DNA from: Brevundimonas intermedia
Lineage (GTDB): Bacteria; Pseudomonadota; Alphaproteobacteria; Caulobacterales; Caulobacteraceae
Direction of reading: 5' to 3'
Assembly: GCF_004614235.1 (NCBI RefSeq)
Contig: NZ_SPVH01000006.1
Coordinates: 124,001-188,000 of the forward strand
Length of the DNA stretch: 64,000 nucleotides
In this document: in pieces, positions 1 through 64,000 of the stretch
Layout: each line of letters starts with the position of its first letter
Numbering within the stretch: the first letter of the stretch is position 1
Position numbers and translations under genes: made by a program
The notes under the pieces: generated by a model
What the model saw: only the letters and a program-made list of their open reading frames with translations
Told to the model about the DNA's origin: nothing
Database searches by the model: none

Positions 1-731
1 CGGGACGCGGGTTGGCGGATCTGATCCTGCCGCCGATGGCGCACGACAGTCGTGAGGCGACGGCCGCCGCAGGCCTGACGCCCGACGCCTGGAGCCGGAT
101 CGTGTTTTTGGAGGCTCCGGTCTGCGACGGGTGCGGGGCGGCGTTCGAGTATGACGGCGGCGCCTTCGCCGAGGACCGCTGCACCGCCTGCATCGCCCAG
201 CCCTATGTTTTTCAGCGGGCGCGGGCGGCCTGTCTGTATGACGAGGCGTCGCGAGGGCTGATCCTGAGATTCAAACACGGGGATCAGCAGCAGTTCGCGC
301 CCCTGTTCGCTCGCTGGATCGGCCGGTCAGCCGCCGATCTGGTCGAAGAGGCAGATGCGGTCGTGCCCGTACCGCTGCATCCCTTTCGCCTGCTGTCGCG
401 CCGCTTCAATCAGGCAGCCGAGATCGCCCGACCGCTGGCCCGCGACGCAGGCCGCGACTATCTGCCTGACGCCCTGGTTCGCACGACCCATACGACCAGC
501 CAGGGCGGCAAGAGCCAGCGCGGGCGGCGTCTGAACGTCAGGAAGGCCTTCGCCGTGACCGAAGTCGTGAGGCGTCGGATCCGGGGACGGCGCATCCTTC
601 TGATCGACGACGTGTTGACCACGGGCGCGACCGGAGAGGCCTGCGCGCGCGCCCTGCTCGACGCCGGAGCGCGCGGCGTGGACCTGGCGGTCATCGCACG
701 GGTGCGAAACGCCCGTGAACTGACTATGTAA
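1..731 (+). CDS. comF: ComF family phosphoribosyltransferase-like protein (5' end cut by window)
   Basis: Competence protein F family, a type I phosphoribosyltransferase fold whose exact substrate is unsettled; in naturally competent bacteria it helps handle incoming DNA. The N-terminal part has two CxxC pairs (CDGC, then CTAC), as in the family's zinc-binding region. Near the C-terminus is the phosphoribosyl-pyrophosphate loop IDDVLTTGATGEAC. The open frame runs to the left edge without a stop. The first possible start inside the window is a TTG at 12, but the residues before LADLILPP are open and ComF proteins usually begin some 20 residues earlier, so the true start probably lies outside. 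It leads a rightward run with grxC and a nitrilase-family gene, an arrangement I recall from related alphaproteobacteria. Confidence 0.9.
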   Translation, partial: GRGLADLILPPMAHDSREATAAAGLTPDAWSRIVFLEAPVCDGCGAAFEYDGGAFAEDRCTACIAQPYVFQRARAACLYDEASRGLILRFKHGDQQQFAPLFARWIGRSAADLVEEADAVVPVPLHPFRLLSRRFNQAAEIARPLARDAGRDYLPDALVRTTHTTSQGGKSQRGRRLNVRKAFAVTEVVRRRIRGRRILLIDDVLTTGATGEACARALLDAGARGVDLAVIARVRNARELTM

Positions 732-793
732 CCCCTATCGCTCCCCGCGCGGCGGCTCGCTGCTTGAGGGACATACTGTTCTGGAGACCTGAT

Positions 794-1051
794 TTGGCCG
801 ACGTCGTCATCTACACCAAGCCCGGCTGCCCCTATTGCTACAGCGCCATGGCGCTGCTGAAGAAGAAGGGCGTCGACTACACCGAGATCGTCGCCTCGAA
901 CGATCCCGCCAAGAAGGCCGAGATGGTCGAGAAGTCCGGCGGTCGCATGACCTTCCCGCAGGTCTTCATCGGCGGCCGGCACGTCGGCGGCTCCGACGAC
1001 GTCCACGCCCTGGATCGCGACGGCAAGCTCGACGCGCTTCTGGCGGCCTGA
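794..1051 (+). CDS. grxC: glutaredoxin 3
   Basis: Small cytosolic dithiol glutaredoxin that reduces disulfides and glutathione mixed disulfides at the expense of glutathione. The active site CPYC is at residues 12-15, the cis-proline segment is TFPQVF, and the GG motif of the glutathione site (VGGSDD) follows. I chose the TTG at 794 as start: it gives MADVVIYTKPGC, the usual grxC beginning, and has a GGAG 8 bp upstream. An in-frame TTG at 764 would add ten residues that do not look like the family. At 85 residues the length is normal. It ends 4 bp before the nitrilase-family gene, so the two are probably cotranscribed. Confidence 0.93.
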   Translation: MADVVIYTKPGCPYCYSAMALLKKKGVDYTEIVASNDPAKKAEMVEKSGGRMTFPQVFIGGRHVGGSDDVHALDRDGKLDALLAA

Positions 1052-1055
1052 TCCC

Positions 1056-1895
1056 ATGAGCGGCGGGCTCGACATCGCCCTGATCCAGACCCGCACGCCG
1101 GCGACGGCGGACGCGGCGCTGGCCCATGTCGAGCCCCTGATCCGCGAGGCGGCGGCGGGCGGGGCCAAGTTCGTCCTGACGCCCGAAGGGACCAATGTCC
1201 TGGAACAACGTCGCGACCGTCGCGACGCCGCGATCACGACAGAGGACGCCGATGTCGCCGTGCTGGGTCTGCGCCATCTGGCGGCGGAACTGGGCGTCTG
1301 GCTGCTGATCGGTTCGGCCATCGTGCGGTCCGGCCATGCCGGAGACAGCCGCGCCGCCAATCGGTCGCTGCTGATCGACGCAGCCGGCGGGATCGTCGCC
1401 CGTTACGACAAGCTGCATGTCTTCGACGTGCACCTGCCGAACGGCGAGACCTATCGCGAGAGCGCGACGGTGCGGCCGGGCGACGGGGCGGCGGTCGCGG
1501 ACACGCCCTGGGGTCGGCTGGGCCTGACCATCTGCTACGACATCCGCTTTCCCCATCTGCATCGCCAGCTGGCCAAGGCGGGGGCCGCGATGATCGCCGT
1601 GCCCGCCGCCTTCACGGCCCCGACCGGCGAGGCGCACTGGGAGACCTTGTTGCGCGCTCGCGCCATCGAGACGGGCGCCTTCGTCCTGGCGCCGGCGCAA
1701 GGCGGGCTGCACGAGGACGGTCGCCGCACCTGGGGGCGATCCACCGTCGTCGGACCCTGGGGCGAGATCATCGCCAAGGCGGATCACGACGACCCTTGCA
1801 TCGTGAAGGCGAAGCTGGACATGGAGGCGGTGGCCCGCGCGCGTGCGGCGGTGCCCGCCCTGACCCACGATCGCGATTTCCTGCCCGCCGTTTGA
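1056..1895 (+). CDS. carbon-nitrogen hydrolase family protein (Nit-type amidase)
   Basis: Nitrilase-superfamily amidase. The catalytic Glu-Lys-Cys triad is visible at E44 (LTPEGTN), K119 (YDKLHVFD) and C160 (LTICYDIRFP). The pattern is closest to Nit1/Nit2 proteins, which hydrolyse deaminated glutathione or omega-amides such as alpha-ketoglutaramate. Its position directly after glutaredoxin fits a glutathione-repair role, but that is inference. The length of 279 residues is usual. The ATG at 1056 follows the grxC stop by 4 bp and DUF1178 follows 7 bp after its stop, so it sits in the middle of an operon. Confidence 0.9.
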   Translation: MSGGLDIALIQTRTPATADAALAHVEPLIREAAAGGAKFVLTPEGTNVLEQRRDRRDAAITTEDADVAVLGLRHLAAELGVWLLIGSAIVRSGHAGDSRAANRSLLIDAAGGIVARYDKLHVFDVHLPNGETYRESATVRPGDGAAVADTPWGRLGLTICYDIRFPHLHRQLAKAGAAMIAVPAAFTAPTGEAHWETLLRARAIETGAFVLAPAQGGLHEDGRRTWGRSTVVGPWGEIIAKADHDDPCIVKAKLDMEAVARARAAVPALTHDRDFLPAV

Positions 1896-1902
1896 TTGTC
1901 CC

Positions 1903-2337
1903 ATGATCCGCTACGCCCTGAAATGCGACCAGGCCCACGACTTCGAGGCCTGGTTCGGCTCCTCGTCCGACTTTGACGACCAGGCGGGACGCGGCTTGGT
2001 GGAGTGCCCGTTCTGCGGCTCGCATTCGGTTCAGAAGGCGATCATGGCTCCGGCCGTCAGCGGGGCGCGCAAGGCCGATCCCGCATCCGACATCGCCGCT
2101 AAGATGCAGACCGTGATGATGGCCGCGGCCCGCGAGGTGCGCGCCCATGTCGAGGCGAACTTCGACTATGTCGGCGATGCTTTCGCCCGCGAGGCTCGCG
2201 ACATTCACGAGGGCAGGTCCGAGAAGCGCGAGATCTATGGCGAGGCCACGCCGGCCGAGGTCAGGAAGCTGAAGGACGACGGCGTGCCGGTCTCGGCCCT
2301 GCCCGACGCCCCGCCGGACCCGTCCAAGGTCAACTGA
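1903..2337 (+). CDS. DUF1178 family protein
   Basis: Conserved alphaproteobacterial/betaproteobacterial protein of unknown function. The N-terminus begins MIRYALKC and carries a probable zinc-binding set: C8 plus the C35-PF-C38 pair, followed by a helical middle region. Such a zinc ribbon is typical of DUF1178 proteins. The total length is 144 residues, normal for the family. It starts 7 bp after the nitrilase-family gene and is almost fused to the next regulator gene, which starts 1 bp after its stop, so it belongs to the same transcription unit. The sequence gives no further clue to its function. Confidence 0.88.
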   Translation: MIRYALKCDQAHDFEAWFGSSSDFDDQAGRGLVECPFCGSHSVQKAIMAPAVSGARKADPASDIAAKMQTVMMAAAREVRAHVEANFDYVGDAFAREARDIHEGRSEKREIYGEATPAEVRKLKDDGVPVSALPDAPPDPSKVN

Positions 2338-2338
2338 A

Positions 2339-3160
2339 GTGGCCTCGGGGGAGGAACGGTATCAGGAGTTCGCGCCGCCGCCGGCCTTGCGGCCCTTCGT
2401 CCGCGTGATCTGGACCTATGCCGCACCCGATCCCTCGCCGACCATCCAACGCATTGCGCCGGACGGCTGTCCCGAACTGATCTTCGACCTGGGCGCCCCC
2501 TATGCGGAACAGGGCGACGATGGCGAATTCCGCCTGCAGCCCTCGGCCCTGTTCGCGGGGCAAATGACCCGGCCCCTGGTCATGCGGCCGACCGGCCCGA
2601 CCGAACTGGTCGCCGTTCGGTTCGAGCCTGACGGGGCACGCGGCTTTCTGGGGCGGCCGCTGAGCGAGGCGACCGACCGGCGGTTGGACATGGTCGCGTG
2701 CCTGGCCGGGTTCGTCGCTCCGGCCGGGGATCCGACGGGGCAGGTCGCGGCCATCGCCCGCTGGCTGGACGCGCAGAGGCGTGGCGCGGACTGGACCATC
2801 GATCCGGCGATCCGCGCCGAGATCGAAGACGCTGCAGCCGAGCGCCCGGCGCCTGCCCGATCACCGTCCGAGCAACGCGCCCTTCAGCGCCGGTTCGCGG
2901 ATCGGGTTGGGGTGTCGCCGCGCCTACTGCGTTCGATCTTTCGGTTTCGCCGGGTGTTCGATCATGCCGCGGACCCGGACAGGGCCGAAAGCTGGCTCGC
3001 GGCCGGGCTGGAGGCGGGCTATTTCGACCAGCCGCAGATGGCGCGCGACTTCCGACGCTTCCTGGGTTGCACCGCCACCGACTGGGCGCGCGAACAGCAT
3101 GAGCTGGCCCGCGCCATCGCGTCGCAAACCTACAAGCCGCCACCGCCGCATCCGGTCTAG
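2339..3160 (+). CDS. AraC family transcriptional regulator with DUF6597-type N-terminal domain
   Basis: DNA-binding regulator of 273 residues. The N-terminal half (about 8-115) resembles the DUF6597 ligand-domain family: PALRPFVRVIW, then DGCPELIFDLG, then LVAVRFEPDGA. The C-terminal third is an AraC-type double helix-turn-helix, with GVSPRLLRSIFRFRRVF as the first recognition region and AGYFDQPQMARDFRRFLG as the second, the latter being the family signature. The start is the GTG at 2339, one base after the DUF1178 stop, which implies translational coupling. The target genes and inducer cannot be read from the sequence. Confidence 0.85.
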   Translation: MASGEERYQEFAPPPALRPFVRVIWTYAAPDPSPTIQRIAPDGCPELIFDLGAPYAEQGDDGEFRLQPSALFAGQMTRPLVMRPTGPTELVAVRFEPDGARGFLGRPLSEATDRRLDMVACLAGFVAPAGDPTGQVAAIARWLDAQRRGADWTIDPAIRAEIEDAAAERPAPARSPSEQRALQRRFADRVGVSPRLLRSIFRFRRVFDHAADPDRAESWLAAGLEAGYFDQPQMARDFRRFLGCTATDWAREQHELARAIASQTYKPPPPHPV

Positions 3161-3184
3161 CTTACGCGCCTCGACTGGAGAGGG

Positions 3185-3670
3185 ATGACGACCATGCTGA
3201 CCCCGCTGCTTCTCGCCGCCGCCCTGCAGGCGGACCCCACAACGAACCTGCGCCCCGACTTGGGCTGGATGTCCGGCTATTGGCTGTCGTGCGAACCGGG
3301 CCGTGAAGTGTCCGAGACCTGGACCGATCCGCGCCTGAACCTGATGCTGGGAACATCCCTGACGGTGCGCGGCGGGCGGGCGGGGTGGGAGCTGTCACGC
3401 ATCGCGCCGGTCGATCCGACCCCGGCGGCCCCTCTGGCCTATTTCGCGCATCCCGAGGGACAGGCTGCGACCACGTTTCCGGTCATCGCCTCCGGCCCGA
3501 CCCGCGTCGTTTTCGAACAGGCGGCCGACGACGACTTTCCCAAGCGCGTCGTCTATGAACGCGAGGGCGATGTCCTGAACGCCCGGATCGAAGGCGTGAT
3601 GGACGGTCAGGAAAGGATCATCCGATGGCGCTTCCAGAAGGCGGAACTGAACGCGCGCTGCCCCAGCTAA
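3185..3670 (+). CDS. secreted DUF6265-like protein
   Basis: Predicted exported protein of 161 residues. A short hydrophobic signal (MLTPLLLAAALQA) is followed by the segment LGWMSGYWLS and later SETWTDPRLNLMLGTS. That arrangement of LxWMxGxW and EE/SExW motifs is characteristic of DUF6265 proteins, thought to be beta-barrel periplasmic proteins of unknown function. Start choice is ATG 3185; an in-frame ATG at 3194 gives a more compact signal peptide and cannot be excluded. The GNAT gene that follows starts inside its 3' end. Confidence 0.75.
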   Translation: MTTMLTPLLLAAALQADPTTNLRPDLGWMSGYWLSCEPGREVSETWTDPRLNLMLGTSLTVRGGRAGWELSRIAPVDPTPAAPLAYFAHPEGQAATTFPVIASGPTRVVFEQAADDDFPKRVVYEREGDVLNARIEGVMDGQERIIRWRFQKAELNARCPS

Positions 3671-4158
3671 CCTGGCGGCCCATGCGGCCGAACGACATCG
3701 ACGCCGTAGTCGAGGTGGCGCGGTTGTCCTTTCCGGATCATTTCGAGGATCGCGCCTGTTTCCAGAACCGGCTGGCGCTGTATCCGCGCGGCTGTTTCGT
3801 GTTGGCGGAGAACGACGCTGCGCCCAAAGGCTATTTGATCGCCTATCCGTGGCGGGCCGAGAGCGCGCCGCCGCTGAACACGGTGATCGAGGGCCTGCCG
3901 GCCGAACCGGCCCTGATCTATCTGCACGACCTGGCCCTGCATCCCGAGGCGCGAGGCGGCGGGGTCACCGGCGCCATCGTCGAACGGCTGGCGGAACAGG
4001 CGGCCGAGGACGGCTGGTCCGCCATCGCCCTGGTCGCGGTCAACGACGCGGTCCGCTTCTGGGCCCGGCACGGTTTCGTGGAGCAGGCGGCCGAAGGGAT
4101 GGCGGCGAAACTGGCCAGCTACGGGTCCGACGCCCGCTATATGACGAGACTGCTCTAG
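3625..4158 (+). CDS. GNAT family N-acetyltransferase
   Basis: Acetyl-CoA-dependent N-acetyltransferase, substrate unknown. The GNAT core is visible: LTWRPMRPNDIDAV at the N-terminus, the beta4 strand IYLHDLALHPEARGGG leading into the acetyl-CoA pyrophosphate loop (here RGGGVTG, a variant of the usual Q/RxxGxG/A), then VNDAVRFWARHGF near the C-terminus. ATG 3625 makes the gene overlap the previous one by 46 bp; ATG 3682 would remove the overlap but trims the first beta strand, so I keep 3625. Its stop codon shares the four bases CTAG (4155-4158) with the stop of the opposing UrcA-like gene. Confidence 0.85.
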   Translation: MALPEGGTERALPQLTWRPMRPNDIDAVVEVARLSFPDHFEDRACFQNRLALYPRGCFVLAENDAAPKGYLIAYPWRAESAPPLNTVIEGLPAEPALIYLHDLALHPEARGGGVTGAIVERLAEQAAEDGWSAIALVAVNDAVRFWARHGFVEQAAEGMAAKLASYGSDARYMTRLL

Positions 4159-4457
4159 GGCCGGTTGAGGGCGGTCTGACCGCCCGCTCTCACGAAGTGG
4201 GTGCGGTGGGGCTGCGGCAGGGCGTTGTAGGCCCGGCGTCTCATCTCGCGTTCGCAGACCAGCGGATCGCCCACGGCATCAGGCGTCAGGACGGCGCGAT
4301 GCGCAGCGCACCATTCATGGCTGGCGACCCGTATACGCCCCGCAAGGATCAAGGCTTCGCCCGGTCGAGCCATGTGCAGACCCTGAGCATCGACGCGCAT
4401 GTCCGGCGCGTCGCCAGCGAGCAGCGCAGCCGCAAGCATAGGTCCCAACATCATCAT
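4155..4457 (-). CDS. small secreted protein, UrcA-like
   Basis: Predicted exported protein of 100 residues with a hydrophobic N-terminal signal (MLGPMLAAALLAG). The mature part has two cysteines (HEWCAAH and LVCEREMRRRA) spaced like the pair in UrcA family proteins, small periplasmic proteins of unknown function common in Caulobacterales and Sphingomonadales. The match is by general layout only, so the family call is tentative. It faces the GNAT gene and their stop codons overlap by four bases. No promoter stands out in the 228 bp before typA, which must hold signals for both directions. Confidence 0.55.
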   Translation of the reverse strand: MMMLGPMLAAALLAGDAPDMRVDAQGLHMARPGEALILAGRIRVASHEWCAAHRAVLTPDAVGDPLVCEREMRRRAYNALPQPHRTHFVRAGGQTALNRP

Positions 4458-4685
4458 CTCCGCTTTGAAACCGAGCCTGGATCAGGCTTTTCATGCAGAA
4501 GAGACGATGTAGGATGTCATCGGATGCGGCTGAGCAGATGAAATATCGGTAAGCTGGCAATCACTGCTGTGAACGCCCGCTCTGGTGTTTCTGTCCACAT
4601 GCCTGTAAGAGGCGCGCGCCTCCCGCATGCCTTTTCATGACCAGCGGCCGCCCGTATGCCGGCCGCGCCTTTTCGCGATTATCAA
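4458..4685. other. intergenic region between divergent UrcA-like gene and typA
   Basis: A 228-bp gap between two genes reading away from each other, so it should contain both promoters. It is less GC-rich than the flanking genes, particularly around 4520-4565. I could not pick out convincing -35/-10 pairs or inverted repeats. Confidence 0.4.
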
Positions 4686-6518
4686 ATGAACCTGCGCAAC
4701 GTCGCCATCATCGCCCACGTCGACCACGGTAAGACGACCCTGGTTGACCAACTGCTCGCCCAGTCCGGCGTCTTCCGAGCCAACGAGGCGCAGACCGAGC
4801 GCGCGATGGACTCCAACGACCAGGAAAAAGAGCGCGGCATCACCATTCTGGCCAAGTGCACCTCGGTGCTCTGGAACGGCAAGGCCGGTGAAACCCGCAT
4901 CAACATCATCGACACCCCCGGCCACGCCGACTTCGGGGGCGAGGTCGAACGCATCCTGGGCATGGTGGACGGCTGCGTCATCCTGGTCGACGCCGAAGAG
5001 GGCGTCATGCCCCAGACCAAGTTCGTGCTGACCAAGGCGCTGAAGATGGGTCTGAAGCCCATCCTGTGCATCAACAAGGTCGACCGCGCCCACGCCGATC
5101 CCGACCGGGTCCACAACGAGGCCTTCGACCTGTTCGCCGCCATCGGCGCGACGGACGAACAACTGGACTTCCCCCACATCTACGCCTCGGGCCGCAACGG
5201 CTGGGCGACGATGGATCTGAACGTCCCGAACGACAACCTGGCCCCGCTGTTCGACCTGATCGTCGACCACGTCCCTGCGCCCAAGGTGCAGGACAACCGC
5301 GACAAGCCGTTCCAGATGCTGAACGTGCTGATCGAGTCCGACCCCTTCCTGGGCCGGATCCTGACCGGCCGGATTGAGAGCGGCAAGGCCGTTCCCGGCA
5401 TGGCGATCCACGCCCTGGACCGTGAAGGCAAGGAAATCGAGCGCGGCCGCATCACCAAGGTTCTGGCCTTCCGCGGCCTGAAGCGTCAGGCCCTGGACGA
5501 AGGTTCGGAAGCGGGCGACATCGTCGCCATCGCCGGCATGTCCAAGGCGACCGTGGCCGACACTCTGTGCGCCATGGAAGTGACCGACGCGCTTCCCGCC
5601 CAGCCGATCGATCCGCCGACCATCTCCATGACCGTCTCGGTCAACGACAGCCCGCTCGCCGGTCGCGAAGGCGACAAGGTCCAGTCGCGCGTCATCCGCG
5701 ACCGCCTGCTGAAGGAAGCCGAAGCCAACGTCGCCATCCGCGTCACCACGACCGAAGGCGGCGACGCCTACGAAGTGGCCGGCCGTGGCGAACTGCAGCT
5801 GGGCGTTCTGATCGAAAACATGCGCCGCGAAGGCTTCGAGGTCTCGATCTCGCGTCCGCGCGTGGTCTTCCAGGAAGGCCCCAACGGCGAGAAGATGGAG
5901 CCCATCGAAGACGTCATGATCGACGTGGACGACGAATTCTCGGGCATCGTCATCGAGAAGCTGTCGGCCCGTAAGGCCGAGATGACCGACATGGGCCCGT
6001 CGGGCGCCGGCAAGACCCGCATCAGCCTGAAATGCCCCTCGCGCTCGCTGATCGGCTATCAGGGCGAGTTCCTGACCGATACGCGCGGTTCGGGCGTGCT
6101 GAACCGGGTCTTCAGCCACTACGAAGAATACAAGGGCGCGATCGCCGGCCGTCTGAAGGGCGTGTTGATCTCGAACTCGGACGGCGACACCGCCGCCTTC
6201 GCCCTGTGGAACCTGGAAGATCGCGGCGTCATGTTCGTCGGCGCCGGCGAGAAGACCTATCAGGGCATGATCATCGGCGAGAACGCACGCTGGGACGACC
6301 TGGACGTCAACCCGATCAAGGGCAAGCAACTGACCAACGTCCGCGCCTCCGGCAAGGACGAGGCCGTTCGCCTGACCCCGCCGCGCCAGATGTCGCTGGA
6401 ACAGGCCATCGCCTATATCGACGACGACGAGCTGGTCGAGGTCACGCCGAAGTCCATCCGCCTGCGCAAGCAGACGCTGAACCCGTCGTTCCGCAAGAAG
6501 CGCGTTCGCCCCGAGTAA
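4686..6518 (+). CDS. typA: ribosome-associated translational GTPase TypA/BipA
   Basis: Ribosome-binding GTPase related to EF-G, needed for growth and ribosome assembly under stress or cold. The G domain shows AHVDHGKT (residues 10-17), [13 protein letters not shown] and NKVD. A domain II, an EF-G-like domain V ([18 protein letters not shown]) and the TypA-specific C-terminal region ([18 protein letters not shown]) follow. The length of 610 residues is normal. I start at ATG 4686 because [17 protein letters not shown] is the usual family beginning; an upstream in-frame start at 4656 would add ten atypical residues. The gene ends 46 bp before glnD. Confidence 0.97.
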
Positions 6519-6564
6519 TATCCTCCACTGACGCGAAGGGGGATGCGGCCTATAGGTGGCTGAC

Positions 6565-9267
6565 ATGACCGTTTCGCCCAGTCTGGATGACCGCCTTGAC
6601 GAGGCCGCCCGCGCGGGAGATCCGCGCGCGGCGGTCTCTGTCGTTTTGCGCGAGACCTATGACGCCGCCCGCGCCCGCGCCGAGCGCAAGCTGGACGGCG
6701 GCATGAAGGGGCGCGATGTCGCCCGCCTCTACGCCACAGCCGCCGACGACATGCTGGCGAGCCTGTGGCGGGTCGCCACCCAGGTTCTGTTTCCCGTCTC
6801 CGCCGTCGAGAGCGAACGGCTGTCCCTGGTGGCGGTCGGGGGTTACGGCCGGGGCGTGCTCGGGCCCTATTCCGATCTGGACCTGCTGTTCCTGCGCCCG
6901 GCCAAGGCCACGCCGCGCGGGGAGAGCGTCATCCAGTTCGTCCTCTATGTGCTGTGGGACCTGGGCATCAAGGTCGGGCCGGCGGTGCGGTCGGTCGAGG
7001 AATGCCTGACCCTGTCGCGCACCGACATGACGGTGCGGACCACCCTGCTGGAGGCCCGGCATCTGGCGGGCGACGAGCGGCTGTCGGACCTGATGATCGG
7101 CCGGTTCCGCGAAATGGTCTCCAAGTCCGACCCGCGACCCTTCATCGCCGCCAAGCTCGAAGAGCGGGCCGTCCGGCATCAGAAGGCGGGCGTGACCCGC
7201 TACAAGGTCGAACCCAACGTCAAGGACGGCAAGGGCGGGCTTCGCGACCTGAACACCCTGTACTGGATCGCGCGCTCCCTGGCGCCCGACAGCCGGCTGG
7301 GTGCGACGGTGATGGACGAGATGTTCACCTCTCGCGAACGTCGCGCCTCCGACGACGCTTTCGACTTCCTGTGGCGTGTTCGGATCCATCTGCACCTGAT
7401 CGCGGGACGGGCCGAGGAGAAGCTGACGTTCGACATGCAGCCCGAGGTGGCCCGTCGCATGGGCTGGCAGGGGCGGGGCGACGAGCCGGCGGTCGAACGG
7501 TTCATGCGCCGATACTTCCTGGTCGCGCGCGACGTCGGCGCCCTGACCCGCGCCATGTCGGCCAAGCTGGAGGCACGCCACCAGAAGACGGCGCAGGGGC
7601 TGTCGCGGCTGATGACTCCGTTCCGGCCCGCCCGTCGCAAGATGGAGGTCGAGGGGTTCTGGGTTGATCAGGGGCGGCTGTCCGTCGAAGGACCGGAGGT
7701 GTTCGCCGCCGATCCGGTCAAGCTGCTGACGCTGTTCGTCTGTGCGGATCGTCACGACCTGGACCTGCACCCCGACGCCTTTTCGGCCGTCACCCGGTCG
7801 CTGTCGCTGGTGACGCCCCGGCTGCGGCGCGATCCGGCGGCGACGCGGGCCTTTCTGGACATTCTGGCGCATGGCCAGCGGCCCTATCGCGTCCTGACCA
7901 TCATGAACGAGACGGGCCTGCTGGGTCGGTTCCTGCCCGAATGGGGGCGGATCGTGGGCCAGACCCAGTTCAACATGTACCACGCCTATACGGTGGACGA
8001 GCACACGCTGCAGGCCATCGGCATCATCAACGACATCGCACGCGGCAAGCTGAAGGACGACCACCCGCTGGCCACCGAGATCGTCCAGCTGATCTCGGAC
8101 ATGGAAGCCCTGATGCTGGGCATGCTGCTGCACGACGTCGGCAAGGGCGGAGAGCGGGGACAGCTGGAGGACGGCGCCATCGCCGCGCGCCGGGCCTGCG
8201 AACGGCTGGGCGTCGATCCGCGCCGTATCGAGCTGGTCGTCTGGCTGGTGCGCAGCCATCTGGCGCTGAGCGACTATGCCCAGAAGCGCGACCTGTCGGA
8301 CCCCGCCACCATCCGCGCCTTCGCCGAGCTGGTGGGCGATCCCGAACGGCTGCGGATGCTGCTGGTGCTGACCGTCGCCGACATCCGGGCGGTGGGCCCG
8401 GGGGTGTGGAACGGCTGGAAGGGGCAGTTGATGCGCACCCTCTACAACCAGGTCGCCGGCCTTTTCCGGGGCGAGGACGTGGCGCGCGAAGACCCGCTGG
8501 CGGAGCACCCGGCCTTGGTCGAGCGTGCGCGTCAGACGGGCGCCGCCGCCGAGGCCGCGCCGACCGCCCCCGTCGCAGGGCTGGCGGTCCAGACCACCGA
8601 AATCTCCATCGCCGCCGCCGACCGGCCGGGCCTGTTCGCGGACCTGGCCCAGACCATGGCGGCCTTGGGCGCCGACGTGACCGACGCGCGGGTGGCGACG
8701 CTGGACGGCGTGGTGCTGGACGTGTTTCGCGTTCAGGATGGGGCGGGTCTGCCCTATGGCCAGGCCGAACCGCGTCGGCTCAAGACCCTGGTCGAGGCGC
8801 TGGAGAAGGCGGCGCGCGGCGACGGCCGTATCGGCCAGGCGCCCGATCCGACCGGCAACGCCAGAAAGGCCGCCTTCGAGGTTCGGCCCGTGGTCATGGT
8901 CGATCACCACGCCAGCGAGGTCGCCACCGTGGTCGAAGTGTCCTGCGCGGACCGGCCCGGCCTGCTGGCGGCCCTGTCGCGCGTGTTCAACGACGAAGGC
9001 CTGAACATCCGCTCCGCCCACGTCGCCAGCTATGGCGAGCGGGCGGTGGACAGCTTCTATGTGGTCGATGGCAAAGGCCGCAAGATTGCGTCCGAACAGA
9101 GGATCGCCGAACTGCGCACGGCCCTGGAGGCCGTGCTGGACAGCCGCGCCCCGGCCCCCGCAGGCCGCAAGGTGGCCTCGGCCCGGGCCAGCGCCCGCGA
9201 CGTCTCCGACCTGGGCCGCCGCAGCCCGCGCGCGAAGCCCGTATCGCCCGGCGAGCAAGCGCGCTAA
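6565..9267 (+). CDS. glnD: [protein-PII] uridylyltransferase / uridylyl-removing enzyme
   Basis: Bifunctional nitrogen sensor that uridylylates PII signal proteins when glutamine is low and removes UMP when it is high. The nucleotidyltransferase motif GGYGRGVLGPYSDLDLLF lies near residues 90-110. The HD domain (LHDVGKGG, which includes the metal-binding HD) lies in the middle, and two ACT domains close the protein (EISIAAADRPGLFADLA and VEVSCADRPGLLAALSRV) for glutamine sensing. The length is 900 residues. ATG 6565 is preferred over GTG 6556 because AGGTGG lies 5 bp upstream of it. murJ follows after 37 bp. Confidence 0.97.
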   Translation: MTVSPSLDDRLDEAARAGDPRAAVSVVLRETYDAARARAERKLDGGMKGRDVARLYATAADDMLASLWRVATQVLFPVSAVESERLSLVAVGGYGRGVLGPYSDLDLLFLRPAKATPRGESVIQFVLYVLWDLGIKVGPAVRSVEECLTLSRTDMTVRTTLLEARHLAGDERLSDLMIGRFREMVSKSDPRPFIAAKLEERAVRHQKAGVTRYKVEPNVKDGKGGLRDLNTLYWIARSLAPDSRLGATVMDEMFTSRERRASDDAFDFLWRVRIHLHLIAGRAEEKLTFDMQPEVARRMGWQGRGDEPAVERFMRRYFLVARDVGALTRAMSAKLEARHQKTAQGLSRLMTPFRPARRKMEVEGFWVDQGRLSVEGPEVFAADPVKLLTLFVCADRHDLDLHPDAFSAVTRSLSLVTPRLRRDPAATRAFLDILAHGQRPYRVLTIMNETGLLGRFLPEWGRIVGQTQFNMYHAYTVDEHTLQAIGIINDIARGKLKDDHPLATEIVQLISDMEALMLGMLLHDVGKGGERGQLEDGAIAARRACERLGVDPRRIELVVWLVRSHLALSDYAQKRDLSDPATIRAFAELVGDPERLRMLLVLTVADIRAVGPGVWNGWKGQLMRTLYNQVAGLFRGEDVAREDPLAEHPALVERARQTGAAAEAAPTAPVAGLAVQTTEISIAAADRPGLFADLAQTMAALGADVTDARVATLDGVVLDVFRVQDGAGLPYGQAEPRRLKTLVEALEKAARGDGRIGQAPDPTGNARKAAFEVRPVVMVDHHASEVATVVEVSCADRPGLLAALSRVFNDEGLNIRSAHVASYGERAVDSFYVVDGKGRKIASEQRIAELRTALEAVLDSRAPAPAGRKVASARASARDVSDLGRRSPRAKPVSPGEQAR

Positions 9268-9304
9268 GCGAAACCCTTCTTTCCGCGCCCTGTCGAATGT
9301 CCGC

Positions 9305-10900
9305 ATGAGCCTCGCCCGCAATACCCTGGTGCAGTCGACCCTGACGCTGGGCAGCCGCCTGCTGGGCTTCGGCCGCGATCTGGCCCTGTCGGCCAACTTC
9401 GGCCAGGGGGCGCTGATGGACGTTTGGTCCACGGCGCTGATGCTGCCCAACATGTTCCGTCGCCTGTTCGCCGAGGGCGCCTTCGCCCAGGCCTTCGTGC
9501 CGGTCTATGGCGGGGTCAAGACGCGCGAGGGCGACGAGGCCGCAGCCGTCACGGCCTCGGAGGCCATGTCCTTCATGTTCGCCGTGGTCGCGGCCTTCTG
9601 CATCCTGCTGCAGGTCGCCATGCCGTGGATCGTGCCCCTGCTGCTGTCGGCCTGGAAGGACGACGCCGAGGTCATGCGCGTCGGGGTGATCGCCACCCAG
9701 CTGGCCATGCCCTATCTGGCCTGCATGACCATCGCCTCCCTGCTGTCGGGGGTGTTGAACACCGGCGGTCGGTTCGCCCTGTCGGCGGCGGTGCCGGTCT
9801 TTCTGAATCTCTGCACCCTGGCGCCGCTGTTGGGCGGCTTCTTGTTGCCGGTCTCGCCCGCCATGGTCTTGCTGGCCACCAGTGCGGCGGTCACCGTCTC
9901 GGGGGTGATCCAGGCCGGCCTCCTGTGGTGGGGCGTGCGGCGTCTGGGCGTGAAGCTGAAGCTGGGCCTGCCGCGCCTAACCCCGAACGTGAAACGCGCC
10001 CTGGCCCTGGCCGTGCCCGGCGCCATGGCCGGCGGGGCCATGCAGGTCAACTCGGTCGTGTCCCAGGTTCTGGCCGGCTCGGACGCCGGCGCTCGCTCGG
10101 TCCTCTACAACGCCGACCGCCTTTACCAACTGCCGCTGGGCCTGGTCGGGGTCGCCATCGGTCTGGCCCTGGTGCCGCGCCTGACCCGCGCCTTCGTTTC
10201 CGGCGATCACGAGGGCGGTCAGAAGACGCTGGACGACGGCATCAACCTGGCCATGGCCTTCACCCTGCCCGCCGCCGTGGCCCTGTTCGTCATCCCCTTC
10301 TTCATCATCGACGCGACGGTGACGCGCGGCGCCTTCACCAGCGCCGACGCCGCCCGAACCGCCGACGTGTTGCGGCAGTTCGCCTGGGGCGTGCCGGCCT
10401 TCGTGCTGGCCAAGGTCCTGACCCCGCCCTTCTTCGCCCGAGAGGACACGCGCCGGCCGATGTATTTCGCGGTCACCGCCGTGATCATCACCGTGGTCCT
10501 GGGGTCCGGCCTGTTCTTCTGGTTCCGCGCCCAGGGCTGGGACGGCGTGCTGGGCCTGGCCATCGCCACCAGCGTCTCGGCCTGGGTCAATGTCGGCCTG
10601 CTGGCCGGCGTCCTGATCCACGAGAACGCCTGGCGACCCTCCCCCGCCTTCGTCTCGCGCATCGCCCGTGTCCTGGCGGCAAGCGCGGTCATGGCCGGCC
10701 TGCTGCTGTTGGCCAGCATAAACTATGGCCTGCTGAGCCGGATTTTGCTGGCCAAAGAGATCGCTGTCCTCGTCGTCTGCGGCCTGGGCGCCGCGGCCTA
10801 TGGCGTCTGCCTCTTTGCCTTCCGCGCCGTCACCCTGTCTGAGCTGAAGGCGACGCTGCGACGCGAGCCAGGCGGCGGCGCGGTCTCCGGTCTGGACTGA
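9305..10900 (+). CDS. murJ: lipid II flippase MurJ
   Basis: Inner-membrane protein of 531 residues that flips the peptidoglycan precursor lipid II to the periplasmic side, an essential step in wall synthesis. It begins MSLARNTLVQSTLTLGSRLLGFGRD, matching the conserved first helix of MurJ/MviN. The segment GQGALMDVWSTALMLPNMFRRLFAEGAFAQAFVPVY holds the family signature (PNxxRxLFAEGAFxxAFxP) with the cavity arginines. About 14 hydrophobic segments are evident. It lies between glnD and trpS on the same strand. Confidence 0.96.
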   Translation: MSLARNTLVQSTLTLGSRLLGFGRDLALSANFGQGALMDVWSTALMLPNMFRRLFAEGAFAQAFVPVYGGVKTREGDEAAAVTASEAMSFMFAVVAAFCILLQVAMPWIVPLLLSAWKDDAEVMRVGVIATQLAMPYLACMTIASLLSGVLNTGGRFALSAAVPVFLNLCTLAPLLGGFLLPVSPAMVLLATSAAVTVSGVIQAGLLWWGVRRLGVKLKLGLPRLTPNVKRALALAVPGAMAGGAMQVNSVVSQVLAGSDAGARSVLYNADRLYQLPLGLVGVAIGLALVPRLTRAFVSGDHEGGQKTLDDGINLAMAFTLPAAVALFVIPFFIIDATVTRGAFTSADAARTADVLRQFAWGVPAFVLAKVLTPPFFAREDTRRPMYFAVTAVIITVVLGSGLFFWFRAQGWDGVLGLAIATSVSAWVNVGLLAGVLIHENAWRPSPAFVSRIARVLAASAVMAGLLLLASINYGLLSRILLAKEIAVLVVCGLGAAAYGVCLFAFRAVTLSELKATLRREPGGGAVSGLD

Positions 10901-11025
10901 CAGACGGGGAACCGATAAGCGCGAGGCCATGACGACCTCGGGCCTGATTTCCGACCGGCGATGGCGCGGCTGAACCGCCGCCGCCTTCACCACGCCTGCC
11001 TTTCGACCTTCCGAGACCCGACCCC

Positions 11026-12069
11026 ATGACCGACCAGACCCCAGCCGTTGCGACATACGACGGCCCGCGCCGCATCCTGTCCGGCATCCAGGCTTCCGGC
11101 GCGCTTCACCTGGGCAACTATCTCGGCGCCCTGAAGCGGTTCGTCGAACTGCAGGACCAAGGCGCGCCCGTCTTCGTCTTCGTCGCCGACATGCACGCCA
11201 TCACAGTCTGGCAGGATCCGGCCAAGCTGGCCGCCCAGACGCGCGAGATCGCCGCCGCCTATCTGGCCTCGGGCCTGGACCCGGCGAAATCGATCATCTT
11301 CCCGCAATCCGCCGTGCGCGCCCACGCTGAACTGGCCTGGATCTTCAACTGCGTCGCCCGCCTGGGCTGGCTGGACCGGATGACCCAGTTCAAGGAGAAG
11401 TCGGGCAAGCACAAGGAGCGGGCCTCGGTCGGCCTCTACACCTATCCCGTGCTCCAGGCGGCCGACATCCTGCTGTACAAGGCGACCGAGGTGCCGGTCG
11501 GCGAGGATCAGAAACAGCATCTGGAACTGACCCGCGATATCGCCGCCAAGTTCAACAACGACTTTGGCGTCCCCGGCTATTTCCCCGTGCCCGAGCCCAT
11601 CATCCAGGGGCCGGCGACGCGCGTCATGTCCCTGCGCGACGGGGCGGCCAAGATGTCCAAGTCGGACCCGTCCGACAACAGCCGCATCAACCTGACCGAC
11701 GACGCGGACGCCATCGCGTCAAAGATCAAGCGCGCCAAGACCGATCCCGAACCGCTGCCGGAAACCCTGGACGGTCTGAACGACCGGCCCGAGGCCAAGA
11801 ACCTGGTCGCCATCTACGCCGCCCTGGCCGGCCTGACCCGCGAACAGGTGATCGAACAGTTCGGCGGCCAGGGCTTCGGCGCCTTCAAGCCGGCGCTGGC
11901 GGACCTGGCGGTGTCGTCGCTGGCGCCCGTGACGGCCGAGATGCGCCGCCTGATGGACGATCCGGCCGAGATCGACCGCGTGCTGAAGGACGGGGCCGAA
12001 CGCGCCGCCGCCGTCGCCGATCCGGTGGTGGACGAGGTCAAGAAGATCGTCGGCTTCTGGAGGGCGTAG
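11026..12069 (+). CDS. trpS: tryptophan--tRNA ligase
   Basis: Class I aminoacyl-tRNA synthetase charging tRNA-Trp. The HIGH-type motif is seen as [12 protein letters not shown] near residue 25, and the KMSKS motif is [13 protein letters not shown] near residue 210. The length of 347 residues is normal for the bacterial enzyme. The start ATG at 11026 is preceded by a 125-bp gap after murJ in which I see no leader peptide or attenuator. Its stop codon overlaps the GTG of the next gene by one base, so the OsmC gene is probably translated from the same message. Confidence 0.97.
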
Positions 12070-12533
12070 TGGGCGTTTACGAAGCCAAGATTGCGTGGAG
12101 CCGGGGCGACCAGCCCTTCCTGGACAAGCGCTACAGTCGCGCCCATTCCTGGACCTTCGATGGCGGCGCGGTGGTGCCGGGGTCATCGGCGCCGTCCAGC
12201 GTGCCCTTGCCGATGTCCGACGCCTCGGCGGTCGATCCGGAGGAGGCGATGATCGCCTCCCTATCCAGCTGTCACATGCTGTGGTTCCTGGCCTTCGCCG
12301 CCAACGCCGGCCTAGTGGTCGACAGCTATGTGGACGAGGCCTCGGGCAAGATGGGCAAGAACGAGAACGGCAAGCGCTACCTCGCCGAGGTGACGCTGCG
12401 CCCCTTCACCAGCTTCTCCGGTCGCGAACCGGACCAGACCGAGATCGACGCCCTGCACCACCAGGCCCACGACCACTGCGAAATGGCCCATTCGGTCCGC
12501 GCAACCATCACGGTCGAGGCGACCATTGGCTAG
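12069..12533 (+). CDS. OsmC family peroxiredoxin-like protein
   Basis: Thiol-dependent peroxidase family (OsmC/Ohr/YhfA). The two redox cysteines are seen at C68 (SLSSCHMLWFL) and C137 (HDHCEMAHS). The preceding segment DPEEAMIASLSSCHM is the usual helix before the peroxidatic cysteine. The length of 154 residues is in range. It starts with GTG overlapping the trpS stop by one base. Its stop shares CTAG (12530-12533) with the stop of the opposing thioredoxin-reductase-like gene. It is closer to the general OsmC group than to Ohr. Confidence 0.87.
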   Translation: MGVYEAKIAWSRGDQPFLDKRYSRAHSWTFDGGAVVPGSSAPSSVPLPMSDASAVDPEEAMIASLSSCHMLWFLAFAANAGLVVDSYVDEASGKMGKNENGKRYLAEVTLRPFTSFSGREPDQTEIDALHHQAHDHCEMAHSVRATITVEATIG

Positions 12534-13444
12534 GCGGCGACCGCCGTCTCCTCCTCGATCAGGGAGCGGAACAGGCCGTGGGCGGCGATCATGCCGTCCG
12601 ATGTGGCCAGGGTGATGTTGGACGCGGCTCGCGCCAGGTCGCCGGCGGCGAAGACGCCCGGCTGGGTCGTCGCCTGCATGGCGTCCACCTTGATCACCCG
12701 GCCCATCGGCGTGTCGGTCATCTCGCAGCCCAGATGTTCGGCGAACGGACTGGCGACGCGGACGCTGGCCCCGACGAAGATGGCCTTCAGCTCCACGAAC
12801 CGCCCGTCGGTCAGCCGCGCGCCGGTCAGGGTCGGGGCCTCGCCCTCCAGCCGGGCGATGGGGGTGGTCTCGATAGTCACGCCGCGCCGGTACAGCAGAT
12901 GGGCGTCCTCGGGTGACAGGCCGACGTCCAGATCCATAAACAGGGTCACCTGGCCCCATTCCGCGACGATGGCGGCGTACTGGACCGCATGGTCGCCCCG
13001 GCCAAGCACGCCGATGGGACCGCCCCCGATCTCGTAGCCGTGGCACCAGGGGCAGTGCAGGGCGGTGCGACCCCAGCGTTCCTTCACGCCCGGAATATCG
13101 GGCAGCACGTCCTCGACCCCATGCGACAGCAGAAGCCGGCGACCCTGAGTCCGCGTACCGTCGGCGAAGGCGACCGAGAATCCGCCGTCGATCCGCTCGA
13201 CCGCGACCGCCTCGGCCATGCGGAAGGCGGCGGTGGGATAGGCCGCGACCTGGGACCGCGCCGTCGCCGTGATCTCCGCACCCGGTCGGCCGTCGTTGGC
13301 CAGGACGCCATGGGCGCGGGCGGCGAAGCGGTTGCGCGGCCTTCCGTCGTCGATGACCAACACACGGCGACGGGCGCGGACCAGCTGCTGGGCGGCGGAC
13401 AGGCCGGCATAGGAGCCGCCGATGATCAGGGCGTCGTGCGGCAT
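12530..13444 (-). CDS. thioredoxin-reductase-like NAD(P)/FAD-dependent oxidoreductase
   Basis: Two-domain flavoprotein. With the start used here, the FAD-binding motif is at residues 7-17 (IIGGSYAGLSA), the redox-active pair C131-PW-C134 sits in HCPWCHGYE as in TrxB, and the NAD(P) motif is GPIGVLGRGDHA. The C-terminal GVFAAGDLAR is the second FAD motif. An ATG at 13471 would add nine residues and overlap the regulator gene by 23 bp; ATG 13444 leaves a 4-bp gap and gives the usual MPHDALIIGG beginning. Downstream of an Rrf2 regulator in the same operon, it is probably a small-thiol or disulfide reductase under redox control; the partner protein is unknown. Confidence 0.88.
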   Translation of the reverse strand: MPHDALIIGGSYAGLSAAQQLVRARRRVLVIDDGRPRNRFAARAHGVLANDGRPGAEITATARSQVAAYPTAAFRMAEAVAVERIDGGFSVAFADGTRTQGRRLLLSHGVEDVLPDIPGVKERWGRTALHCPWCHGYEIGGGPIGVLGRGDHAVQYAAIVAEWGQVTLFMDLDVGLSPEDAHLLYRRGVTIETTPIARLEGEAPTLTGARLTDGRFVELKAIFVGASVRVASPFAEHLGCEMTDTPMGRVIKVDAMQATTQPGVFAAGDLARAASNITLATSDGMIAAHGLFRSLIEEETAVAA

Positions 13445-13448
13445 GGGT

Positions 13449-13928
13449 TCAGCCTTCGTGGCGATGGGCATGGAACAGGTCTCTCTTTGGATGGGCGGCC
13501 AATCGGCGCGAAAAGTCCGCCGCCAGATCCGCCAGGGTGATGTCGTTCAACCGCGCGACCAGCAGGGCGCGGGCGGCGGCGTAGGTCTCGCCCAGCGCGT
13601 CGTTGACCGCCGCCTCGACCAGGCAGCCGTCGGCCTCGACCGGCGGGGTTTCGGGAAACAGGCCGGGCTCGCCCAAGGCCGTGTTGACCTGGCCCAGGGT
13701 CACTTGATCCAGCGGCCGGGCCAGCCGCCAGCCGCCGCCATGGCCTTTTTCCGAGGCCACCAGCCCCTGTTCGCGCAGGCCCGCCATGGTCCGGCGCACC
13801 ACGACCGGATTGGTCGCCAGGCAGACGGCAAGCTGGTCCGAGGTCATGGGCGCCCCGGTCCGCGTCTCGTGCTCGGCCATGTGGAGCAGGGCGTGCAGGA
13901 TGTTGGAGAGGCGGGAATCTCTTTTCAT
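13449..13928 (-). CDS. Rrf2 family transcriptional regulator
   Basis: Winged-helix repressor of 159 residues beginning MKRDSRLSNILHALLHMAEH, the usual Rrf2 first helix. The DNA-binding region includes TSDQLAVCLATNPVVVRRTMAGL and the wing GHGGGWRLAR. It has only two cysteines (C36 and C102), so it lacks the three-cysteine cluster site of IscR/NsrR and is more like YwnA/CymR-type members. C102 might act as a thiol sensor, but this is inference. It is the first gene of a two-gene operon with the flavoprotein. A palindrome touching its start codon (13929-13945) is a good candidate operator. Confidence 0.9.
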   Translation of the reverse strand: MKRDSRLSNILHALLHMAEHETRTGAPMTSDQLAVCLATNPVVVRRTMAGLREQGLVASEKGHGGGWRLARPLDQVTLGQVNTALGEPGLFPETPPVEADGCLVEAAVNDALGETYAAARALLVARLNDITLADLAADFSRRLAAHPKRDLFHAHRHEG

Positions 13929-13945
13929 GTAACTTCAATTGTTAC
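13929..13945. promoter_or_regulatory. candidate Rrf2 operator
   Basis: Inverted repeat GTAAC-N7-GTTAC directly upstream of the Rrf2 start codon. The arms extend to eight bases with one mismatch (CATGTAAC against GTTACGTG). Placement next to the regulator gene suggests autoregulation of the Rrf2-flavoprotein operon. Confidence 0.55.
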
Positions 13946-13985
13946 GTGAGGGGCCGCACGTCAAGACAGGCTTTCGAGATTCTTT

Positions 13986-14735
13986 TCAGACGTGAGGGGC
14001 GACGTCGGTCAGGAAGGCGCGGAAGCGGCGCAGGGCTTCTTCGGTCAAGTCCGGGTCGTGGCGCATCGGGCCGTTGTTGGTCGGCTCGTCGAAGGCGTGG
14101 GTGCCGACGGCGACCCAGCTCTCGACCTCGGCTCCGCAGTTGCGGATCATGGCGTTGACCTGTTCGGCGTTGCGCTGCGTCGTCAGGTGATCGCGCTTGC
14201 AGGTGACGGCCAGCACCCTGGGGCAATGCCGCCAGGGCTTCATCCGGTTGAAGGCGAACGGGCCGATATAGGGATACATCAGCCAGACGGCGCGGACTCC
14301 CGAAAGGTCGGCGTCGCCAGGGTTCGTGACGCCCATGGTGTTGGGCAGCGGCTCTGCGCTCATCATTTCCATGATCGACCAACCGCCATGGCTCCAGCCG
14401 CCGAGGGTCACTTGCGTTTCGTCCACATCCGGCCGGGCCGAGATCCCCTGGATCGCCGCCAGCACGTCACCGGCCCGCTCGTAGCCCCGGAATGAGAGGC
14501 CGGTGCAGACCGCCGTCAGGGTGAAGGCCCGCCCCCAGCCGCGGGGAGCATAGGAATCGACGATGAAGGCCCGCCAACCTGCGGCCTTGGCCGCCGCGGC
14601 GTAGCGGGGCAGGTGGTCGCGCAGGCCGCCGCAGCCGTGGAACAGCAGCACCGCCGGCCGGGGCCTGTCGTCGTCAGGGCCCACGACGGTCATGTGGGGT
14701 TCGAGGCGGGCCCAACGGCGCTTGAGGTCGTCCAT
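13986..14735 (-). CDS. dienelactone hydrolase family protein
   Basis: Cytosolic alpha/beta hydrolase of 249 residues. The family features are VLLFHGCGGLRDH (oxyanion region), the nucleophile S115 in GGWSHGG, and plausible acid and base residues D182 (CKRDHLTT) and H213 (GTHAFDEP). True dienelactone hydrolases use a cysteine nucleophile; here it is a serine, so the enzyme is more likely an esterase or peptidase-like hydrolase of this superfamily. It stands alone on the minus strand between the Rrf2 operon and the PadR gene. Its upstream neighbour is divergent and shares a short region holding the PadR operator. Confidence 0.82.
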   Translation of the reverse strand: MDDLKRRWARLEPHMTVVGPDDDRPRPAVLLFHGCGGLRDHLPRYAAAAKAAGWRAFIVDSYAPRGWGRAFTLTAVCTGLSFRGYERAGDVLAAIQGISARPDVDETQVTLGGWSHGGWSIMEMMSAEPLPNTMGVTNPGDADLSGVRAVWLMYPYIGPFAFNRMKPWRHCPRVLAVTCKRDHLTTQRNAEQVNAMIRNCGAEVESWVAVGTHAFDEPTNNGPMRHDPDLTEEALRRFRAFLTDVAPHV

Positions 14736-14797
14736 CCCCGATTTACGCCGCAGCTTGCGCCCGAACGCCAGCCCCCTCTTGCAGATTTCGTCATTCA

Positions 14798-14829
14798 GAT
14801 ATATCTAATCGCTCATGAATAGATATATC
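14798..14829. promoter_or_regulatory. candidate PadR/YqjI operator (two GATATATC palindromes)
   Basis: The 8-bp palindrome GATATATC occurs twice, at 14798-14805 and 14822-14829, with identical flanking AGATATATC and 24 bp between matching positions. The pair lies 15-46 bp before the PadR start codon. PadR repressors usually bind such AT-rich dyads at their own promoters. Confidence 0.6.
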
Positions 14830-14844
14830 GAAAAGGAATCGATC

Positions 14845-15480
14845 ATGAGGTCCAAGGGGATCTTTCAAGGACGCCGCGACGGATGCGGCGAAAAACACGG
14901 TCATCATGGCGGCTTCGGCCATGCTTTCGGCAGAGACATGCGAGGCGGACGCGGCGCGGACTTCGGTCCCGGCTGGGAAGGGGGCGAGGCGCGGGGACGC
15001 GGTCACGGCCATGGCCGGCGCGGCGGTGGTCGCCTGTTCGATCACGGCACGCTTCGCTGGGTGCTGCTGTCTCTGATCGCTGAGAAGCCCAGCCACGGCT
15101 ACGAACTGATCAAGGCGGTCGAGACGAGACTGGGCGGCGCCTATTCGCCCAGCCCCGGCGTCATCTACCCCAGCCTGACCCTGCTTGAGGAAATGGGCGC
15201 GCTGGAATCCGAGGCGCAGGGCGGCAAGAAACTGTATTCAATCACAGGCCCCGGCCGCGCCCTGCTGGCCGAGAACGAGGACATCCTGCGCGCCGCCGAG
15301 GCGACCATGGACAAGTTCGCCGCACGCGCCCTGCGTCCGACCGCCATTCAGGACGCCATCGGTCGCCTGCGCCACACGATCCACGGCCGTCTGACGGGCG
15401 AGACCGCCCTGACCGAGGCCCAGGTCCAGGCCATCGCCGGCATCCTGGCCGAGGCCGCCGACAGGGTCGAAAAGGCATGA
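14845..15480 (+). CDS. PadR family regulator, YqjI-like with His/Gly-rich N-terminus
   Basis: Transcriptional repressor of 211 residues. The first 65 residues are rich in His, Gly and Arg (for example GEKHGHHGGFGHAFG and GRGHGHGRR), as in Escherichia coli YqjI, where this extension senses nickel and iron. The PadR winged helix follows: LRWVLLSLIAEKPSHGYELIKAVE and SPSPGVIYPSLTLLEEMG. I start at ATG 14845, which has AAGGA 8 bp upstream; an earlier ATG at 14815 would lie inside the operator. The following ferric-reductase gene overlaps by four bases, matching the yqjI/yqjH pairing. Metal sensing is inferred from this resemblance. Confidence 0.88.
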   Translation: MRSKGIFQGRRDGCGEKHGHHGGFGHAFGRDMRGGRGADFGPGWEGGEARGRGHGHGRRGGGRLFDHGTLRWVLLSLIAEKPSHGYELIKAVETRLGGAYSPSPGVIYPSLTLLEEMGALESEAQGGKKLYSITGPGRALLAENEDILRAAEATMDKFAARALRPTAIQDAIGRLRHTIHGRLTGETALTEAQVQAIAGILAEAADRVEKA

Positions 15481-16277
15481 GCGTACGTGAAGCCCGCCGC
15501 GTTCGGCACGAACTGAAGTTTCGCACCCTGTCGGTGGTCGAGGTCGAGCCCCTGACTCCGACGCTGAAACGGATCGTGCTGGGCGGCGACGACCTGACCG
15601 GCTTCGTCAGCGCCGGGTTCGACGACCACGTGAAGATCTTTCCCGTGCGGGACGGAGAGGCCGCGGTTCTGCCGACGCCAGGGCCGGACGGGCCGGTCTT
15701 TCCCGAGCCCCGGCCGGTCGCGCGCGACTATACGCCCCGCGCCTATGATCCCGCGACCAACCGACTGACGATCGACTTCGTCATCGGTCATGGCGGACCG
15801 GCGACGGAGTGGGCCGAGGCGGCGACGGTAGGAAGCGTCATGGGTGTCGGCGGGCCGCGCGGCTCCTTCGTCGTGCCGACCGACTATGCCGATCATGTGC
15901 TGATCGGCGACGAGACGGCGCTGCCGGCCATAGCGCGTCGGCTGGAGGAGCTGCCTGCCGGTGTGCGCGTCCTGACGGTGGTCGAGGTCGAAGACGCGGC
16001 CTCGCGTCTGGCCTTCACGACCCGCGCGGACCTGACCCAGATCTGGGTCGAGCGGACAGGCGCTCGCGGACAGGCCGATACCCTGATCGAGGCCGCGTCT
16101 GCAGCGGCGGCCGAGGTCTCACGCGACGACGCCTATGTGTGGATCGCGGCGGAATCCCAAGTCGCCAAGGCCTTGCGTGTGGCCCTGATCGCTATGGGCT
16201 TCGATCCGAAGGCGATGAAGGCGGCGGGCTACTGGCGTCTGGGCGATGTCGGCGCCCATGAGGTGATCGACGGCTGA
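15477..16277 (+). CDS. siderophore-interacting protein / NADPH-dependent ferric-chelate reductase (YqjH-like)
   Basis: FAD-dependent ferric reductase of the SIP family, 266 residues. The FAD-binding beta-barrel carries RDYTPRAYDPATNRLTIDF, where RxYT binds the flavin, followed by VIGHGGPATEWAE. The C-terminal SIP domain has LIGDETALPAIARRLEELP and WIAAESQVAKALR. The start ATG overlaps the PadR stop (ATGA). Pairing with a YqjI-like repressor indicates control of ferric reduction by intracellular metal. The stop is followed after only three bases by the stop of the opposing alkB-like gene. Confidence 0.9.
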   Translation: MSVREARRVRHELKFRTLSVVEVEPLTPTLKRIVLGGDDLTGFVSAGFDDHVKIFPVRDGEAAVLPTPGPDGPVFPEPRPVARDYTPRAYDPATNRLTIDFVIGHGGPATEWAEAATVGSVMGVGGPRGSFVVPTDYADHVLIGDETALPAIARRLEELPAGVRVLTVVEVEDAASRLAFTTRADLTQIWVERTGARGQADTLIEAASAAAAEVSRDDAYVWIAAESQVAKALRVALIAMGFDPKAMKAAGYWRLGDVGAHEVIDG

Positions 16278-16280
16278 GGC

Positions 16281-16922
16281 TCAAGCCCCCGCGCAGCGCA
16301 GGGTCAGATTCAGACGCCCGCCATCGGGGATCAGGCGCGACGAGCCCTCCAGCACGCGGTCGATCCCGTGCCGGGCCAGTCGCGCCGGGCCGGTCAGGGC
16401 GCAGACGTCGCCGCTTTCCAGCTTCAAGGTCGTGGTGCGCCCGCCCTCCGCCGCGCCGATGCGGAACATGGCCGTATCGCCCAGCGACACCGAAAGCACC
16501 GGCGCGCCGAGATCGGCCTCGTCGCGATCCTGATGCAGGCCCATCTTCGCCCCCTCGCGATACAGGTTGACCAGACAGGCGTCCGGCGGCGCGGGCCAGC
16601 CCACAGTGGCGGCCCACAAATCCAGCAGAACCTGCGGGATCTGTGGCCAAGGCCTTTTTGTTTCGGGATGGGTCGCCTGATAGCGATAGCCGCCATGATC
16701 CGAGACCCAGCCCAGCGGCCCGAAATTGCTCATTCGCACCGAAAAGGGCCGGCCGCCCGGCGTGGTCGGTCGATAGAGCGGGGCCTGATCCAGCCGCGCG
16801 AACACCTCGGCGACCAGATCGGCCTGCGCCGCCGCATCGAACGCTCCCGGCCACAGCCGAAAGCCCTCGACAGCGGTCTTCACCTCAGCGGGTGTAGCTG
16901 TATTCGCCGATTTCGCAGACAT
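16281..16922 (-). CDS. alkB: alpha-ketoglutarate-dependent dioxygenase AlkB
   Basis: Fe(II)/2-oxoglutarate dioxygenase that repairs alkylated bases such as 1-methyladenine by oxidative demethylation. The iron ligands are H130, D132 (GLHQDRDEAD) and H185 (LARHGIDRV); the 2-oxoglutarate arginine region is R203-LNLTL-R209. The substrate-recognition part includes YREGAKMGLHQD. The ATG at 16922 makes a 38-bp overlap with the upstream gene. A GTG at 16883, one base after that gene's stop, would start the protein at VKTAVEGF and is an attractive alternative by termination-reinitiation. Confidence 0.9.
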   Translation of the reverse strand: MSAKSANTATPAEVKTAVEGFRLWPGAFDAAAQADLVAEVFARLDQAPLYRPTTPGGRPFSVRMSNFGPLGWVSDHGGYRYQATHPETKRPWPQIPQVLLDLWAATVGWPAPPDACLVNLYREGAKMGLHQDRDEADLGAPVLSVSLGDTAMFRIGAAEGGRTTTLKLESGDVCALTGPARLARHGIDRVLEGSSRLIPDGGRLNLTLRCAGA

Positions 16923-17256
16923 TGATGCGTGAACGGGTCAGTTCCTCGCCGTTGGTGAACTCGGCCTTGAAGTCATAGATGCAGGCGCCCGAGCCGTCAT
17001 CGATATTGATGCGCACATTCTGCCCGTTTTCCAGCACGTCGTCGCCCAGGATGTCCTCTTCCCAGTCGTCCTTGCGCGAGTCCGACGCATAGAAGCGCAG
17101 CATGGTCCAGCCGGTGCGGTTCTTGATGGTGACGTGGCGGTCGTAACCGTCGCGCGACTGAACCGTCGGCGCCGTCGCGGGCGGCGGTGCGGCCGCCGCG
17201 CCTGCTCCGATCAGAACGGCCATGGCGACCGCTGCCTTGAGCATGGTCTTGATCAT
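16885..17256 (-). CDS. small secreted protein of unknown function
   Basis: Predicted periplasmic protein of 123 residues. A signal peptide (MIKTMLKAAVAMAVLIGAGAAAA) is followed by a mature domain with KNRTGWTMLRFYASDS, then DILGDDVLENGQNVRINIDDG and GACIYDFKAEFTNG. Two cysteines (GACIYD and NVCEIG) may form a disulfide. The repeated 'N-x-TG-TM/I...L-x-S' layout resembles small Tat/argininosuccinate-lyase-like secreted proteins seen in alphaproteobacteria, but I do not recognise a named family. The start ATG 17256 has a strong GGAGAGG Shine-Dalgarno. It precedes alkB on the same strand. Confidence 0.75.
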   Translation of the reverse strand: MIKTMLKAAVAMAVLIGAGAAAAPPPATAPTVQSRDGYDRHVTIKNRTGWTMLRFYASDSRKDDWEEDILGDDVLENGQNVRINIDDGSGACIYDFKAEFTNGEELTRSRINVCEIGEYSYTR

Positions 17257-17380
17257 TGTTTCCTCTCCCTTCCTTGATCGCGATCCCCTGAGCGCGACGA
17301 AAATTCTTATGCCGCACAATCGCGGGCCTCGCATCTTCGAATTTCGTCGTTCTGCGAAAGGGGTTGAATCGCAGAACGCC

Positions 17381-17408
17381 CTTGCAGGCGGGGGGGATTT
17401 TCCCATAT
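17381..17408 (+). promoter_or_regulatory. sigma-32-like heat-shock promoter of dnaK
   Basis: CTTGCAG (17381-17387), 13 bases, then TCCCATAT (17401-17408). This closely matches the sigma-32 pattern CTTGAAA, 11-16 bases, CCCCATNT. It lies about 140 bp before the dnaK start, which fits a heat-shock promoter with a long leader. Confidence 0.55.
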
Positions 17409-17547
17409 CGGGGCCAGCTTCGGAGAAACCCCGCGAAACTTGGGGCTATCCAGCCTGATCCACGCCAACCCAACCGGGGGCGGTCACGCGCGGCGCTTCT
17501 TCGAAGGCCGCCGCATCGCCCGCTGAACGAGAGAGACTGAAGAGCAC

Positions 17548-19455
<1,908 letters not shown>

Positions 19456-19481
19456 TCCGCCACAGTGCGCTGAAATGATAC

Positions 19482-19516
19482 GGCCCCGCTTGTCTTGCGA
19501 TAGGCGGGGCCTTTTT
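19482..19516 (+). terminator. rho-independent terminator after dnaK
   Basis: Stem GGCCCCGC (19482-19489) pairs perfectly with GCGGGGCC (19504-19511) across a 14-base loop, followed by five Ts. It sits 26 bp after the dnaK stop. Confidence 0.8.
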
Positions 19517-19628
19517 CTGAAACTTGCATCGTTCGTCCCGGCCCCCATGTCAGCCGGGACACCGTTTTCCTCCGGGGTCTGCAGAGATCCGAGGCGAACG
19601 GCAGGGGAAGTATGAGGACGGACGCCCG

Positions 19629-20831
19629 ATGGCGCGTGATTATTACGAGGTTCTTGGCGTCGAACGCACGATCGACGCCCCTGGCCTGAAGGCCGCCTAC
19701 CGCAAGCTGGCGATGATCCATCACCCCGACCGCAACGGCGGTTCGGAAGAGTCGATGGCCCAGTTCAAGGAAATCTCCGAGGCCTATACGGTCCTGTCGG
19801 ACGAGCAGAAGCGGGCCGCCTACGACCGGTTCGGCCATGCGGGCGTGAACGGCGGCGCAGGTGGCGGCTTCGGCCAGGGCCAGCAGGGCTTTTCGGACAT
19901 CAACGACATCTTCTCGCAGGTGTTCGGCGATGCGTTCGGGGACGCGTTCGGCGGCCGTCAGCAGGGCCGGGGACAACAGGGCGGACCGCGTCGCGGCTCG
20001 GACCTGCGCTACGATCTGGAGATCACCCTGGAGCAGGCCTACAAGGGCGAGGACGTCGAGATCGACATTCCCTCGACCATGACGTGCGACACCTGCGAGG
20101 GATCCGGCGCCAAGCCGGGCACCAAGCCCGTCACCTGCACCACCTGCCAGGGCGCCGGTCGCGTGCGCCAGGCCAACGGCTTCTTCCAGGTCGAGCGCAC
20201 CTGCCCCCGCTGCCACGGCCAGGGCCAGATGATCGCCGATCCCTGCACGACCTGCCACGGTCACGGCCAGGTCCGCAAGAACCGCACCCTGAACCTCAAG
20301 ATCCCGGCCGGCGTCGACGACGGCTCGCGCATCCGCCTGTCGGGCGAGGGCGACGCCGGTCAGCGCGGCGGACCGCGCGGGGACCTGTATGTCTTCATCT
20401 CCGTGACGCCGCACGACCTGTTCGAACGCGACAATCTGGACCTGCTGGTCACCGTGCCCGTGCCGATGACGGTGGCGGCCCTGGGTGGCGAGATCGATGC
20501 GCCCTGCCTGGTGTCGGCCGCCTGCGACGGCAAGTGCAGGGCCGCCGTCACCGTTCCAGCCGGCGCCCAGACCGGCAAGACCGTCCGCATCAAGGGCAAG
20601 GGCATGCCCCATCTGAACGGCCGAAACCGGGGCGACCTGGTGGTCGAGCTGTTCGTCGAGACGCCCACCGATCTGACCGCGCGCCAGCGTGAGTTGCTGG
20701 AAGAGCTTGCCCTGTCGTTCGGCGAGGGGCAGAACCCTCGCAACTCCAGCTTCGCCGGAAAGGCGAAGCGCTTCTGGGCAGACATCCTGGGCAATCAGGA
20801 TGCGGACGGATCGAAAGAGAACGCGGTTTGA
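19629..20831 (+). CDS. dnaJ: co-chaperone DnaJ (Hsp40)
   Basis: J-domain protein that delivers clients to DnaK and stimulates its ATPase. The J domain begins MARDYYEVLGV with the HPD motif in IHHPDRNGG. A Gly/Phe-rich linker (GGFGQGQQGF) comes next, then four CxxCxGxG zinc repeats: CDTCEGSG, CTTCQGAG, CPRCHGQG and CTTCHGHG. The C-terminal peptide-binding domains complete a 400-residue protein. ATG 19629 is the clear start. Its final codons overlap the TTG of dapB by four bases, so dapB is translationally coupled to it. Confidence 0.97.
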   Translation: MARDYYEVLGVERTIDAPGLKAAYRKLAMIHHPDRNGGSEESMAQFKEISEAYTVLSDEQKRAAYDRFGHAGVNGGAGGGFGQGQQGFSDINDIFSQVFGDAFGDAFGGRQQGRGQQGGPRRGSDLRYDLEITLEQAYKGEDVEIDIPSTMTCDTCEGSGAKPGTKPVTCTTCQGAGRVRQANGFFQVERTCPRCHGQGQMIADPCTTCHGHGQVRKNRTLNLKIPAGVDDGSRIRLSGEGDAGQRGGPRGDLYVFISVTPHDLFERDNLDLLVTVPVPMTVAALGGEIDAPCLVSAACDGKCRAAVTVPAGAQTGKTVRIKGKGMPHLNGRNRGDLVVELFVETPTDLTARQRELLEELALSFGEGQNPRNSSFAGKAKRFWADILGNQDADGSKENAV

Positions 20832-21577
20832 GCGCAATCTTCCACGCCGGCATTTCCGGCTATCGCGGCCGGATGGGTCGCGCGGTTTCCCAAGTGCTGG
20901 ATGCACGCGAGGACGTGGTCGTCGCCGCCCGTTTCGACTGGGGCGAGACGGCCGACATCTCGCTGTGCGACGTGATCATCGACTTCTCGACCCCCGACGC
21001 CTCGGTCGCGCTGGCGCAGGCGGCGGCGGAACGCGGCGGTCCGGCCCTGGTCATCGGCTCGACCGGCTTCACGGCCGAGCAGGAGGCCGAGCTGATGAAG
21101 GCCGCCGAGAAGATCGCCATCGTGAAGAGCGGAAACTTCTCCTTGGGCGTGAACATCCTGATCGGCCTGGTCCAGCACGCCGCCCAGCGTCTGGACGCCC
21201 AGGACTGGGACATCGAGATCACCGAGGCCCACCACCGGCGCAAGGTGGATTCGCCGTCAGGCACCGCGCTGATGTTAGGCGAGGCGGCCGCCGAGGGCCG
21301 GTTCTCGGACCTGGCGGACCTTCAGTCCAAACCCTATGACGGGGTTCAGGGCGAGCGCGAGAGCGGCAAGATCGGTTTCTCCTCCATCCGCGCCGGGGGC
21401 ATCATCGGCGAACATACGGTGCTGTTCGCCTCCGAGGACGAGGTCCTGACCCTCAGCCACTCGGCCATTGATCGCAGCCTGTTCGCCAAGGGCGCCGTCG
21501 CCGCCGCCGCCTGGGTGCGAACACGCAAGACCGGCCTCTATGACATGCAGGACGTGCTGGGCTTCCGTCAGGCATGA
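20828..21577 (+). CDS. dapB: 4-hydroxy-tetrahydrodipicolinate reductase
   Basis: NAD(P)H-dependent reductase in the diaminopimelate/lysine pathway, supplying meso-DAP for peptidoglycan. The nucleotide-binding motif is GISGYRGRMGRAVSQ at residues 8-22, and the catalytic region is EAHHRRKVDSPSGTA with the usual His pair and Lys. The length of 249 residues is slightly short, as in other alphaproteobacteria. It starts with TTG overlapping the dnaJ stop (TTGA). Confidence 0.95.
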   Translation: MSAIFHAGISGYRGRMGRAVSQVLDAREDVVVAARFDWGETADISLCDVIIDFSTPDASVALAQAAAERGGPALVIGSTGFTAEQEAELMKAAEKIAIVKSGNFSLGVNILIGLVQHAAQRLDAQDWDIEITEAHHRRKVDSPSGTALMLGEAAAEGRFSDLADLQSKPYDGVQGERESGKIGFSSIRAGGIIGEHTVLFASEDEVLTLSHSAIDRSLFAKGAVAAAAWVRTRKTGLYDMQDVLGFRQA

Positions 21578-21694
21578 TGCCTGGGGCGCTGACGCGCCGC
21601 GCTATGTTCGCCCCCGGGTCCGATCTTGATCGGCCCGAGGACAGGCTCTGCGGTCGCTCTCGACTTGAGCGCGAGGAGTTTAGCCTCGTAGAAA
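21578..21694. other. intergenic gap between convergent dapB and dnaQ
   Basis: A 117-bp gap between genes whose ends face each other. It contains short GC-rich dyads but no stem with a T-run that I would call a terminator, and nothing resembling a tRNA. Confidence 0.35.
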
Positions 21695-22417
21695 TCAGGC
21701 CGCGTCTTCCTGCGCCGGCAGGCCGTAGGCCTCCCACAGCGAGCGATCCTTCAGCGCCTTGGCCAGGAAGGCGACATGGGCCGCCTGTTCCTCGGGCGTG
21801 GAGCGCAGCGCCAACGGGCGCGGACGCTGGCCATAGGCGGCGGTTTCCAGCGCGCCGCCGGGCCCGCGACCGACCGGGCCGGACGACAGGTCCAGCACCC
21901 GCTCCTTGCCGCCACGCAGTTCCAGATAGACTTCCGCCAGCAGACGGGCGTCGATCAGGGCGCCGTGCAGCGTGCGCTCGACAAGCGACACCTTGTAGCG
22001 TTTGCACAGGGCGTCCAGCGAGTTGGGCATGCCCGGAAACCGGGTCTGGGCCAGTTTCAGCGTGTCGATCCAGCGCGCCTCGCCCGTGATCGGCCGGCCG
22101 CACAGCTTGTACTCATGGTCGATGAAGTTGCGGTCAAAGGCCGCGTTGTGCGCGATCATCTGCGCGTCGCCGATGAATTCGATCAGATCGTCGGCGATCT
22201 CGGCGAACTTCGGCGCATCCTTGACCTTGTCGTCCGTGATGCCGTGGACCCGGATCGCATCGGGCGGGATCAGCCGCTCGGGATTGACGAAGCGGTGGAA
22301 GGTGCGGCCGGTCGGCAGCAGATCCTGAATCTCGATACAGCCGACCTCGATCAGTCGATCGCCCGTCTTGGGGTCGAAGCCGGTGGTCTCGGTATCCAGA
22401 ACGATTTCGCGCGCCAT
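21695..22417 (-). CDS. dnaQ: DNA polymerase III subunit epsilon (3'-5' proofreading exonuclease)
   Basis: DEDDh exonuclease that proofreads replication. Exo I is LDTETTGFDP at residues 7-16, Exo II is AHNAAFDRNFIDHE and Exo III is HGALIDARLLAEVYLEL with the catalytic His and Asp. The length of 240 residues is normal; the C-terminal tail that binds the alpha subunit is present. It is the last gene of the leftward run ppsR-maf-aroE-coaE-dnaQ and starts 24 bp after coaE. The same set flanks the origin in Caulobacter crescentus. Confidence 0.96.
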   Translation of the reverse strand: MAREIVLDTETTGFDPKTGDRLIEVGCIEIQDLLPTGRTFHRFVNPERLIPPDAIRVHGITDDKVKDAPKFAEIADDLIEFIGDAQMIAHNAAFDRNFIDHEYKLCGRPITGEARWIDTLKLAQTRFPGMPNSLDALCKRYKVSLVERTLHGALIDARLLAEVYLELRGGKERVLDLSSGPVGRGPGGALETAAYGQRPRPLALRSTPEEQAAHVAFLAKALKDRSLWEAYGLPAQEDAA

Positions 22418-22441
22418 GTCCCCTTAATGGAGACATTCGCC

Positions 22442-23074
22442 TCAGTGCGAAAGGCCAGCCGCGCCTTGCCGGGGAGATATCCACGACGGGTCCAGGACGG
22501 TTGCGACGATCGCCTCCACATCCGCTCGCGCCGCGTGGAGGCCACGGCCCGTGTCGATCACAAAATCTGCGCGGGCGCGCTTTTCGGCGTCTGGAATCTG
22601 ACGCGCGAGGATGGCGTCGAACCGTTCGCGCGTCATGCCGGGACGGGCCAGGACGCGCTCGGCCTGGATGGCGGGATCGGCGGTGACGACGACCACGGCG
22701 TCGACGGCCTTGTCGCCCCCCGTCTCGAACAGCAGGGGGATGTCGAGGACCGCCAACCCGGTTCCCGCAGCGCGCGCCGCCTCAAGATCCTCCGCCCGGC
22801 CTTGGGCGACCAGCGGATGGACGATGGTTTCCAGCCGACGAAAAGCGGTCTCGTCGCGGCCCAGCGCCTCGGCCAGGCGGGTTCTGTCCACGGCGCCATT
22901 GACGACCACGCCGGGGAAGGCCTCGCCCACCGGCTCGACCGCCGCGCCGCCAGGGGCATAGAGGCTGTGGACCGCGTCGTCGGCGTTCCAGACGACCGCG
23001 CCCAGTTCGGCGAACATGGCCGTCGTCGTCGACTTGCCCATGCCGATGGAGCCGGTGAGACCGAGCAGGATCAT
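22442..23074 (-). CDS. coaE: dephospho-CoA kinase
   Basis: Final enzyme of coenzyme A synthesis, phosphorylating dephospho-CoA. The P-loop [13 protein letters not shown] lies at residues 5-17, the substrate region [15 protein letters not shown] has the conserved D-D pair, and [13 protein letters not shown] is the lid-proximal motif. The length of 210 residues is typical. The ATG overlaps the aroE stop by four bases (ATGA), so translation is coupled. Confidence 0.96.
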
Positions 23075-23901
23075 GCCGTCTCGCCCAGATGCGCCATCAA
23101 CAGGGCGCGCAAGTCCAGCGGCGGAGGAGGGCGACGAAACAGGGCCTGGAACGACGGCGCCGCCTGGCCGATCAGCATGGCCAGACCATCCACCGTCGGC
23201 AATCCACGCGCCCGCGCCGCTGTCAGGAAGGGGGTGGCCAGCGGCTTGTAGGTCATGTCCATCACCACCGTGCCCGGCGCGATCAATGCGAAGTCGATTT
23301 CCGGCGAGACGCTGAGCGCATTGATGATCAGGGCCGCGCCGTCAAACGCCTCCGCCGCCGCCATGACCCGCACGGACGGTCCAAGGTCGTCAGCCAGGGC
23401 CTGGGCCCGTTCCGGCGACCGATTGACGATGCGAACCTCCGCCCCGGCCTCGACCAAGGCGCCCGACCCCGCGCGCGCCGCGCCGCCGGCGCCCAGCATG
23501 ACCACCGGGCGGCCGGCGACGTCCAGATCCGGCGCCTGCTCCTTCAGACCCCGCATCAGTCCGACGCCGTCGGAGCTGTCGGCGGATACGCGGCCGTCGT
23601 CGAAGGTCAGGATGTTGGCCGAGGACGTCAGCCGCGCCGCCGCCGTCGCCGTGTCGGCAAGGGCGAAGGCCTGTTCCTTGAAGGGCGCGGTGACGTTCAG
23701 GCCCATGATCAGCCCGGCGCGTCCCGCCGCGACCAAGGCCTCGAACCCGGCTGAATCGGCGGGGGCGAAGGGGACATAGGCGCCGTCGATGTCGCCGGCC
23801 GCCAGCCAGGCGTTGTGGATCACGGGGCTGAGCGAATGGGCCACCGGATTGCCGGCGATCCCGGCGACCATGGCCGCGCCCGTTATGCGGTGCGTGCTCA
23901 T
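23071..23901 (-). CDS. aroE: shikimate dehydrogenase (NADP+)
   Basis: Reduces 3-dehydroshikimate to shikimate in aromatic amino acid synthesis. The shikimate-binding [11 protein letters not shown] and the catalytic-lysine segment [11 protein letters not shown] are present at the N-terminus; NADP binds at [12 protein letters not shown] and NRSPERA. The C-terminal motif [15 protein letters not shown] is typical. The length of 276 residues is normal. It overlaps maf by four bases at its start and coaE by four bases at its end. Confidence 0.96.
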
Positions 23902-24494
23902 GCCGCGATCACTCCCGCCCTCCTAAGCTCCGCCAGCACAGGCCAAAGGGGCAGGCCCAGGACGGTGAAATAGTCCCCGTCCACGGCCTCGAACAACTGC
24001 GACCCCAGACCCTCCAGCCGGTAGGAACCGACGCAGGACAGCAGGGCCTGACCCTCCGCCGCCAGATAGGCGTCGAGGAAGGCGTCGGAGAAATCGCGCA
24101 TCCGCATCTCGACCGTATCGACGCCGGACCAGACGATCTGGCCCTTGGTCGCCAGGGCGGCGCCGGAATGGAGCTGGTGCGACTTGCCGCGCATGGCTTT
24201 CAGCCGCTCGCGTACGGCATTCAGCGATTTCGCCTTCGACACCAGGCCGCCATCGAAGGCCAGGGTCTGGTCCGAGCCCAGCACCCAGGCGCTTTCGTCA
24301 TCGCGCGAGACGGCCAGGGCCTTGGCCTCGGCCAGGCGCACCGCCAGGGCCGCCGCATCCAGATCGCCGGACACGGCCTTGATCGCGTCTTCGTCCACGT
24401 TGGCGACCCGCACCTCGAAGGCGACGCCGGCGTTTTCCAGCATGGCGCGACGGGCGGCGCTCTTGGATGCGAGGATGAGACTTTCCGTTTTCAC
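23898..24494 (-). CDS. Maf family nucleotide pyrophosphatase
   Basis: House-cleaning nucleotide pyrophosphatase, possibly acting on dTTP/UTP or m7GTP. The family beginning LILASKSAARRAMLENAGV holds the ASxSxxR motif, followed by VLGSDQTLAFDG with the metal-binding Asp, then LSCVGSYRLEGLGSQLFEAVDGD near the end. In E. coli-type members the set E/R/S residues after the aspartate decide substrate; I cannot assign it here. I start at GTG 24494, which overlaps the ppsR stop (GTGA) and gives MKTESLILAS; the length is 198 residues. Confidence 0.92.
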   Translation of the reverse strand: MKTESLILASKSAARRAMLENAGVAFEVRVANVDEDAIKAVSGDLDAAALAVRLAEAKALAVSRDDESAWVLGSDQTLAFDGGLVSKAKSLNAVRERLKAMRGKSHQLHSGAALATKGQIVWSGVDTVEMRMRDFSDAFLDAYLAAEGQALLSCVGSYRLEGLGSQLFEAVDGDYFTVLGLPLWPVLAELRRAGVIAA

Positions 24495-25360
24495 CAGGTC
24501 GTCCCGATTTTGTGGTTGCGATGTTCGCTGAGCAGGTTGGTGATCGCGGCCGCCGTCTCTTCGACAGAGCGGCGGGTCACGTCGATGGTGGGCCAGCCGC
24601 GCCGTTCGAAGGCGCGCCGCGCCTTGATCGTCTCGTCGCGGACGGCGTCCTGGTCGGTGTAGTTGGACGACTGGTTGGCGTTCAGATTGTCGATGCGGTT
24701 GCGGCGGATCTGCACCAATCGGTCCGGCGACACCGTCAGGCCGATCACCAGCGGCTTCTTCAGCTTCGTCAGCCGCTCGCCGTCTTCCTGACCCGGCACC
24801 AGGGGCACGTTCGCCGCCCGGATGCCGCGGTGCGCCAGATAGATGCAGGTCGGGGTCTTGGATGTGCGGCTGACGCCGCACAGGACGACATCGGCGCCCT
24901 CCAGCTGCTCCAGCGACCCCTGGCCGTCGTCATAGGCCATGGCGAAGTCCAGCGCCGCGATCCGGTTGAAATAGTCGTGGTCAAGCGCGTGCTGAGCGCC
25001 GACACGGGTGGACAAGGCGGCGCCGAGATAGCGCGACATGGCGCCGACCAGGGGATCCAAGGCTCCGATCTGAGGCATGTCCAGCCGGCGGCACCCTTCC
25101 TCCAGCTGTTCGCGCAGCTCTCGATCCACCAGGGTGTGCAGAACGACGCCCGGCGCGGCCTCCACCTCCTGCAGCACCCGGTCCATCTGCTTGGCCGAGC
25201 GGACCAGGGCGTAGATGTGCTCGATGGGGATGACGCCGTCGAAGCGGGCCGTCACCGCCTTGGCCATGGCGTTCAGCGTCTCGCCGGTGGAATCCGACAC
25301 CAGATGCACATGGAAATAGGTGGCCAGACGGGCCGGTCCCGAAGGTCTCGCTGGGCTCAT
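24491..25360 (-). CDS. ppsR: pyruvate, water dikinase regulatory protein (kinase-pyrophosphorylase, DUF299)
   Basis: Bifunctional ADP-dependent kinase and Pi-dependent pyrophosphorylase that switches PEP synthase or pyruvate phosphate dikinase off and on. The P-loop-like GVSRTSKTPTCIYLA is the family hallmark. The N-terminal FHVHLVSDSTGETLNAMAKA and the C-terminal NYTDQDAVRDE also match. ATG 25360 gives 289 residues, the usual length. In Caulobacter crescentus the equivalent gene borders the chromosomal origin opposite hemE, as it does here. Its promoter must lie in the origin region. Confidence 0.93.
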   Translation of the reverse strand: MSPARPSGPARLATYFHVHLVSDSTGETLNAMAKAVTARFDGVIPIEHIYALVRSAKQMDRVLQEVEAAPGVVLHTLVDRELREQLEEGCRRLDMPQIGALDPLVGAMSRYLGAALSTRVGAQHALDHDYFNRIAALDFAMAYDDGQGSLEQLEGADVVLCGVSRTSKTPTCIYLAHRGIRAANVPLVPGQEDGERLTKLKKPLVIGLTVSPDRLVQIRRNRIDNLNANQSSNYTDQDAVRDETIKARRAFERRGWPTIDVTRRSVEETAAAITNLLSEHRNHKIGTTW

Positions 25361-25525
25361 GGGACTGTCGGTCTCCCTGTTGAAAGTTAGGGGACGGCGT
25401 TGGACCGTCGGGGCGCCGTTTTCCTTAGCCCCTCCTCGCCCGGCCCGCGAGCGGGGATGACGGTGGATGGCGGTCCCCATCCGAGGGCGGATCATCCCAA
25501 GGCGGAAAACCGGTTTCTCCATCGC

Positions 25526-25534
25526 TGTGGAAAA
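25526..25534 (-). promoter_or_regulatory. DnaA box
   Basis: On the minus strand this reads TTTTCCACA, matching the relaxed consensus TTWTNCACA with one difference from TTATCCACA. It lies three bases from the CtrA-like cluster. Confidence 0.6.
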
Positions 25535-25536
25535 TC

Positions 25537-25561
25537 CTAACGAAGGGTTAACGACGCTTAA
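25537..25561. promoter_or_regulatory. CtrA-like binding cluster
   Basis: CTAA-N7-TTAA (on the minus strand TTAA-N7-TTAG) at 25537-25551, sharing its TTAA with a second dyad TTAA-N6-TTAA at 25548-25561. CtrA consensus is TTAA-N7-TTAA. In Caulobacter, CtrA bound in the origin represses replication. Confidence 0.6.
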
Positions 25562-25600
25562 CCGTGCTCACAGGCGCAAGTCCCCGTAAACCCTTGCCTG

Positions 25601-25615
25601 TTAAGGTTTCGTTAG
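25601..25615 (+). promoter_or_regulatory. CtrA-like binding site
   Basis: TTAA-N7-TTAG, one base from the CtrA consensus. Its second half (TTCGTTAGG) is the same as that of the minus-strand site at 25537-25551, so the two sites face each other. Confidence 0.6.
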
Positions 25616-25752
25616 GGATTGTCCACCGGCGGGATTGTCGCCCATGGCGTCCCCGTTAAGGATGCGCGGGGCGTGGATATCCGCTTTTGTTCCGCCGGCT
25701 GTCCAGAAGTCATCCCCGCCATTCCACCGCCCTACCTGCCACTTCGAATCTT

Positions 25753-25772
25753 TTAATTCTTAATCTGATTAG
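25753..25772 (+). promoter_or_regulatory. AT-rich block with clustered TTAA half-sites, hemE promoter/unwinding region
   Basis: TTAA at 25753-25756 and 25760-25763, then TTAG at 25769-25772. This is the most AT-rich stretch in the origin region, 40-60 bp before hemE. It could be an unwinding element, a CtrA site, the hemE promoter, or several of these. Confidence 0.4.
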
Positions 25773-25810
25773 GGATTGAGAGCGGGGGGCTGTGACCTTA
25801 ATCGTCCAGC

Positions 25811-26869
25811 ATGACCGATCCGACCCAGAACGCCGATCAGACGCCCTTGATGATCCGGGCTCTCCGAGGAGAGACGTTGGAGCGTCCGCCGGTCTGGTTC
25901 ATGCGCCAGGCAGGGCGGTATCTGCCCGAATATCGCCGACTGCGGGCCGAAGCGCCCGACTTCATCGCCTTCTGCCTGAACCCCGAGATGGCGGCCGAGG
26001 CGACGCTTCAACCGATGCGGCGGTTCGGCTTCGATGCGGCCATCGTCTTCGCCGATATCCTGCTGATCCCTCGCGCCCTGGGCCAGAACGTCTGGTTCGA
26101 GACGGGGGAAGGGCCGCGTCTGGGCGAGATGCCCATTCCCGGTCGGATGGCCGAACTGGCTGCGGGAGCGGGCGAACATCTTTCGGCCGTGGGCGAGACC
26201 CTGTCGATCGTGCGCGCGGCGCTGGAGCCCGAACGGGCCTTGATCGGGTTCGCCGGCGCGCCCTGGACCGTGGCGACCTATATGCTGGACGGCGAACACC
26301 GCACCATCGGCAAGGGCGAACGCGCCCAGGCCCGCACCTATGCTTATGCCGATCCCAAGCGGGTGGACGAGACGCTTGAGGTGCTGGTCGAGGCCACGGC
26401 GCGGTATCTGAAGATGCAGGCGGACGCCGGCGCCCAGGTTCTGAAGATCTTCGAGAGCTGGGCGGAGGGCCTGCCGGACGACCTGTTCGAAAGACTGGTC
26501 CTGAAGCCCCACCAGGCGCTTGTGAAGCGCACGCGGGAGCTAGGCGTCACCGTGCCCCTGATCGGCTTCCCACGGGGCTCTGCGGCGCTTGCCGAGCGGT
26601 ATGCGCACGAGGTCGAGGTCGATGCCGTCGCCCTGGACACCGCCTGCCCGCTGGAGGTCGGAAAACGGGTGCAGCAGATCAAGCCGATTCAGGGCGCGCT
26701 GGACCCGCTGTTGTTGCGCGCCGGCGGCGACCTGCTGGACCGCCGCGTGGATCAGCTGATGGAGGCCTGGGGGCAGGGGCCGTGGATCTTCAACCTGGGC
26801 CATGGCATCCTGCCGGACGTGCCGATCGATCACGTCGAACAGGTTCTGAAACGGATCGGCGCCCAATGA
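25811..26869 (+). CDS. hemE: uroporphyrinogen decarboxylase
   Basis: Decarboxylates the four acetate groups of uroporphyrinogen III to give coproporphyrinogen III in haem synthesis. The signature WFMRQAGRYLPEYR lies at residues 28-41, and the second motif GFAGAPWTVATYMLDG is in the middle. The length of 352 residues is normal. It begins a haem operon hemE-hemH-hemJ with four-base overlaps (ATGA) at both junctions. Its promoter lies within the predicted origin, as in Caulobacter crescentus, where transcription of hemE and replication are linked. Confidence 0.97.
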   Translation: MTDPTQNADQTPLMIRALRGETLERPPVWFMRQAGRYLPEYRRLRAEAPDFIAFCLNPEMAAEATLQPMRRFGFDAAIVFADILLIPRALGQNVWFETGEGPRLGEMPIPGRMAELAAGAGEHLSAVGETLSIVRAALEPERALIGFAGAPWTVATYMLDGEHRTIGKGERAQARTYAYADPKRVDETLEVLVEATARYLKMQADAGAQVLKIFESWAEGLPDDLFERLVLKPHQALVKRTRELGVTVPLIGFPRGSAALAERYAHEVEVDAVALDTACPLEVGKRVQQIKPIQGALDPLLLRAGGDLLDRRVDQLMEAWGQGPWIFNLGHGILPDVPIDHVEQVLKRIGAQ

Positions 26870-27927
26870 CCGAAGCGACCCAAGGCCGCCGCATCGCGGT
26901 GGTGCTGTTCAATCTGGGCGGGCCGGACGATCAGGCCTCGGTCAAGCCGTTCCTGTTCAACCTGTTCAACGATCCGGCCATCATCGGCCTGCCGGGGATC
27001 GTGCGCACGCCGCTGGCCAAGCTGATTTCAAGCCGACGCGAGACCAGCGCCCAGGCCAACTATGCCCTGATGGGCGGGGGGTCGCCCCTGCTGCCGGAAA
27101 CCCGCCGTCAGGCCGGGGCGCTGGAGACGGTGCTGAACGCCCGGCTGTCGGGCGACACGGTGCGGGTCTTCATCGCCATGCGCTACTGGAACCCGCTGAC
27201 CGAGGAGACGGCCGCCGAGGTCGCCGCCTTCGGGCCGGACGAGGTGGTGCTGTTGCCGCTATACCCGCAGTTCTCGACCACGACGACGCAGTCTTCGCTC
27301 AAGGCTTGGAACGCCGCCTACAGCGGCTCGGGCGTCAGCCGCGCCGTTTGCTGCTATCCGGCCGCGGCGGGTTGGGTCGAGGCCCAGGCCCAGGCCATAG
27401 GCGAGAAGCTGGACGAGGCGGTGGGCCAGCCGGTGCGCGTGCTGTTCTCCGCCCACGGCATCCCCGAGAAGCTCGTGACCGGCAAGGGCGACCCCTATCA
27501 GGAGCAGATCGAGACGACGGTCGCCGCCGTGGTCGCGGCAATTGAGGCGCGTCGCGGACCGATCGACCACGCCATCTGCTATCAGAGCCGCGTGGGTCCG
27601 ATGAAATGGTTGGGCCCCTCGACGCCCGAGGCCATCGAAAAGGCGGCCAGGGACGGGGTGGGCGTGGTCATAACCCCCATCGCCTTCGTCTCCGAACATA
27701 TCGAGACCCTGGTCGAGCTGGATATCGAATACGGCGAATTGGCCCATGAAAAAGGGTCCAGTCCCTATTTGAGGGCGCCTGCGGTCGGGATCGAACCCCT
27801 GTTCATCGACGCCTTGGCCGAGGCGGCGGTCAGCGCACTGTCGCGCACCGGGGTCGCGCCCTTCGGTCAAGGCTGCAAGGCGGACTGGAAGGCCTGTCCG
27901 TATCGCAATGGGAGACAGGCGGCATGA
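26866..27927 (+). CDS. hemH: ferrochelatase
   Basis: Inserts ferrous iron into protoporphyrin IX, the last step of protohaem synthesis, at the inner face of the membrane. It begins RIAVVLFNLGGPDDQASVKPFLFNLF, the conserved N-terminus. FSAHGIPEKLVTGKGDPY carries the metal-binding His region, and CYQSRVGPMKWLGP and ITPIAFVSEHIETLVELDIEY follow, the latter with the second metal ligand E. The length of 353 residues fits. The ATG overlaps the hemE stop (ATGA). Confidence 0.97.
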   Translation: MTEATQGRRIAVVLFNLGGPDDQASVKPFLFNLFNDPAIIGLPGIVRTPLAKLISSRRETSAQANYALMGGGSPLLPETRRQAGALETVLNARLSGDTVRVFIAMRYWNPLTEETAAEVAAFGPDEVVLLPLYPQFSTTTTQSSLKAWNAAYSGSGVSRAVCCYPAAAGWVEAQAQAIGEKLDEAVGQPVRVLFSAHGIPEKLVTGKGDPYQEQIETTVAAVVAAIEARRGPIDHAICYQSRVGPMKWLGPSTPEAIEKAARDGVGVVITPIAFVSEHIETLVELDIEYGELAHEKGSSPYLRAPAVGIEPLFIDALAEAAVSALSRTGVAPFGQGCKADWKACPYRNGRQAA

Positions 27928-28391
27928 ATACCTACGACCTGGCGCGCGGCCTGCACATCCTAGCCGTCATCGCCTGGATGGCGGGGTTGCTGTTCCTGCC
28001 GCGCCTCTATGCCTATGACGCCGAACAGCAGTCCAAGTCTGAGCCGTTGAAAAGCGAGATGCAGGGCCTGTTGCGTCTGTGGCAGACGCGTGTGCTGCGC
28101 ATTATCCTAAACCCGGCGATGATCCTGGCCTGGGTGTTCGGCCTGTGGCTGATTCACATTGATGTTTCCGCGCGCGGCCCGGGCTTCCTGGCAGAGCCGT
28201 GGATGATCGCCAAACTGTCCGGCGTCTTCCTGCTCAGCGGCTGGCATGGTTTCCTTTCGGCGCAGAGGAAGAAGATCGCGGCGGGCACCTCGAAATATTC
28301 CAGCAAGTTCTGGCGCATGACCAATGAGGTTCCCTTCGTCCTGGCCATCATCATGGTGCTGTCGGTGACGACCGAGTGGACGTTCGGTTAA
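27924..28391 (+). CDS. hemJ: protoporphyrinogen oxidase HemJ
   Basis: Integral membrane protein of 155 residues with about four transmembrane helices that oxidises protoporphyrinogen IX in bacteria lacking HemG and HemY. The conserved His and neighbouring residues are in LARGLHILAVIAWMAGLLFLPRLYAYDAE. The later segment MLIHxD..KLSGVFLLSGWHGF also fits, as does the C-terminal FWRMTNEVPFVLAIIMV. Clustering with hemE and hemH completes the last steps of haem synthesis in one operon. The ATG overlaps the hemH stop. Confidence 0.93.
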   Translation: MNTYDLARGLHILAVIAWMAGLLFLPRLYAYDAEQQSKSEPLKSEMQGLLRLWQTRVLRIILNPAMILAWVFGLWLIHIDVSARGPGFLAEPWMIAKLSGVFLLSGWHGFLSAQRKKIAAGTSKYSSKFWRMTNEVPFVLAIIMVLSVTTEWTFG

Positions 28392-28594
28392 GCGGCTCCG
28401 CTTGACCTGACCCGCCGCCTGTGGTTCCGCTGGTGTCGAACCGTTTGGCGTCTGCGTCGGCGGTCCCTCTCTTTTCGCGACGCCCGCCGGTTTGATCAGC
28501 GGGAGCCCGTCGCGCCTCCCTCCGGCCTCACGGCCAGACATTTCCAGAGACCTGACGCCGTGCGGTTCCGTGCGCGCGTCCGCGAGCCTGCACC
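28392..28594 (+). promoter_or_regulatory. leader region before rho
   Basis: A 203-bp gap between hemJ and rho. It begins with a short hairpin (AAGCGG-CT-CCGCTT) overlapping the hemJ stop, without a T-run. The rest is C-rich, as expected if Rho binds its own message and limits readthrough; autoregulation is known in other bacteria and only inferred here. Confidence 0.4.
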
Positions 28595-30028
28595 ATGACC
28601 GACGTCCGCGACACCAATCCTGACACCCCCGAGACCGAAGCCGTCGAGGCGCAAGCCCCGACCCATCACGGCGCCGAGCATGAAGCCGGTGAAGTCGCAG
28701 GCGCCGACTCCGGCGTGGACACCACGGCCGACGACGATGACGACGGCGAACCCGTCGTCGCCAACGGCCGCATCACCCTGGCCGAGTTGAACGAGAAGAC
28801 GCCGGCCGACCTGGTCGCCTTCGCCGAACAGCTGGAGGTCGAGAACGCCTCCAACCTGCGCAAACAGGACCTGCTGTTCGCCATCCTGAAGGCCCTGGCC
28901 GACGAGGAAGTCGAGATCATCGCCGACGGGGTGCTGGAAATCCTGCCCGATGGCTTCGGCTTCCTGCGCAGCTCGGACGCCAACTATCTGCCGGGACCGG
29001 ACGACGTCTATGTGTCGCCGTCGCAGATCCGCCGCTTCGGCCTGCGCTCGGGCGACACCGTCCACGGCGCCGTGCGGGCGCCGCGCGAAGGCGAGCGGTA
29101 TTTCGCCCTGCTGAAGGTCGATACGATCAATCTCGAAGACCCCGAGATGGTCAAGACCAAGGTCCTGTTCGATAACCTGACGCCCCTCTATCCCGAGGAG
29201 CGGCTGAACATGGAGATCCAGGATCCGACGCTGAAGGATCGCTCGGGCCGGGTGATCGACATCGTCGCCCCCCTGGGCAAGGGCCAGCGCTGCCTGATTG
29301 TGGCGCCGCCGCGCGTCGGCAAGACGGTGATGTTGCAGAACATCGCCAAGTCGATCGAGAAGAACCATCCCGAGGTCATCCTGATCGTCCTGCTGATCGA
29401 CGAACGGCCGGAAGAAGTCACCGACATGCAGCGCACCGTGAAGGGCGAGGTCGTGGCCTCGACCTTCGACGAACCGGCGACCCGCCACGTCGCCGTCGCC
29501 GAAATGGTGATCGAAAAGGCCAAGCGCCTGGTCGAGCACAAGAAGGACGTGGTGATCCTGCTGGACTCCATCACCCGCCTGGGCCGCGCCTATAACGCCA
29601 CCGTCCCCTCGTCGGGCAAGGTGCTGACCGGGGGCGTGGACGCCAACGCCCTGCAACGGCCCAAACGCTTCTTCGGCGCCGCGCGCAATGTGGAGCAGGG
29701 CGGGTCGCTGACCATCATCGCCACGGCCCTGATCGACACCGGCAGCCGCATGGACGAGGTGATCTTCGAAGAGTTCAAGGGCACCGGCAACTCGGAAATC
29801 GTCCTGGACCGCAAGGTCGCCGACAAGCGCATCTTCCCCGCCATCGACGTTCTGAAGTCCGGCACCCGCAAGGAAGACCTGATCACGCCGAAGGATCAGC
29901 TGGCCAAGACCTATGTGCTGCGCCGTATCCTGAACCCCATGGGGCCGCAAGACGCGATCGAATTCCTGCTCGACAAGCTGCGTCAATCGAAGAACAACTC
30001 GGACTTCTTCCAGTCGATGAACACCTGA
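28595..30028 (+). CDS. rho: transcription termination factor Rho
   Basis: Hexameric RNA-dependent ATPase that terminates transcription. The first 50 or so residues form an acidic extension absent from E. coli Rho (EAVEAQAP to [10 protein letters not shown]). The RNA-binding cold-shock-like domain is then visible ([36 protein letters not shown]). The Walker A motif is [11 protein letters not shown], Walker B is [16 protein letters not shown] and the Q loop follows. The length of 477 residues matches alphaproteobacterial Rho with the extension. Confidence 0.97.
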
Positions 30029-30041
30029 TCCGTCTTCGGAC

Positions 30042-30055
30042 GTTTCACGTGAAAC
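30042..30055. other. parS site 1
   Basis: Perfect 14-bp palindrome GTTTCACGTGAAAC, the universal ParB-binding sequence, in the gap between rho and the DUF6489 gene. It lies about 4.4 kb from the predicted origin. Confidence 0.93.
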
Positions 30056-30068
30056 AGGAGACGGTGCG

Positions 30069-30296
30069 ATGAAGGTCAATGTCGAAGTGGAGTGCACCCC
30101 GGCGGAGGCTCGCGCTTTCCTGGGGTTGCCTGACGTGACCCCGCTGAACGAGGCCATGGTCGCCGAGATGCTGAAGCGGATGGAGACCAATGTCGCCGCC
30201 ATGCAGCCCGAAGAGCTGATGAAGACCTGGACCAGTTTCGGTCTTCAGGCTCAGGACCAGTTTCGCCGTCTGATGGAAGCGGCCGTCAAATCATGA
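30069..30296 (+). CDS. DUF6489 family protein
   Basis: Small cytosolic protein of 75 residues, MKVNVEVECTPAEARAFLGLPDV at the start and FGLQAQDQFRRLM near the end. This is the layout of DUF6489, a short alphaproteobacterial family of unknown function often found near the origin. The region between carries a helical motif (ARAFLGLPDVTPLNEAMVAEMLKRM). It starts 14 bp after a parS site and is separated from mnmE by a 43-bp gap holding a GC hairpin. Confidence 0.8.
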   Translation: MKVNVEVECTPAEARAFLGLPDVTPLNEAMVAEMLKRMETNVAAMQPEELMKTWTSFGLQAQDQFRRLMEAAVKS

Positions 30297-30307
30297 CCCG
30301 CCTGTCT

Positions 30308-30327
30308 CCTCCCCCCATCGGGGGAGG
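30308..30327 (+). terminator. GC-rich hairpin before mnmE
   Basis: Stem CCTCCCCC (30308-30315) and GGGGGAGG (30320-30327) with loop CATC. There is no T-run, so its role as terminator is uncertain. A related hairpin occurs at 36173-36202. Confidence 0.4.
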
Positions 30328-30339
30328 GGGAGGATCCCG

Positions 30340-31647
30340 ATGACCGACACCATCTTCGCCCTCGCGACGCCGCCTGGCCGAGGGGCCATCGCCGTCATCC
30401 GTCTGTCGGGCCCGGCGGTCGAATCGGCCCTGACGGCGCTTGGCGCGACGAAGCTGAAGCCCCGCGTGGCGGCGGTGCGCGATCTGACCTACGCCGGCGA
30501 TCACATCGACCAGGCCCTGGTCCTGCGCTTCGTTGCCCCGAGCTCCTACACCGGTGAAGACTCCGCCGAACTGCATCTGCACGGTGGGCGCGCCGTGGTC
30601 GAGGCGGCCAGCCGTGCCTTGATCGCGCTCGGCGTTCGTCCGGCCGAACCCGGCGAGTTCACCCGCCGCGCCTTCCAGAACAGCCGCATGGACCTGGCCC
30701 AGGCCGAGGCGGTCGCTGATCTGATCGACGCTGAGACCAGCGCCCAGGCCAGGCAGGCCCTGGGACAGTTGGATGGAAAGCTCAGTGAAACCTACGCCGG
30801 TTTCCGCCGCGACCTGCTTCACGCCTTGGCTCTGGTCGAGGCGGAGATCGACTTCCCGGACGAAGAGGTGCCGGACAATCTGGCGCGCACCGCCGGGCCG
30901 GTGCTGGATCGTCTCGCCGACGATTTGCGCCGTGCCGTCGACACCGGGCGACGAGGCGAGCGGGTGCGGGACGGCTATCGCATCGTCCTGATCGGGGAGA
31001 CGAACGCCGGCAAGTCGTCGCTGTTCAACGCCCTCGTCGCGCGCGAGGCGGCCATCGTGACGCCGATCGCCGGCACCACCCGTGATGTGCTCGACGCCGA
31101 TCTGGTGATCGGCGGTTACGCCGTGACCCTGTCCGACACGGCGGGCCTGAGAGAAAGCGACGATCCGGTCGAGGCCGAAGGCGTTCGCCGCGCGCGTCTT
31201 CGGGCGGAACAAGCGGACCTTCGCCTGTGGGTTCGCGCACCCGGGGATCCTGACGGGGTGGCGGCTGACTATGCTCGACCGGAGGATTTGGTGGTCGCCA
31301 ACAAGTCCGATCTTGGAAGCATTCACACCGCAAGCTGTTTGGAGGTTCTGTCGGTCAGCACCGAAAGCGGGCAGGGCTTGCCAGAGCTTCACGACTGGAT
31401 CGCCGCACGGTTGTCGGCCGATCTGGCGGGGGCTGATTTTCCGGCGGTCACGCGTGAGCGTCACCGGCTTCGGTTGAGCGAGGCGCTGTCGGCGGTAACC
31501 GCAGCACGCGTCGCCCTGGATGTTGCGCCGGAAATGGCTGGCGACGATTTGCGGCGGGCGGCAGATGCCTTGGCGCGGGTGACCGGCGCCATCGGGGTAG
31601 AAGATATATTGGGTCAGGTCTTTTCGACCTTCTGCATCGGAAAATAG
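30340..31647 (+). CDS. mnmE: tRNA uridine-5-carboxymethylaminomethyl(34) synthesis GTPase MnmE
   Basis: Partner of MnmG in modifying the wobble uridine of several tRNAs; K+-activated GTPase. The N-terminal folate-binding domain begins [21 protein letters not shown], the G domain has the P-loop [12 protein letters not shown] and switch [11 protein letters not shown] with DTAGLRE, and the C-terminal motif CIGK ends the protein with the catalytic cysteine. At 435 residues it is slightly shorter than E. coli MnmE. Adjacent mnmG completes the pathway. Confidence 0.96.
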
Positions 31648-31654
31648 GACGGGC

Positions 31655-31668
31655 GTTCCACGTGAAAC
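31655..31668. other. parS site 2 (variant)
   Basis: GTTCCACGTGAAAC, one base different from the perfect parS palindrome, located between mnmE and mnmG. Confidence 0.85.
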
Positions 31669-31729
31669 ATCGACGGTTCCTCCAAGCCTGAAGGTGGCGA
31701 AGTGGAGCCAATTGGACTATGTGCGCGGC

Positions 31730-33610
31730 ATGAGTTCTCCCACCGATCTTCACTTCGACGTCGTCATCATCGGCGGCGGCCACGCCGGCTGTGAGGCCGC
31801 AGCCGCGTCTGCACGTGCTGGCGCGCGCACCATCCTGCTGACCCAGAAACTGGAAACCATCGGCGAGATGTCCTGCAACCCGGCCATCGGCGGTCTGGGT
31901 AAGGGACATCTGGTGCGCGAGATCGACGCCATGGATGGGATCATGGGGCGTCTTGCCGACGTGTCGGGCATTCAGTTCCGCCTGCTGAACCGGTCGAAGG
32001 GCGCGGCCGTGCGTGGCCCTCGCAGCCAGATCGACCGGCGTCTGTATCGCGAAGCCATGCAGGCCGAACTGAAGGCGACGCCAAACCTGACCCTGATGGC
32101 GGGCACGGCCGAGAGCCTGATCCTCGACGGAGACCGTGTGGTCGGGGTGACGACGGGAGCCGGAGAGACAGTGCGGGCCGGGGCCGTTGTCCTGACGACG
32201 GGCACCTTCCTGAACGGCGTTATTCATCGTGGCGACGAGAGGATTCCTGCCGGTCGCCACGGCGAGGACCCGTCCACCGGTCTGGCTGCCGATCTGCATG
32301 CCGCGGATCTGATGATGGGACGGTTGAAAACCGGAACGCCCGCACGGCTGGATGGTCGAACCATCGCCTGGGATCGGTTGGAGATGCAGCAGGCGGACGA
32401 GAGCCCGTCGGCCTTCTCCTTCCTGACCGACAAGATCACTGTTCCCCAGATCGCCTGCGGCGTGACCCACACCACCGAAGAGACCCATCGGATCATCGCC
32501 GAGAACCTCGGCGAGAGCGCCGTCTATGGTGGCAAGCTGTCGGGGAGGGGGCCGCGCTATTGCCCGTCGATCGAGGACAAGGTGGTGCGGTTCGCCGACA
32601 AGACCAGCCACCAGATCTTTCTCGAACCCGAGGGCCTGGATGATCCGACCGTCTATCCGAACGGGATCTCGACATCGGTCTCCGAACCGACCCAGCTGGC
32701 CTTCCTGCGCACCATCCCCGGTCTCGAAACCGTTGAGGTGTTCCGCTACGGCTATGCCATAGAATACGACTATGTCGATCCGCGCGAGCTGAGCCCGGCT
32801 CTGGAGGTCAAGAAGCGGCCAGGTCTCTATCTGGCCGGCCAGATTAACGGCACGACCGGATATGAGGAGGCCGCCGCCCAGGGGCTGATGGCGGGGCTGA
32901 ACGCGGCCCGTGCTGTGGCTGGACAAGAGGCGGTCGTCCTGGGAAGGGACCAGGCCTATATCGGCGTGATGATCGATGATCTGGTGACACGAGGCGTGAC
33001 CGAGCCCTATCGCATGTTCACCAGTCGGGCGGAGTATCGTCTGACCTTGCGCTCGGACAACGCCGATCAGCGCCTGACTCCGTTGGCCGTGGAGCTGGGA
33101 ATCGTAGGCGACAGGCGTCGGATGCGGTTCGAAGCCAAGGCGGCGGAGCAGGCCAAGGCAAGCGCCGTTTCACGTGAAACACTGTTCACACCCAACGAAG
33201 CGAGAGCCCTGGGCATCGCCGTGAATGCGGATGGGCGTCGTCGGTCGATGCGTGAACTTCTGGCCTTCCCCGATGTCACACTGGATCACTTCATTGCCGC
33301 TTGTCCGTCCATCGCGGACTGGAGCGCCGAAGTTCGCGAGCAGGTGGAGATCGACGCGGGATACGCCAACTACCTTGACCGGCAAGCACTGGACGCTGAG
33401 GCCTTGCGGACGGAGGAGGGGATGATCCTGCCCCCCGATCTCGACTATGCGGCCATCGGGGGGTTGTCGAACGAGGTGAAGGAGAAGCTGGCGCGGGTCC
33501 AGCCTCGCACCCTGGGTCAGGCCGGACGGATCGAGGGTATGACGCCCGGCGGCCTGACGGCCCTTCTGGCCCATGCGAAGAAGTCGCCCAAAGCCTCGGT
33601 CGCCGCCTGA
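31730..33610 (+). CDS. mnmG: tRNA uridine-5-carboxymethylaminomethyl(34) synthesis enzyme MnmG (GidA)
   Basis: FAD-dependent partner of MnmE in wobble uridine modification. The FAD motif is [14 protein letters not shown] near residue 10, and [24 protein letters not shown] and [23 protein letters not shown] are family blocks. The length is 626 residues with ATG 31730; a GTG at 31694 would add 12 residues. A perfect parS site (33167-33180) is read in frame and gives the residues VSRET near residue 482, within a region that varies in the family. It overlaps rsmG by one base. Confidence 0.96.
33167..33180. other. parS site 3, inside mnmG
   Basis: Perfect GTTTCACGTGAAAC within the mnmG coding sequence, read in frame as VSRET. 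Confidence 0.93.
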
Positions 33611-34242
33611 TGCTCGAAACGGAGAAGGCAGCGTTTCAGGTCAAGGCCGGGGTGACGCCGCAGCAGATGGCGGACCTTGAGGCTTTTCGTATTCGTCTCG
33701 GCGACGCCAATTTAGTGATGAACTTGGTCGGTCCCGACAGCCTGCCGGACTTCTGGAACCGACATGTCTGGGACAGTGCGCAGTTGCTGAACCATGCACC
33801 CGAGGCGCGGACTTGGGCCGATCTGGGGGCCGGCGCCGGGTTTCCGGGCGTGGTGTTGGCGATCCTGATGAAGGGGCGGGAAGGCGCGCATGTTTGGCTG
33901 ATCGACAGTCTGGGCAAGCGGTGCCGCTTCCTGCAGGAGATAGTGGATGCGCTCGATCTGCCGGCGACCGTCATCATCGGCCGGGCTGAGGAGCAGGAGG
34001 TCACGTGCGACATCGTCACCGCGCGAGCCGTGGCGCCGATGGAGAAACTGTTGGGTTATGCACAGCCCTACTTCCAAAGGGGTGCACAAGGTCTGTTCCT
34101 CAAGGGGGAGAGGGCCGAATCCGAGTTGATCGAGGCGCGTAAATCCTGGCATTTCGAAGCTGAACTGGCCCCGTCGCAAAGCGACGTGCGCGGCCGTATC
34201 GTGACAATCCGGAGTCTCCGACGTGCCCGCACAAAGCGCTAG
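33610..34242 (+). CDS. rsmG: 16S rRNA (guanine(527)-N(7))-methyltransferase RsmG (GidB)
   Basis: SAM-dependent enzyme methylating G527 of 16S rRNA; loss can give low-level streptomycin resistance. The motif DLGAGAGFPGVVLAI binds SAM and FWNRHVWDSAQLL is the family signature. VTARAVAPMEKLLGYA follows. The length is 210 residues. The ATG overlaps the mnmG stop by one base, and its 3' end overlaps the parA start by 20 bp, so rsmG and parA are tightly linked. Confidence 0.95.
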   Translation: MLETEKAAFQVKAGVTPQQMADLEAFRIRLGDANLVMNLVGPDSLPDFWNRHVWDSAQLLNHAPEARTWADLGAGAGFPGVVLAILMKGREGAHVWLIDSLGKRCRFLQEIVDALDLPATVIIGRAEEQEVTCDIVTARAVAPMEKLLGYAQPYFQRGAQGLFLKGERAESELIEARKSWHFEAELAPSQSDVRGRIVTIRSLRRARTKR

Positions 34243-35044
34243 AAAGAGACCTGCCCGCGTCCTCGCGGTGTCGAACCAGAAGGGCGGGGTGGGCAAGACC
34301 ACGACGGCCATCAACCTGGGCACCGCCCTGGCCGCCATTGGCGAGCGCGTGCTGATCGTGGACATGGATCCGCAGGGGAATGCCTCCACCGGCCTGGGTG
34401 TTCCACGTGAAACACGCCGGGTCACCATCTATGATGTGGTCGTGGATCAGCGCTCCGTCGACGATGCAGCGGTCCAGACGACGGTTCCCGGTCTTTGGAT
34501 CGTGCCGGCCGACGCCGACATGTCGGGGGTGGAGATCGAGCTAAGCCAGGCCGACCGCCGGTCCTATCGGCTGCGCGACGCCTTGCGGGCGCATGACGAC
34601 GGCCCTACCGCGTATGACTACGTCCTGATCGACTGCCCGCCGTCCCTGAACCTGCTGACGTTGAATGCGATGGCGGCGGCGGATGCGGTGCTGGTGCCCC
34701 TGCAGTGCGAGTTCTTCGCGCTGGAGGGCCTTAGCCAGTTGATGCGGACCATCGACATGGTCAAGCACAGCCTCAATCCGTCGCTGGAAATCCAGGGTCT
34801 GGTTCTGACCATGTATGATCGCCGCAGCGCCCTGTCGGGGCAGGTGGCCAATGACGTGCGCGCCCACTTCGGCGACAAGGTCTATGAGAGCGTCATCCCC
34901 CGCAACGTCCGCGTCGCCGAGGCGCCGTCGTTCGGCAAGCCGGCCTTGATCTATGATCTGAAATGCGCCGGCAGCCAGGCCTATCTGCGTCTGGCCAAGG
35001 AAGTGGTGAAGCGCGAACGCCAGCGCCTGAAGCTGGCCGCCTGA
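34223..35044 (+). CDS. parA: chromosome partitioning ATPase ParA
   Basis: Deviant Walker ATPase that moves the ParB-parS complex of the newly copied origin. The P-loop is KGGVGKTTTAIN after SNQ, with the signature lysine, and DMDPQGNASTGLG and CPPSLNLLTLNAMAAADAV follow. The length of 273 residues is typical. Start is GTG 34223 with GGAG 8 bp upstream. A variant parS (34399-34414) lies inside the gene and codes VPRET. It forms an operon with parB, 25 bp downstream. Confidence 0.97.
   Translation: MPAQSARKRPARVLAVSNQKGGVGKTTTAINLGTALAAIGERVLIVDMDPQGNASTGLGVPRETRRVTIYDVVVDQRSVDDAAVQTTVPGLWIVPADADMSGVEIELSQADRRSYRLRDALRAHDDGPTAYDYVLIDCPPSLNLLTLNAMAAADAVLVPLQCEFFALEGLSQLMRTIDMVKHSLNPSLEIQGLVLTMYDRRSALSGQVANDVRAHFGDKVYESVIPRNVRVAEAPSFGKPALIYDLKCAGSQAYLRLAKEVVKRERQRLKLAA
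34399..34414. other. parS site 4 (variant), inside parA
   Basis: TGTTCCACGTGAAACA, one base from the perfect 16-bp parS palindrome, inside parA near codon 60 and read as VPRET. Confidence 0.87.
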
Positions 35045-35069
35045 GTTTTATTGGAAACGGAACAGTATC

Positions 35070-35960
35070 TTGGCTGAACGACAAAGAGGTCTGGGCCGCG
35101 GCCTGTCGGCATTGATGGGGCAGGACGCCGAGGCGCCGGTGGCGTCTGACGCGCCGGCGCCCGCCGGCGTGCAGCGCGTGCCGATCGAGAGCCTGAAGCC
35201 TAACCCCGATCAGCCGCGCAAGACCTTCCGCCAGGAGGATCTGGAGGAACTGACCGCCTCGATCCGCGACAAGGGCGTGCTGCAGCCGATCCTGGTGCGG
35301 ACCCATCCGGGCGAGGACGGCGTCTGGCAGATCATCGCCGGCGAACGCCGCTGGCGCGCCTCCCAGGCCGCGCGCCTGACCGAGGTGCCGATCGTCATCC
35401 ACGAAATGGACGACGTGGAGGTGTTCGAGGTCGCCATCGTCGAGAACGTGCAGCGCGCCGACCTGAACCCGCTGGAGGAGGCGGAGGCTTACCGCGTCCT
35501 GATGGAGCGGTTCGGCCGGACCCAGGATGCGGTGGCGGGCGTCGTCGGCAAGAGCCGCAGTCACGTGGCCAACACCATGCGCCTGCTGCAACTACCCGAG
35601 CGGGTGCTGTTCTATGTGCGCGAGGGCAAGCTGTCGGCCGGTCATGCGCGGGCTCTGATCAATACGCCGGATCCAGGCCAGCTGGCGGACATCGCCTTCG
35701 TCGATGGCCTGAGCGTGCGCGAGACCGAGGCCTTGGCCCGTCGCGCGGTCGAGGGCCCAAAGCCGGTCAAGGCCAGGTCTGCATCCGCGTCTTCGGGCGG
35801 AGAGGGGGCGGCCGATGTCGTCGCGCTTCAACAGGATCTGGCCGACGCCCTGGGCCTGAAGGTCCAGTTGGCGGACAAGGGCGGCAAGGGCGACCTGACC
35901 ATCCGCTACGGCTCGCTGGAGCAGCTGGACGATCTGTGTCGTCGTTTGATGCGGGGTTGA
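35070..35960 (+). CDS. parB: chromosome partitioning protein ParB
   Basis: CTPase and DNA clamp that loads at parS and spreads to form the segregation complex. It begins with GLGRGLSALMGQ, the box that stimulates ParA. The CTP-binding GERRWRASQAARL and the helix-turn-helix region QDAVAGVVGKSRSHVANTMRLLQLP follow, and a C-terminal dimerisation domain ends the 296-residue protein. The start is TTG 35070, chosen because it gives the conserved AERQRGLGRGLSAL. All four predicted parS sites lie within 5 kb upstream. Confidence 0.97.
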   Translation: MAERQRGLGRGLSALMGQDAEAPVASDAPAPAGVQRVPIESLKPNPDQPRKTFRQEDLEELTASIRDKGVLQPILVRTHPGEDGVWQIIAGERRWRASQAARLTEVPIVIHEMDDVEVFEVAIVENVQRADLNPLEEAEAYRVLMERFGRTQDAVAGVVGKSRSHVANTMRLLQLPERVLFYVREGKLSAGHARALINTPDPGQLADIAFVDGLSVRETEALARRAVEGPKPVKARSASASSGGEGAADVVALQQDLADALGLKVQLADKGGKGDLTIRYGSLEQLDDLCRRLMRG

Positions 35961-35986
35961 ACGGCCGGATGTGCTAGGATTGGCGC

Positions 35987-36169
35987 ATGACCGAAGACAA
36001 CACACCGACCGCCGCCGAAAAGCTGAAACAGGCGCTCGCCGCCAAGAAGGCCAAGGCGGGCCACGGCTTCAACGCCCAGGCCGGCGCCAAGGCTGAAGAG
36101 AAGAGCGTTTCCGCGCGCAACGTCGCCATGGCGCAGCCGGCGTTCCGCAAAGCGTCGAAGCGAGGGTGA
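35987..36169 (+). CDS. small basic Ala/Lys-rich protein of unknown function
   Basis: A 60-residue protein, MTEDNTPTAAEKLKQALAAKKAKAGHGF and so on, rich in Ala and Lys, probably disordered or DNA/RNA-binding. Similar short lysine/alanine-rich proteins are known from other alphaproteobacteria as uncharacterised families, but I cannot name one here. It starts 26 bp after parB and is followed by a strong hairpin, so it is probably expressed as the last gene of the par operon. Confidence 0.65.
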   Translation: MTEDNTPTAAEKLKQALAAKKAKAGHGFNAQAGAKAEEKSVSARNVAMAQPAFRKASKRG

Positions 36170-36172
36170 TGA

Positions 36173-36202
36173 TTTCTCCTCCCCACTCGTGGGGAGGAGA
36201 AA
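36173..36202. terminator. bidirectional hairpin between convergent genes
   Basis: Perfect 14-bp inverted repeat: 36173-36186 (TTTCTCCTCCCCAC) pairs with 36189-36202, with a T-rich left arm and an A-rich right arm. It lies between the end of the small basic gene and the end of holA, and can serve as terminator for both. Confidence 0.75.
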
Positions 36203-36208
36203 ACGGGT

Positions 36209-37261
36209 TCAGAGCCCGAGCCGTCGCGCTCGTCCGGCGATTTCCAGAAGCAGGCGTTCGGCGATCAGTTGATCGGGCATGCCCGTGGTCTTGGTGGCCA
36301 CGTCGGCGGTGTTGATGCTGTCCAGCACCTCGTCCAGCGCTTCGAGCCGCCAAGACCGCGCTTGGCGCAGCATTTCAGCCTCCTGTTTCCAGAAGACGCC
36401 GGCGGCCTTTGCCGCTTCCTTGGCGTTTGCGCCGTTGGCTTGCAAGATATTGATCCGGCGCAGTTTTCCCAGATGCATCGCGGCCGAGCGGACGGCCAGA
36501 ACCGAGGATTCGCCCTCGGCGAAGGCGCGTCTCAGACCCGCTTGCGCCGGGCCAGGCCGGGCGCCGAAGGCTTGTAGCGCGGCGTCGGACAGGGAAGCGT
36601 CCGGCTCGACACCTAGATGATGCTCCAGCGCGTCCATATCCAGCGTCTTGCCGGAGCCTGGGCCGATGAACAGGGCCAGACGCTCGATCTCCTGACGCAT
36701 CAAACCCCGCTCGCGCGGCAGTCGGGCGACGAAACGGTCCAGGGCGTCGGAGGTCAGGCCGACCTTGTCGGCGGCCAGGGCCTCGCGGACCATGCGGGCG
36801 ACATCGCCGGTCTCGTCCTCGTAGCAGACGATGCCGACGGCGCCGTTTTCCTTCTCGGCCGCCTTTCGCAGGGCGGACTCGCGACCCAGCTGATCGGCCT
36901 CGACAACCATCATGGCGTCGGGGTTGTAGCCGCCCTCGGCATGAATCTTGAGCGCGGCGGCGACGGCCTTGTCGACGCCGGGCTTCAGCGTGGACAGACG
37001 GATCCGCACCAGGCGACGGCCGCCCATCAGGGACATGGCCGTCAGGGCCTCTTCCAGCTTCGTCTCATCGCCGTCGATGTCGCTGTCGGTCAGGACGGTG
37101 ACGTTGAAGGGGTCGTTCAGGTCGGGTGTGACCGTCCGGCACAGCACCTCGGCCCGCTCGGCGACGCCGGATCTGTCCTTGCCGTGGATCACCGCCGCCC
37201 GGATCGCCGGATCGGGCGCCTTCAGAAAGCGATCGATCTCGGGGCGTTTGGCCAGGATCAC
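36209..37261 (-). CDS. holA: DNA polymerase III subunit delta
   Basis: Clamp-loader delta subunit that opens the beta clamp. The N-terminal AIRAAVIHGKDRSGVAERAEVLCR leads into the AAA+-like domain; SLMGGRRLVRIRL follows, and the C-terminal helical domain includes AAMHLGKLRRINILQANG. The length of 350 residues is close to E. coli (343). It is the last gene of the leuS-lptE-holA set on the minus strand and overlaps lptE by four bases. The same set sits near the origin in related bacteria. Confidence 0.95.
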   Translation of the reverse strand: MILAKRPEIDRFLKAPDPAIRAAVIHGKDRSGVAERAEVLCRTVTPDLNDPFNVTVLTDSDIDGDETKLEEALTAMSLMGGRRLVRIRLSTLKPGVDKAVAAALKIHAEGGYNPDAMMVVEADQLGRESALRKAAEKENGAVGIVCYEDETGDVARMVREALAADKVGLTSDALDRFVARLPRERGLMRQEIERLALFIGPGSGKTLDMDALEHHLGVEPDASLSDAALQAFGARPGPAQAGLRRAFAEGESSVLAVRSAAMHLGKLRRINILQANGANAKEAAKAAGVFWKQEAEMLRQARSWRLEALDEVLDSINTADVATKTTGMPDQLIAERLLLEIAGRARRLGL

Positions 37262-37737
37262 GGGTTCGACAGCGCCTGCATGAGGTCGAGGCGGATCAGC
37301 CGGGCCAGTTCGGAAGCGGCGCGCTCCTCGCCGTCCTGCTGGGCGGCGATCGCGGCATAGGGCTGGTCGGCGGCGGCGTAGGTTGTCGTGACCGTCTCGG
37401 TCCCACTGACGGGCGTTCCGCCGGCGGCGGGGGTCAGGGTCCAGGTCGCCTTGACCGTCAGTTCGTAGCGGGTGGCGGTGTCGTCGATCCGGCGGCCCAG
37501 CGAGCGGCGGTTCTGCTCGACCTGGGTCGTCAGGCGATAAAGGGGCGTGGAGGACCGATCCCAGGCCAGGGCGTCCTCCAGCTGTTCGCGCAGGCGATAG
37601 CCCAGCCTGTCATCCTGTGTCGTGACGGCGATGCGACGTAGGGACGATCCCACGGCCGGTTCGGCGTACATGGGAGTGAAGCCGCAGGCGGACACCGCCA
37701 GGGCGGACAGGACCGCGAAGGTCGCCGCGATACGCAT
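37258..37737 (-). CDS. lptE: LPS assembly lipoprotein LptE
   Basis: Outer-membrane lipoprotein that plugs the LptD barrel for lipopolysaccharide insertion. A lipoprotein signal with lipobox VSAC places the acylated cysteine at residue 18 ([20 protein letters not shown]). The region LRRIAVTTQDDRLGYRLREQLEDAL and the beta-rich middle resemble alphaproteobacterial LptE. The length is 159 residues. The ATG overlaps the leuS stop by one base (TGATG) and its stop overlaps the holA start. Confidence 0.88.
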   Translation of the reverse strand: MRIAATFAVLSALAVSACGFTPMYAEPAVGSSLRRIAVTTQDDRLGYRLREQLEDALAWDRSSTPLYRLTTQVEQNRRSLGRRIDDTATRYELTVKATWTLTPAAGGTPVSGTETVTTTYAAADQPYAAIAAQQDGEERAASELARLIRLDLMQALSNP

Positions 37738-40286
37738 CAGCCGGCCACCAGATTGACGATGCGGTCCTTGACCACGACGATCTTCTTCACGCTCAGACCC
37801 TCCAGCCGCGCCTGCACGGTCTCGTCGGCCAGAACGATGGCCTCGACCTCGGCGGGCTCCATGCCGCGCGGCACGCGGATTTCCGCGCGACGTTTGCCGT
37901 TGATCTGGATGGGCAGGACCACCTCGTCGTCGGCCGCTAGCGCAGCGTCCCACACGGGCCACGGCGCGTCCAGAACCATCCCGTCTTCACCCAGCCGCGT
38001 CCAGGCTTCCTCGGCCAGGTGCGGGGTGAAGGGGGCGATCAGGCGGGCCAGGGCCGACAGGGCCTGACGCTTGGCGTCGCCGCCGGCCTGGGCGTTGTCG
38101 CGGATGGTGGCGACGAAGGCGTAGAGCTTTGCAATGGCCGAGTTGAAGCGGAAGCCCTCGACCCCTTCGGACACGGCCTTGATGGCCTTGTGCGTCTCGC
38201 GCAGCAGGTCGGCGTTGGCCTTGTCCTCACCGGGGAAGGCGGGATCGTACGCATCAAACAGGGTCCAGGCGCGCTGGACGAAGCGGCTGGCGCCCTCGAC
38301 GCCGCCGGGGGTCCATTGCACGTCGCGCTCAGGCGGGCTGTCGGACAGGACGAATAGGCGACCGGCGTCCACGCCGTGCGATTCCAGGATTTCGGCCGGG
38401 GCGACAACGTTCTTCTTGGACTTGGACATCTTCTCGATGTCGCCAATGATCAGGGTCTCGCCGGTCGACAGCTGGCGCGCCGAACGGACGCCATTGTCAT
38501 TGCTCAGGTCCACGTCGGTCGGCTCGACCCAGGCGCCGTCGGCGCGGCGATAGGTCTCGTGGACCACCATCCCTTGGGTGAACAGGCCGGCGAACGGCTC
38601 CTTCACCGACAACATGCCGGCGTCGGACAGTGCGCGCGTGATGAAGCGGGCGTAGAGCAGGTGCAGGACCGCGTGTTCGACGCCGCCGATATACTGATCC
38701 ACCGCCAGCCAGCGGTCGGCGGCCGCCTTGTCAATCGGCGCCTCGGCCGTCGGATCGGTGAAACGCGCGAAATACCAGCTGGAGTCGACGAAGGTGTCGA
38801 GCGTGTCGGTCTCGCGCGTGGCGTCCGCGCCGCACGACGGGCATTTGACGTGTTTCCAGGTCGCGTGGCGATCCAGCGGATTGCCAGGCACGTCGAAGGT
38901 CACGTCGTCGGGCAGGACGACCGGCAGCTGATCGGCGGGAACCTCCACTGGCCCACAGGACGGGCAGTGGATGATCGGGATCGGGCAACCCCAATAGCGC
39001 TGGCGCGAAACGCCCCAGTCGCGCAGGCGATAGATGGTCGCGCCCTGGCCCGCACCCGCCGCCTCGACGCGGCGGATGGCCTCGGCCTTGGCGGTTTCGA
39101 TGTCCAGGCCGTTCAGGAAGTCGGAATGGAAGATGGAGCCGGGACCGGTATAGGCCTCGTCGCCAACCGCGAAGTCATCGCCGGCGCCTTCGGGACGGAC
39201 CACCGGGATCACCGGCAGGTCGTATTTACGGGCGAAGTCCAGGTCGCGCTGGTCATGGGCCGGGCAGGCGAAGATGGCGCCCGTGCCGTATTCCGACAGG
39301 ATGAAGTTGGCGATCCAGACCGGAACCTCGGCGCCGGTGAAGGGATGGACGGCCTTCAAGCCTGTGTCCCAGCCGATCTTCTCGGCCTGGTCGATATCGG
39401 CCTGGGACGTGCCGCCCGCGCGGCATTTGGCGACGAAGTCGGCGACCGCCGGATCGGCCTCAGCCAGCAGTTTCGAGATCGGGTGGTCGGGCGCCAGGCC
39501 CAGGAAGCTGGCGCCGAACAGGGTGTCGGGCCGGGTGGTGTAGATTTCGACGCCGGATTCGTAACCAGCGGGAGCCTGGCCGGCGAAGGCCCAGGTCATC
39601 TGCAGACCCTTGGACCGACCGATCCAGTTCTCCTGCATCAGCCGGACCTTCTCGGGCCAGCGGTCCAGGGTCTTCAGACCATCGATCAGATCATCTGCAT
39701 AGTCGGTGATGCGCAGGAACCACTGGTTCAGCTTGCGCTTCTCGACCACCGCGCCCGAGCGCCAGCCCCGTCCGTCGATGACCTGTTCATTGGCCAGGAC
39801 GGTGTTGTCGACCGGATCCCAGTTGACGACCCCGTCCTTGCGATAGACCAGACCGCGCCGATACAGCTCCAGGAACCAGGCCTGCTGCTTGCCGTAGTAT
39901 TCCGGGTCGCAGGTGGCGAACTCGCGCGACCAGTCCAGCGACAGGCCCAGCAGCTTCAGCTGTTCGCGCATCGTCGCGATGTTGGAATAGGTCCAGCCCT
40001 TCGGGTGGATGCCGCGCTCCATGGCCGCGTTCTCGGCCGGCATGCCGAAGGCGTCCCAGCCCATCGGGTGCAGAACGTCGTACCCTTGCGCGCGCTTTGA
40101 CCGCGCCACCACGTCGCCCATCACATAGTTTCGGGCGTGACCCATGTGGATGGCGCCCGACGGATAGGGGAACATCTCTAGCACATAGTATTTCGGACGG
40201 CCGGTATCCTTCGTCACGAAGGCGGAGGCCTCGGCCCAGCGGGCCTGTTGGCGAGGTTCGGCGGTCTTGGGTTCGTAACGGGCCAC
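37737..40286 (-). CDS. leuS: leucine--tRNA ligase
   Basis: Class I synthetase charging tRNA-Leu with an editing domain. [12 protein letters not shown] is the HIGH motif near residue 48, and [10 protein letters not shown] the KMSKS motif near residue 623. The editing (CP1) region includes [25 protein letters not shown]. Zinc-site cysteines occur in [10 protein letters not shown] and CPSCGADA. The length of 849 residues is normal. It begins the leuS-lptE-holA operon. Confidence 0.97.
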
Positions 40287-40332
40287 GGTCGTCCTGAAAG
40301 TCAGAAGGGCGCTGACGCCCTCCAGACTGAAC

Positions 40333-40440
40333 TAGCCCGAAGGACGACAGCGCCCAAGAAGTAATGCGTCCCACAAACTCTTGGGCGCGTCGCGCTCAAG
40401 TAGCCCGAAGGGCGATAGCGCCTACAAAGAACCTAATGCG
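40333..40440. repeat. tandem-like direct repeat upstream of leuS
   Basis: Two copies of a 22-base unit that begins TAGCCCGAAGG, at 40333-40354 and 40401-40422, identical at 20 of 22 positions; the similarity resumes at AATGCG downstream in each copy. Between them CGCCCAAG (40351-40358) and CTTGGGCG (40380-40387) can form a stem. The role is unknown. Confidence 0.7.
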
Positions 40441-40445
40441 GGCGA

Positions 40446-40910
40446 TCAGCCAGCATTAGACAGGTTCAGCTGGCGCGCCTTGGTCAGGATGGCGTTTTCC
40501 AGATCGGCCTCGGTCTGGGCGGCGACCGGGGCGGCGGTCCATTGCCCATCGGCGCCCTTTACTTCCTTGGTCACCGTGACGTTCAGCGCGTCGGCGCGCA
40601 GACGGGTGTCCAGGATGAAGACGGTCGCCTTGAAGCGCTCGTTCGGCGTCTGGGGGTTGATGTACCAGTCGTAGTTGATGACGCCGCCCCACGGATCGGC
40701 GGTCAGCAGCGGCATGAAGCTGAGGGTGTCGAGCGAGGCGCGCCACAGGAAGGCGTTGACGCCGATGCCCTGTTGCACGTTCGTCTTGGGCGCAGACTTC
40801 TCGCCGCCGACGAAGGGAATGCTTGAGCAGGCCGACAGCGACGCGCCAAGGGCCACGCCCGAGACCAGGACGACCGCGACGTTCCGAACCAGGGCCTTGT
40901 TGAGGCTCAT
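40446..40910 (-). CDS. DUF3576 domain-containing lipoprotein
   Basis: Predicted outer-membrane or periplasmic lipoprotein of 154 residues. The signal (MSLNKALVRN) is followed by hydrophobic residues and a lipobox LSAC with the acylated cysteine at residue 28. The mature part has NAFLWRASLDTLSFMPLLTADPWGGVINYDWY, the DUF3576 hallmark, then RFKATVFILDTRLRADALNVTV. The family function is unknown and it occurs mostly in alphaproteobacteria. I start at ATG 40910 with GGAG upstream. Confidence 0.88.
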   Translation of the reverse strand: MSLNKALVRNVAVVLVSGVALGASLSACSSIPFVGGEKSAPKTNVQQGIGVNAFLWRASLDTLSFMPLLTADPWGGVINYDWYINPQTPNERFKATVFILDTRLRADALNVTVTKEVKGADGQWTAAPVAAQTEADLENAILTKARQLNLSNAG

Positions 40911-40994
40911 CAAGAGAAGTCTCCGTAAACTCAGGGACGCGCGGGCCTCGCCCACACGCGCGCACGGCCAAGGAAGAATGCCGACTGCGGGGTT

Positions 40995-41024
40995 CTATAA
41001 CACGGTGAAAAGGGGCGATGACAA
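40995..41024 (-). promoter_or_regulatory. candidate sigma-70-type promoter for the DUF3576 gene
   Basis: On the minus strand TTGTCA (41024-41019), 18 bases, then TTATAG (41000-40995), about 85 bp before the start codon. Confidence 0.4.
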
Positions 41025-41172
41025 GGCGAAGTCTGCGGCGGTCGCATCCGGCGTCGCGCTGTTTTGCGACAGGACCATGTCATCCAGCGGGATTCCGTCC
41101 AAATCCCGTGACGCTTGAGACACATGCATCGACAACAATGCGCGGGAACCTTGTTATCGAGCGGTCATTCCG

Positions 41173-41202
41173 TTGACCGCGAGGACACCCGGTGTCTAAT
41201 CG
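41173..41202 (+). promoter_or_regulatory. candidate promoter with palindromic spacer upstream of the ntrZ-like gene
   Basis: TTGACC (41173-41178) and TAATCG (41197-41202) are 18 bases apart. The spacer contains the perfect palindrome GACACC-C-GGTGTC (41184-41196), a plausible repressor site. Confidence 0.45.
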
Positions 41203-41274
41203 CCTCGCTCACGACCATATAAGGTCGGTTCAGGGTTGAAACGCCGCGTCATGGCGGGGTTCGAAGGATTTGGT

Positions 41275-41655
41275 ATGCGGTTCGGTGGTTTTCTGGCTGT
41301 GATGATGGCGACGACGGCGATGGCCGCGTCGACGTCGGCGCTTGCCCAGAGCACGTCCACAGTCTCGCTGTCGGAGGCCCAGGCCGCCCAGCGCAACGCC
41401 CCCGCTCCCCAACGTCGGGGTCTGCGCCTGAACGACAACGGTCGCTGGGGCCTGGACTTCAATCTGAACCAGCCCGTCGGTCGCGAGACCGATTGGGGCG
41501 ATGTCGAAGCGGGCGCCTATTACCGTCTGAACGACCGCCTGCGCGTCGGCGCCGCCGCCGCCGTGGGCGCACCCGAGGCCGATCCGGCCCGTGCGCCAGA
41601 AACCAATGGCCGCGCCCAGCCGCGCGTGCGCCTGGAAACGATCTTCAAGTTCTGA
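41275..41655 (+). CDS. ntrZ: NtrZ family periplasmic regulatory protein
   Basis: Predicted periplasmic protein of 126 residues. A signal peptide (MRFGGFLAVMMATTAMAASTSALAQ) is followed by RRGLRLNDNGRWGLDFNLNQPVGR, DVEAGAYYRLNDRLRVGAAAAVG and the C-terminal VRLETIFKF. This matches NtrZ of Caulobacter, which modulates the NtrY kinase; the ending resembles an outer-membrane beta signal. I chose ATG 41275, which has AAGGA 7 bp upstream, over ATG 41251 and TTG 41236. The NtrY/NtrX genes are not in this window. Confidence 0.7.
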   Translation: MRFGGFLAVMMATTAMAASTSALAQSTSTVSLSEAQAAQRNAPAPQRRGLRLNDNGRWGLDFNLNQPVGRETDWGDVEAGAYYRLNDRLRVGAAAAVGAPEADPARAPETNGRAQPRVRLETIFKF

Positions 41656-41670
41656 TTTCGACCCGGTCTG

Positions 41671-42315
41671 TCAGCGGAACGCCGACTGGATCGCGTCGAT
41701 CGCCGCCAGACCGCAGGCCCCTGTGGCTTGGAGGCGTGCTGCGTTGGCGGCCTTGATCCCGCCCAAGGCATAGACGGGCAGGGGAACGCTCTGCGCTCTT
41801 TCCTGAAACGCCACGAGACCCAACGATGGCTTGTCGGCCGAGGCGCCGCCGGCGGGGAAGACCGGTGACAGGATCAGGGCGTCGAGCGCCTGGATCGATG
41901 TGGGCCCGCCATGCCAGGCTGCGGTAATCATCCAGCGAGGGTGCGCCGCCCGGATCGCGGGCGCGCTGTGGGCCTCGCGCTCAGGCAAGTGGACGCCGTC
42001 GGCGACGAGGGTCTGAGCCAGATCCGCGTCCAGCCCAACCAGCAGGGTCACGCCGCGATCTGTCGTCGCCTCGCGCAGACGACGGCCGGTTTCGACCGCG
42101 TCGGTCGCGCCGAACGCCCGATAGACCACCGCCGATCCGGTCGGCAGGCGGAACGCCGTCTCCCATGGGCGGGGCGTGCGATCCGGGTCGGTGAAGAACA
42201 GCAGCGGCGGCAGGCCGGCGACCTGCGGGCTGACAGCGGCGGCGGCGCGGTTTAGAGCGGTGGCCGCATCCCAGAGCGCGCGTGCATCGTCGCTGTAACC
42301 GGCCGGCAGGATCAT
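41671..42315 (-). CDS. thiamine phosphate synthase family protein
   Basis: TMP synthase/TenI fold protein of 214 residues. The phosphate-binding glycines are in YALGGIKAANAARLQATGACGLAAI near the C-terminus, and LILSPVFPAGGA is the conserved substrate loop. It lacks some usual ThiE residues at the N-terminus, so it may act differently or be a TenI-like regulator. The ATG (42313-42315) shares bases with the ATG of the opposing yggS gene (42314-42316), both inside CATG. Confidence 0.75.
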   Translation of the reverse strand: MILPAGYSDDARALWDAATALNRAAAAVSPQVAGLPPLLFFTDPDRTPRPWETAFRLPTGSAVVYRAFGATDAVETGRRLREATTDRGVTLLVGLDADLAQTLVADGVHLPEREAHSAPAIRAAHPRWMITAAWHGGPTSIQALDALILSPVFPAGGASADKPSLGLVAFQERAQSVPLPVYALGGIKAANAARLQATGACGLAAIDAIQSAFR

Positions 42316-43012
42316 GACCCCTTCTTCCTCCGCTTTACCTCCGTCGTCCATCGCCGAAAGGGTCACCGCCGTCCGCGCCCGCATCGACGCCGCCTGCCGC
42401 GCGGCCGGTCGCGATCCGGGCGACGTGACGCTGACAGCCGTATCAAAGACCCAGCCGCCCGAGGCCATCGACGCGATCCTGGGAACAGGCCAGCGAATCT
42501 TTGGCGAGAATCGGGTGCAGGAGGCTCAGGGGCGATGGACGGAACGCCGCGCGACGTCGCCGGACCTGGAACTTCGGTTGATCGGGCCGTTGCAAACGAA
42601 TAAGGGCGAGGACGCCGTCGACCTGTTCGACGTGATCGAGACGCTGGATCGGGAGAAGCTGGCCCGCGCCCTGGCGCAGGCGGCCGAGAAACGCGGCCGA
42701 TCGCCGCGCGTGCTGGTTCAGGTCAATACCGGCGCGGAGCCTCAGAAGGCCGGCGTCTTGCCCGATGCGGCCGACTCCCTGATCGTGGCCGCGCGCGAGA
42801 CCTATGGGCTGACGGTCGACGGTTTGATGTGCATTCCCCCGGCGGATCAGGACGCAGAGCCGCATTTCAAGATGTTGCGCCATCTGGCTGATCGGAATGG
42901 CCTGTCGGTCCTGTCGATGGGGATGAGCGGCGACTATGAGACCGCGATCCGGTGCGGCGCGACCCATGTGCGGGTCGGAACCGCGTTGTTCGGGGAACGA
43001 AATCGACCTTAA
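42314..43012 (+). CDS. YggS family pyridoxal phosphate homeostasis protein
   Basis: PLP-binding alanine-racemase-like TIM-barrel protein, involved in vitamin B6 homeostasis. The lysine that binds PLP is in LTAVSKTQPPEAI near residue 45, IFGENRVQEAQGRW follows, and LSMGMSGDYETAIRCGATHVRVGTALFG is the C-terminal phosphate-binding motif. The length of 232 residues is normal. Its start codon overlaps the start codon of the divergent thiE-like gene. The cenR-like gene begins 80 bp after its stop. Confidence 0.93.
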   Translation: MTPSSSALPPSSIAERVTAVRARIDAACRAAGRDPGDVTLTAVSKTQPPEAIDAILGTGQRIFGENRVQEAQGRWTERRATSPDLELRLIGPLQTNKGEDAVDLFDVIETLDREKLARALAQAAEKRGRSPRVLVQVNTGAEPQKAGVLPDAADSLIVAARETYGLTVDGLMCIPPADQDAEPHFKMLRHLADRNGLSVLSMGMSGDYETAIRCGATHVRVGTALFGERNRP

Positions 43013-43092
43013 AGCCCCTCTAGCTCGTAACCCGATGTGAATTCGCACCCCCAAGCCTTGGCGCGGGGGCCAAGCCTCGCCATTGTCTGTTC

Positions 43093-43779
43093 ATGCCCAC
43101 GCCCAAGACCATTCTGATCATCGACGACGACGACGACCTGCGCGAGGCGTTGGCCGAGCAGTTGAACCTGCACGAAGAGTTCAAGACCCAGCAGGCTGCG
43201 ACCGCGACCGACGGGGTGCGAATGGGGCGCGAGATCCGCGCCGACCTGATCCTGCTGGACGTGGACCTGCCTGACATGGACGGTCGCGAAGCCTGTCGCC
43301 TGTTGCGCAAGGACGGGGTCTCGACCCCGGTCATCATGCTGACGGCGCAGTCGGCCGATGCTGACGCCATCCTGGGTCTGGACGCCGGCGCCAACGACTA
43401 TGTCACCAAGCCCTTCCGGTTCGCGGTGCTGCTGGCCCGCATCCGCGCCCATCTGCGCAGCCACGAACAGTCCGAGGATGCGGTCTTCTCCATCGGCCCC
43501 TACGAGTTTCGTCCTGCCGCCAAGGTGCTGATGGACGCCAAGGGCAAGAAGGTGCGGTTGACCGAGAAGGAAACCAATATCCTGAAGTATCTCTATCGCG
43601 CCGGGGCCAAGCCCGTGTCGCGCGAGGAGCTGCTGACCGAGGTTTGGGGCTACAACGCCGGGGTCACGACCCACACGCTGGAAACCCACATCTATCGCCT
43701 GCGCCAGAAGATCGAGCCGGAGCCGGGCCACGCACGCCTTCTGCTGACCGACGCGGGCGGATACCGGCTGCAGCCGTAG
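43093..43779 (+). CDS. cenR: OmpR-type response regulator, CenR-like
   Basis: DNA-binding response regulator of 228 residues. Receiver: acidic residues D11-D15, phospho-acceptor D56 (LLDVDLPDMDG), T84 and K106. The winged helix ends WGYNAGVTTHTLETHIYRLRQKIEP and GGYRLQP. These features match CenR, an essential envelope regulator in Caulobacter, and the gene's place near the origin agrees. No sensor kinase gene is adjacent. A small hairpin (CTTGGC/GCCAAG, 43057-43074) lies shortly before its start. Only three bases separate its stop from that of the opposing yczE-like gene. Confidence 0.72.
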   Translation: MPTPKTILIIDDDDDLREALAEQLNLHEEFKTQQAATATDGVRMGREIRADLILLDVDLPDMDGREACRLLRKDGVSTPVIMLTAQSADADAILGLDAGANDYVTKPFRFAVLLARIRAHLRSHEQSEDAVFSIGPYEFRPAAKVLMDAKGKKVRLTEKETNILKYLYRAGAKPVSREELLTEVWGYNAGVTTHTLETHIYRLRQKIEPEPGHARLLLTDAGGYRLQP

Positions 43780-43782
43780 GGC

Positions 43783-44382
43783 TCAGTCGGTCGTCATCGT
43801 GCGGATCGTGAACATCGGCAGGAAGACGTGCACCAGGGGACCGATGGTCACGGCGTAAAGCACCGTGCCCAGCCCGACCGAGCCGCCCAGCAGCCAGCCG
43901 ACGGCGATGACGGCCAGCTCGATACTGGTCCGCACCCATTTGACCGGCCAGCCGGTGCGGGCGACGATGCCGGTCATCAGGCCGTCGCGCGGGCCGGGGC
44001 CAAGGCCGGCGCCGATATAGGCCCCGCTGGCGACGCCGTTCAGAACGATCCCGCCGATCAGCAGGCCTGCTTGCAGCGGTAGTCCTAGGTCCGACGGGAT
44101 CCAGTCCAGGCCAAGGTTGGCGACCGTGCCGATGACCAGAACATTGGCGACCGTGCCGATTCCCGGCTTCTGGCGCAGGGGAATCCACAGCAGCAACACG
44201 GCCATACCGATCAGATTGACGACCAGACCGAAGCTGATTCCGGCAGGTCCTGCGAACCGCTCGAATACGCCCTGGTTCAACACGTCCCAAGGATCCAGCC
44301 CCAGATCGGCGCGCACGATCAGGGCGATGGACAGGCCATAGAGAACGAGGCCGGCGAAGAGCTGGATCAGGCGACGGGTCAT
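43783..44382 (-). CDS. YczE/YitT-type membrane protein
   Basis: Polytopic inner-membrane protein of 199 residues with about five or six helices, beginning MTRRLIQLFAGLVLYGLSIALIV. LGLDPWDVLNQG and GAGLGPGPRDGLMTG are signature segments of the YczE/YyaS group. Its substrate is unknown. It is divergent from a MocR-type regulator 62 bp away; YczE genes are often paired with such regulators (YczR). It ends three bases from the stop of the cenR-like gene. Confidence 0.85.
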   Translation of the reverse strand: MTRRLIQLFAGLVLYGLSIALIVRADLGLDPWDVLNQGVFERFAGPAGISFGLVVNLIGMAVLLLWIPLRQKPGIGTVANVLVIGTVANLGLDWIPSDLGLPLQAGLLIGGIVLNGVASGAYIGAGLGPGPRDGLMTGIVARTGWPVKWVRTSIELAVIAVGWLLGGSVGLGTVLYAVTIGPLVHVFLPMFTIRTMTTD

Positions 44383-44444
44383 AAACGACCCAAATGCGCC
44401 AAACCGGCTATGGAAAAAAGGTCCAGTCATGCCATTCTGGCCTG

Positions 44445-45899
44445 ATGTCACCCCGGTCCATCGGTCTTGTCTCCCTGACCCGCCATCTCGGCGCCTGGCG
44501 CGCGCCGGGCGCCGGGGCCGCCTATCGCCAGCTGGCGGAGGCGGTACGACTGCTGATCCTGGACGGTCGACTGCCTTTGGCGGCGCGGTTGCCGGGCGAG
44601 CGCGAACTGGCGCAGGCGCTGGGTTTGAGCCGCACGACCGTGTCGGCCGCCTATGGACGACTGCGGGATGACGGCTTTCTGACGGGCGGGCAGGGGGCGG
44701 CGGCGCGCACAAGCCTGCCGGCCGGGCCGGGACCAGGGCGAGAGGCGGCCCCAGAAGTGTTCACCAAGTCGGGCCTGATCGATCTGACCGCCGCCGTCCT
44801 GCCGGCCGATCCGAATGTCCATGCCGCCTATGTGCGTGCGCTGGAGCGATTGCCGGCGAACCTGCCCGGTCACGGTTACGAGACGGCGGGACTGGAGGAG
44901 CTGCGCGAAGCGGTGGCGGCGGGATACCGGCGGCGCGGCCTGGCGACCTCGCCGGGGCAGATCCTGATCACCCACGGCGCCCACAACGGCCTGGTCCATC
45001 TGCTGCGGCTGACGACGCGGCCCGGCGCCCCGGTGGTGTTCGATCATCCCACCTATCCCCAGGCCATCGACGCCATGCTGGCGGCGGGCGGTCGCGCCGT
45101 GCCGGTGGCCTTGCCCGACGGCGAGAACGAGGAGGGCTGGGACGTCGAGGGGCTGATCTCGGCCTGTCGCAGCAGCGGCGCGGCGATGGCCTATCTGGTG
45201 CTGGACCACAACAATCCGACGGGACGGATGATGCGGGCGTCGGATCGGACGCGGCTGCTGGCGGGGTTGAAGGGGTCCGAAACCTTGCTGGTGCTGGACG
45301 AGACTCTCGTCGAACTGACCTTGAGCGGACCCCCGGCGCTCAGCGCCTCCGCCGTCGATGCGCCGCGCATGGTTCGGCTGGGCTCGATGTCCAAGAGCGT
45401 CTGGGGCGGCCTGCGAATCGGCTGGATCCGCGCCGACCGGGCGGTGATCCAGCGCCTGGCCCAGAGCCGCGCCAGTTTCGACCTGGGCGTGCCGATTCTG
45501 GAGCAGTTGGCGGCGGTCGAGCTGTTGAGCGACGGCGGAAAGGCGCTGGCCGTGCGACGGCCCCTGCTGCGGGCGCGACGTGATCATCTGCGCGCGCGGT
45601 TGGCCGAACGGTTGCCCGACTGGGCCTGCCCGCGACCGGCCGGCGGCCTGTCGCTATGGGCGCGGTTGCCTGCCCCGATCAGTTCTGCCCTGACGATCCG
45701 GGCCGAGGCCGAAGGCCTGCGCCTCGCCGCCGGTCCGCGATTCGGCGTCGACGGCGCCTTCGAACGCCGCCTGCGCCTGCCCTACACCTTGCCGGAAGAC
45801 CAGCTGGACGAGGCGGTGACCCGCCTGGCCCGCGCGGCGAAGAAGGCCGGCCGAGGCGCAAAGACCGTAACGGCGACCAAGCCGGTCGCCGTCTATTAG
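44445..45899 (+). CDS. MocR/PdxR-type GntR regulator with aminotransferase domain (YczR-like)
   Basis: Regulator with a GntR winged helix fused to a fold type I PLP domain, 484 residues. The N-terminal segment LPGERELAQALGLSRTTVSAAYGRLRDDGFL is the DNA-binding part; HGYETAGLEELREAVAAGYRRRGL starts the aminotransferase-like domain, with DHPTYP and the Schiff-base lysine in LGSMSKSVWGGLRIGW. The start ATG 44445 is favoured over ATG 44394. Divergent to yczE, it is the likely regulator of that gene. It ends three bases from the stop of xthA. Confidence 0.88.
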   Translation: MSPRSIGLVSLTRHLGAWRAPGAGAAYRQLAEAVRLLILDGRLPLAARLPGERELAQALGLSRTTVSAAYGRLRDDGFLTGGQGAAARTSLPAGPGPGREAAPEVFTKSGLIDLTAAVLPADPNVHAAYVRALERLPANLPGHGYETAGLEELREAVAAGYRRRGLATSPGQILITHGAHNGLVHLLRLTTRPGAPVVFDHPTYPQAIDAMLAAGGRAVPVALPDGENEEGWDVEGLISACRSSGAAMAYLVLDHNNPTGRMMRASDRTRLLAGLKGSETLLVLDETLVELTLSGPPALSASAVDAPRMVRLGSMSKSVWGGLRIGWIRADRAVIQRLAQSRASFDLGVPILEQLAAVELLSDGGKALAVRRPLLRARRDHLRARLAERLPDWACPRPAGGLSLWARLPAPISSALTIRAEAEGLRLAAGPRFGVDGAFERRLRLPYTLPEDQLDEAVTRLARAAKKAGRGAKTVTATKPVAVY

Positions 45900-45902
45900 G
45901 GA

Positions 45903-46700
45903 TCAGACGCTGAGATCGACCGTCACGGGCGCATGGTCACTCGGCCGTTCCCATTCGCGGACGTCGTCGTGGATGCGGGCGGTGTCTTTGACTACGGCCG
46001 GCGTCAGACCGGGCGAGGTCCAGATGTGGTCAAGGCGCAGGCCGCGGTTGGACTTGCGGAAGTCGGCGGCGCGATAGCTCCACCAGCTGGCCAGTTTCTG
46101 CGGCTCTGGGAAACGGTCGCGCAGGACGTCTGCGAAACCGCCCGTTTCCTGAAGCCGGTTCAGGGTTTCGACCTCCAGCGGGGTGTGGCTGACAATCTTG
46201 GACATGTAGCGGTGGTTCCACACGTCGCCCTCGCCCGGCGCGATGTTGAAATCGCCGGCCATGACCAGGGGGCGGGACTTGTCCTGCTTGGCCACGATGG
46301 CGGTCAGCTGTTCGTAGAAGTCCATCTTGTGATCGAACTTGGGGTTCAGCGCGCGGTCGGGCACGTCGCCGCCGGCGGGGATGTAGAAGTTCTGGACATC
46401 GATCCCCGCGACGCGGGCGGACACACAGCGGGCGTGGCCCAGCTTGCAGACCTGGAAGGTGTCGCTGTCCTCAAGCGGCAGGCGGCTGGCGATGGCCACG
46501 CCGTGCCAGCCCTTCTGGCCCGCGACGCGCAGATGGGGCATGCCCATGTCCTCGAAGGCGCCGCGCGGAAACTGGTCCGTGGTGCATTTGATCTCCTGCA
46601 GCATCAGGACATCGGGCGCGCGCTCTTCGACGAAGCGCGCGACCTGGTCGATGCGCAGGCGGACGGAGTTGATGTTCCAGGTGGCGAGGCGAAGGGTCAT
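45903..46700 (-). CDS. xthA: exodeoxyribonuclease III
   Basis: AP endonuclease and 3'-5' exonuclease of base-excision repair. It begins MTLRLATWNINSVRLRIDQVARFVEE; MLQEIKCTTDQFP carries the catalytic Glu, AGDFNIAPGEGDVWN the Asp/Asn pair, and RLDHIWTSPGLTP and PSDHAPVTVDL the C-terminal Asp-His. The length is 265 residues. It starts 23 bp after a terminator that ends the upstream unit, so it has its own promoter or readthrough. The start is ATG 46700 with GGAGGG. Confidence 0.95.
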   Translation of the reverse strand: MTLRLATWNINSVRLRIDQVARFVEERAPDVLMLQEIKCTTDQFPRGAFEDMGMPHLRVAGQKGWHGVAIASRLPLEDSDTFQVCKLGHARCVSARVAGIDVQNFYIPAGGDVPDRALNPKFDHKMDFYEQLTAIVAKQDKSRPLVMAGDFNIAPGEGDVWNHRYMSKIVSHTPLEVETLNRLQETGGFADVLRDRFPEPQKLASWWSYRAADFRKSNRGLRLDHIWTSPGLTPAVVKDTARIHDDVREWERPSDHAPVTVDLSV

Positions 46701-46726
46701 CCCTCCGTCTAGCAGGCGCGCGGCGT

Positions 46727-46755
46727 AAAAAAAGCCCGGCCGCAACGGGCCGGGC
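46727..46755 (-). terminator. rho-independent terminator
   Basis: Read on the minus strand the stem is GCCCGGCC (46755-46748), loop CGTTGC, then GGCCGGGC (46741-46734), followed by seven Ts (46733-46727). It ends transcription of the secreted-protein gene at 46918-47421. Confidence 0.85.
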
Positions 46756-46917
46756 TATGGGAGGTTCGTCTCTCTCGCCGCCGGGGAGGGGATATTGTCC
46801 GTGGCGGTAGAACGGCCGCCGCCGTTCATGTGCCCAAAGTGTCACTCGCGAACATAAAAGTCAAACCGTCACAGTCAACGCTTGCGCGTGCCCATTATGA
46901 AACAGTCCGAGGTCGGA

Positions 46918-47421
46918 TCAGTCCGGCGTGTTGCGCGTCAGAGGGGCCGTCGCCCATTCTCCACGCCATTCGTAGGTCAAGGTCACGCAATGGCGATAGG
47001 CGCCGTCCGACCACCGTCCGACCGCCTGCATGGTTAAAGGGCGCGGCGCCCGCACCCGGCTCATGATCAGCCAGACTTCGTCGGAGCCGGGGCACAGGGC
47101 GCGAGCCAGCCCGCGGCCGTCGCCGTCCTGATCCACGCCATAGATGTCGTTCTCCTCGGCGCCCGGCGGCAGGGCGCGTCTCGCCGCATCGGGGCCGCCA
47201 CGCGTGAAGCCGGCCGTGCCGCGCGCCGAGGTGGAATAAAGCTTTTCGACCTGGACCGCGCCGAACAGGCCGCGCCGGACCTCCAACGTCACGCCCTTGG
47301 TCAGGGCCTGGGTGATACGGTCCGACGCATTGTAGGACAGGAACCGGGTGTCGGCCTGAGCCGGCGCAGCGGCTGAAACCACTGCGGCGAGAGCGAGGGC
47401 GGAGGCGATGAAACGGCGCAT
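46918..47421 (-). CDS. secreted hypothetical protein
   Basis: Predicted exported protein of 167 residues with a signal peptide (MRRFIASALALAAVVSAAAPAQA) and a mature domain rich in charged residues: FLSYNASDRITQALTKGVTLEVRRG, GVDQDGDGRGLARALCPGSDEVWLI and CVTLTYEWRGEW. Two cysteines may form a disulfide. I do not recognise a family. It stands between the sugar-nucleotide genes and xthA, followed by a clear terminator, so it is its own unit. Confidence 0.75.
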   Translation of the reverse strand: MRRFIASALALAAVVSAAAPAQADTRFLSYNASDRITQALTKGVTLEVRRGLFGAVQVEKLYSTSARGTAGFTRGGPDAARRALPPGAEENDIYGVDQDGDGRGLARALCPGSDEVWLIMSRVRAPRPLTMQAVGRWSDGAYRHCVTLTYEWRGEWATAPLTRNTPD

Positions 47422-47469
47422 GCGTCCCTCTTCGTCAGGCTTTGCGGCGAGAACTAGGCTTCGCCCCGA

Positions 47470-48402
47470 TCAGTGCTCGCCAAGGCAGCGCAGGGCGACT
47501 TCCAGATTGCGCAGGCCGTCCTCGCCGGTGACCGCCGGTGTTTCGCCTGTCTTGATGGCGTGGGCGAAGGCTTCCAGTTCCTTGCGAAGGGGCTCGGCCG
47601 GCCAACTGTTCAGCATCCGGGTGGAATAGGAGCCGTCGGGCTGCTGTCCGAAATATTCGGTGACCTGGCGGGTGATCAGGTCGGCGACGATGAATTTGGT
47701 CTTGGTCGCGACCTGAAGCGTGCGGGTCTTGTAGGGGGTGACCCAGTTGGTGGTGATGTGGGCGATCACCCCATTGTCCAGCCGGAACTGCAGCAGGGCC
47801 GTGTCCTCGCGGTCGGCGCGGGTGCGGGCCAGTTGCGGCTGGACCTCGACGATTTCGGAGCCGGTCAGGTGGCGGATGATGTCGATGTCGTGGACCGCCA
47901 GGTCGATGACAACCCCGACCTCGCCCATGCGCGGCGGGAAGGGGCCGACGCGGGTGATCTGGATCGAGATGATCTCGTCGTCGGCGACGGCGCGCTTGAC
48001 CGTCTCGACCGCCGGATTGAACCGCTCGACCTGGCCGACCATCAGGACGCGGTCGTTGGCTTTGGCGGCGTCGATCATGCGCTGGGCGTCAGCGACGCTG
48101 GCGGCGATCGGTTTCTCAACCAGGACGTGGACGCCCTTTTCCAGCAGGGCCACGCCGATCTCGGCATGGAAGCGGTTGGGCGTGGCCACGATGGCGGCGT
48201 CGAGACCGGCGTCGACGAAGGCTTGGGCCGTCGTGACCGCGTTCGCCTCATAGGCGGCGGCGACGCCCTCGGCGGTCACCGCGTCGGGATCGAAGACGGT
48301 GGTCAGGTCGAACTCGCGCATCTCCGAGGCGACGCGCGCATGGTTGCGGCCCATGACGCCGACGCCGGCGACGCCGATCTTGAGGGCGGGAGTGTTCGGC
48401 AT
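47470..48402 (-). CDS. Gfo/Idh/MocA family sugar dehydrogenase
   Basis: NAD(P)-dependent oxidoreductase, probably acting on a nucleotide sugar. The Rossmann motif is GVAGVGVMGRNHARV near residue 10; VLVEKPIAASVADAQRM holds the EKP signature, and the C-terminal domain includes VVIDLAVHDIDIIRHLTG. The length of 310 residues is typical. I start at ATG 48402; a TTG at 48411 overlapping the upstream stop is possible. It follows the DegT aminotransferase gene on the same strand, and such pairs make amino sugars for surface polysaccharides. Confidence 0.87.
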   Translation of the reverse strand: MPNTPALKIGVAGVGVMGRNHARVASEMREFDLTTVFDPDAVTAEGVAAAYEANAVTTAQAFVDAGLDAAIVATPNRFHAEIGVALLEKGVHVLVEKPIAASVADAQRMIDAAKANDRVLMVGQVERFNPAVETVKRAVADDEIISIQITRVGPFPPRMGEVGVVIDLAVHDIDIIRHLTGSEIVEVQPQLARTRADREDTALLQFRLDNGVIAHITTNWVTPYKTRTLQVATKTKFIVADLITRQVTEYFGQQPDGSYSTRMLNSWPAEPLRKELEAFAHAIKTGETPAVTGEDGLRNLEVALRCLGEH

Positions 48403-48407
48403 CAGGT

Positions 48408-49571
48408 TCAACCCTTGTAGCTGGAGACGGCGGCGATGACCTTGTCCTGGGTCGCCTCGTCCAGATCGGCGTGCATCGGCAGGCTGATGACCCGGTCCTT
48501 GAGCCGTTCGGTTACGGGAAGGCCGCCCTCGCCGCGCGGGAAGCGCTGATAGGCCGGCTGAAGATGCATGGGCACCGGATAATAGACGGCGGTGGGCACG
48601 CCCTGATCCTTGAGGTGGGCCGCCAGACCGTCCCGATCCTCATGCTCGACCGTATATTGGGCCCAGATCGAAACGCCGCCGTCGATCACATGGGGCACGG
48701 CCGCGACGTGGGGCGCCAGCTTCTCGTTGTAGCGCGCGGCGATCCGGTTGCGCCATTCGATCTCCTGTCCGAAGACGTTCAGCTTCTCGATCAGGATGGC
48801 GGCCTGGATGGTGTCCAGGCGGCTGTTCATGCCGATGCGCATGGCCAGGTATTTGGGGTCGTGGGCGAACGCTGCGGCGCCCGCCTGAAGGTCCTTGGCG
48901 ACGACCTTGCCGTGGACGCGCAGCGAATCCATCTCCTGCGCCAGGTCGTCGTCGTCGGTCAGCACCGCCCCGCCGTCGCCATAGCAACCCAAGGGCTTGG
49001 CCGGAAAGAAGCTGGTCGTGGTGACGTCGGCCCATTTCAGCGGGTGGTCGCCGTTCAAGGTGCAGCCGAAGCCCTGTGCCGAATCCGAGATCAGCTTCAA
49101 TCCGTGGCGGTCGCAGATCGCGCGGATGGCGGGATAGTCGGCTGGTTGGCCGAACAGATCGACGGCGATGACCACCTTGGGCGTCAGGCGACCCTCGGCC
49201 TTGACCGCCGCGATGGCGGCTTCCAGGTGCGCGGGGTCCATATTGTAGGTGCGCGGATCGACATCCACGAACACGGGCGAGGCGCCCAGCCAAGGCACGA
49301 CCTCGGCCGTGGCGGTGAAGGTGAAGCTGGGGCAGAAGACCGCGTCGCCCGTCCTTATGCCCCAGGCGATCAGGGGCAGGATCAGGGCGTCCGTGCCGTT
49401 GCCGCAGCCCAGGGCGTGTTTGGCCTGACCGAAGGCGGCGAGGTCGGATTCGAACTGGCGGACCTGCGGGCCCATGACCCAGGCGCCGCCGACGACGGCC
49501 TCCTGAACGGCGGCCTCGATCTTGCCGGCGAGACGCAGGCGCTGGGCCTGAAGGTCGATGAAGGGGATCAT
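48408..49571 (-). CDS. DegT/DnrJ/EryC1/StrS family aminotransferase
   Basis: PLP-dependent sugar aminotransferase of 387 residues. PLP binds at K192 in SFFPAKPLGCYGDGG, with D163 (ISDSAQGFG) contacting the ring nitrogen. The N-terminal MIPFIDLQAQRLRL and GSWVMGP-like GGAWVMGPQVRQFE are family features. The start ATG 49571 follows a 175-bp gap before the divergent AGE-family gene. It probably works with the Gfo/Idh/MocA enzyme to make an amino sugar for the cell envelope; the substrate is unknown. Confidence 0.9.
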   Translation of the reverse strand: MIPFIDLQAQRLRLAGKIEAAVQEAVVGGAWVMGPQVRQFESDLAAFGQAKHALGCGNGTDALILPLIAWGIRTGDAVFCPSFTFTATAEVVPWLGASPVFVDVDPRTYNMDPAHLEAAIAAVKAEGRLTPKVVIAVDLFGQPADYPAIRAICDRHGLKLISDSAQGFGCTLNGDHPLKWADVTTTSFFPAKPLGCYGDGGAVLTDDDDLAQEMDSLRVHGKVVAKDLQAGAAAFAHDPKYLAMRIGMNSRLDTIQAAILIEKLNVFGQEIEWRNRIAARYNEKLAPHVAAVPHVIDGGVSIWAQYTVEHEDRDGLAAHLKDQGVPTAVYYPVPMHLQPAYQRFPRGEGGLPVTERLKDRVISLPMHADLDEATQDKVIAAVSSYKG

Positions 49572-49746
49572 GAGGGACGCTCTCCACGGGGGATCGGGCG
49601 GCGGCTCGACAAGGACGGGCCGCGAATGTCGGGCCGTCCTAGCAAGATCGCGCGCAGGGGCCAAATCGCGCGGCGTCACATCGCGTTGCCCTTTGCTACC
49701 GCTTCATACCCTTGGCGCCCGCCCGGTTGCGCCTTAAGCCGACACA

Positions 49747-50832
49747 ATGATCACGCTCGCCGCCGCCCGGATCAGGGTCTCGAACTGGCTGTTCGACCAT
49801 GCCTTGCCGCTGTGGGCCGACAAGGGCGTGGACGCGCAAGGCCGCTTCTTCGAGCAGCTTCACTTCGACGGTCGACCCGTCACGGGCGTGCGCCGCCGCA
49901 CCCGCGTTCAGGCCCGCCAGATCTATGTCTTCTGCGAAGCGGCCGCCCTGGGTTGGGAGCAGGGACGAGCCCCGGCCCTGGCGGGGCTAGACTGTATGAT
50001 CTCGACCTTTCGCAGGGACGACGGTCTCTGGGTCGCGGCGACCGACGACGCCGGCGCGGTGATCGATGAGACACCTGATCTCTATGACATGGCGTTTGTG
50101 CTGTTCGCCCTTGCGGCCTCGCATCGGGTGCTGGGCGATCCGCGTGCGTGGCCGTTGGCGCTGGAGACCGTGACGGCGATCAATTTCAAGATGGCGTCGC
50201 CGCATGGCGGTTGGGAGGAGGGCCTGCCGCCGCGCCTGCCGCGCCGCCAGAACCCGCATATGCACATGCTGGAGGCCATGCTGGCCTGGCAGGCGACTGC
50301 GCCCGATCCGGCGTTCGAGGCGGCGGCCCAGGTTTCGCTTGATCTCTGTCGGCGTCATTTCCTGATCGACGGGGCGGTCCGGGAGTATTTCACCGACGAT
50401 TGGCTGGTGGACCCCAAAGAGGGTCACGTCATCGAGCCGGGCCATCTGCAAGAATGGGCTTGGCTCTTTAAGCAGGCGGGTGATCTCGGCCCAGGTGCAG
50501 GCGTGGCCGAAGGGCTTCATCGCCGCGCGGTGGCGCAAGGCCGTTGCGATGGTTTCACCATCCGCGAGATCGACCCGTCCGGCGCGCCTCTGGACGCCGG
50601 TCGTCGGCTGTGGGCCCAGACCGAAGCCATTCGCACAGGCCTGAGTTTTGGCGACGCCGCCACCCCGGTCCTGATCGCCAAGGTCTTCGAGACCCATCTG
50701 GCCACCGACGTTCCGGGCCTGTGGGTGGACAGTTATGATGCTGACGGTCGGTCGCATGACCAGGCCGTACCGGCGTCCAGCCTGTACCACCTGATGACGG
50801 CCTTTTCCGAAGTCCTGAGATACGAAGCATGA
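49747..50832 (+). CDS. AGE family epimerase/isomerase
   Basis: Alpha/alpha-barrel sugar isomerase of 361 residues, of the N-acylglucosamine epimerase or mannose-6-phosphate isomerase type. QGRFFEQLHFDGRPV and RTRVQARQIYVFCEAAALGW carry the substrate-binding Arg; the catalytic His pair is probably in HMHMLEAMLAW and EPGHLQEWAWL. A phosphomannose isomerase-like role would feed GDP-mannose or heptose synthesis. Its 3' end overlaps the GmhB-like gene by four bases (ATGA). Confidence 0.85.
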   Translation: MITLAAARIRVSNWLFDHALPLWADKGVDAQGRFFEQLHFDGRPVTGVRRRTRVQARQIYVFCEAAALGWEQGRAPALAGLDCMISTFRRDDGLWVAATDDAGAVIDETPDLYDMAFVLFALAASHRVLGDPRAWPLALETVTAINFKMASPHGGWEEGLPPRLPRRQNPHMHMLEAMLAWQATAPDPAFEAAAQVSLDLCRRHFLIDGAVREYFTDDWLVDPKEGHVIEPGHLQEWAWLFKQAGDLGPGAGVAEGLHRRAVAQGRCDGFTIREIDPSGAPLDAGRRLWAQTEAIRTGLSFGDAATPVLIAKVFETHLATDVPGLWVDSYDADGRSHDQAVPASSLYHLMTAFSEVLRYEA

Positions 50833-51338
50833 ACCGTATTCCCGCCGCCTTTCTGGATCGGGACGGCGTGCTGATCGAGGACAGCGGCTATCCGCATCGG
50901 CCCGAGCATCTGAAGCTGATCCCCGGCGCGGCGGCGGCTGTGCGACGCATGAAGCAGGGCGGCTATCGCACCGTCATCGTCACCAATCAGTCGGGCGTGG
51001 CGCGGGGTCTGTTCAGCGAGGCTCAGATGAACGCCTTCAATGACTTGCTGGTCGCCCGGCTGGCCCAGGACGGCGCCGTCATCGATGCGGTCTATGCCGC
51101 GCCCTTCCACCCCGATGCGGTCGAGGCGCGTTATCGCCATCCCGATCATCCCGACCGCAAGCCTAACCCCGGCATGTTGCTGCGCGCCATCGCCGAGCAG
51201 GATCTGGACCCGCCGCGATCCTTCATCATCGGCGACCAGAAGCGCGATCTGCAGGCGGGCGAGCGGGCAGGCGTGGCGGGGTTCCTGTTCGAGGGCGGCG
51301 ATCTGGACGCCTTCGTGCGCGATGTGGTGGGTCTCTAA
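50829..51338 (+). CDS. HAD-IIIA family phosphatase, GmhB-like, lacking the zinc cysteines
   Basis: Haloacid-dehalogenase-type phosphatase of 169 residues resembling D-glycero-D-manno-heptose 1,7-bisphosphate 7-phosphatase. Motif I D10-R-D12-GVL, motif II VTNQSG (T52-S55), motif III K111 (RKPNPGM) and motif IV GDQKRD (D136, D140) are all present. The four-Cys zinc site of E. coli GmhB (CPHHP...CDCRKP) is replaced by APFHP and HPDRKP, without cysteines, so it is a zinc-free relative, which exists in histidinol phosphatases too. Coupled to the AGE-family gene. Confidence 0.85.
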   Translation: MNRIPAAFLDRDGVLIEDSGYPHRPEHLKLIPGAAAAVRRMKQGGYRTVIVTNQSGVARGLFSEAQMNAFNDLLVARLAQDGAVIDAVYAAPFHPDAVEARYRHPDHPDRKPNPGMLLRAIAEQDLDPPRSFIIGDQKRDLQAGERAGVAGFLFEGGDLDAFVRDVVGL

Positions 51339-51402
51339 AGACCGGGCGTCGCATTTCCTTGCCCGGTGAATTACTCTGATCGAAAATCGGAGGAGATCGC
51401 CA

Positions 51403-52284
51403 ATGAACGCGCCTTATCCATTCGTCGAACGGCGCTGGACCTCGCCGGATGGTCTCAGCCTGTTCGCGCGCGACTATGCGCCCGGTCCCGGCGTCGCGCG
51501 TCCGCCGGTCATCGCCATCCACGGCCTGACCCGCAACAGCGCCGATTTCGAAGCCATTGCGCCCTTATTGGCCCAGAGCGGGCGGCGGGTGCTGGCGGTG
51601 GACGTGCGCGGGCGCGCCCGGTCGGATCGTGCGCCCGACCCCATGACCTATATGCCCGATGTCTATGCGAAGGATGTGTTGGCCCTGATGGAGCAGTCGG
51701 GGATCGACCGTGCGATCTTCCTTGGCACCTCCATGGGCGGACTGATCACCATGGCGCTGGCGGCTATGAAGCCCAAGGCGGTGGTTGCGGCGATCCTGAA
51801 CGACATCGGGCCGGAAGTGGCGCCGGAAGGGTTGGCGCGCATCGCCGCCTATAGCGGTCAGCCGGTCGAGATCGGGTCGTGGGCCGATGCGGCGGCCTAT
51901 GCGAAGCGGATCAATGCGGTCGCCTTTCCGCACTATTCGGAAGCGGACTGGGACGCCTTTGCCCGGCGCGTCTTCCGCCAGCAGCCGGATGGGGAGATCG
52001 GGCTGGACTACGACCCGGACATCGCCGTGCCGATCCGCGCGGCGGGGGCCAAGGCGCTGGTTCCCAACCTGTGGCCCATGTTCCGGCGGCTGGCGCGCAA
52101 GAGGCCGACCCTGCTGGTGCGCGGCGCCAACTCGGACCTGCTGAGCGCCGACATCGCCGGGCGGATGAAGAAGGCCGCGCCATCCATGGCCTATGTCGAG
52201 GTTCCCGGCATCGGCCACGCCCCCATGCTGGACGAGCCGGAGGCCCGGGCGGCGATCTTCGAGTTCCTGTCCGAAGTCGATTAG
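51403..52284 (+). CDS. alpha/beta hydrolase
   Basis: Serine hydrolase of 293 residues. HGLTRNSADFE forms the oxyanion region, S110 in LGTSMGGLIT is the nucleophile, and H in PGIGHAPML near residue 272 completes the triad. The cap domain lies between. The substrate is unknown; the pattern is that of haloalkane dehalogenase or esterase-like members. Its stop shares four bases (TTAG, 52281-52284) with the stop of the opposing ABC gene. Confidence 0.85.
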   Translation: MNAPYPFVERRWTSPDGLSLFARDYAPGPGVARPPVIAIHGLTRNSADFEAIAPLLAQSGRRVLAVDVRGRARSDRAPDPMTYMPDVYAKDVLALMEQSGIDRAIFLGTSMGGLITMALAAMKPKAVVAAILNDIGPEVAPEGLARIAAYSGQPVEIGSWADAAAYAKRINAVAFPHYSEADWDAFARRVFRQQPDGEIGLDYDPDIAVPIRAAGAKALVPNLWPMFRRLARKRPTLLVRGANSDLLSADIAGRMKKAAPSMAYVEVPGIGHAPMLDEPEARAAIFEFLSEVD

Positions 52285-53255
52285 TCCTTGGTGGGATCGA
52301 CCTGCGACGCATCCCCATAGGTCAGGGCCAGGAAGACGTCCTCCAGGTCCGGATCCTCGGTGGTGATGTCGGCGATGGTGACGCCGGCGGCGCGGACGGC
52401 GTTGATCACCTGTTCCACCGACGACTGACCCTTCTTGTAGGTCACGGCGAAGGCGCCGCCCGGACGAGGCGTGACCTGGAAGCCGTCAAGGATCGGCGGA
52501 GTCATCTGCGGCGTCTCTGGGGTCACGACCACATTGCGGCTGTCCAGACGACGCAGAAGCTGCGGCGTCGGTTCGCAGGCCACGACCTCGCCCCGGTTGA
52601 CGATGGCGATGGTGTCGCAGAGCTCCTGCGCCTCTTCCAGGTAGTGGGTGGTCAGGACGATGGTCACGCCCTCGGCGTTGATCTGGCGAACATAGGCCCA
52701 CAGCTGGCGGCGCAGTTCGACGTCCACGCCGGCCGTCGGTTCGTCCAGGATCAGGATCGGCGGATTGTGGACCAGGGCCTTGGCCACCATCAGGCGACGC
52801 TTCATGCCGCCGGACAGGGCGCGGACATAGGCGTTGGCCTTGTCCGACAGACCCAGTGCCGCCAGCAGTTCGTCCGACCGGCGCTCGTTCTTGGGCACGC
52901 CATAAAAGCCGGCCTGGACCTCCAGCGACTCGCGCGGGGTGAAGAAGACGTCGGCGACGATCTCCTGCGGCACGACGCCCAGGGCGGCGGCGGCGTCGCG
53001 CGGCTCCTTGTCGATGTCGCGACCCCAGATTTTCACCGAGCCTTCCGACTTTTTCACCACCCCGGCCAGGATGTTGATCAGGGTGGACTTGCCGGCGCCG
53101 TTCGGCCCCAGTAGGCCGAAGACCGAGCCGCGCGGAATGACCAGATCGACCCCGCGCAGGGCCGTCTTGGGCGCGGCCTTCTTGGAGCCGGCATAGGTCT
53201 TTTTCAGCCCGTGTACCTCAATGGCGTTGTCGGGCAGGGCGGGGGTCTCTGACAT
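52281..53255 (-). CDS. ABC-2 type transporter ATP-binding protein without adjacent permease
   Basis: ATPase subunit of 324 residues, of the drug/lipid exporter (DrrA/NatA) type. Walker A is GPNGAGKS (50-57), the signature LSGGM (147-151), Walker B LILDEPTAGVD (168-178), followed by a C-terminal domain typical of such ATPases. The conserved RYTxxG-like C-terminal extension is present. No permease gene is in the neighbourhood on this strand, so the partner is elsewhere, or the gene was separated from it. Confidence 0.9.
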   Translation of the reverse strand: MSETPALPDNAIEVHGLKKTYAGSKKAAPKTALRGVDLVIPRGSVFGLLGPNGAGKSTLINILAGVVKKSEGSVKIWGRDIDKEPRDAAAALGVVPQEIVADVFFTPRESLEVQAGFYGVPKNERRSDELLAALGLSDKANAYVRALSGGMKRRLMVAKALVHNPPILILDEPTAGVDVELRRQLWAYVRQINAEGVTIVLTTHYLEEAQELCDTIAIVNRGEVVACEPTPQLLRRLDSRNVVVTPETPQMTPPILDGFQVTPRPGGAFAVTYKKGQSSVEQVINAVRAAGVTIADITTEDPDLEDVFLALTYGDASQVDPTKD

Positions 53256-53395
53256 GATCGGCTATTCACTCGGGCGGGACGGCGAGCGGCATAGGTAGGG
53301 CGCGCGGCCGCATTCGCCAACCTGTCCCACGGCGATGATGCGACAAGTGTGCCTGTCCTTGTGTCAATGATGCTTGACTAACTAGAAATCGATGT

Positions 53396-53424
53396 CTAGG
53401 TTGCTTGTCATAAAGACAACCTAG
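53396..53424. promoter_or_regulatory. inverted repeat before small membrane protein
   Basis: CTAGGTTG (53396-53403) and CAACCTAG (53417-53424) form an 8-bp inverted repeat, with an inner TTGTC-N5-GACAA dyad (53405-53419). A TTGACT hexamer lies at 53374-53379. Likely a repressor-bound promoter. Confidence 0.55.
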
Positions 53425-53441
53425 CTTGATGGAGACAGCCA

Positions 53442-53735
53442 ATGACAACCGTTCAAAAAGCCAAGACGCCCCTGACCCGCACCCGCCTGATCGGCTTCGT
53501 CGCCATGGCCGTCTGCGCCATCGGCTACGTCGGCGGGGGACTGGCGCTGCTGGCGGGCAAGACCGGTCAGATCGAGATGACGCATGCCGCCATCGCCGGA
53601 GCCGCCTTGTTGGTCATCGGCGAAATCGGCCTGTGGGTCGGCGCCGCCTGCCTGGGTCTGACCCTGTTCAAGAAGCGCAAGGCGATGCTGAACCGTCTTC
53701 TGGGCCGTCGCCCGGCGGCGCCCACCGAGGTTTGA
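53442..53735 (+). CDS. small two-helix membrane protein, transporter-suffix-domain-like
   Basis: Protein of 97 residues with two hydrophobic helices: LIGFVAMAVCAIGYVGGGLALLAG and AAIAGAALLVIGEIGLWVGAAC, then a basic tail FKKRKAMLNRLLGRRP. The segment IGEIGLWVGAACLG resembles the transporter suffix domain family of small membrane proteins with unknown function. It starts at ATG 53442 with GGAG 12 bp upstream, and a strong inverted repeat lies just before it, suggesting regulation. Confidence 0.65.
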   Translation: MTTVQKAKTPLTRTRLIGFVAMAVCAIGYVGGGLALLAGKTGQIEMTHAAIAGAALLVIGEIGLWVGAACLGLTLFKKRKAMLNRLLGRRPAAPTEV

Positions 53736-53790
53736 CCTTCGGGGCCGGTCCGCCTAGGAAGCCCGCAAGCCTTCCACACCGGACCGCATC

Positions 53791-54030
53791 ATGCCCCCCC
53801 GCCATTCCGACGCCATCATCCCGCCGCCCGAAGAGATCGTGGTCTCCACCAAGCGCGTGGCCTGCGACGGTGGCGGTGGTGCGCTGGGTCACCCGCTGGT
53901 CTATATGGACATGGGCGAGGACGACTTCATCGAGTGCGGCTATTGCGACCGGCGTTTCGTCCTGTCGGCCCATCCGCAAGACGAGAACGAATATCTGAGC
54001 CCGGCGGCCCGCGCGCCCGAGGCCCACTGA
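53791..54030 (+). CDS. zinc-finger domain-containing protein (NDUFS6/zf-CHCC-like)
   Basis: Small protein of 79 residues. The zinc ligands are C25 (RVACDGG), H34 (LGHPLVY), C49 and C52 (IECGYCDRRF), the CHCC pattern found in the mitochondrial complex I subunit NDUFS6 and its alphaproteobacterial relatives. It may associate with complex I or act elsewhere. The last 16 bases of the gene including the stop codon are duplicated in tandem immediately afterwards. Confidence 0.85.
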   Translation: MPPRHSDAIIPPPEEIVVSTKRVACDGGGGALGHPLVYMDMGEDDFIECGYCDRRFVLSAHPQDENEYLSPAARAPEAH

Positions 54031-54046
54031 GCCCGAGGCCTACTGA
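54015..54046 (+). repeat. 16-bp tandem duplication over the stop codon
   Basis: GCCCGAGGCCCACTGA (54015-54030) is followed directly by GCCCGAGGCCTACTGA (54031-54046), 15 of 16 bases identical. The first copy codes the end of the zinc-finger protein and its stop. Confidence 0.8.
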
Positions 54047-54127
54047 GTTCGTAACCTCAGTTCAGTCGCGGTGTGACGGCGTCTGGGTCTATAGAGCGCT
54101 AACACGCTGTTCGGACGGAGACGAGCC

Positions 54128-54568
54128 TTGCGCTATCTGCACACCATGGTCCGGGTAAAGGACATCGACGCCTCGCTGCATTTCTACTGCGACCTGTTGG
54201 GTCTACAGGAGGTGCGGCGCACCGAGAACGAGGCGGGGCGGTTCACCCTGGTCTTCCTCGCCGCGCCCAAGAACCTGGCGCAATCGGCGGCGGAACGCTG
54301 TCCTGAAGTCGAGCTGACCTTCAACTGGGACCCGGAAGAGTACCAGGGCGGCCGCAACTTCGGCCATCTGGCCTACAAGGTCGATGACATCTACGCTGCC
54401 TGCCAGACGCTGATGGACGGCGGGGTGACGATCAACCGCCCGCCGCGCGACGGCAACATGGCCTTCGTTCGCTCGCCCGACGGCATTTCCATCGAACTGC
54501 TGCAGGAAGGCGCGCCGCTGGCGCCGGCCGAGCCCTGGGTCTCGATGCCCAATACCGGAGCATGGTGA
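54128..54568 (+). CDS. gloA: lactoylglutathione lyase (glyoxalase I)
   Basis: Metal-dependent enzyme of the methylglyoxal detoxification path, converting its glutathione hemithioacetal to lactoylglutathione. The metal ligands fit H5, E62, H80 and E123 (RYLHTMVRV, VELTFNW, FGHLAYKV, SIELLQEG), the same spacing as other bacterial GloA enzymes. The length is 146 residues. Start is TTG 54128, giving MRYLHTMVRVKDIDASLHFY, the usual beginning. Its stop overlaps the start of the lipoprotein gene by one base. Confidence 0.93.
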   Translation: MRYLHTMVRVKDIDASLHFYCDLLGLQEVRRTENEAGRFTLVFLAAPKNLAQSAAERCPEVELTFNWDPEEYQGGRNFGHLAYKVDDIYAACQTLMDGGVTINRPPRDGNMAFVRSPDGISIELLQEGAPLAPAEPWVSMPNTGAW

Positions 54569-55185
54569 TGCGTGCGGGGCTATCGCTGGCCTTGGCGGGG
54601 TTGGCCCTGACCCTGTCGGCCTGCGCCTCGACCACCGAGAGCAATACGGGCCGCACGGCGACGGAGCAGCTTCTTCTGGCGCGGGCGTCGGACAAGGCGG
54701 TCGAAGGCCTGGTCTTGCCGCTGCCGCTCGGCGCCTCGGTCTTCGTCGATGACGCCTATTTCCAGGGCGAGGGCACGCGCTACGCCGTCAGCGCCATTCG
54801 CAGCGGCATCTCCGACGCCGGTTTCAGCCTGGCCCGCAACAAGGACGAGGCGAATGCGGTGTTCGAGATCCGCGCGGGCGCCCTGTCGCTGGAGCAGATG
54901 CGGCGCGTGTTCGGCATTCCCGAGATGCGGATCCCGATCAATGAGACGCTGAACGTCGTCTCCCTGCCGGAACTGTCGGTCTACAGCCACCGCGACCGGG
55001 TCGGCGTCGCCGAGTTTTCGGGCTTCCTCTACGAGGCCAAGACGGGCGCGCCGCTGGGCGCCGTGGTGCCGATGATCGGGACCTATCGCATCCGCAGCCA
55101 CAAGGCCTTCATGGTGGTGGCCTGGGGCCAGCAGCAGGCTCAGCCGGGTCAGCGCGATCCCGGATCGAGCTGGACCGAATTCTGA
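54568..55185 (+). CDS. DUF6655-like lipoprotein
   Basis: Predicted lipoprotein of 205 residues. A signal with lipobox LSAC puts the acylated cysteine at 19 (MRAGLSLALAGLALTLSACAS). The mature part has TATEQLLLARASDKAVEGL and GASVFVDDAYFQGEGTRYAVSAIRSGISDAGFSL, then LVLPELSVYSHRDRVG-type segments as in DUF6655 lipoproteins. The family is of unknown function. Its start overlaps the gloA stop, so the two are probably cotranscribed. Confidence 0.75.
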   Translation: MRAGLSLALAGLALTLSACASTTESNTGRTATEQLLLARASDKAVEGLVLPLPLGASVFVDDAYFQGEGTRYAVSAIRSGISDAGFSLARNKDEANAVFEIRAGALSLEQMRRVFGIPEMRIPINETLNVVSLPELSVYSHRDRVGVAEFSGFLYEAKTGAPLGAVVPMIGTYRIRSHKAFMVVAWGQQQAQPGQRDPGSSWTEF

Positions 55186-55222
55186 CGCTGACGCGGGGGC
55201 TTTCGACCCCTATGTTCCGGCC

Positions 55223-58159
55223 ATGACCGAGACCGCTGCGCCCGAAACGACCGAGACCGAACATCCCCAAGATCGGGCCCTGACGCAGGACGGCCCCGCG
55301 TTGCGGCTGTGGATGATCGACGCCTCGGCCTATATTTTCCGCGCCTATCACGCCCTGCCGCCGCTGACGCGTAAGTCCGACGGCCTGCCAGTGGGCGCGG
55401 TTCAGGGCTACTGCAACATGTTGTGGAAGCTGCTGCAGGACATGAAGGGGGCGGATGGCCCGACCCATTTGGTTGCGATTTTTGACCATTCGGAGAAGAC
55501 GTTCCGCAACACCCTGTACGACCAATACAAGGCCCACCGTCCGCCGCCGCCCGAGGATCTGATCCCGCAGTTTCCGCTGGTGCGCGAGGCGACGGCGGCG
55601 TTCGGGGTGCATTGTGTGGAACTGCCGGGCTACGAGGCCGACGACCTGATCGCCACATACGCCTGCAAGGCGCGCGATGCGGGCGGCGAGGCGGTGATCG
55701 TCTCGTCCGACAAGGATCTGATGCAGCTGATCGGCGGCGGCGTCGTGATGTGGGATCCGATGAAGGACCGGCGTCTGGCCGAAGCCGAGGTGTTCGAGAA
55801 GTTCGGGGTCGGGCCCGAGAAGATGGTCGATTTGCAGGCCCTGATCGGCGACAGCGTCGACAACGTGCCCGGAGCCCCCGGCATCGGGCCGAAGACGGCG
55901 GCCCAGCTGCTGGACGAATACGGCGATCTGGACACACTTCTGGCCCGTGCAGGCGAGATCAAACAGCCCAAGCGGCGCGAGACCCTGATCGCCTTCGCCG
56001 ATCAGATCCGTCTGTCGCGCGAACTGGTGCGCCTGACCTGCGATGCGCCGGCGCCCGAGCTGATCGACGACTTCGCCGTGCGCGATCCCGATCCCGAAAT
56101 CCTGTCGGCCTTTCTGGAGACGATGGAGTTCCGCTCGCTTCAGCGCCGCGTCGGTGACGGCAAGGCCGGCCCCAGCGACGTCTCGGCCTTTGCGCCCAAG
56201 CGCGCGCCGAACTTGAACGCCCCCGTCGCCACGCCGCGTTACGGACAGGTCGTGGAAGGCCCGGCCGAGGTCCAGACCTTCGATCTCGCCGTCTATGAAT
56301 GCGTCCAGACCGAAGAAGCGCTGGACCGTTGGATCGCGCGGGCGACCGAGGTCGGCGTCGTCGGCTTCGACACCGAGACCGACGCCCTGTCGGCGACCCA
56401 TGCGGGCCTGTGCGGCGTGTCGTTGGCCGTGGGGCCGAACGAGGCCTGCTACATCCCCCTGACGCACGAGCACGAGCCGCAGGCGAACGACGGCGGCCTG
56501 TTCGGTGAACCGGAAGAGGCGCGCGAGCCGATCCATCAGCTGGAAAAGCCCACGACCCTGGCGAAACTGAAGACGCTGCTGGAAGACCCGTCGGTTCTGA
56601 AGGTGTTGCAGAACGCCAAATACGACATCGCCGTCATGGCGCGCCGGGGCATTCGCGTCGCGCCCTATGACGACACCATGCTGATCTCCTACGTTTTGGA
56701 GGGCGGGCTGCACGGGCATGGGATGGACGAGCTGTCGCGCCTGCACCTGGGCCACGAGCCGATTCCGTTCAAGCGGGTGGCGGGGACCGGCAAGAACCAG
56801 AAATCCTTCAAGCACGTCGCCCTGAAACCAGCGGCGGAATATGCGGCCGAGGATGCGGACGTGACGCTGCGGCTCTGGCGCATCCTCAAGCCCCGATTGG
56901 CGCGCGAGGGACTGTCCACGGTCTATGAGACGCTGGAACGCGGCATGCCGACCGTGCTGGCGGACATGGAGCTGAGCGGCGTCCGCATCGATCCCGATCG
57001 TCTGAAGCGGCTGTCCAGCGAGTTCGGCCTGCGCATGGCCGAGCTGGAGGCCCAGGCCCACGAGATCGCCGGACGGCCCTTCAACATCGGCTCGCCGCGT
57101 CAGATCGGCGAAATCCTGTTCGGCGAGCTGAACCTGCCGGGCGGCAAGAAGACCGCCTCGGGTCAATGGGGCACGGACGCCAGCGTGCTGGAGGAGCTGG
57201 CCCAAAACCCCGGCGTGGGCCACGATCTGCCGCGCGTCCTGCTGGACTGGCGCCAGCTGTCCAAGCTGAAGGGCACCTACACCGACGCCCTGACCGCCGC
57301 CGCCGACCCCAAGACTGACCGCGTCCACACCAGCTATCAACTGGCCGCCGCCACCACCGGCCGTCTGGCGTCCAGCGACCCCAATCTTCAGAACATCCCG
57401 ATCCGCACCGAGACCGGCCGCGAAATCCGCCAGGCCTTTATCGCCGCGCCCGGCAACGTCCTGATCAGCGCCGACTACAGCCAGATCGAACTGCGCCTGC
57501 TGGCCCATATCGGCGACATTCCCGAGCTGAAGCGCGCCTTCAAGGCCGGGCTGGACATTCACGCCGCCACGGCCTCGGAGATGTTCGGCGTCCCCGTCGA
57601 GGGCATGCCGTCCGAGACCCGCCGCCGCGCCAAGGCGATCAATTTCGGCATCGTCTACGGCATTTCGGCCTTCGGCCTGGCCAACCAACTGGGCATCGAT
57701 CAGGGAGAGGCCGGGGCCTATATCAAGACCTATTTCGAACGCTTCCCCGGCATCCGCGCCTACATGGACAAGACCAAGGCCGAGGTGCGCCAGGCCGGCT
57801 TCGTCTCCACCGTCTTCGGCCGCCGTATCCACATCCCCGCCATCCACTCGAAGTCGGGGGCCGAACGCCAGTTCGGCGAGCGCGCCGCGATCAACGCTCC
57901 GATCCAGGGCGCCGCCGCCGACATCATCCGCCGCGCCATGATCCGCATGCCCGCCGCCTTGACTGAGGCCGGCCTTTCCACGCGCATGCTGCTGCAGGTC
58001 CACGACGAACTGGTCTTCGAAGCCCCCGAAGCCGAAGCCGATCGCGCCATCGTCGTCATCAAACAGGTGATGGAAAACGCATCCGACCCGGCGGTGGCCC
58101 TGACCGTGCCGCTGGTGGTGGACGCACGCGCGGCGTCGAACTGGGACGCCGCGCACTGA
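55223..58159 (+). CDS. polA: DNA polymerase I
   Basis: Repair and Okazaki-fragment polymerase of 978 residues. Domain order: N-terminal 5'-3' nuclease (DASAYIFRAYHALPP), 3'-5' exonuclease (motif I VGFDTETDALS, motif II QNAKYDIAVM, motif III YAAEDADVT), and polymerase (motif A DYSQIELRLLAHI, motif B RRRAKAINFGIVYG, motif C QVHDELVFE). All key residues are visible, so proofreading is intact. It is slightly longer than the E. coli enzyme. The opposing HsdR_N-like gene ends 7 bp after it. Confidence 0.97.
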   Translation: MTETAAPETTETEHPQDRALTQDGPALRLWMIDASAYIFRAYHALPPLTRKSDGLPVGAVQGYCNMLWKLLQDMKGADGPTHLVAIFDHSEKTFRNTLYDQYKAHRPPPPEDLIPQFPLVREATAAFGVHCVELPGYEADDLIATYACKARDAGGEAVIVSSDKDLMQLIGGGVVMWDPMKDRRLAEAEVFEKFGVGPEKMVDLQALIGDSVDNVPGAPGIGPKTAAQLLDEYGDLDTLLARAGEIKQPKRRETLIAFADQIRLSRELVRLTCDAPAPELIDDFAVRDPDPEILSAFLETMEFRSLQRRVGDGKAGPSDVSAFAPKRAPNLNAPVATPRYGQVVEGPAEVQTFDLAVYECVQTEEALDRWIARATEVGVVGFDTETDALSATHAGLCGVSLAVGPNEACYIPLTHEHEPQANDGGLFGEPEEAREPIHQLEKPTTLAKLKTLLEDPSVLKVLQNAKYDIAVMARRGIRVAPYDDTMLISYVLEGGLHGHGMDELSRLHLGHEPIPFKRVAGTGKNQKSFKHVALKPAAEYAAEDADVTLRLWRILKPRLAREGLSTVYETLERGMPTVLADMELSGVRIDPDRLKRLSSEFGLRMAELEAQAHEIAGRPFNIGSPRQIGEILFGELNLPGGKKTASGQWGTDASVLEELAQNPGVGHDLPRVLLDWRQLSKLKGTYTDALTAAADPKTDRVHTSYQLAAATTGRLASSDPNLQNIPIRTETGREIRQAFIAAPGNVLISADYSQIELRLLAHIGDIPELKRAFKAGLDIHAATASEMFGVPVEGMPSETRRRAKAINFGIVYGISAFGLANQLGIDQGEAGAYIKTYFERFPGIRAYMDKTKAEVRQAGFVSTVFGRRIHIPAIHSKSGAERQFGERAAINAPIQGAAADIIRRAMIRMPAALTEAGLSTRMLLQVHDELVFEAPEAEADRAIVVIKQVMENASDPAVALTVPLVVDARAASNWDAAH

Positions 58160-58166
58160 TGCGCCG

Positions 58167-59234
58167 CTAAGCGGGCGTGCTGCCTTCCAACTCCTTGATC
58201 CGCTTCTCGATCTGATCTGACAGTTGGTAGATGTCTGTCAGGTCGCCGATCAGGTGACGGGTTTCGCCCTTCTCCGCGAAGGTGCCGACATGCTTCTTGG
58301 TGACGCCGTTGAAGTGCAGGCGCGCGATGGTCTTGCGGTTGTTGTCGTCCAGCAGGATCGCGCAGTAGGACTGGGCGTCGCGCATGACGATGCGCTTGGG
58401 CTTCACCAGTTTCGAGGCGATGGCCTGGATGATGTGGAAGCCGGAAACCTCGTCCTCGGTGGTCACGATCATTTCCGGGTCGCTGGGTGGCGCTTCTTCC
58501 TGATCGGTCATCGAAGGGCCGGTGGCGTTCAGGGCGGTGGACAGGCGTTCGTTGACCTTGTCGCGGATGATCGAGGAGAATGTGGCCACGACCATCTTGC
58601 CGAAGTTCTCGCGCACCTGGGCGGTGACGCGACCCTCATGGACGCGGGCGGCCATCATGCGCACGAACTCTTCCGACGGTTCGGCCATCTCCTTTTCCAA
58701 CTCCTTGCGGAGAAGGGACTGGAGCTTGAGCAGCCCCGCCTCCTGAACGATCTTTTCGATGTCGAACGAGAGTTTGGTGAACTTCTCCACCGTGCGGCCG
58801 TCGGTCGGTTTCAGCGCATCCATGCTGAAGGTGAAGAACGGCTTGTCGTCCATCTTGTTGGTGGCTTCGACATCCGAGTAGAATTGATAGACGACGCCGT
58901 TGGTCAGGATGGCGAGCCGCGCGTCCGTGACCGAGAAATAGCGGAAGAGCTGGCTGGCGTGGTTCAAGTTCAGCGCCACATTGCTGGGCTTGCACTCGAT
59001 CAGGATGCGAACCTTGCCGCCATCGCAGATGGCGTAATCGACCTTCTCGCCTTTCTTGGTGCCGACGTCGGCCGTGTACTCCGGAATCACCTCTGACGGA
59101 TTGAACACATCGTAGCCGAGAGCCTGAATGAAGGGCATGACCAGAGCCGTCTTGGCGGCCTCTTCGGTCAGCAGCACCTCGCGGTGCTCCATCGTGCGCT
59201 TCTGGAGTTCGGCGAGCTTCGTTTGAATGTCCAA
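58167..59234 (-). CDS. stand-alone HsdR_N-domain (type I restriction R subunit-like) protein
   Basis: Protein of 355 residues. The N-terminal half resembles the nuclease domain of type I restriction HsdR subunits, with a PD-(D/E)xK-like set D66 (EKVDYAI) and E80-C-K82 (ILIECKPS), plus QLFRYF and LAILTNGVVYQFYSD. A charged helical middle region (QSLLRKELEKEMAEPSEEF) leads to a C-terminal domain (GFHIIQAIASKLVKPKRIVMRDAQSY). Helicase, HsdM and HsdS genes are absent. It starts with TTG after GGGGGAAA. A separate defence or DNA-repair role is possible. I cannot name its partner. Confidence 0.8.
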   Translation of the reverse strand: MDIQTKLAELQKRTMEHREVLLTEEAAKTALVMPFIQALGYDVFNPSEVIPEYTADVGTKKGEKVDYAICDGGKVRILIECKPSNVALNLNHASQLFRYFSVTDARLAILTNGVVYQFYSDVEATNKMDDKPFFTFSMDALKPTDGRTVEKFTKLSFDIEKIVQEAGLLKLQSLLRKELEKEMAEPSEEFVRMMAARVHEGRVTAQVRENFGKMVVATFSSIIRDKVNERLSTALNATGPSMTDQEEAPPSDPEMIVTTEDEVSGFHIIQAIASKLVKPKRIVMRDAQSYCAILLDDNNRKTIARLHFNGVTKKHVGTFAEKGETRHLIGDLTDIYQLSDQIEKRIKELEGSTPA

Positions 59235-59318
59235 GATTTCCCCCTAGGTGAATGGTGACAGCTAAGCCGCAACCATTGGGAGAGTCTACATATCTTATAG
59301 CGCGCAGGGCGGGCCTGG

Positions 59319-60470
59319 TCAGGCCGCCATCATGCCGATGTCGTCGGGGACTTCGCCGCGGCCCAGAAGGCCGGTTTCGAAGTCCATGAAGATGTCCATC
59401 AGCTCTTCGACGTTCACCGGGGCGGCGCCGGGGCCGAAGCGGAAGCGCCAGTAGCTGACGATGTGTTGGACGGCGCCCAGCTGGTCGCCCAGCTTGGCGA
59501 ACATCGACGGGGCGTCCAGCAGGAAGTCGCGGAAGGCGGTGGGGCGGCCTTCCTGCGTCAGCTTGGCGTAGGCGTCGTCATAGATGCGAAGGGTGCGGCT
59601 GACTTCGTCGCAGGTCTTGATGATGCGGCCGCGCAGAACGTCGCGGCTGCGGGCCAGATATTCCTTGGCGGCGCGATCGGTCTTGCCGACGGGCTTGATG
59701 GTGCGCACGGCCTCGGCGACGGCGGCGACCTCGCCCAGCAGGGCCGCGAGCGTCCATTTGTAATAGAGGAAGCCCTTCCAGCAGAAGACGCCCTCCTGAT
59801 ACTGCTCCGGCGCCAGGCGCAGGGTCAGGCGCAGGGCCTCCAGTTGGTCGCCGGGCGTGTTGGACAGGATCTTGGCGGCCATACGCCCTGCCGAATCCGA
59901 ACCCACGGCGATGGTGTCGCCCAGGCTGAGGGTGACCAGGGGTTCGATCTCGCTGCGCACGAAGGCCAGCATCCGCTGAAGATCGCTGTCGCTGATCGAG
60001 AAATAGCAGGGCGCCGGGTCCAGGCCGCCGCGACGCAGCTGTTCGCGCAGCAGGAAGGGATCCAGAGAGGGCAGTTTGTCGATCAGTCGCAGGGTCTCGA
60101 TGTCCGGATGGGTCGCGGCGACGCCGAACGCCTCCATCATCATTCGCTCGAACCCGATCTGATTGACGAAGACATAGCGGCCGCCGGTCTTCAGATCCTC
60201 GTCGTCGATGGGGATGACGACCTTGGTGGCGACTTGGCGGCGGCCGGTGAACAGGTCGGTCTCGTTGCGACGCAGCCGGTGTTTGATGATCAGGGACCTG
60301 TTCAGAGCCGGGGTGCGGAAGATCGGACGCGCGGCCCAGTCGGGATTGCGCACGGCGCCGTCGGCGGAACTGTCGCCGTTCTCTTCCCACACGCGCAGCA
60401 GGTTGAGCACGCGGGCCGTGGAGGCGGAGGCCTTGAGATGTTCGAGATTGCGGACGGCGCGATCGGTCAT
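59319..60470 (-). CDS. uncharacterised conserved-looking protein of 383 residues
   Basis: Cytosolic protein without signal peptide or membrane helix. It includes NPDWAARPIFRTPALNRSL, DEDLKTGGRYVFVNQIGFERMM, YFSISDSDLQRMLAFVRSE and LAPEQYQEGVFCWKGFLYYKW. Mostly helical in appearance, ending ELMDIFMDFETGLLGRG. I recognise no domain or motif for catalysis. It is transcribed with the HsdR_N-like gene's strand but separated by 84 bp, and its stop region is a GC palindrome (GGCCTG-GT-CAGGCC, about 59306-59322). The function is unknown. Confidence 0.8.
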   Translation of the reverse strand: MTDRAVRNLEHLKASASTARVLNLLRVWEENGDSSADGAVRNPDWAARPIFRTPALNRSLIIKHRLRRNETDLFTGRRQVATKVVIPIDDEDLKTGGRYVFVNQIGFERMMMEAFGVAATHPDIETLRLIDKLPSLDPFLLREQLRRGGLDPAPCYFSISDSDLQRMLAFVRSEIEPLVTLSLGDTIAVGSDSAGRMAAKILSNTPGDQLEALRLTLRLAPEQYQEGVFCWKGFLYYKWTLAALLGEVAAVAEAVRTIKPVGKTDRAAKEYLARSRDVLRGRIIKTCDEVSRTLRIYDDAYAKLTQEGRPTAFRDFLLDAPSMFAKLGDQLGAVQHIVSYWRFRFGPGAAPVNVEELMDIFMDFETGLLGRGEVPDDIGMMAA

Positions 60471-60520
60471 GCCGCACAGATTGCACCGGCAATCGTGACC
60501 AAATGGCTTAGCTCGACCAG

Positions 60521-60551
60521 AAAAAGAACGGGGGTCGCCGAAGCGACCCCC
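60521..60551 (-). terminator. rho-independent terminator of the TonB receptor gene
   Basis: On the minus strand GGGGGTCGC (60551-60543), loop TTCG, GCGACCCCC (60538-60530), followed after CGTTC by TTTTT (60525-60521). It lies 25 bp after the receptor's stop. Confidence 0.85.
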
Positions 60552-60576
60552 GCTTGATGGCTTTCAGATTCAAGGA

Positions 60577-62748
60577 TCAGAAGGCGGCGGTCACCGAGAT
60601 CCACAGGCGGCGTGGCTCCTGATTGTTGGCGAACTCGGGGGCATAGGCGACCGGGCTGCCGTAGGGCAGCAGGCTGACGAAGTCCTTGTCGAAAAGGTTA
60701 TAGACGACCGCATTGACCGTCAGATTGTCGTCGATGCGGTAGGCGCCGCCGAGATGAAACAGGCTGTAAGCCTCATAGTCGCCCAGCGCCGTCTGGGCCG
60801 CGCCTTCGCCGCGATAGCGGGCCGAGCGATACTCGCCGCGCAGCCACAGGTTCATCCGGTCCGTGGCGTTCCAGCGCAGGTTGGCGTTGACCATATGCTC
60901 GGGCGTGTCGGTCAGGGGCTGGCCGATGTCGGCGCCCGACTTCTGCTCGCTGTCGGTGAAGGTGTAGTTGCCCTGAAGCGTCCAGGCGTCGTTGAAGCGG
61001 TAACGCGCCGTAGCCTCGACCCCTTGCGTGACCGCCTCGTCGATATTGATGCTCTGGCCGAAGGTGGGGACGGTCGAGATATAGGCCGTATAGAAGCCCA
61101 CGTCGAAGCAGCCTGACGTGTTGTAGCCGCCGGCGGCGTACTGGGCTGGCGTCAGGCCGAACAGGCAGTTGGCGATGGGCACGCCGGTGGCGATCTTGTC
61201 GTCGAACTGGTTGTGGAAGACGGTGATCCCTGCGCGCAGGCGGTCATGATCGTCATACAGAACGGCGAACTCGGTCGAGGTCGAGGTTTCCGGCATCAGA
61301 CCCGGGCTACCCAGCAAGGGCAGGCGGCCCTGGGCGCCAAAACCATTGATGCCCGAGGCCAGCTGTTCCAGGCGCGGGGTCTTGAAGCCCTGGCTGACGC
61401 CGCCCTTTACGGTCCAGACATCGGTCGGGTTCCAGACCAGATAGGCGCGGGGGCTGAAGTGCGAGCCGAAGGTCGAGTGGTCGTCGTGACGGGCGCCGAC
61501 CGTCAGGGCCAGGGTATCGGTGAACCGCCATTCGTCCTCGGCGAAGACGGCCCACTGGGTGTGGTTGAAGGTGCCGGAGACCACGCCGTCCGTCATCTCG
61601 GCTTCCCAATGCTGGCCGCCGACGGTGAAGGTGTGGTTGCGCCACTGCGAGAACAGCTTGGTGTCGAAGATGCGGTTCTCGCTCTCCAGATCGCGCGGGC
61701 TGCCGGCGCCGGCCACGCCATTGGGGATGATTCGGCCATTGGTTTCGGTCGTTGCGATCGAATAGTTGGATTCCAGCGTGCCGAACGGCAGGCGCCAGTT
61801 ATGGGCGATGGCGATCTGGTCGCGATTGAACTCCAGGAACTTGTCGTAGCCGCCGGCGGTGGTGGCGGTGCCCATCTGGCCCTCGGCGTTGTCGTACCAC
61901 TGGCGGCCGACGTCGGCGTCGATCCACAGGTCGTGGTCGGCGTGCAGGTTGAAGGCCAGGCGGGCGCCGGCCGACCAGATTTCGTTGGCGGTGGCGCTGC
62001 GGCCGAAACCGGTGACGGGGGTTTCCGCGCCGGCGACGTTTTCGAATGTCAGGCGCGACTGTTCGCGTTCCGAACGCGAGGCGCGGATCGACAGTCCGAC
62101 GCGGTCCTTGATCAGCGGGCCGGCCAGATAGACATCGCCCCCGCGGATCGGGCCGAATTCGTCATCGCCCTGGATCGTGTAATGGGCGCTGGCCGAGCCG
62201 TGCCAGGCATCGCCGATCTTGCGGGTGATGATGTTGACCACGCCGCCCATGGCGTCGGAGCCATAGAGGGTCGAGACGGGGCCGCGCACGACCTCGACCC
62301 GTTCGATGGCCGAGACGGGGGGCAGGAAGCTGGTCGAGGTTTCGCCGAAACCGTTGGGGGTCACGCTGCCGGCCGTGTTCTGGCGGCGGCCGTCCATCAG
62401 GATAAGGGTGTAGTCCGAGCCCATTCCCCGGATGTTGATGGTCTGGCCGCCCGACTTGCCCACGGCGGCGCCGGTATCGACGCCTTCGACATTGTTCAGG
62501 ATCTCTGCGAGCGAGACGGCGCGGACTTCCTCGATCTCGGCGCGGGGAATGACGCTGATCGAGGCGGGGGCCTGGTTGATCCGCTGTTCGAAGCCCGAGG
62601 CGGTGACGACGATCTCGCCCAGCTCGGCCGTCTGCGTCGCCTGTCCGGCCGTGACCGGCTGAAGGGGCTCCGCCAAAGCGGCGCCCGAGGTCAGGCCGAA
62701 AGCACAGGAAGCGCCGGCCAGCAGGCGTGCGCGGGTCGAGAAGGTCAT
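60577..62748 (-). CDS. TonB-dependent receptor, siderophore type
   Basis: Outer-membrane receptor of 723 residues. A signal peptide (ending GAALA) precedes a TonB-box-like EIVVTASG, then the plug domain (ISVIPRAEIE to VVRGPVSTLYGSDAMGGVVNIITRK). A beta-barrel follows and ends in ISVTAAF, the terminal Phe needed for assembly. The plug sequence is closest to CirA/FepA-type catecholate siderophore receptors. A Fur-like site precedes it, supporting iron regulation. A neighbouring cobalamin adenosyltransferase makes vitamin B12 uptake another option, but I found no cobalamin riboswitch. Confidence 0.9.
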   Translation of the reverse strand: MTFSTRARLLAGASCAFGLTSGAALAEPLQPVTAGQATQTAELGEIVVTASGFEQRINQAPASISVIPRAEIEEVRAVSLAEILNNVEGVDTGAAVGKSGGQTINIRGMGSDYTLILMDGRRQNTAGSVTPNGFGETSTSFLPPVSAIERVEVVRGPVSTLYGSDAMGGVVNIITRKIGDAWHGSASAHYTIQGDDEFGPIRGGDVYLAGPLIKDRVGLSIRASRSEREQSRLTFENVAGAETPVTGFGRSATANEIWSAGARLAFNLHADHDLWIDADVGRQWYDNAEGQMGTATTAGGYDKFLEFNRDQIAIAHNWRLPFGTLESNYSIATTETNGRIIPNGVAGAGSPRDLESENRIFDTKLFSQWRNHTFTVGGQHWEAEMTDGVVSGTFNHTQWAVFAEDEWRFTDTLALTVGARHDDHSTFGSHFSPRAYLVWNPTDVWTVKGGVSQGFKTPRLEQLASGINGFGAQGRLPLLGSPGLMPETSTSTEFAVLYDDHDRLRAGITVFHNQFDDKIATGVPIANCLFGLTPAQYAAGGYNTSGCFDVGFYTAYISTVPTFGQSINIDEAVTQGVEATARYRFNDAWTLQGNYTFTDSEQKSGADIGQPLTDTPEHMVNANLRWNATDRMNLWLRGEYRSARYRGEGAAQTALGDYEAYSLFHLGGAYRIDDNLTVNAVVYNLFDKDFVSLLPYGSPVAYAPEFANNQEPRRLWISVTAAF

Positions 62749-62769
62749 GTTCGGATTAGCCCCAAATAC

Positions 62770-62798
62770 TTGCGAGCGCCTCTCAACATCATTCGCAA
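62770..62798 (-). promoter_or_regulatory. Fur-like site upstream of the TonB receptor
   Basis: TTGCGA (62770-62775) and TCGCAA (62793-62798) form an inverted repeat. On the minus strand it contains AATGAT-G-TTGAGA, similar to Fur boxes. It ends 21 bp before the receptor start codon. Confidence 0.5.
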
Positions 62799-62907
62799 CA
62801 AGACTCCAAGGGGGGTGCGCCCATCCGTCGCAAGCGCCGCCGTATCGCCACAGGCTCTGATGGAGCGCCGCTGGCGTGTGACGGTGATCCGGGTCTAGAA
62901 CGACGGC

Positions 62908-63111
62908 ATGCAGATCTTCGACATCCTGATCATCGTCGCCATCGCCGCCGTGACGGTCACCCTGGGCTTTGGCCTCTATTCCCTGTTCCGGGGCGGGGAC
63001 TATGCGCGGACCAATTCCAACAAGCTGATGCGGCTGAGGGTCGGGCTTCAGGCGCTGGCCGTGATCCTGCTGGTCGTCGGCATGATGTGGAAGGCGACGA
63101 AGGGGGCCTGA
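62908..63111 (+). CDS. HIG1 domain twin-transmembrane protein
   Basis: Small inner-membrane protein of 67 residues with two helices (ILIIVAIAAVTVTLGFGLYSLF and VGLQALAVILLVVGMMW). The turn holds GGDYARTNSNKLMRLRV, the signature of the HIG1 family, whose mitochondrial members help assemble cytochrome oxidase supercomplexes. It ends 2 bp before the cobalamin adenosyltransferase gene and is probably cotranscribed with it; the link between the two is unclear. Confidence 0.88.
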   Translation: MQIFDILIIVAIAAVTVTLGFGLYSLFRGGDYARTNSNKLMRLRVGLQALAVILLVVGMMWKATKGA

Positions 63112-63113
63112 TC

Positions 63114-63686
63114 ATGGTGACGCTGAACAAGATCTATACCCGGACCGGTGACGATGGCCGCACACGGCTGGCGTCGGGCGCGCCGGTGTCCAAGAGTGAC
63201 GCCCGTGTCGAAGCCTATGGCGCAGTGGATGAATTGAACGCCGTGATCGGTGTGGCGCGGCTGAACAGCGGCCAGAACGACCGCATCGACGCCATGCTTG
63301 GCCGTATCCAGAACGAGTTGTTCGACCTGGGCGCCGACCTGGCCACGCCGCTGGATCCGCCCCCGGCCTGGGAGGCCTTGCGGATCATCGACACCCAGGT
63401 GGCGCGGCTGGAGCAGGAAATCGACTGGATGAATGAGAGCCTCAAGGCGCTCGACAGCTTCATCCTGCCCGGCGGCGCCCCGCTGTCGGCGCATCTGCAT
63501 GTGGCGCGCACCGTTTGCCGCCGCGCGGAACGCGAGGCCGTGCGTCTGGTCGAAAGCGGGGAGGCGGTGAATATCGAGGCGGTCAAATATCTGAACCGCC
63601 TGTCGGACCATCTGTTTGTGGCGAGCCGTCGCGCCAACGCCAACGGCGCCAGCGACATCAAGTGGAAGCCGGGCGCGACCCGATAG
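63114..63686 (+). CDS. cob(I)yrinic acid a,c-diamide adenosyltransferase (PduO/MMAB type)
   Basis: ATP:cob(I)alamin adenosyltransferase of 190 residues, making adenosylcobalamin for enzymes such as methylmalonyl-CoA mutase. KIYTRTGDDGRTRLASG is the ATP-binding N-terminal motif; DARVEAYGAVDELNAVIG and RRAEREAVRLVE with LNRLSDHLFVASRRAN follow. ATG 63114 gives the usual MVTLNKIYTRTGD beginning; an upstream ATG at 63087 overlaps the HIG1 gene. It pairs with the HIG1 gene in many alphaproteobacteria, as I recall. Confidence 0.94.
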   Translation: MVTLNKIYTRTGDDGRTRLASGAPVSKSDARVEAYGAVDELNAVIGVARLNSGQNDRIDAMLGRIQNELFDLGADLATPLDPPPAWEALRIIDTQVARLEQEIDWMNESLKALDSFILPGGAPLSAHLHVARTVCRRAEREAVRLVESGEAVNIEAVKYLNRLSDHLFVASRRANANGASDIKWKPGATR

Positions 63687-63689
63687 CCG

Positions 63690-64000
63690 TTACGCGGCCG
63701 GACGCGCAGCAGCCAGAGCCGCCTTCTGGCGTTCGACCTCGACGGCGCGAGCACGGTCCTGGGCAGCAAGCTCGTTCTCGATGCGGACCAGTTCTCGGTT
63801 CTTTTCGGCCGAGGCTTCCTCGCGCGAGACACCGTTGGGCCGGCCCGTGATCTGGGCGATGGAAATGGGCTGGGCGCAGATACGGCTCTCCATGTCGTAC
63901 CACTTGCCTGCCGCCTCGCAGCGCTTGCCCGGCGCGACCCAATAGTCCTGCAGGATGAAAATCCCCACGGTGGCGACGCCGAACAGGGCGAAGAAAATCA
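63690..64000 (-). CDS. membrane-anchored protein (5' end cut by window)
   Basis: The frame is open to the right edge with no stop, so the start is outside. Visible residues begin with a hydrophobic segment (IFFALFGVATVGIFIL), followed by DYWVAPGKRCEAAGKWYDMESRIC with two cysteines and then a charged coiled-coil-like tail (REEASAEKNRELVRIENELAAQDRAR and so on) ending in AARPAA. It is probably an inner-membrane protein with a short periplasmic domain. I do not recognise the family. Its stop is 3 bp from that of the adenosyltransferase gene. Confidence 0.7.
   Translation of the reverse strand, partial: IFFALFGVATVGIFILQDYWVAPGKRCEAAGKWYDMESRICAQPISIAQITGRPNGVSREEASAEKNRELVRIENELAAQDRARAVEVERQKAALAAARPAA

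Follow-up and report, generated by a model that had tools for sequence, protein, structure and literature searches.

We have analysed a 450-bp gap between the divergent genes ppsR and hemE in a Brevundimonas genome, and because the same footprints recur in related gaps, we consider it very probable that this gap is the chromosomal replication origin, at the place equivalent to Cori of Caulobacter crescentus. Such an origin would combine weak DnaA boxes, AT-rich unwinding, exclusion of DnaA by CtrA, and segregation through parS and parAB. Taken by itself, the locus would be an ordinary Cori-type origin; the new part comes from its relatives, where the clade of B. diminuta appears to have lost its CtrA sites and carries an array of GGCGCC sites. 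The gap lies in a 64-kb stretch of DNA, called the window here (G000:C6:124001-188000), which belongs to a 3.34-Mb assembly of 7 contigs; the window genome is labelled G000. An origin at this place had been the original prediction, and it was supported: synteny, parS and parAB, the AT-rich block, the DnaA-like boxes and the CtrA sites agree, with conservation in 81 gaps. The features are located as follows.

24491..25360, minus strand: left border of the origin, ppsR of the PEP synthase regulator family (NF003742 at 321 bits, cut-off 225)
25361..25810: predicted chromosomal origin (Cori-type), from synteny, motif statistics and conservation in related gaps
25376..25392: footprint CCTGTTGAA; CTGT[GT]GA stands here in 65 of 81 aligned gaps
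25412..25417: GGCGCC, sole copy in the window's origin (motif count)
25451..25461: GCGGGGATGAC, left arm of an exact 11-bp inverted repeat, weakly DnaA-box-like (repeat search)
25526..25534, minus strand: DnaA-box-like TTTTCCACA, abutting the left CtrA site; TG[GT]GGA here in 64 of 81 gaps
25537..25551: left CtrA-type site CTAACGAAGGGTTAA, 1 mismatch to TTAA-N7-TTAA
25601..25615: right CtrA-type site TTAAGGTTTCGTTAG, 1 mismatch to TTAA-N7-TTAA
25619..25627, plus strand: DnaA-box-like TTGTCCACC, directly beside the right CtrA site; 73 of 81 gaps have TCC[CA]C at this place
25672..25680, minus strand: weakly DnaA-box-like ATATCCACG (mismatch scan)
25709..25719, plus strand: GTCATCCCCGC, right arm of the inverted repeat, weakly DnaA-box-like; TCC[CA]C in 77 of 81 gaps
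25744..25771: AT-rich block that may serve for unwinding or belong to the hemE promoter; no 28-mer of the window exceeds its A+T content
25746..25750: single GANTC (CcrM) site (motif count)
25811..26869, plus strand: hemE (TIGR01464, 358.8 bits against a cut-off of 303), right border of the origin
30041..30056: parS 1 (consensus scan)
31654..31669: parS 2 (consensus scan)
33166..33181: parS 3, inside mnmG
34399..34414: parS 4, inside parA
34223..35044, plus strand: parA-like partition ATPase, matching ParA-type families, all under their curated cut-offs; adjoins parB
35070..35960, plus strand: parB (TIGR00180, 194.7 bits against a cut-off of 58)

The gene context was as predicted. On the minus strand ppsR starts at 25360, the ATG of hemE stands at 25811 on the plus strand, and the two genes read apart with exactly 450 bp between them, both family scores lying over their cut-offs. 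We take hemE to lie beside Cori in C. crescentus as well. The joined HemE and PpsR sequence is 98% identical to that of Brevundimonas sp. G8 (L033), and by sequence the window genome is a Brevundimonas near B. vesicularis and B. mediterranea. From 397 relatives found, 80 Brevundimonas-type loci were kept, and the divergent ppsR-hemE pair is present in all 80, with gap lengths of 416-590 bp. At four other loci (L154 of g16, L159 of g21, L166 of g30 and L210 of g31), hemE was not found adjoining ppsR in the fetched stretch; the origin neighbourhood may be rearranged there, or a contig may end. An Rfam search gave no match over threshold within window positions 22000-38000.

Within the gap, motif counts were compared with 2000 dinucleotide shuffles, which supplied the expectations and P values. 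A DnaA box had been predicted and was recovered: one site, at 25526-25534 on the minus strand, has 1 mismatch to TTATCCACA (0.05 expected, P 0.044), and three DnaA-like boxes occur at up to 2 mismatches (0.73 expected, P 0.035), both counts being above chance. The CtrA-like sites were likewise found, as two near-consensus copies of TTAA-N7-TTAA at 25537 and 25601, each with one mismatch and none exact (0.09 expected, P 0.0065). TTAA itself occurs 7 times (1.43 expected), a count reached in 0 of 2000 shuffles. The AT-rich block was also confirmed, considering that 25744-25771 is 79% A+T and no 28-mer anywhere in the 64-kb window is richer; at a length of 40 bases, 5 stretches in the window are more A+T-rich than the best of the gap. 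The one GANTC site of the original prediction is present (25746), but it gives no evidence for an origin, since the shuffles give more (1.99). W-boxes (TCCCCA) showed no enrichment (1 observed, 0.44 expected, P 0.36). In terms of layout, the two CtrA sites lie inward, about 64 bp apart, with a DnaA-like box on the outer side of each. This mirror pair is also an imperfect inverted repeat, and the CtrA pair is flanked by the exact 11-bp inverted repeat of GCGGGGATGAC at 25451-25461 and GTCATCCCCGC at 25709-25719.

This layout is conserved in the genus. An alignment that took in 81 Brevundimonas gaps showed, among the alignment blocks listed, conserved blocks at the DnaA-like cores and the CtrA sites, and five DnaA-like cores are retained in 60 to 77 of the 81. 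The spacing is fixed as well. In 57 of 58 gaps the left DnaA core precedes the left CtrA site by 8-10 bp, and in 53 of the 59 gaps with a right CtrA site, that site starts 21 bp ahead of the DnaA core TCC[CA]C. Where a mid-gap CtrA pair is present (50 gaps), the distance between its two sites is 60-65 bp in 45 cases, of which 25 have 64 bp. When windows were ranked by DnaA-like boxes times TTAA, the top ones fell on the gap in G000 (384 kb sampled) and in the closed genome G211 (200 kb sampled); in the closed genome G216, whose gap is without TTAA, the gap was not first. Gaps of other Caulobacteraceae genera have a CtrA site near mid-gap in 41 of 49 cases, which suggests one inherited use of CtrA at the origin within the family.

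The window also holds four parS sites (30041, 31654, 33166 and 34399; 0.09 expected) at 4.2-8.6 kb from the gap, and a scan of the 3.34-Mb assembly for GTTTCACGTGAAAC that allowed up to 1 mismatch gave no others. The original prediction had placed parAB and four parS within 10 kb; this is right for the parS sites, all within 8.6 kb, and slightly off for parB, whose end lies 10.15 kb from the gap, just over that distance. All four sites are on the hemE side in G000 and G211, and G216 has a parS-like site on the ppsR side of its gap (G216:C1:3011215, L241).

Based on these features, DnaA would assemble on several weak boxes, and the assembled DnaA would open the AT-rich block adjoining hemE. Phosphorylated CtrA would bind the two mirror-paired sites and, because each of them abuts a DnaA-like box, would exclude DnaA in cells barred from replicating. 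The nearby parS and parAB would then segregate the copied origin. In C. crescentus, according to the available parts of two reports (PMC4468827, PMC4285127), CtrA excludes DnaA by overlapping sites, and the mirror pair is the layout expected if exclusion by overlap also occurs here. The location, the conservation, the fixed spacing and the parS sites are direct observations; DnaA binding, unwinding and CtrA competition at the gap are expected by analogy with C. crescentus.

On the one hand, the gap shares with Cori of C. crescentus, as described in the accessible text of those reports, parS within 8 kb and TTAA-N7-TTAA CtrA sites close to or overlapping weak DnaA boxes (PMC4468827, PMC4285127). 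On the other hand, the window's gap has two CtrA sites, whereas C. crescentus has five; its DnaA-like boxes are TTTTCCACA, TTGTCCACC and ATCCCCG, and its two CtrA-DnaA units form a mirror pair. The G-box of C. crescentus (TGATCCACA) is missing from it even with 1 mismatch allowed, and therefore it was not filed under the C. crescentus subtype of Cori. Origins of marine caulobacters also use CtrA, as here, and this use probably evolved independently, according to the part of PMC4468827 available to us.

The main result against a sharp reading of the origin position is an offset of the strand asymmetry toward the ppsR side. In the sampled stretches, the cumulative GC-skew minimum lies on that side by 65 kb in G000, by 78 kb in G216 and by at least 61 kb in G211, where the sample ends. 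Accordingly, the GC-skew check proposed with the original prediction gave no clean pass; the neighbourhood is right, but in the three genomes sampled the minimum is 61-78 kb away from the gap itself. The octamer GGGCAGGG is strongly biased to the leading strand (112 against 14 copies in the sampled arms of G211 and G216), which is KOPS-like behaviour. Used alone in G000, it splits best between window positions 10263 and 26771, bracketing the gap, with a second-best split just 0.8 units lower at -20345 to -6946. Jointly with GGGGCAGG, the best switch moves 33-41 kb to the ppsR side in G000, G211 and G216, and the gap falls short of this best switch by no more than 3 log-likelihood units in G000 and G211, and by 5.8 in G216. 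In closed G211, there are 6 forward copies of GGGCAGGG before 373 kb, none at 266-412 kb and dense copies beyond. In closed G216 (20 samples), GGGCAGGG and GC skew flip at 2.92-3.06 Mb, bracketing the gap at 3.016 Mb, and again at 1.31-1.45 Mb. Considering that the offsets are at most about 2.5% of the chromosome, they support the neighbourhood and not an exact base. GC skew and GGGCAGGG were dropped as pinpointers since their signals are too broad (offsets of 33-41 kb and 61-78 kb). A set of 12 biased octamers was dropped too; most looked codon-driven, with no stable split, and the best split in the window genome fell 229 kb right of the gap.

These offsets could also mean that the footprints are the promoters of ppsR and hemE under CtrA and DnaA, and that replication begins on the ppsR side, 33-78 kb away. 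It is there that GC skew and the polarity of the two octamers turn in three genomes, and CtrA and DnaA double as transcription regulators, as stated in the available text of PMC4468827. However, the four parS sites are beside the gap and none is elsewhere in the assembly, all eight of the highest-ranking DnaA-like times TTAA windows of G000 overlap the gap, and GGGCAGGG alone brackets it in that genome. The locus also matches the experimentally studied Cori of C. crescentus, as far as the accessible part of PMC4468827 describes it. A promoter scan found no sigma-70-like site, a weak argument as other promoter types are outside the coverage of the scan. We therefore regard a purely transcriptional role as highly improbable, and we keep the gap as the predicted origin.

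Comparison of the related origins showed where CtrA sites are missing. With up to 1 mismatch allowed, 70 of the 71 Brevundimonas gaps that fall outside the B. diminuta clade have such a site (expectation 2.6), as do 48 of 49 from other Caulobacteraceae genera (expectation 4.3). None of the 15 clade gaps does (expectation 0.8), a set first chosen by this very absence (15 of 81 gaps). In a quick HemE and PpsR tree that left the gap out, 14 of the 15 site-less loci form one group with an SH-aLRT of 99, and L099 stands elsewhere. The locus of closed G216 (L212) is outside the tree and was assigned to the clade by its gap, which is 89% identical to that of B. bullata (L056). The members are B. diminuta, B. 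naejangsanensis, B. guildfordensis, B. bullata, B. terrae, B. pishanensis and species-unnamed relatives. For the other genera, 49 of 53 non-Brevundimonas loci were usable, L154, L159, L166 and L210 being left out; L150 and L152 were also left out. The outgroups were hand-picked among the loci listed, with one genome only for genus g24. Since other genera and early Brevundimonas branches have the CtrA site, its loss in the B. diminuta clade would be the simpler reading.

The clade gaps otherwise retain their DnaA-like cores, with 3.5 copies of ATCC[AC]C per gap (0.9 expected). CtrA was recovered from 4 of 5 clade genomes searched, the fifth (G005) being 66% complete. Compared with the window's CtrA, the four proteins show 7-11 differences, only one of which (N144D, in 2 of 4) falls within residues 125 to 205, so that by its sequence CtrA is intact in the four clade genomes read. 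Relocation of the CtrA sites into the flanking genes was rejected, as the 500 bp outside the gap hold shifted sites in 0 of 14 clade loci and 0 of 66 other loci. GANTC is raised in the clade (5.6 per gap, 2.55 expected), with 5-8 per gap in the diminuta/bullata part and 2-3 in the terrae/pishanensis part (about 2.5 expected), and was rejected as a CtrA replacement since the latter part shows no rise. Exact TTAA-N7-TTAA sites number 5-8 per genome in eight whole genomes, against 1-5 in the control; the one exact site common to all eight was set aside as a CtrA target, for it sits at the beginning of a coding sequence (in the four genomes where this was read), and a codon effect is the probable cause. 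In the ctrA promoter, a 1-mismatch CtrA site stands in all 4 clade genomes compared and in none of the 3 others, numbers too small to use.

In place of the CtrA sites, the clade gaps are crowded with GGCGCC. They contain 8.53 copies per gap (15 gaps, 0.52 expected) and 6-11 in each, against 2.11 in other Brevundimonas (0.50 expected) and 1.37 in other genera (0.37 expected). Among the inspected GGCGCC triplets listed from G216, G030 and G025, where such triplets are frequent elsewhere (40-47 per genome), most seem to be coding. L051, placed by the tree as a weakly supported (73) neighbour of the clade, has 7 GGCGCC, and of the mid-gap CtrA pair it has the left site only.

In the available excerpts, GGCGCC is reported as the target of the orphan m5C methyltransferase CCNA_03741 of C. 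crescentus, for which these excerpts give no restriction partner (PMC7987155); m5C itself was not detectable in that study. CCNA_03741 is also classed as solitary in the accessible part of PMC12907096, which states that the role such solitary cytosine methyltransferases play in Alphaproteobacteria is essentially unknown. In our searches, one PF00145 family was found in 25 of 25 genomes, 6 of 6 clade genomes included, with 47-72% identity to the member from G233 (genus g32); it is the sole PF00145 match in 6 of the 25, and one match (G007:C176:15141) was left out. Where gene and origin share a contig (17 genomes), the distance between them is 104-399 kb in 16, the exception being G239 with 1159 kb; a second copy in G216 lies at 1202 kb. 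Because it is the only family found in all genomes and keeps this consistent distance, we infer that it is likely the ortholog of CCNA_03741. From its locus number, CCNA_03741 presumably lies near the origin in the C. crescentus numbering. The GGCGCC specificity of the clade's candidate would follow from this orthology together with what the available text of PMC7987155 reports.

As a hypothesis, we propose that in the B. diminuta clade CtrA at the origin may have given way to methylation or binding of GGCGCC. As a rewiring within one genus, the clade would have lost the CtrA-DnaA mirror pair, kept CtrA and built a GGCGCC array that gates DnaA through methylation after fork passage, as a cytosine-methylation counterpart of Dam and SeqA; this full scheme is speculative and, in our estimate, rather unlikely. 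For this clade only, the likeness to E. coli oriC, with its GATC sites, Dam and SeqA, is an analogy in that a palindromic methylation target is crowded in the origin. The oriC of E. coli holds about 11 GATC, whereas the GGCGCC of the clade would, by hypothesis, bear m5C from a solitary cytosine methyltransferase. We know of no SeqA-like reader for GGCGCC.

There is about an even chance that the CtrA sites were lost because initiation runs by other known means (DnaA level, RIDA, CcrM and GANTC) and that the GGCGCC cluster has no replication role. In C. crescentus, strongly reduced CtrA affinity at all five sites only mildly perturbed the cycle in the laboratory, according to the part of PMC4468827 at hand, and the clade gaps carry 5.6 GANTC against 2.55 expected. 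Moreover, L099, a Brevundimonas MAG outside the clade that is also without CtrA sites, has only 2 GGCGCC, and thus the loss need not accompany the array. However, the gap of G216 is the densest 450 bp for GGCGCC in the 640 kb sampled (11, next 7). In B. pishanensis (G023), 5 of the genome's 9 GGCGCC pairs fall in the gap, where a reversed control gave 5, and the gap has 3 triplets, a number equal to the genome's total; GANTC, for its part, is not raised in the terrae/pishanensis part (2-3 per gap). A further reading, which we hold to be possible but doubtful, is that the cluster is a binding-site array (GGGCGCCG followed by two A/T) for some origin-specific protein, with methylation irrelevant. 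The second and third bases after GGCGCC are A/T in 93% and 85% of 117 sites in clade origins; for 346 GGCGCC elsewhere in these loci, oriented by the same rule, the shares are 56% and 34%, but that rule itself favours some flanks. The commonest start-to-start distance in clade origins is 21 bp (25 of 103), but helical phasing is weak (resultant 0.34 at 10.5 bp). To our knowledge, no protein binds such a GGCGCC array.

The comparison of the clade makes testable what CtrA at the origin is for, as the sites are gone naturally and CtrA is kept. Named strains are available on both sides, with B. diminuta, B. bullata and B. naejangsanensis on one and B. vesicularis, B. mediterranea and B. bacteroides on the other. 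If gating by methylation of the GGCGCC array is true, the orphan GGCGCC methyltransferase gains its first candidate role. Among the literature matches listed, no title or abstract dealt with origin sequences of the B. diminuta clade or with GGCGCC at an origin, and none of the papers listed showed an experiment on the organism of the window. The marine caulobacter MCS10 reportedly has an origin with a single CtrA site overlapping a DnaA box. Caulobacter origins were compared by Shaheen et al. (2009), whose set may include Brevundimonas strains. In B. pishanensis, the PF00145 methyltransferase match has an exact CtrA-type site (G023:C10:256100-256114) about 140 bp from its 3' end.
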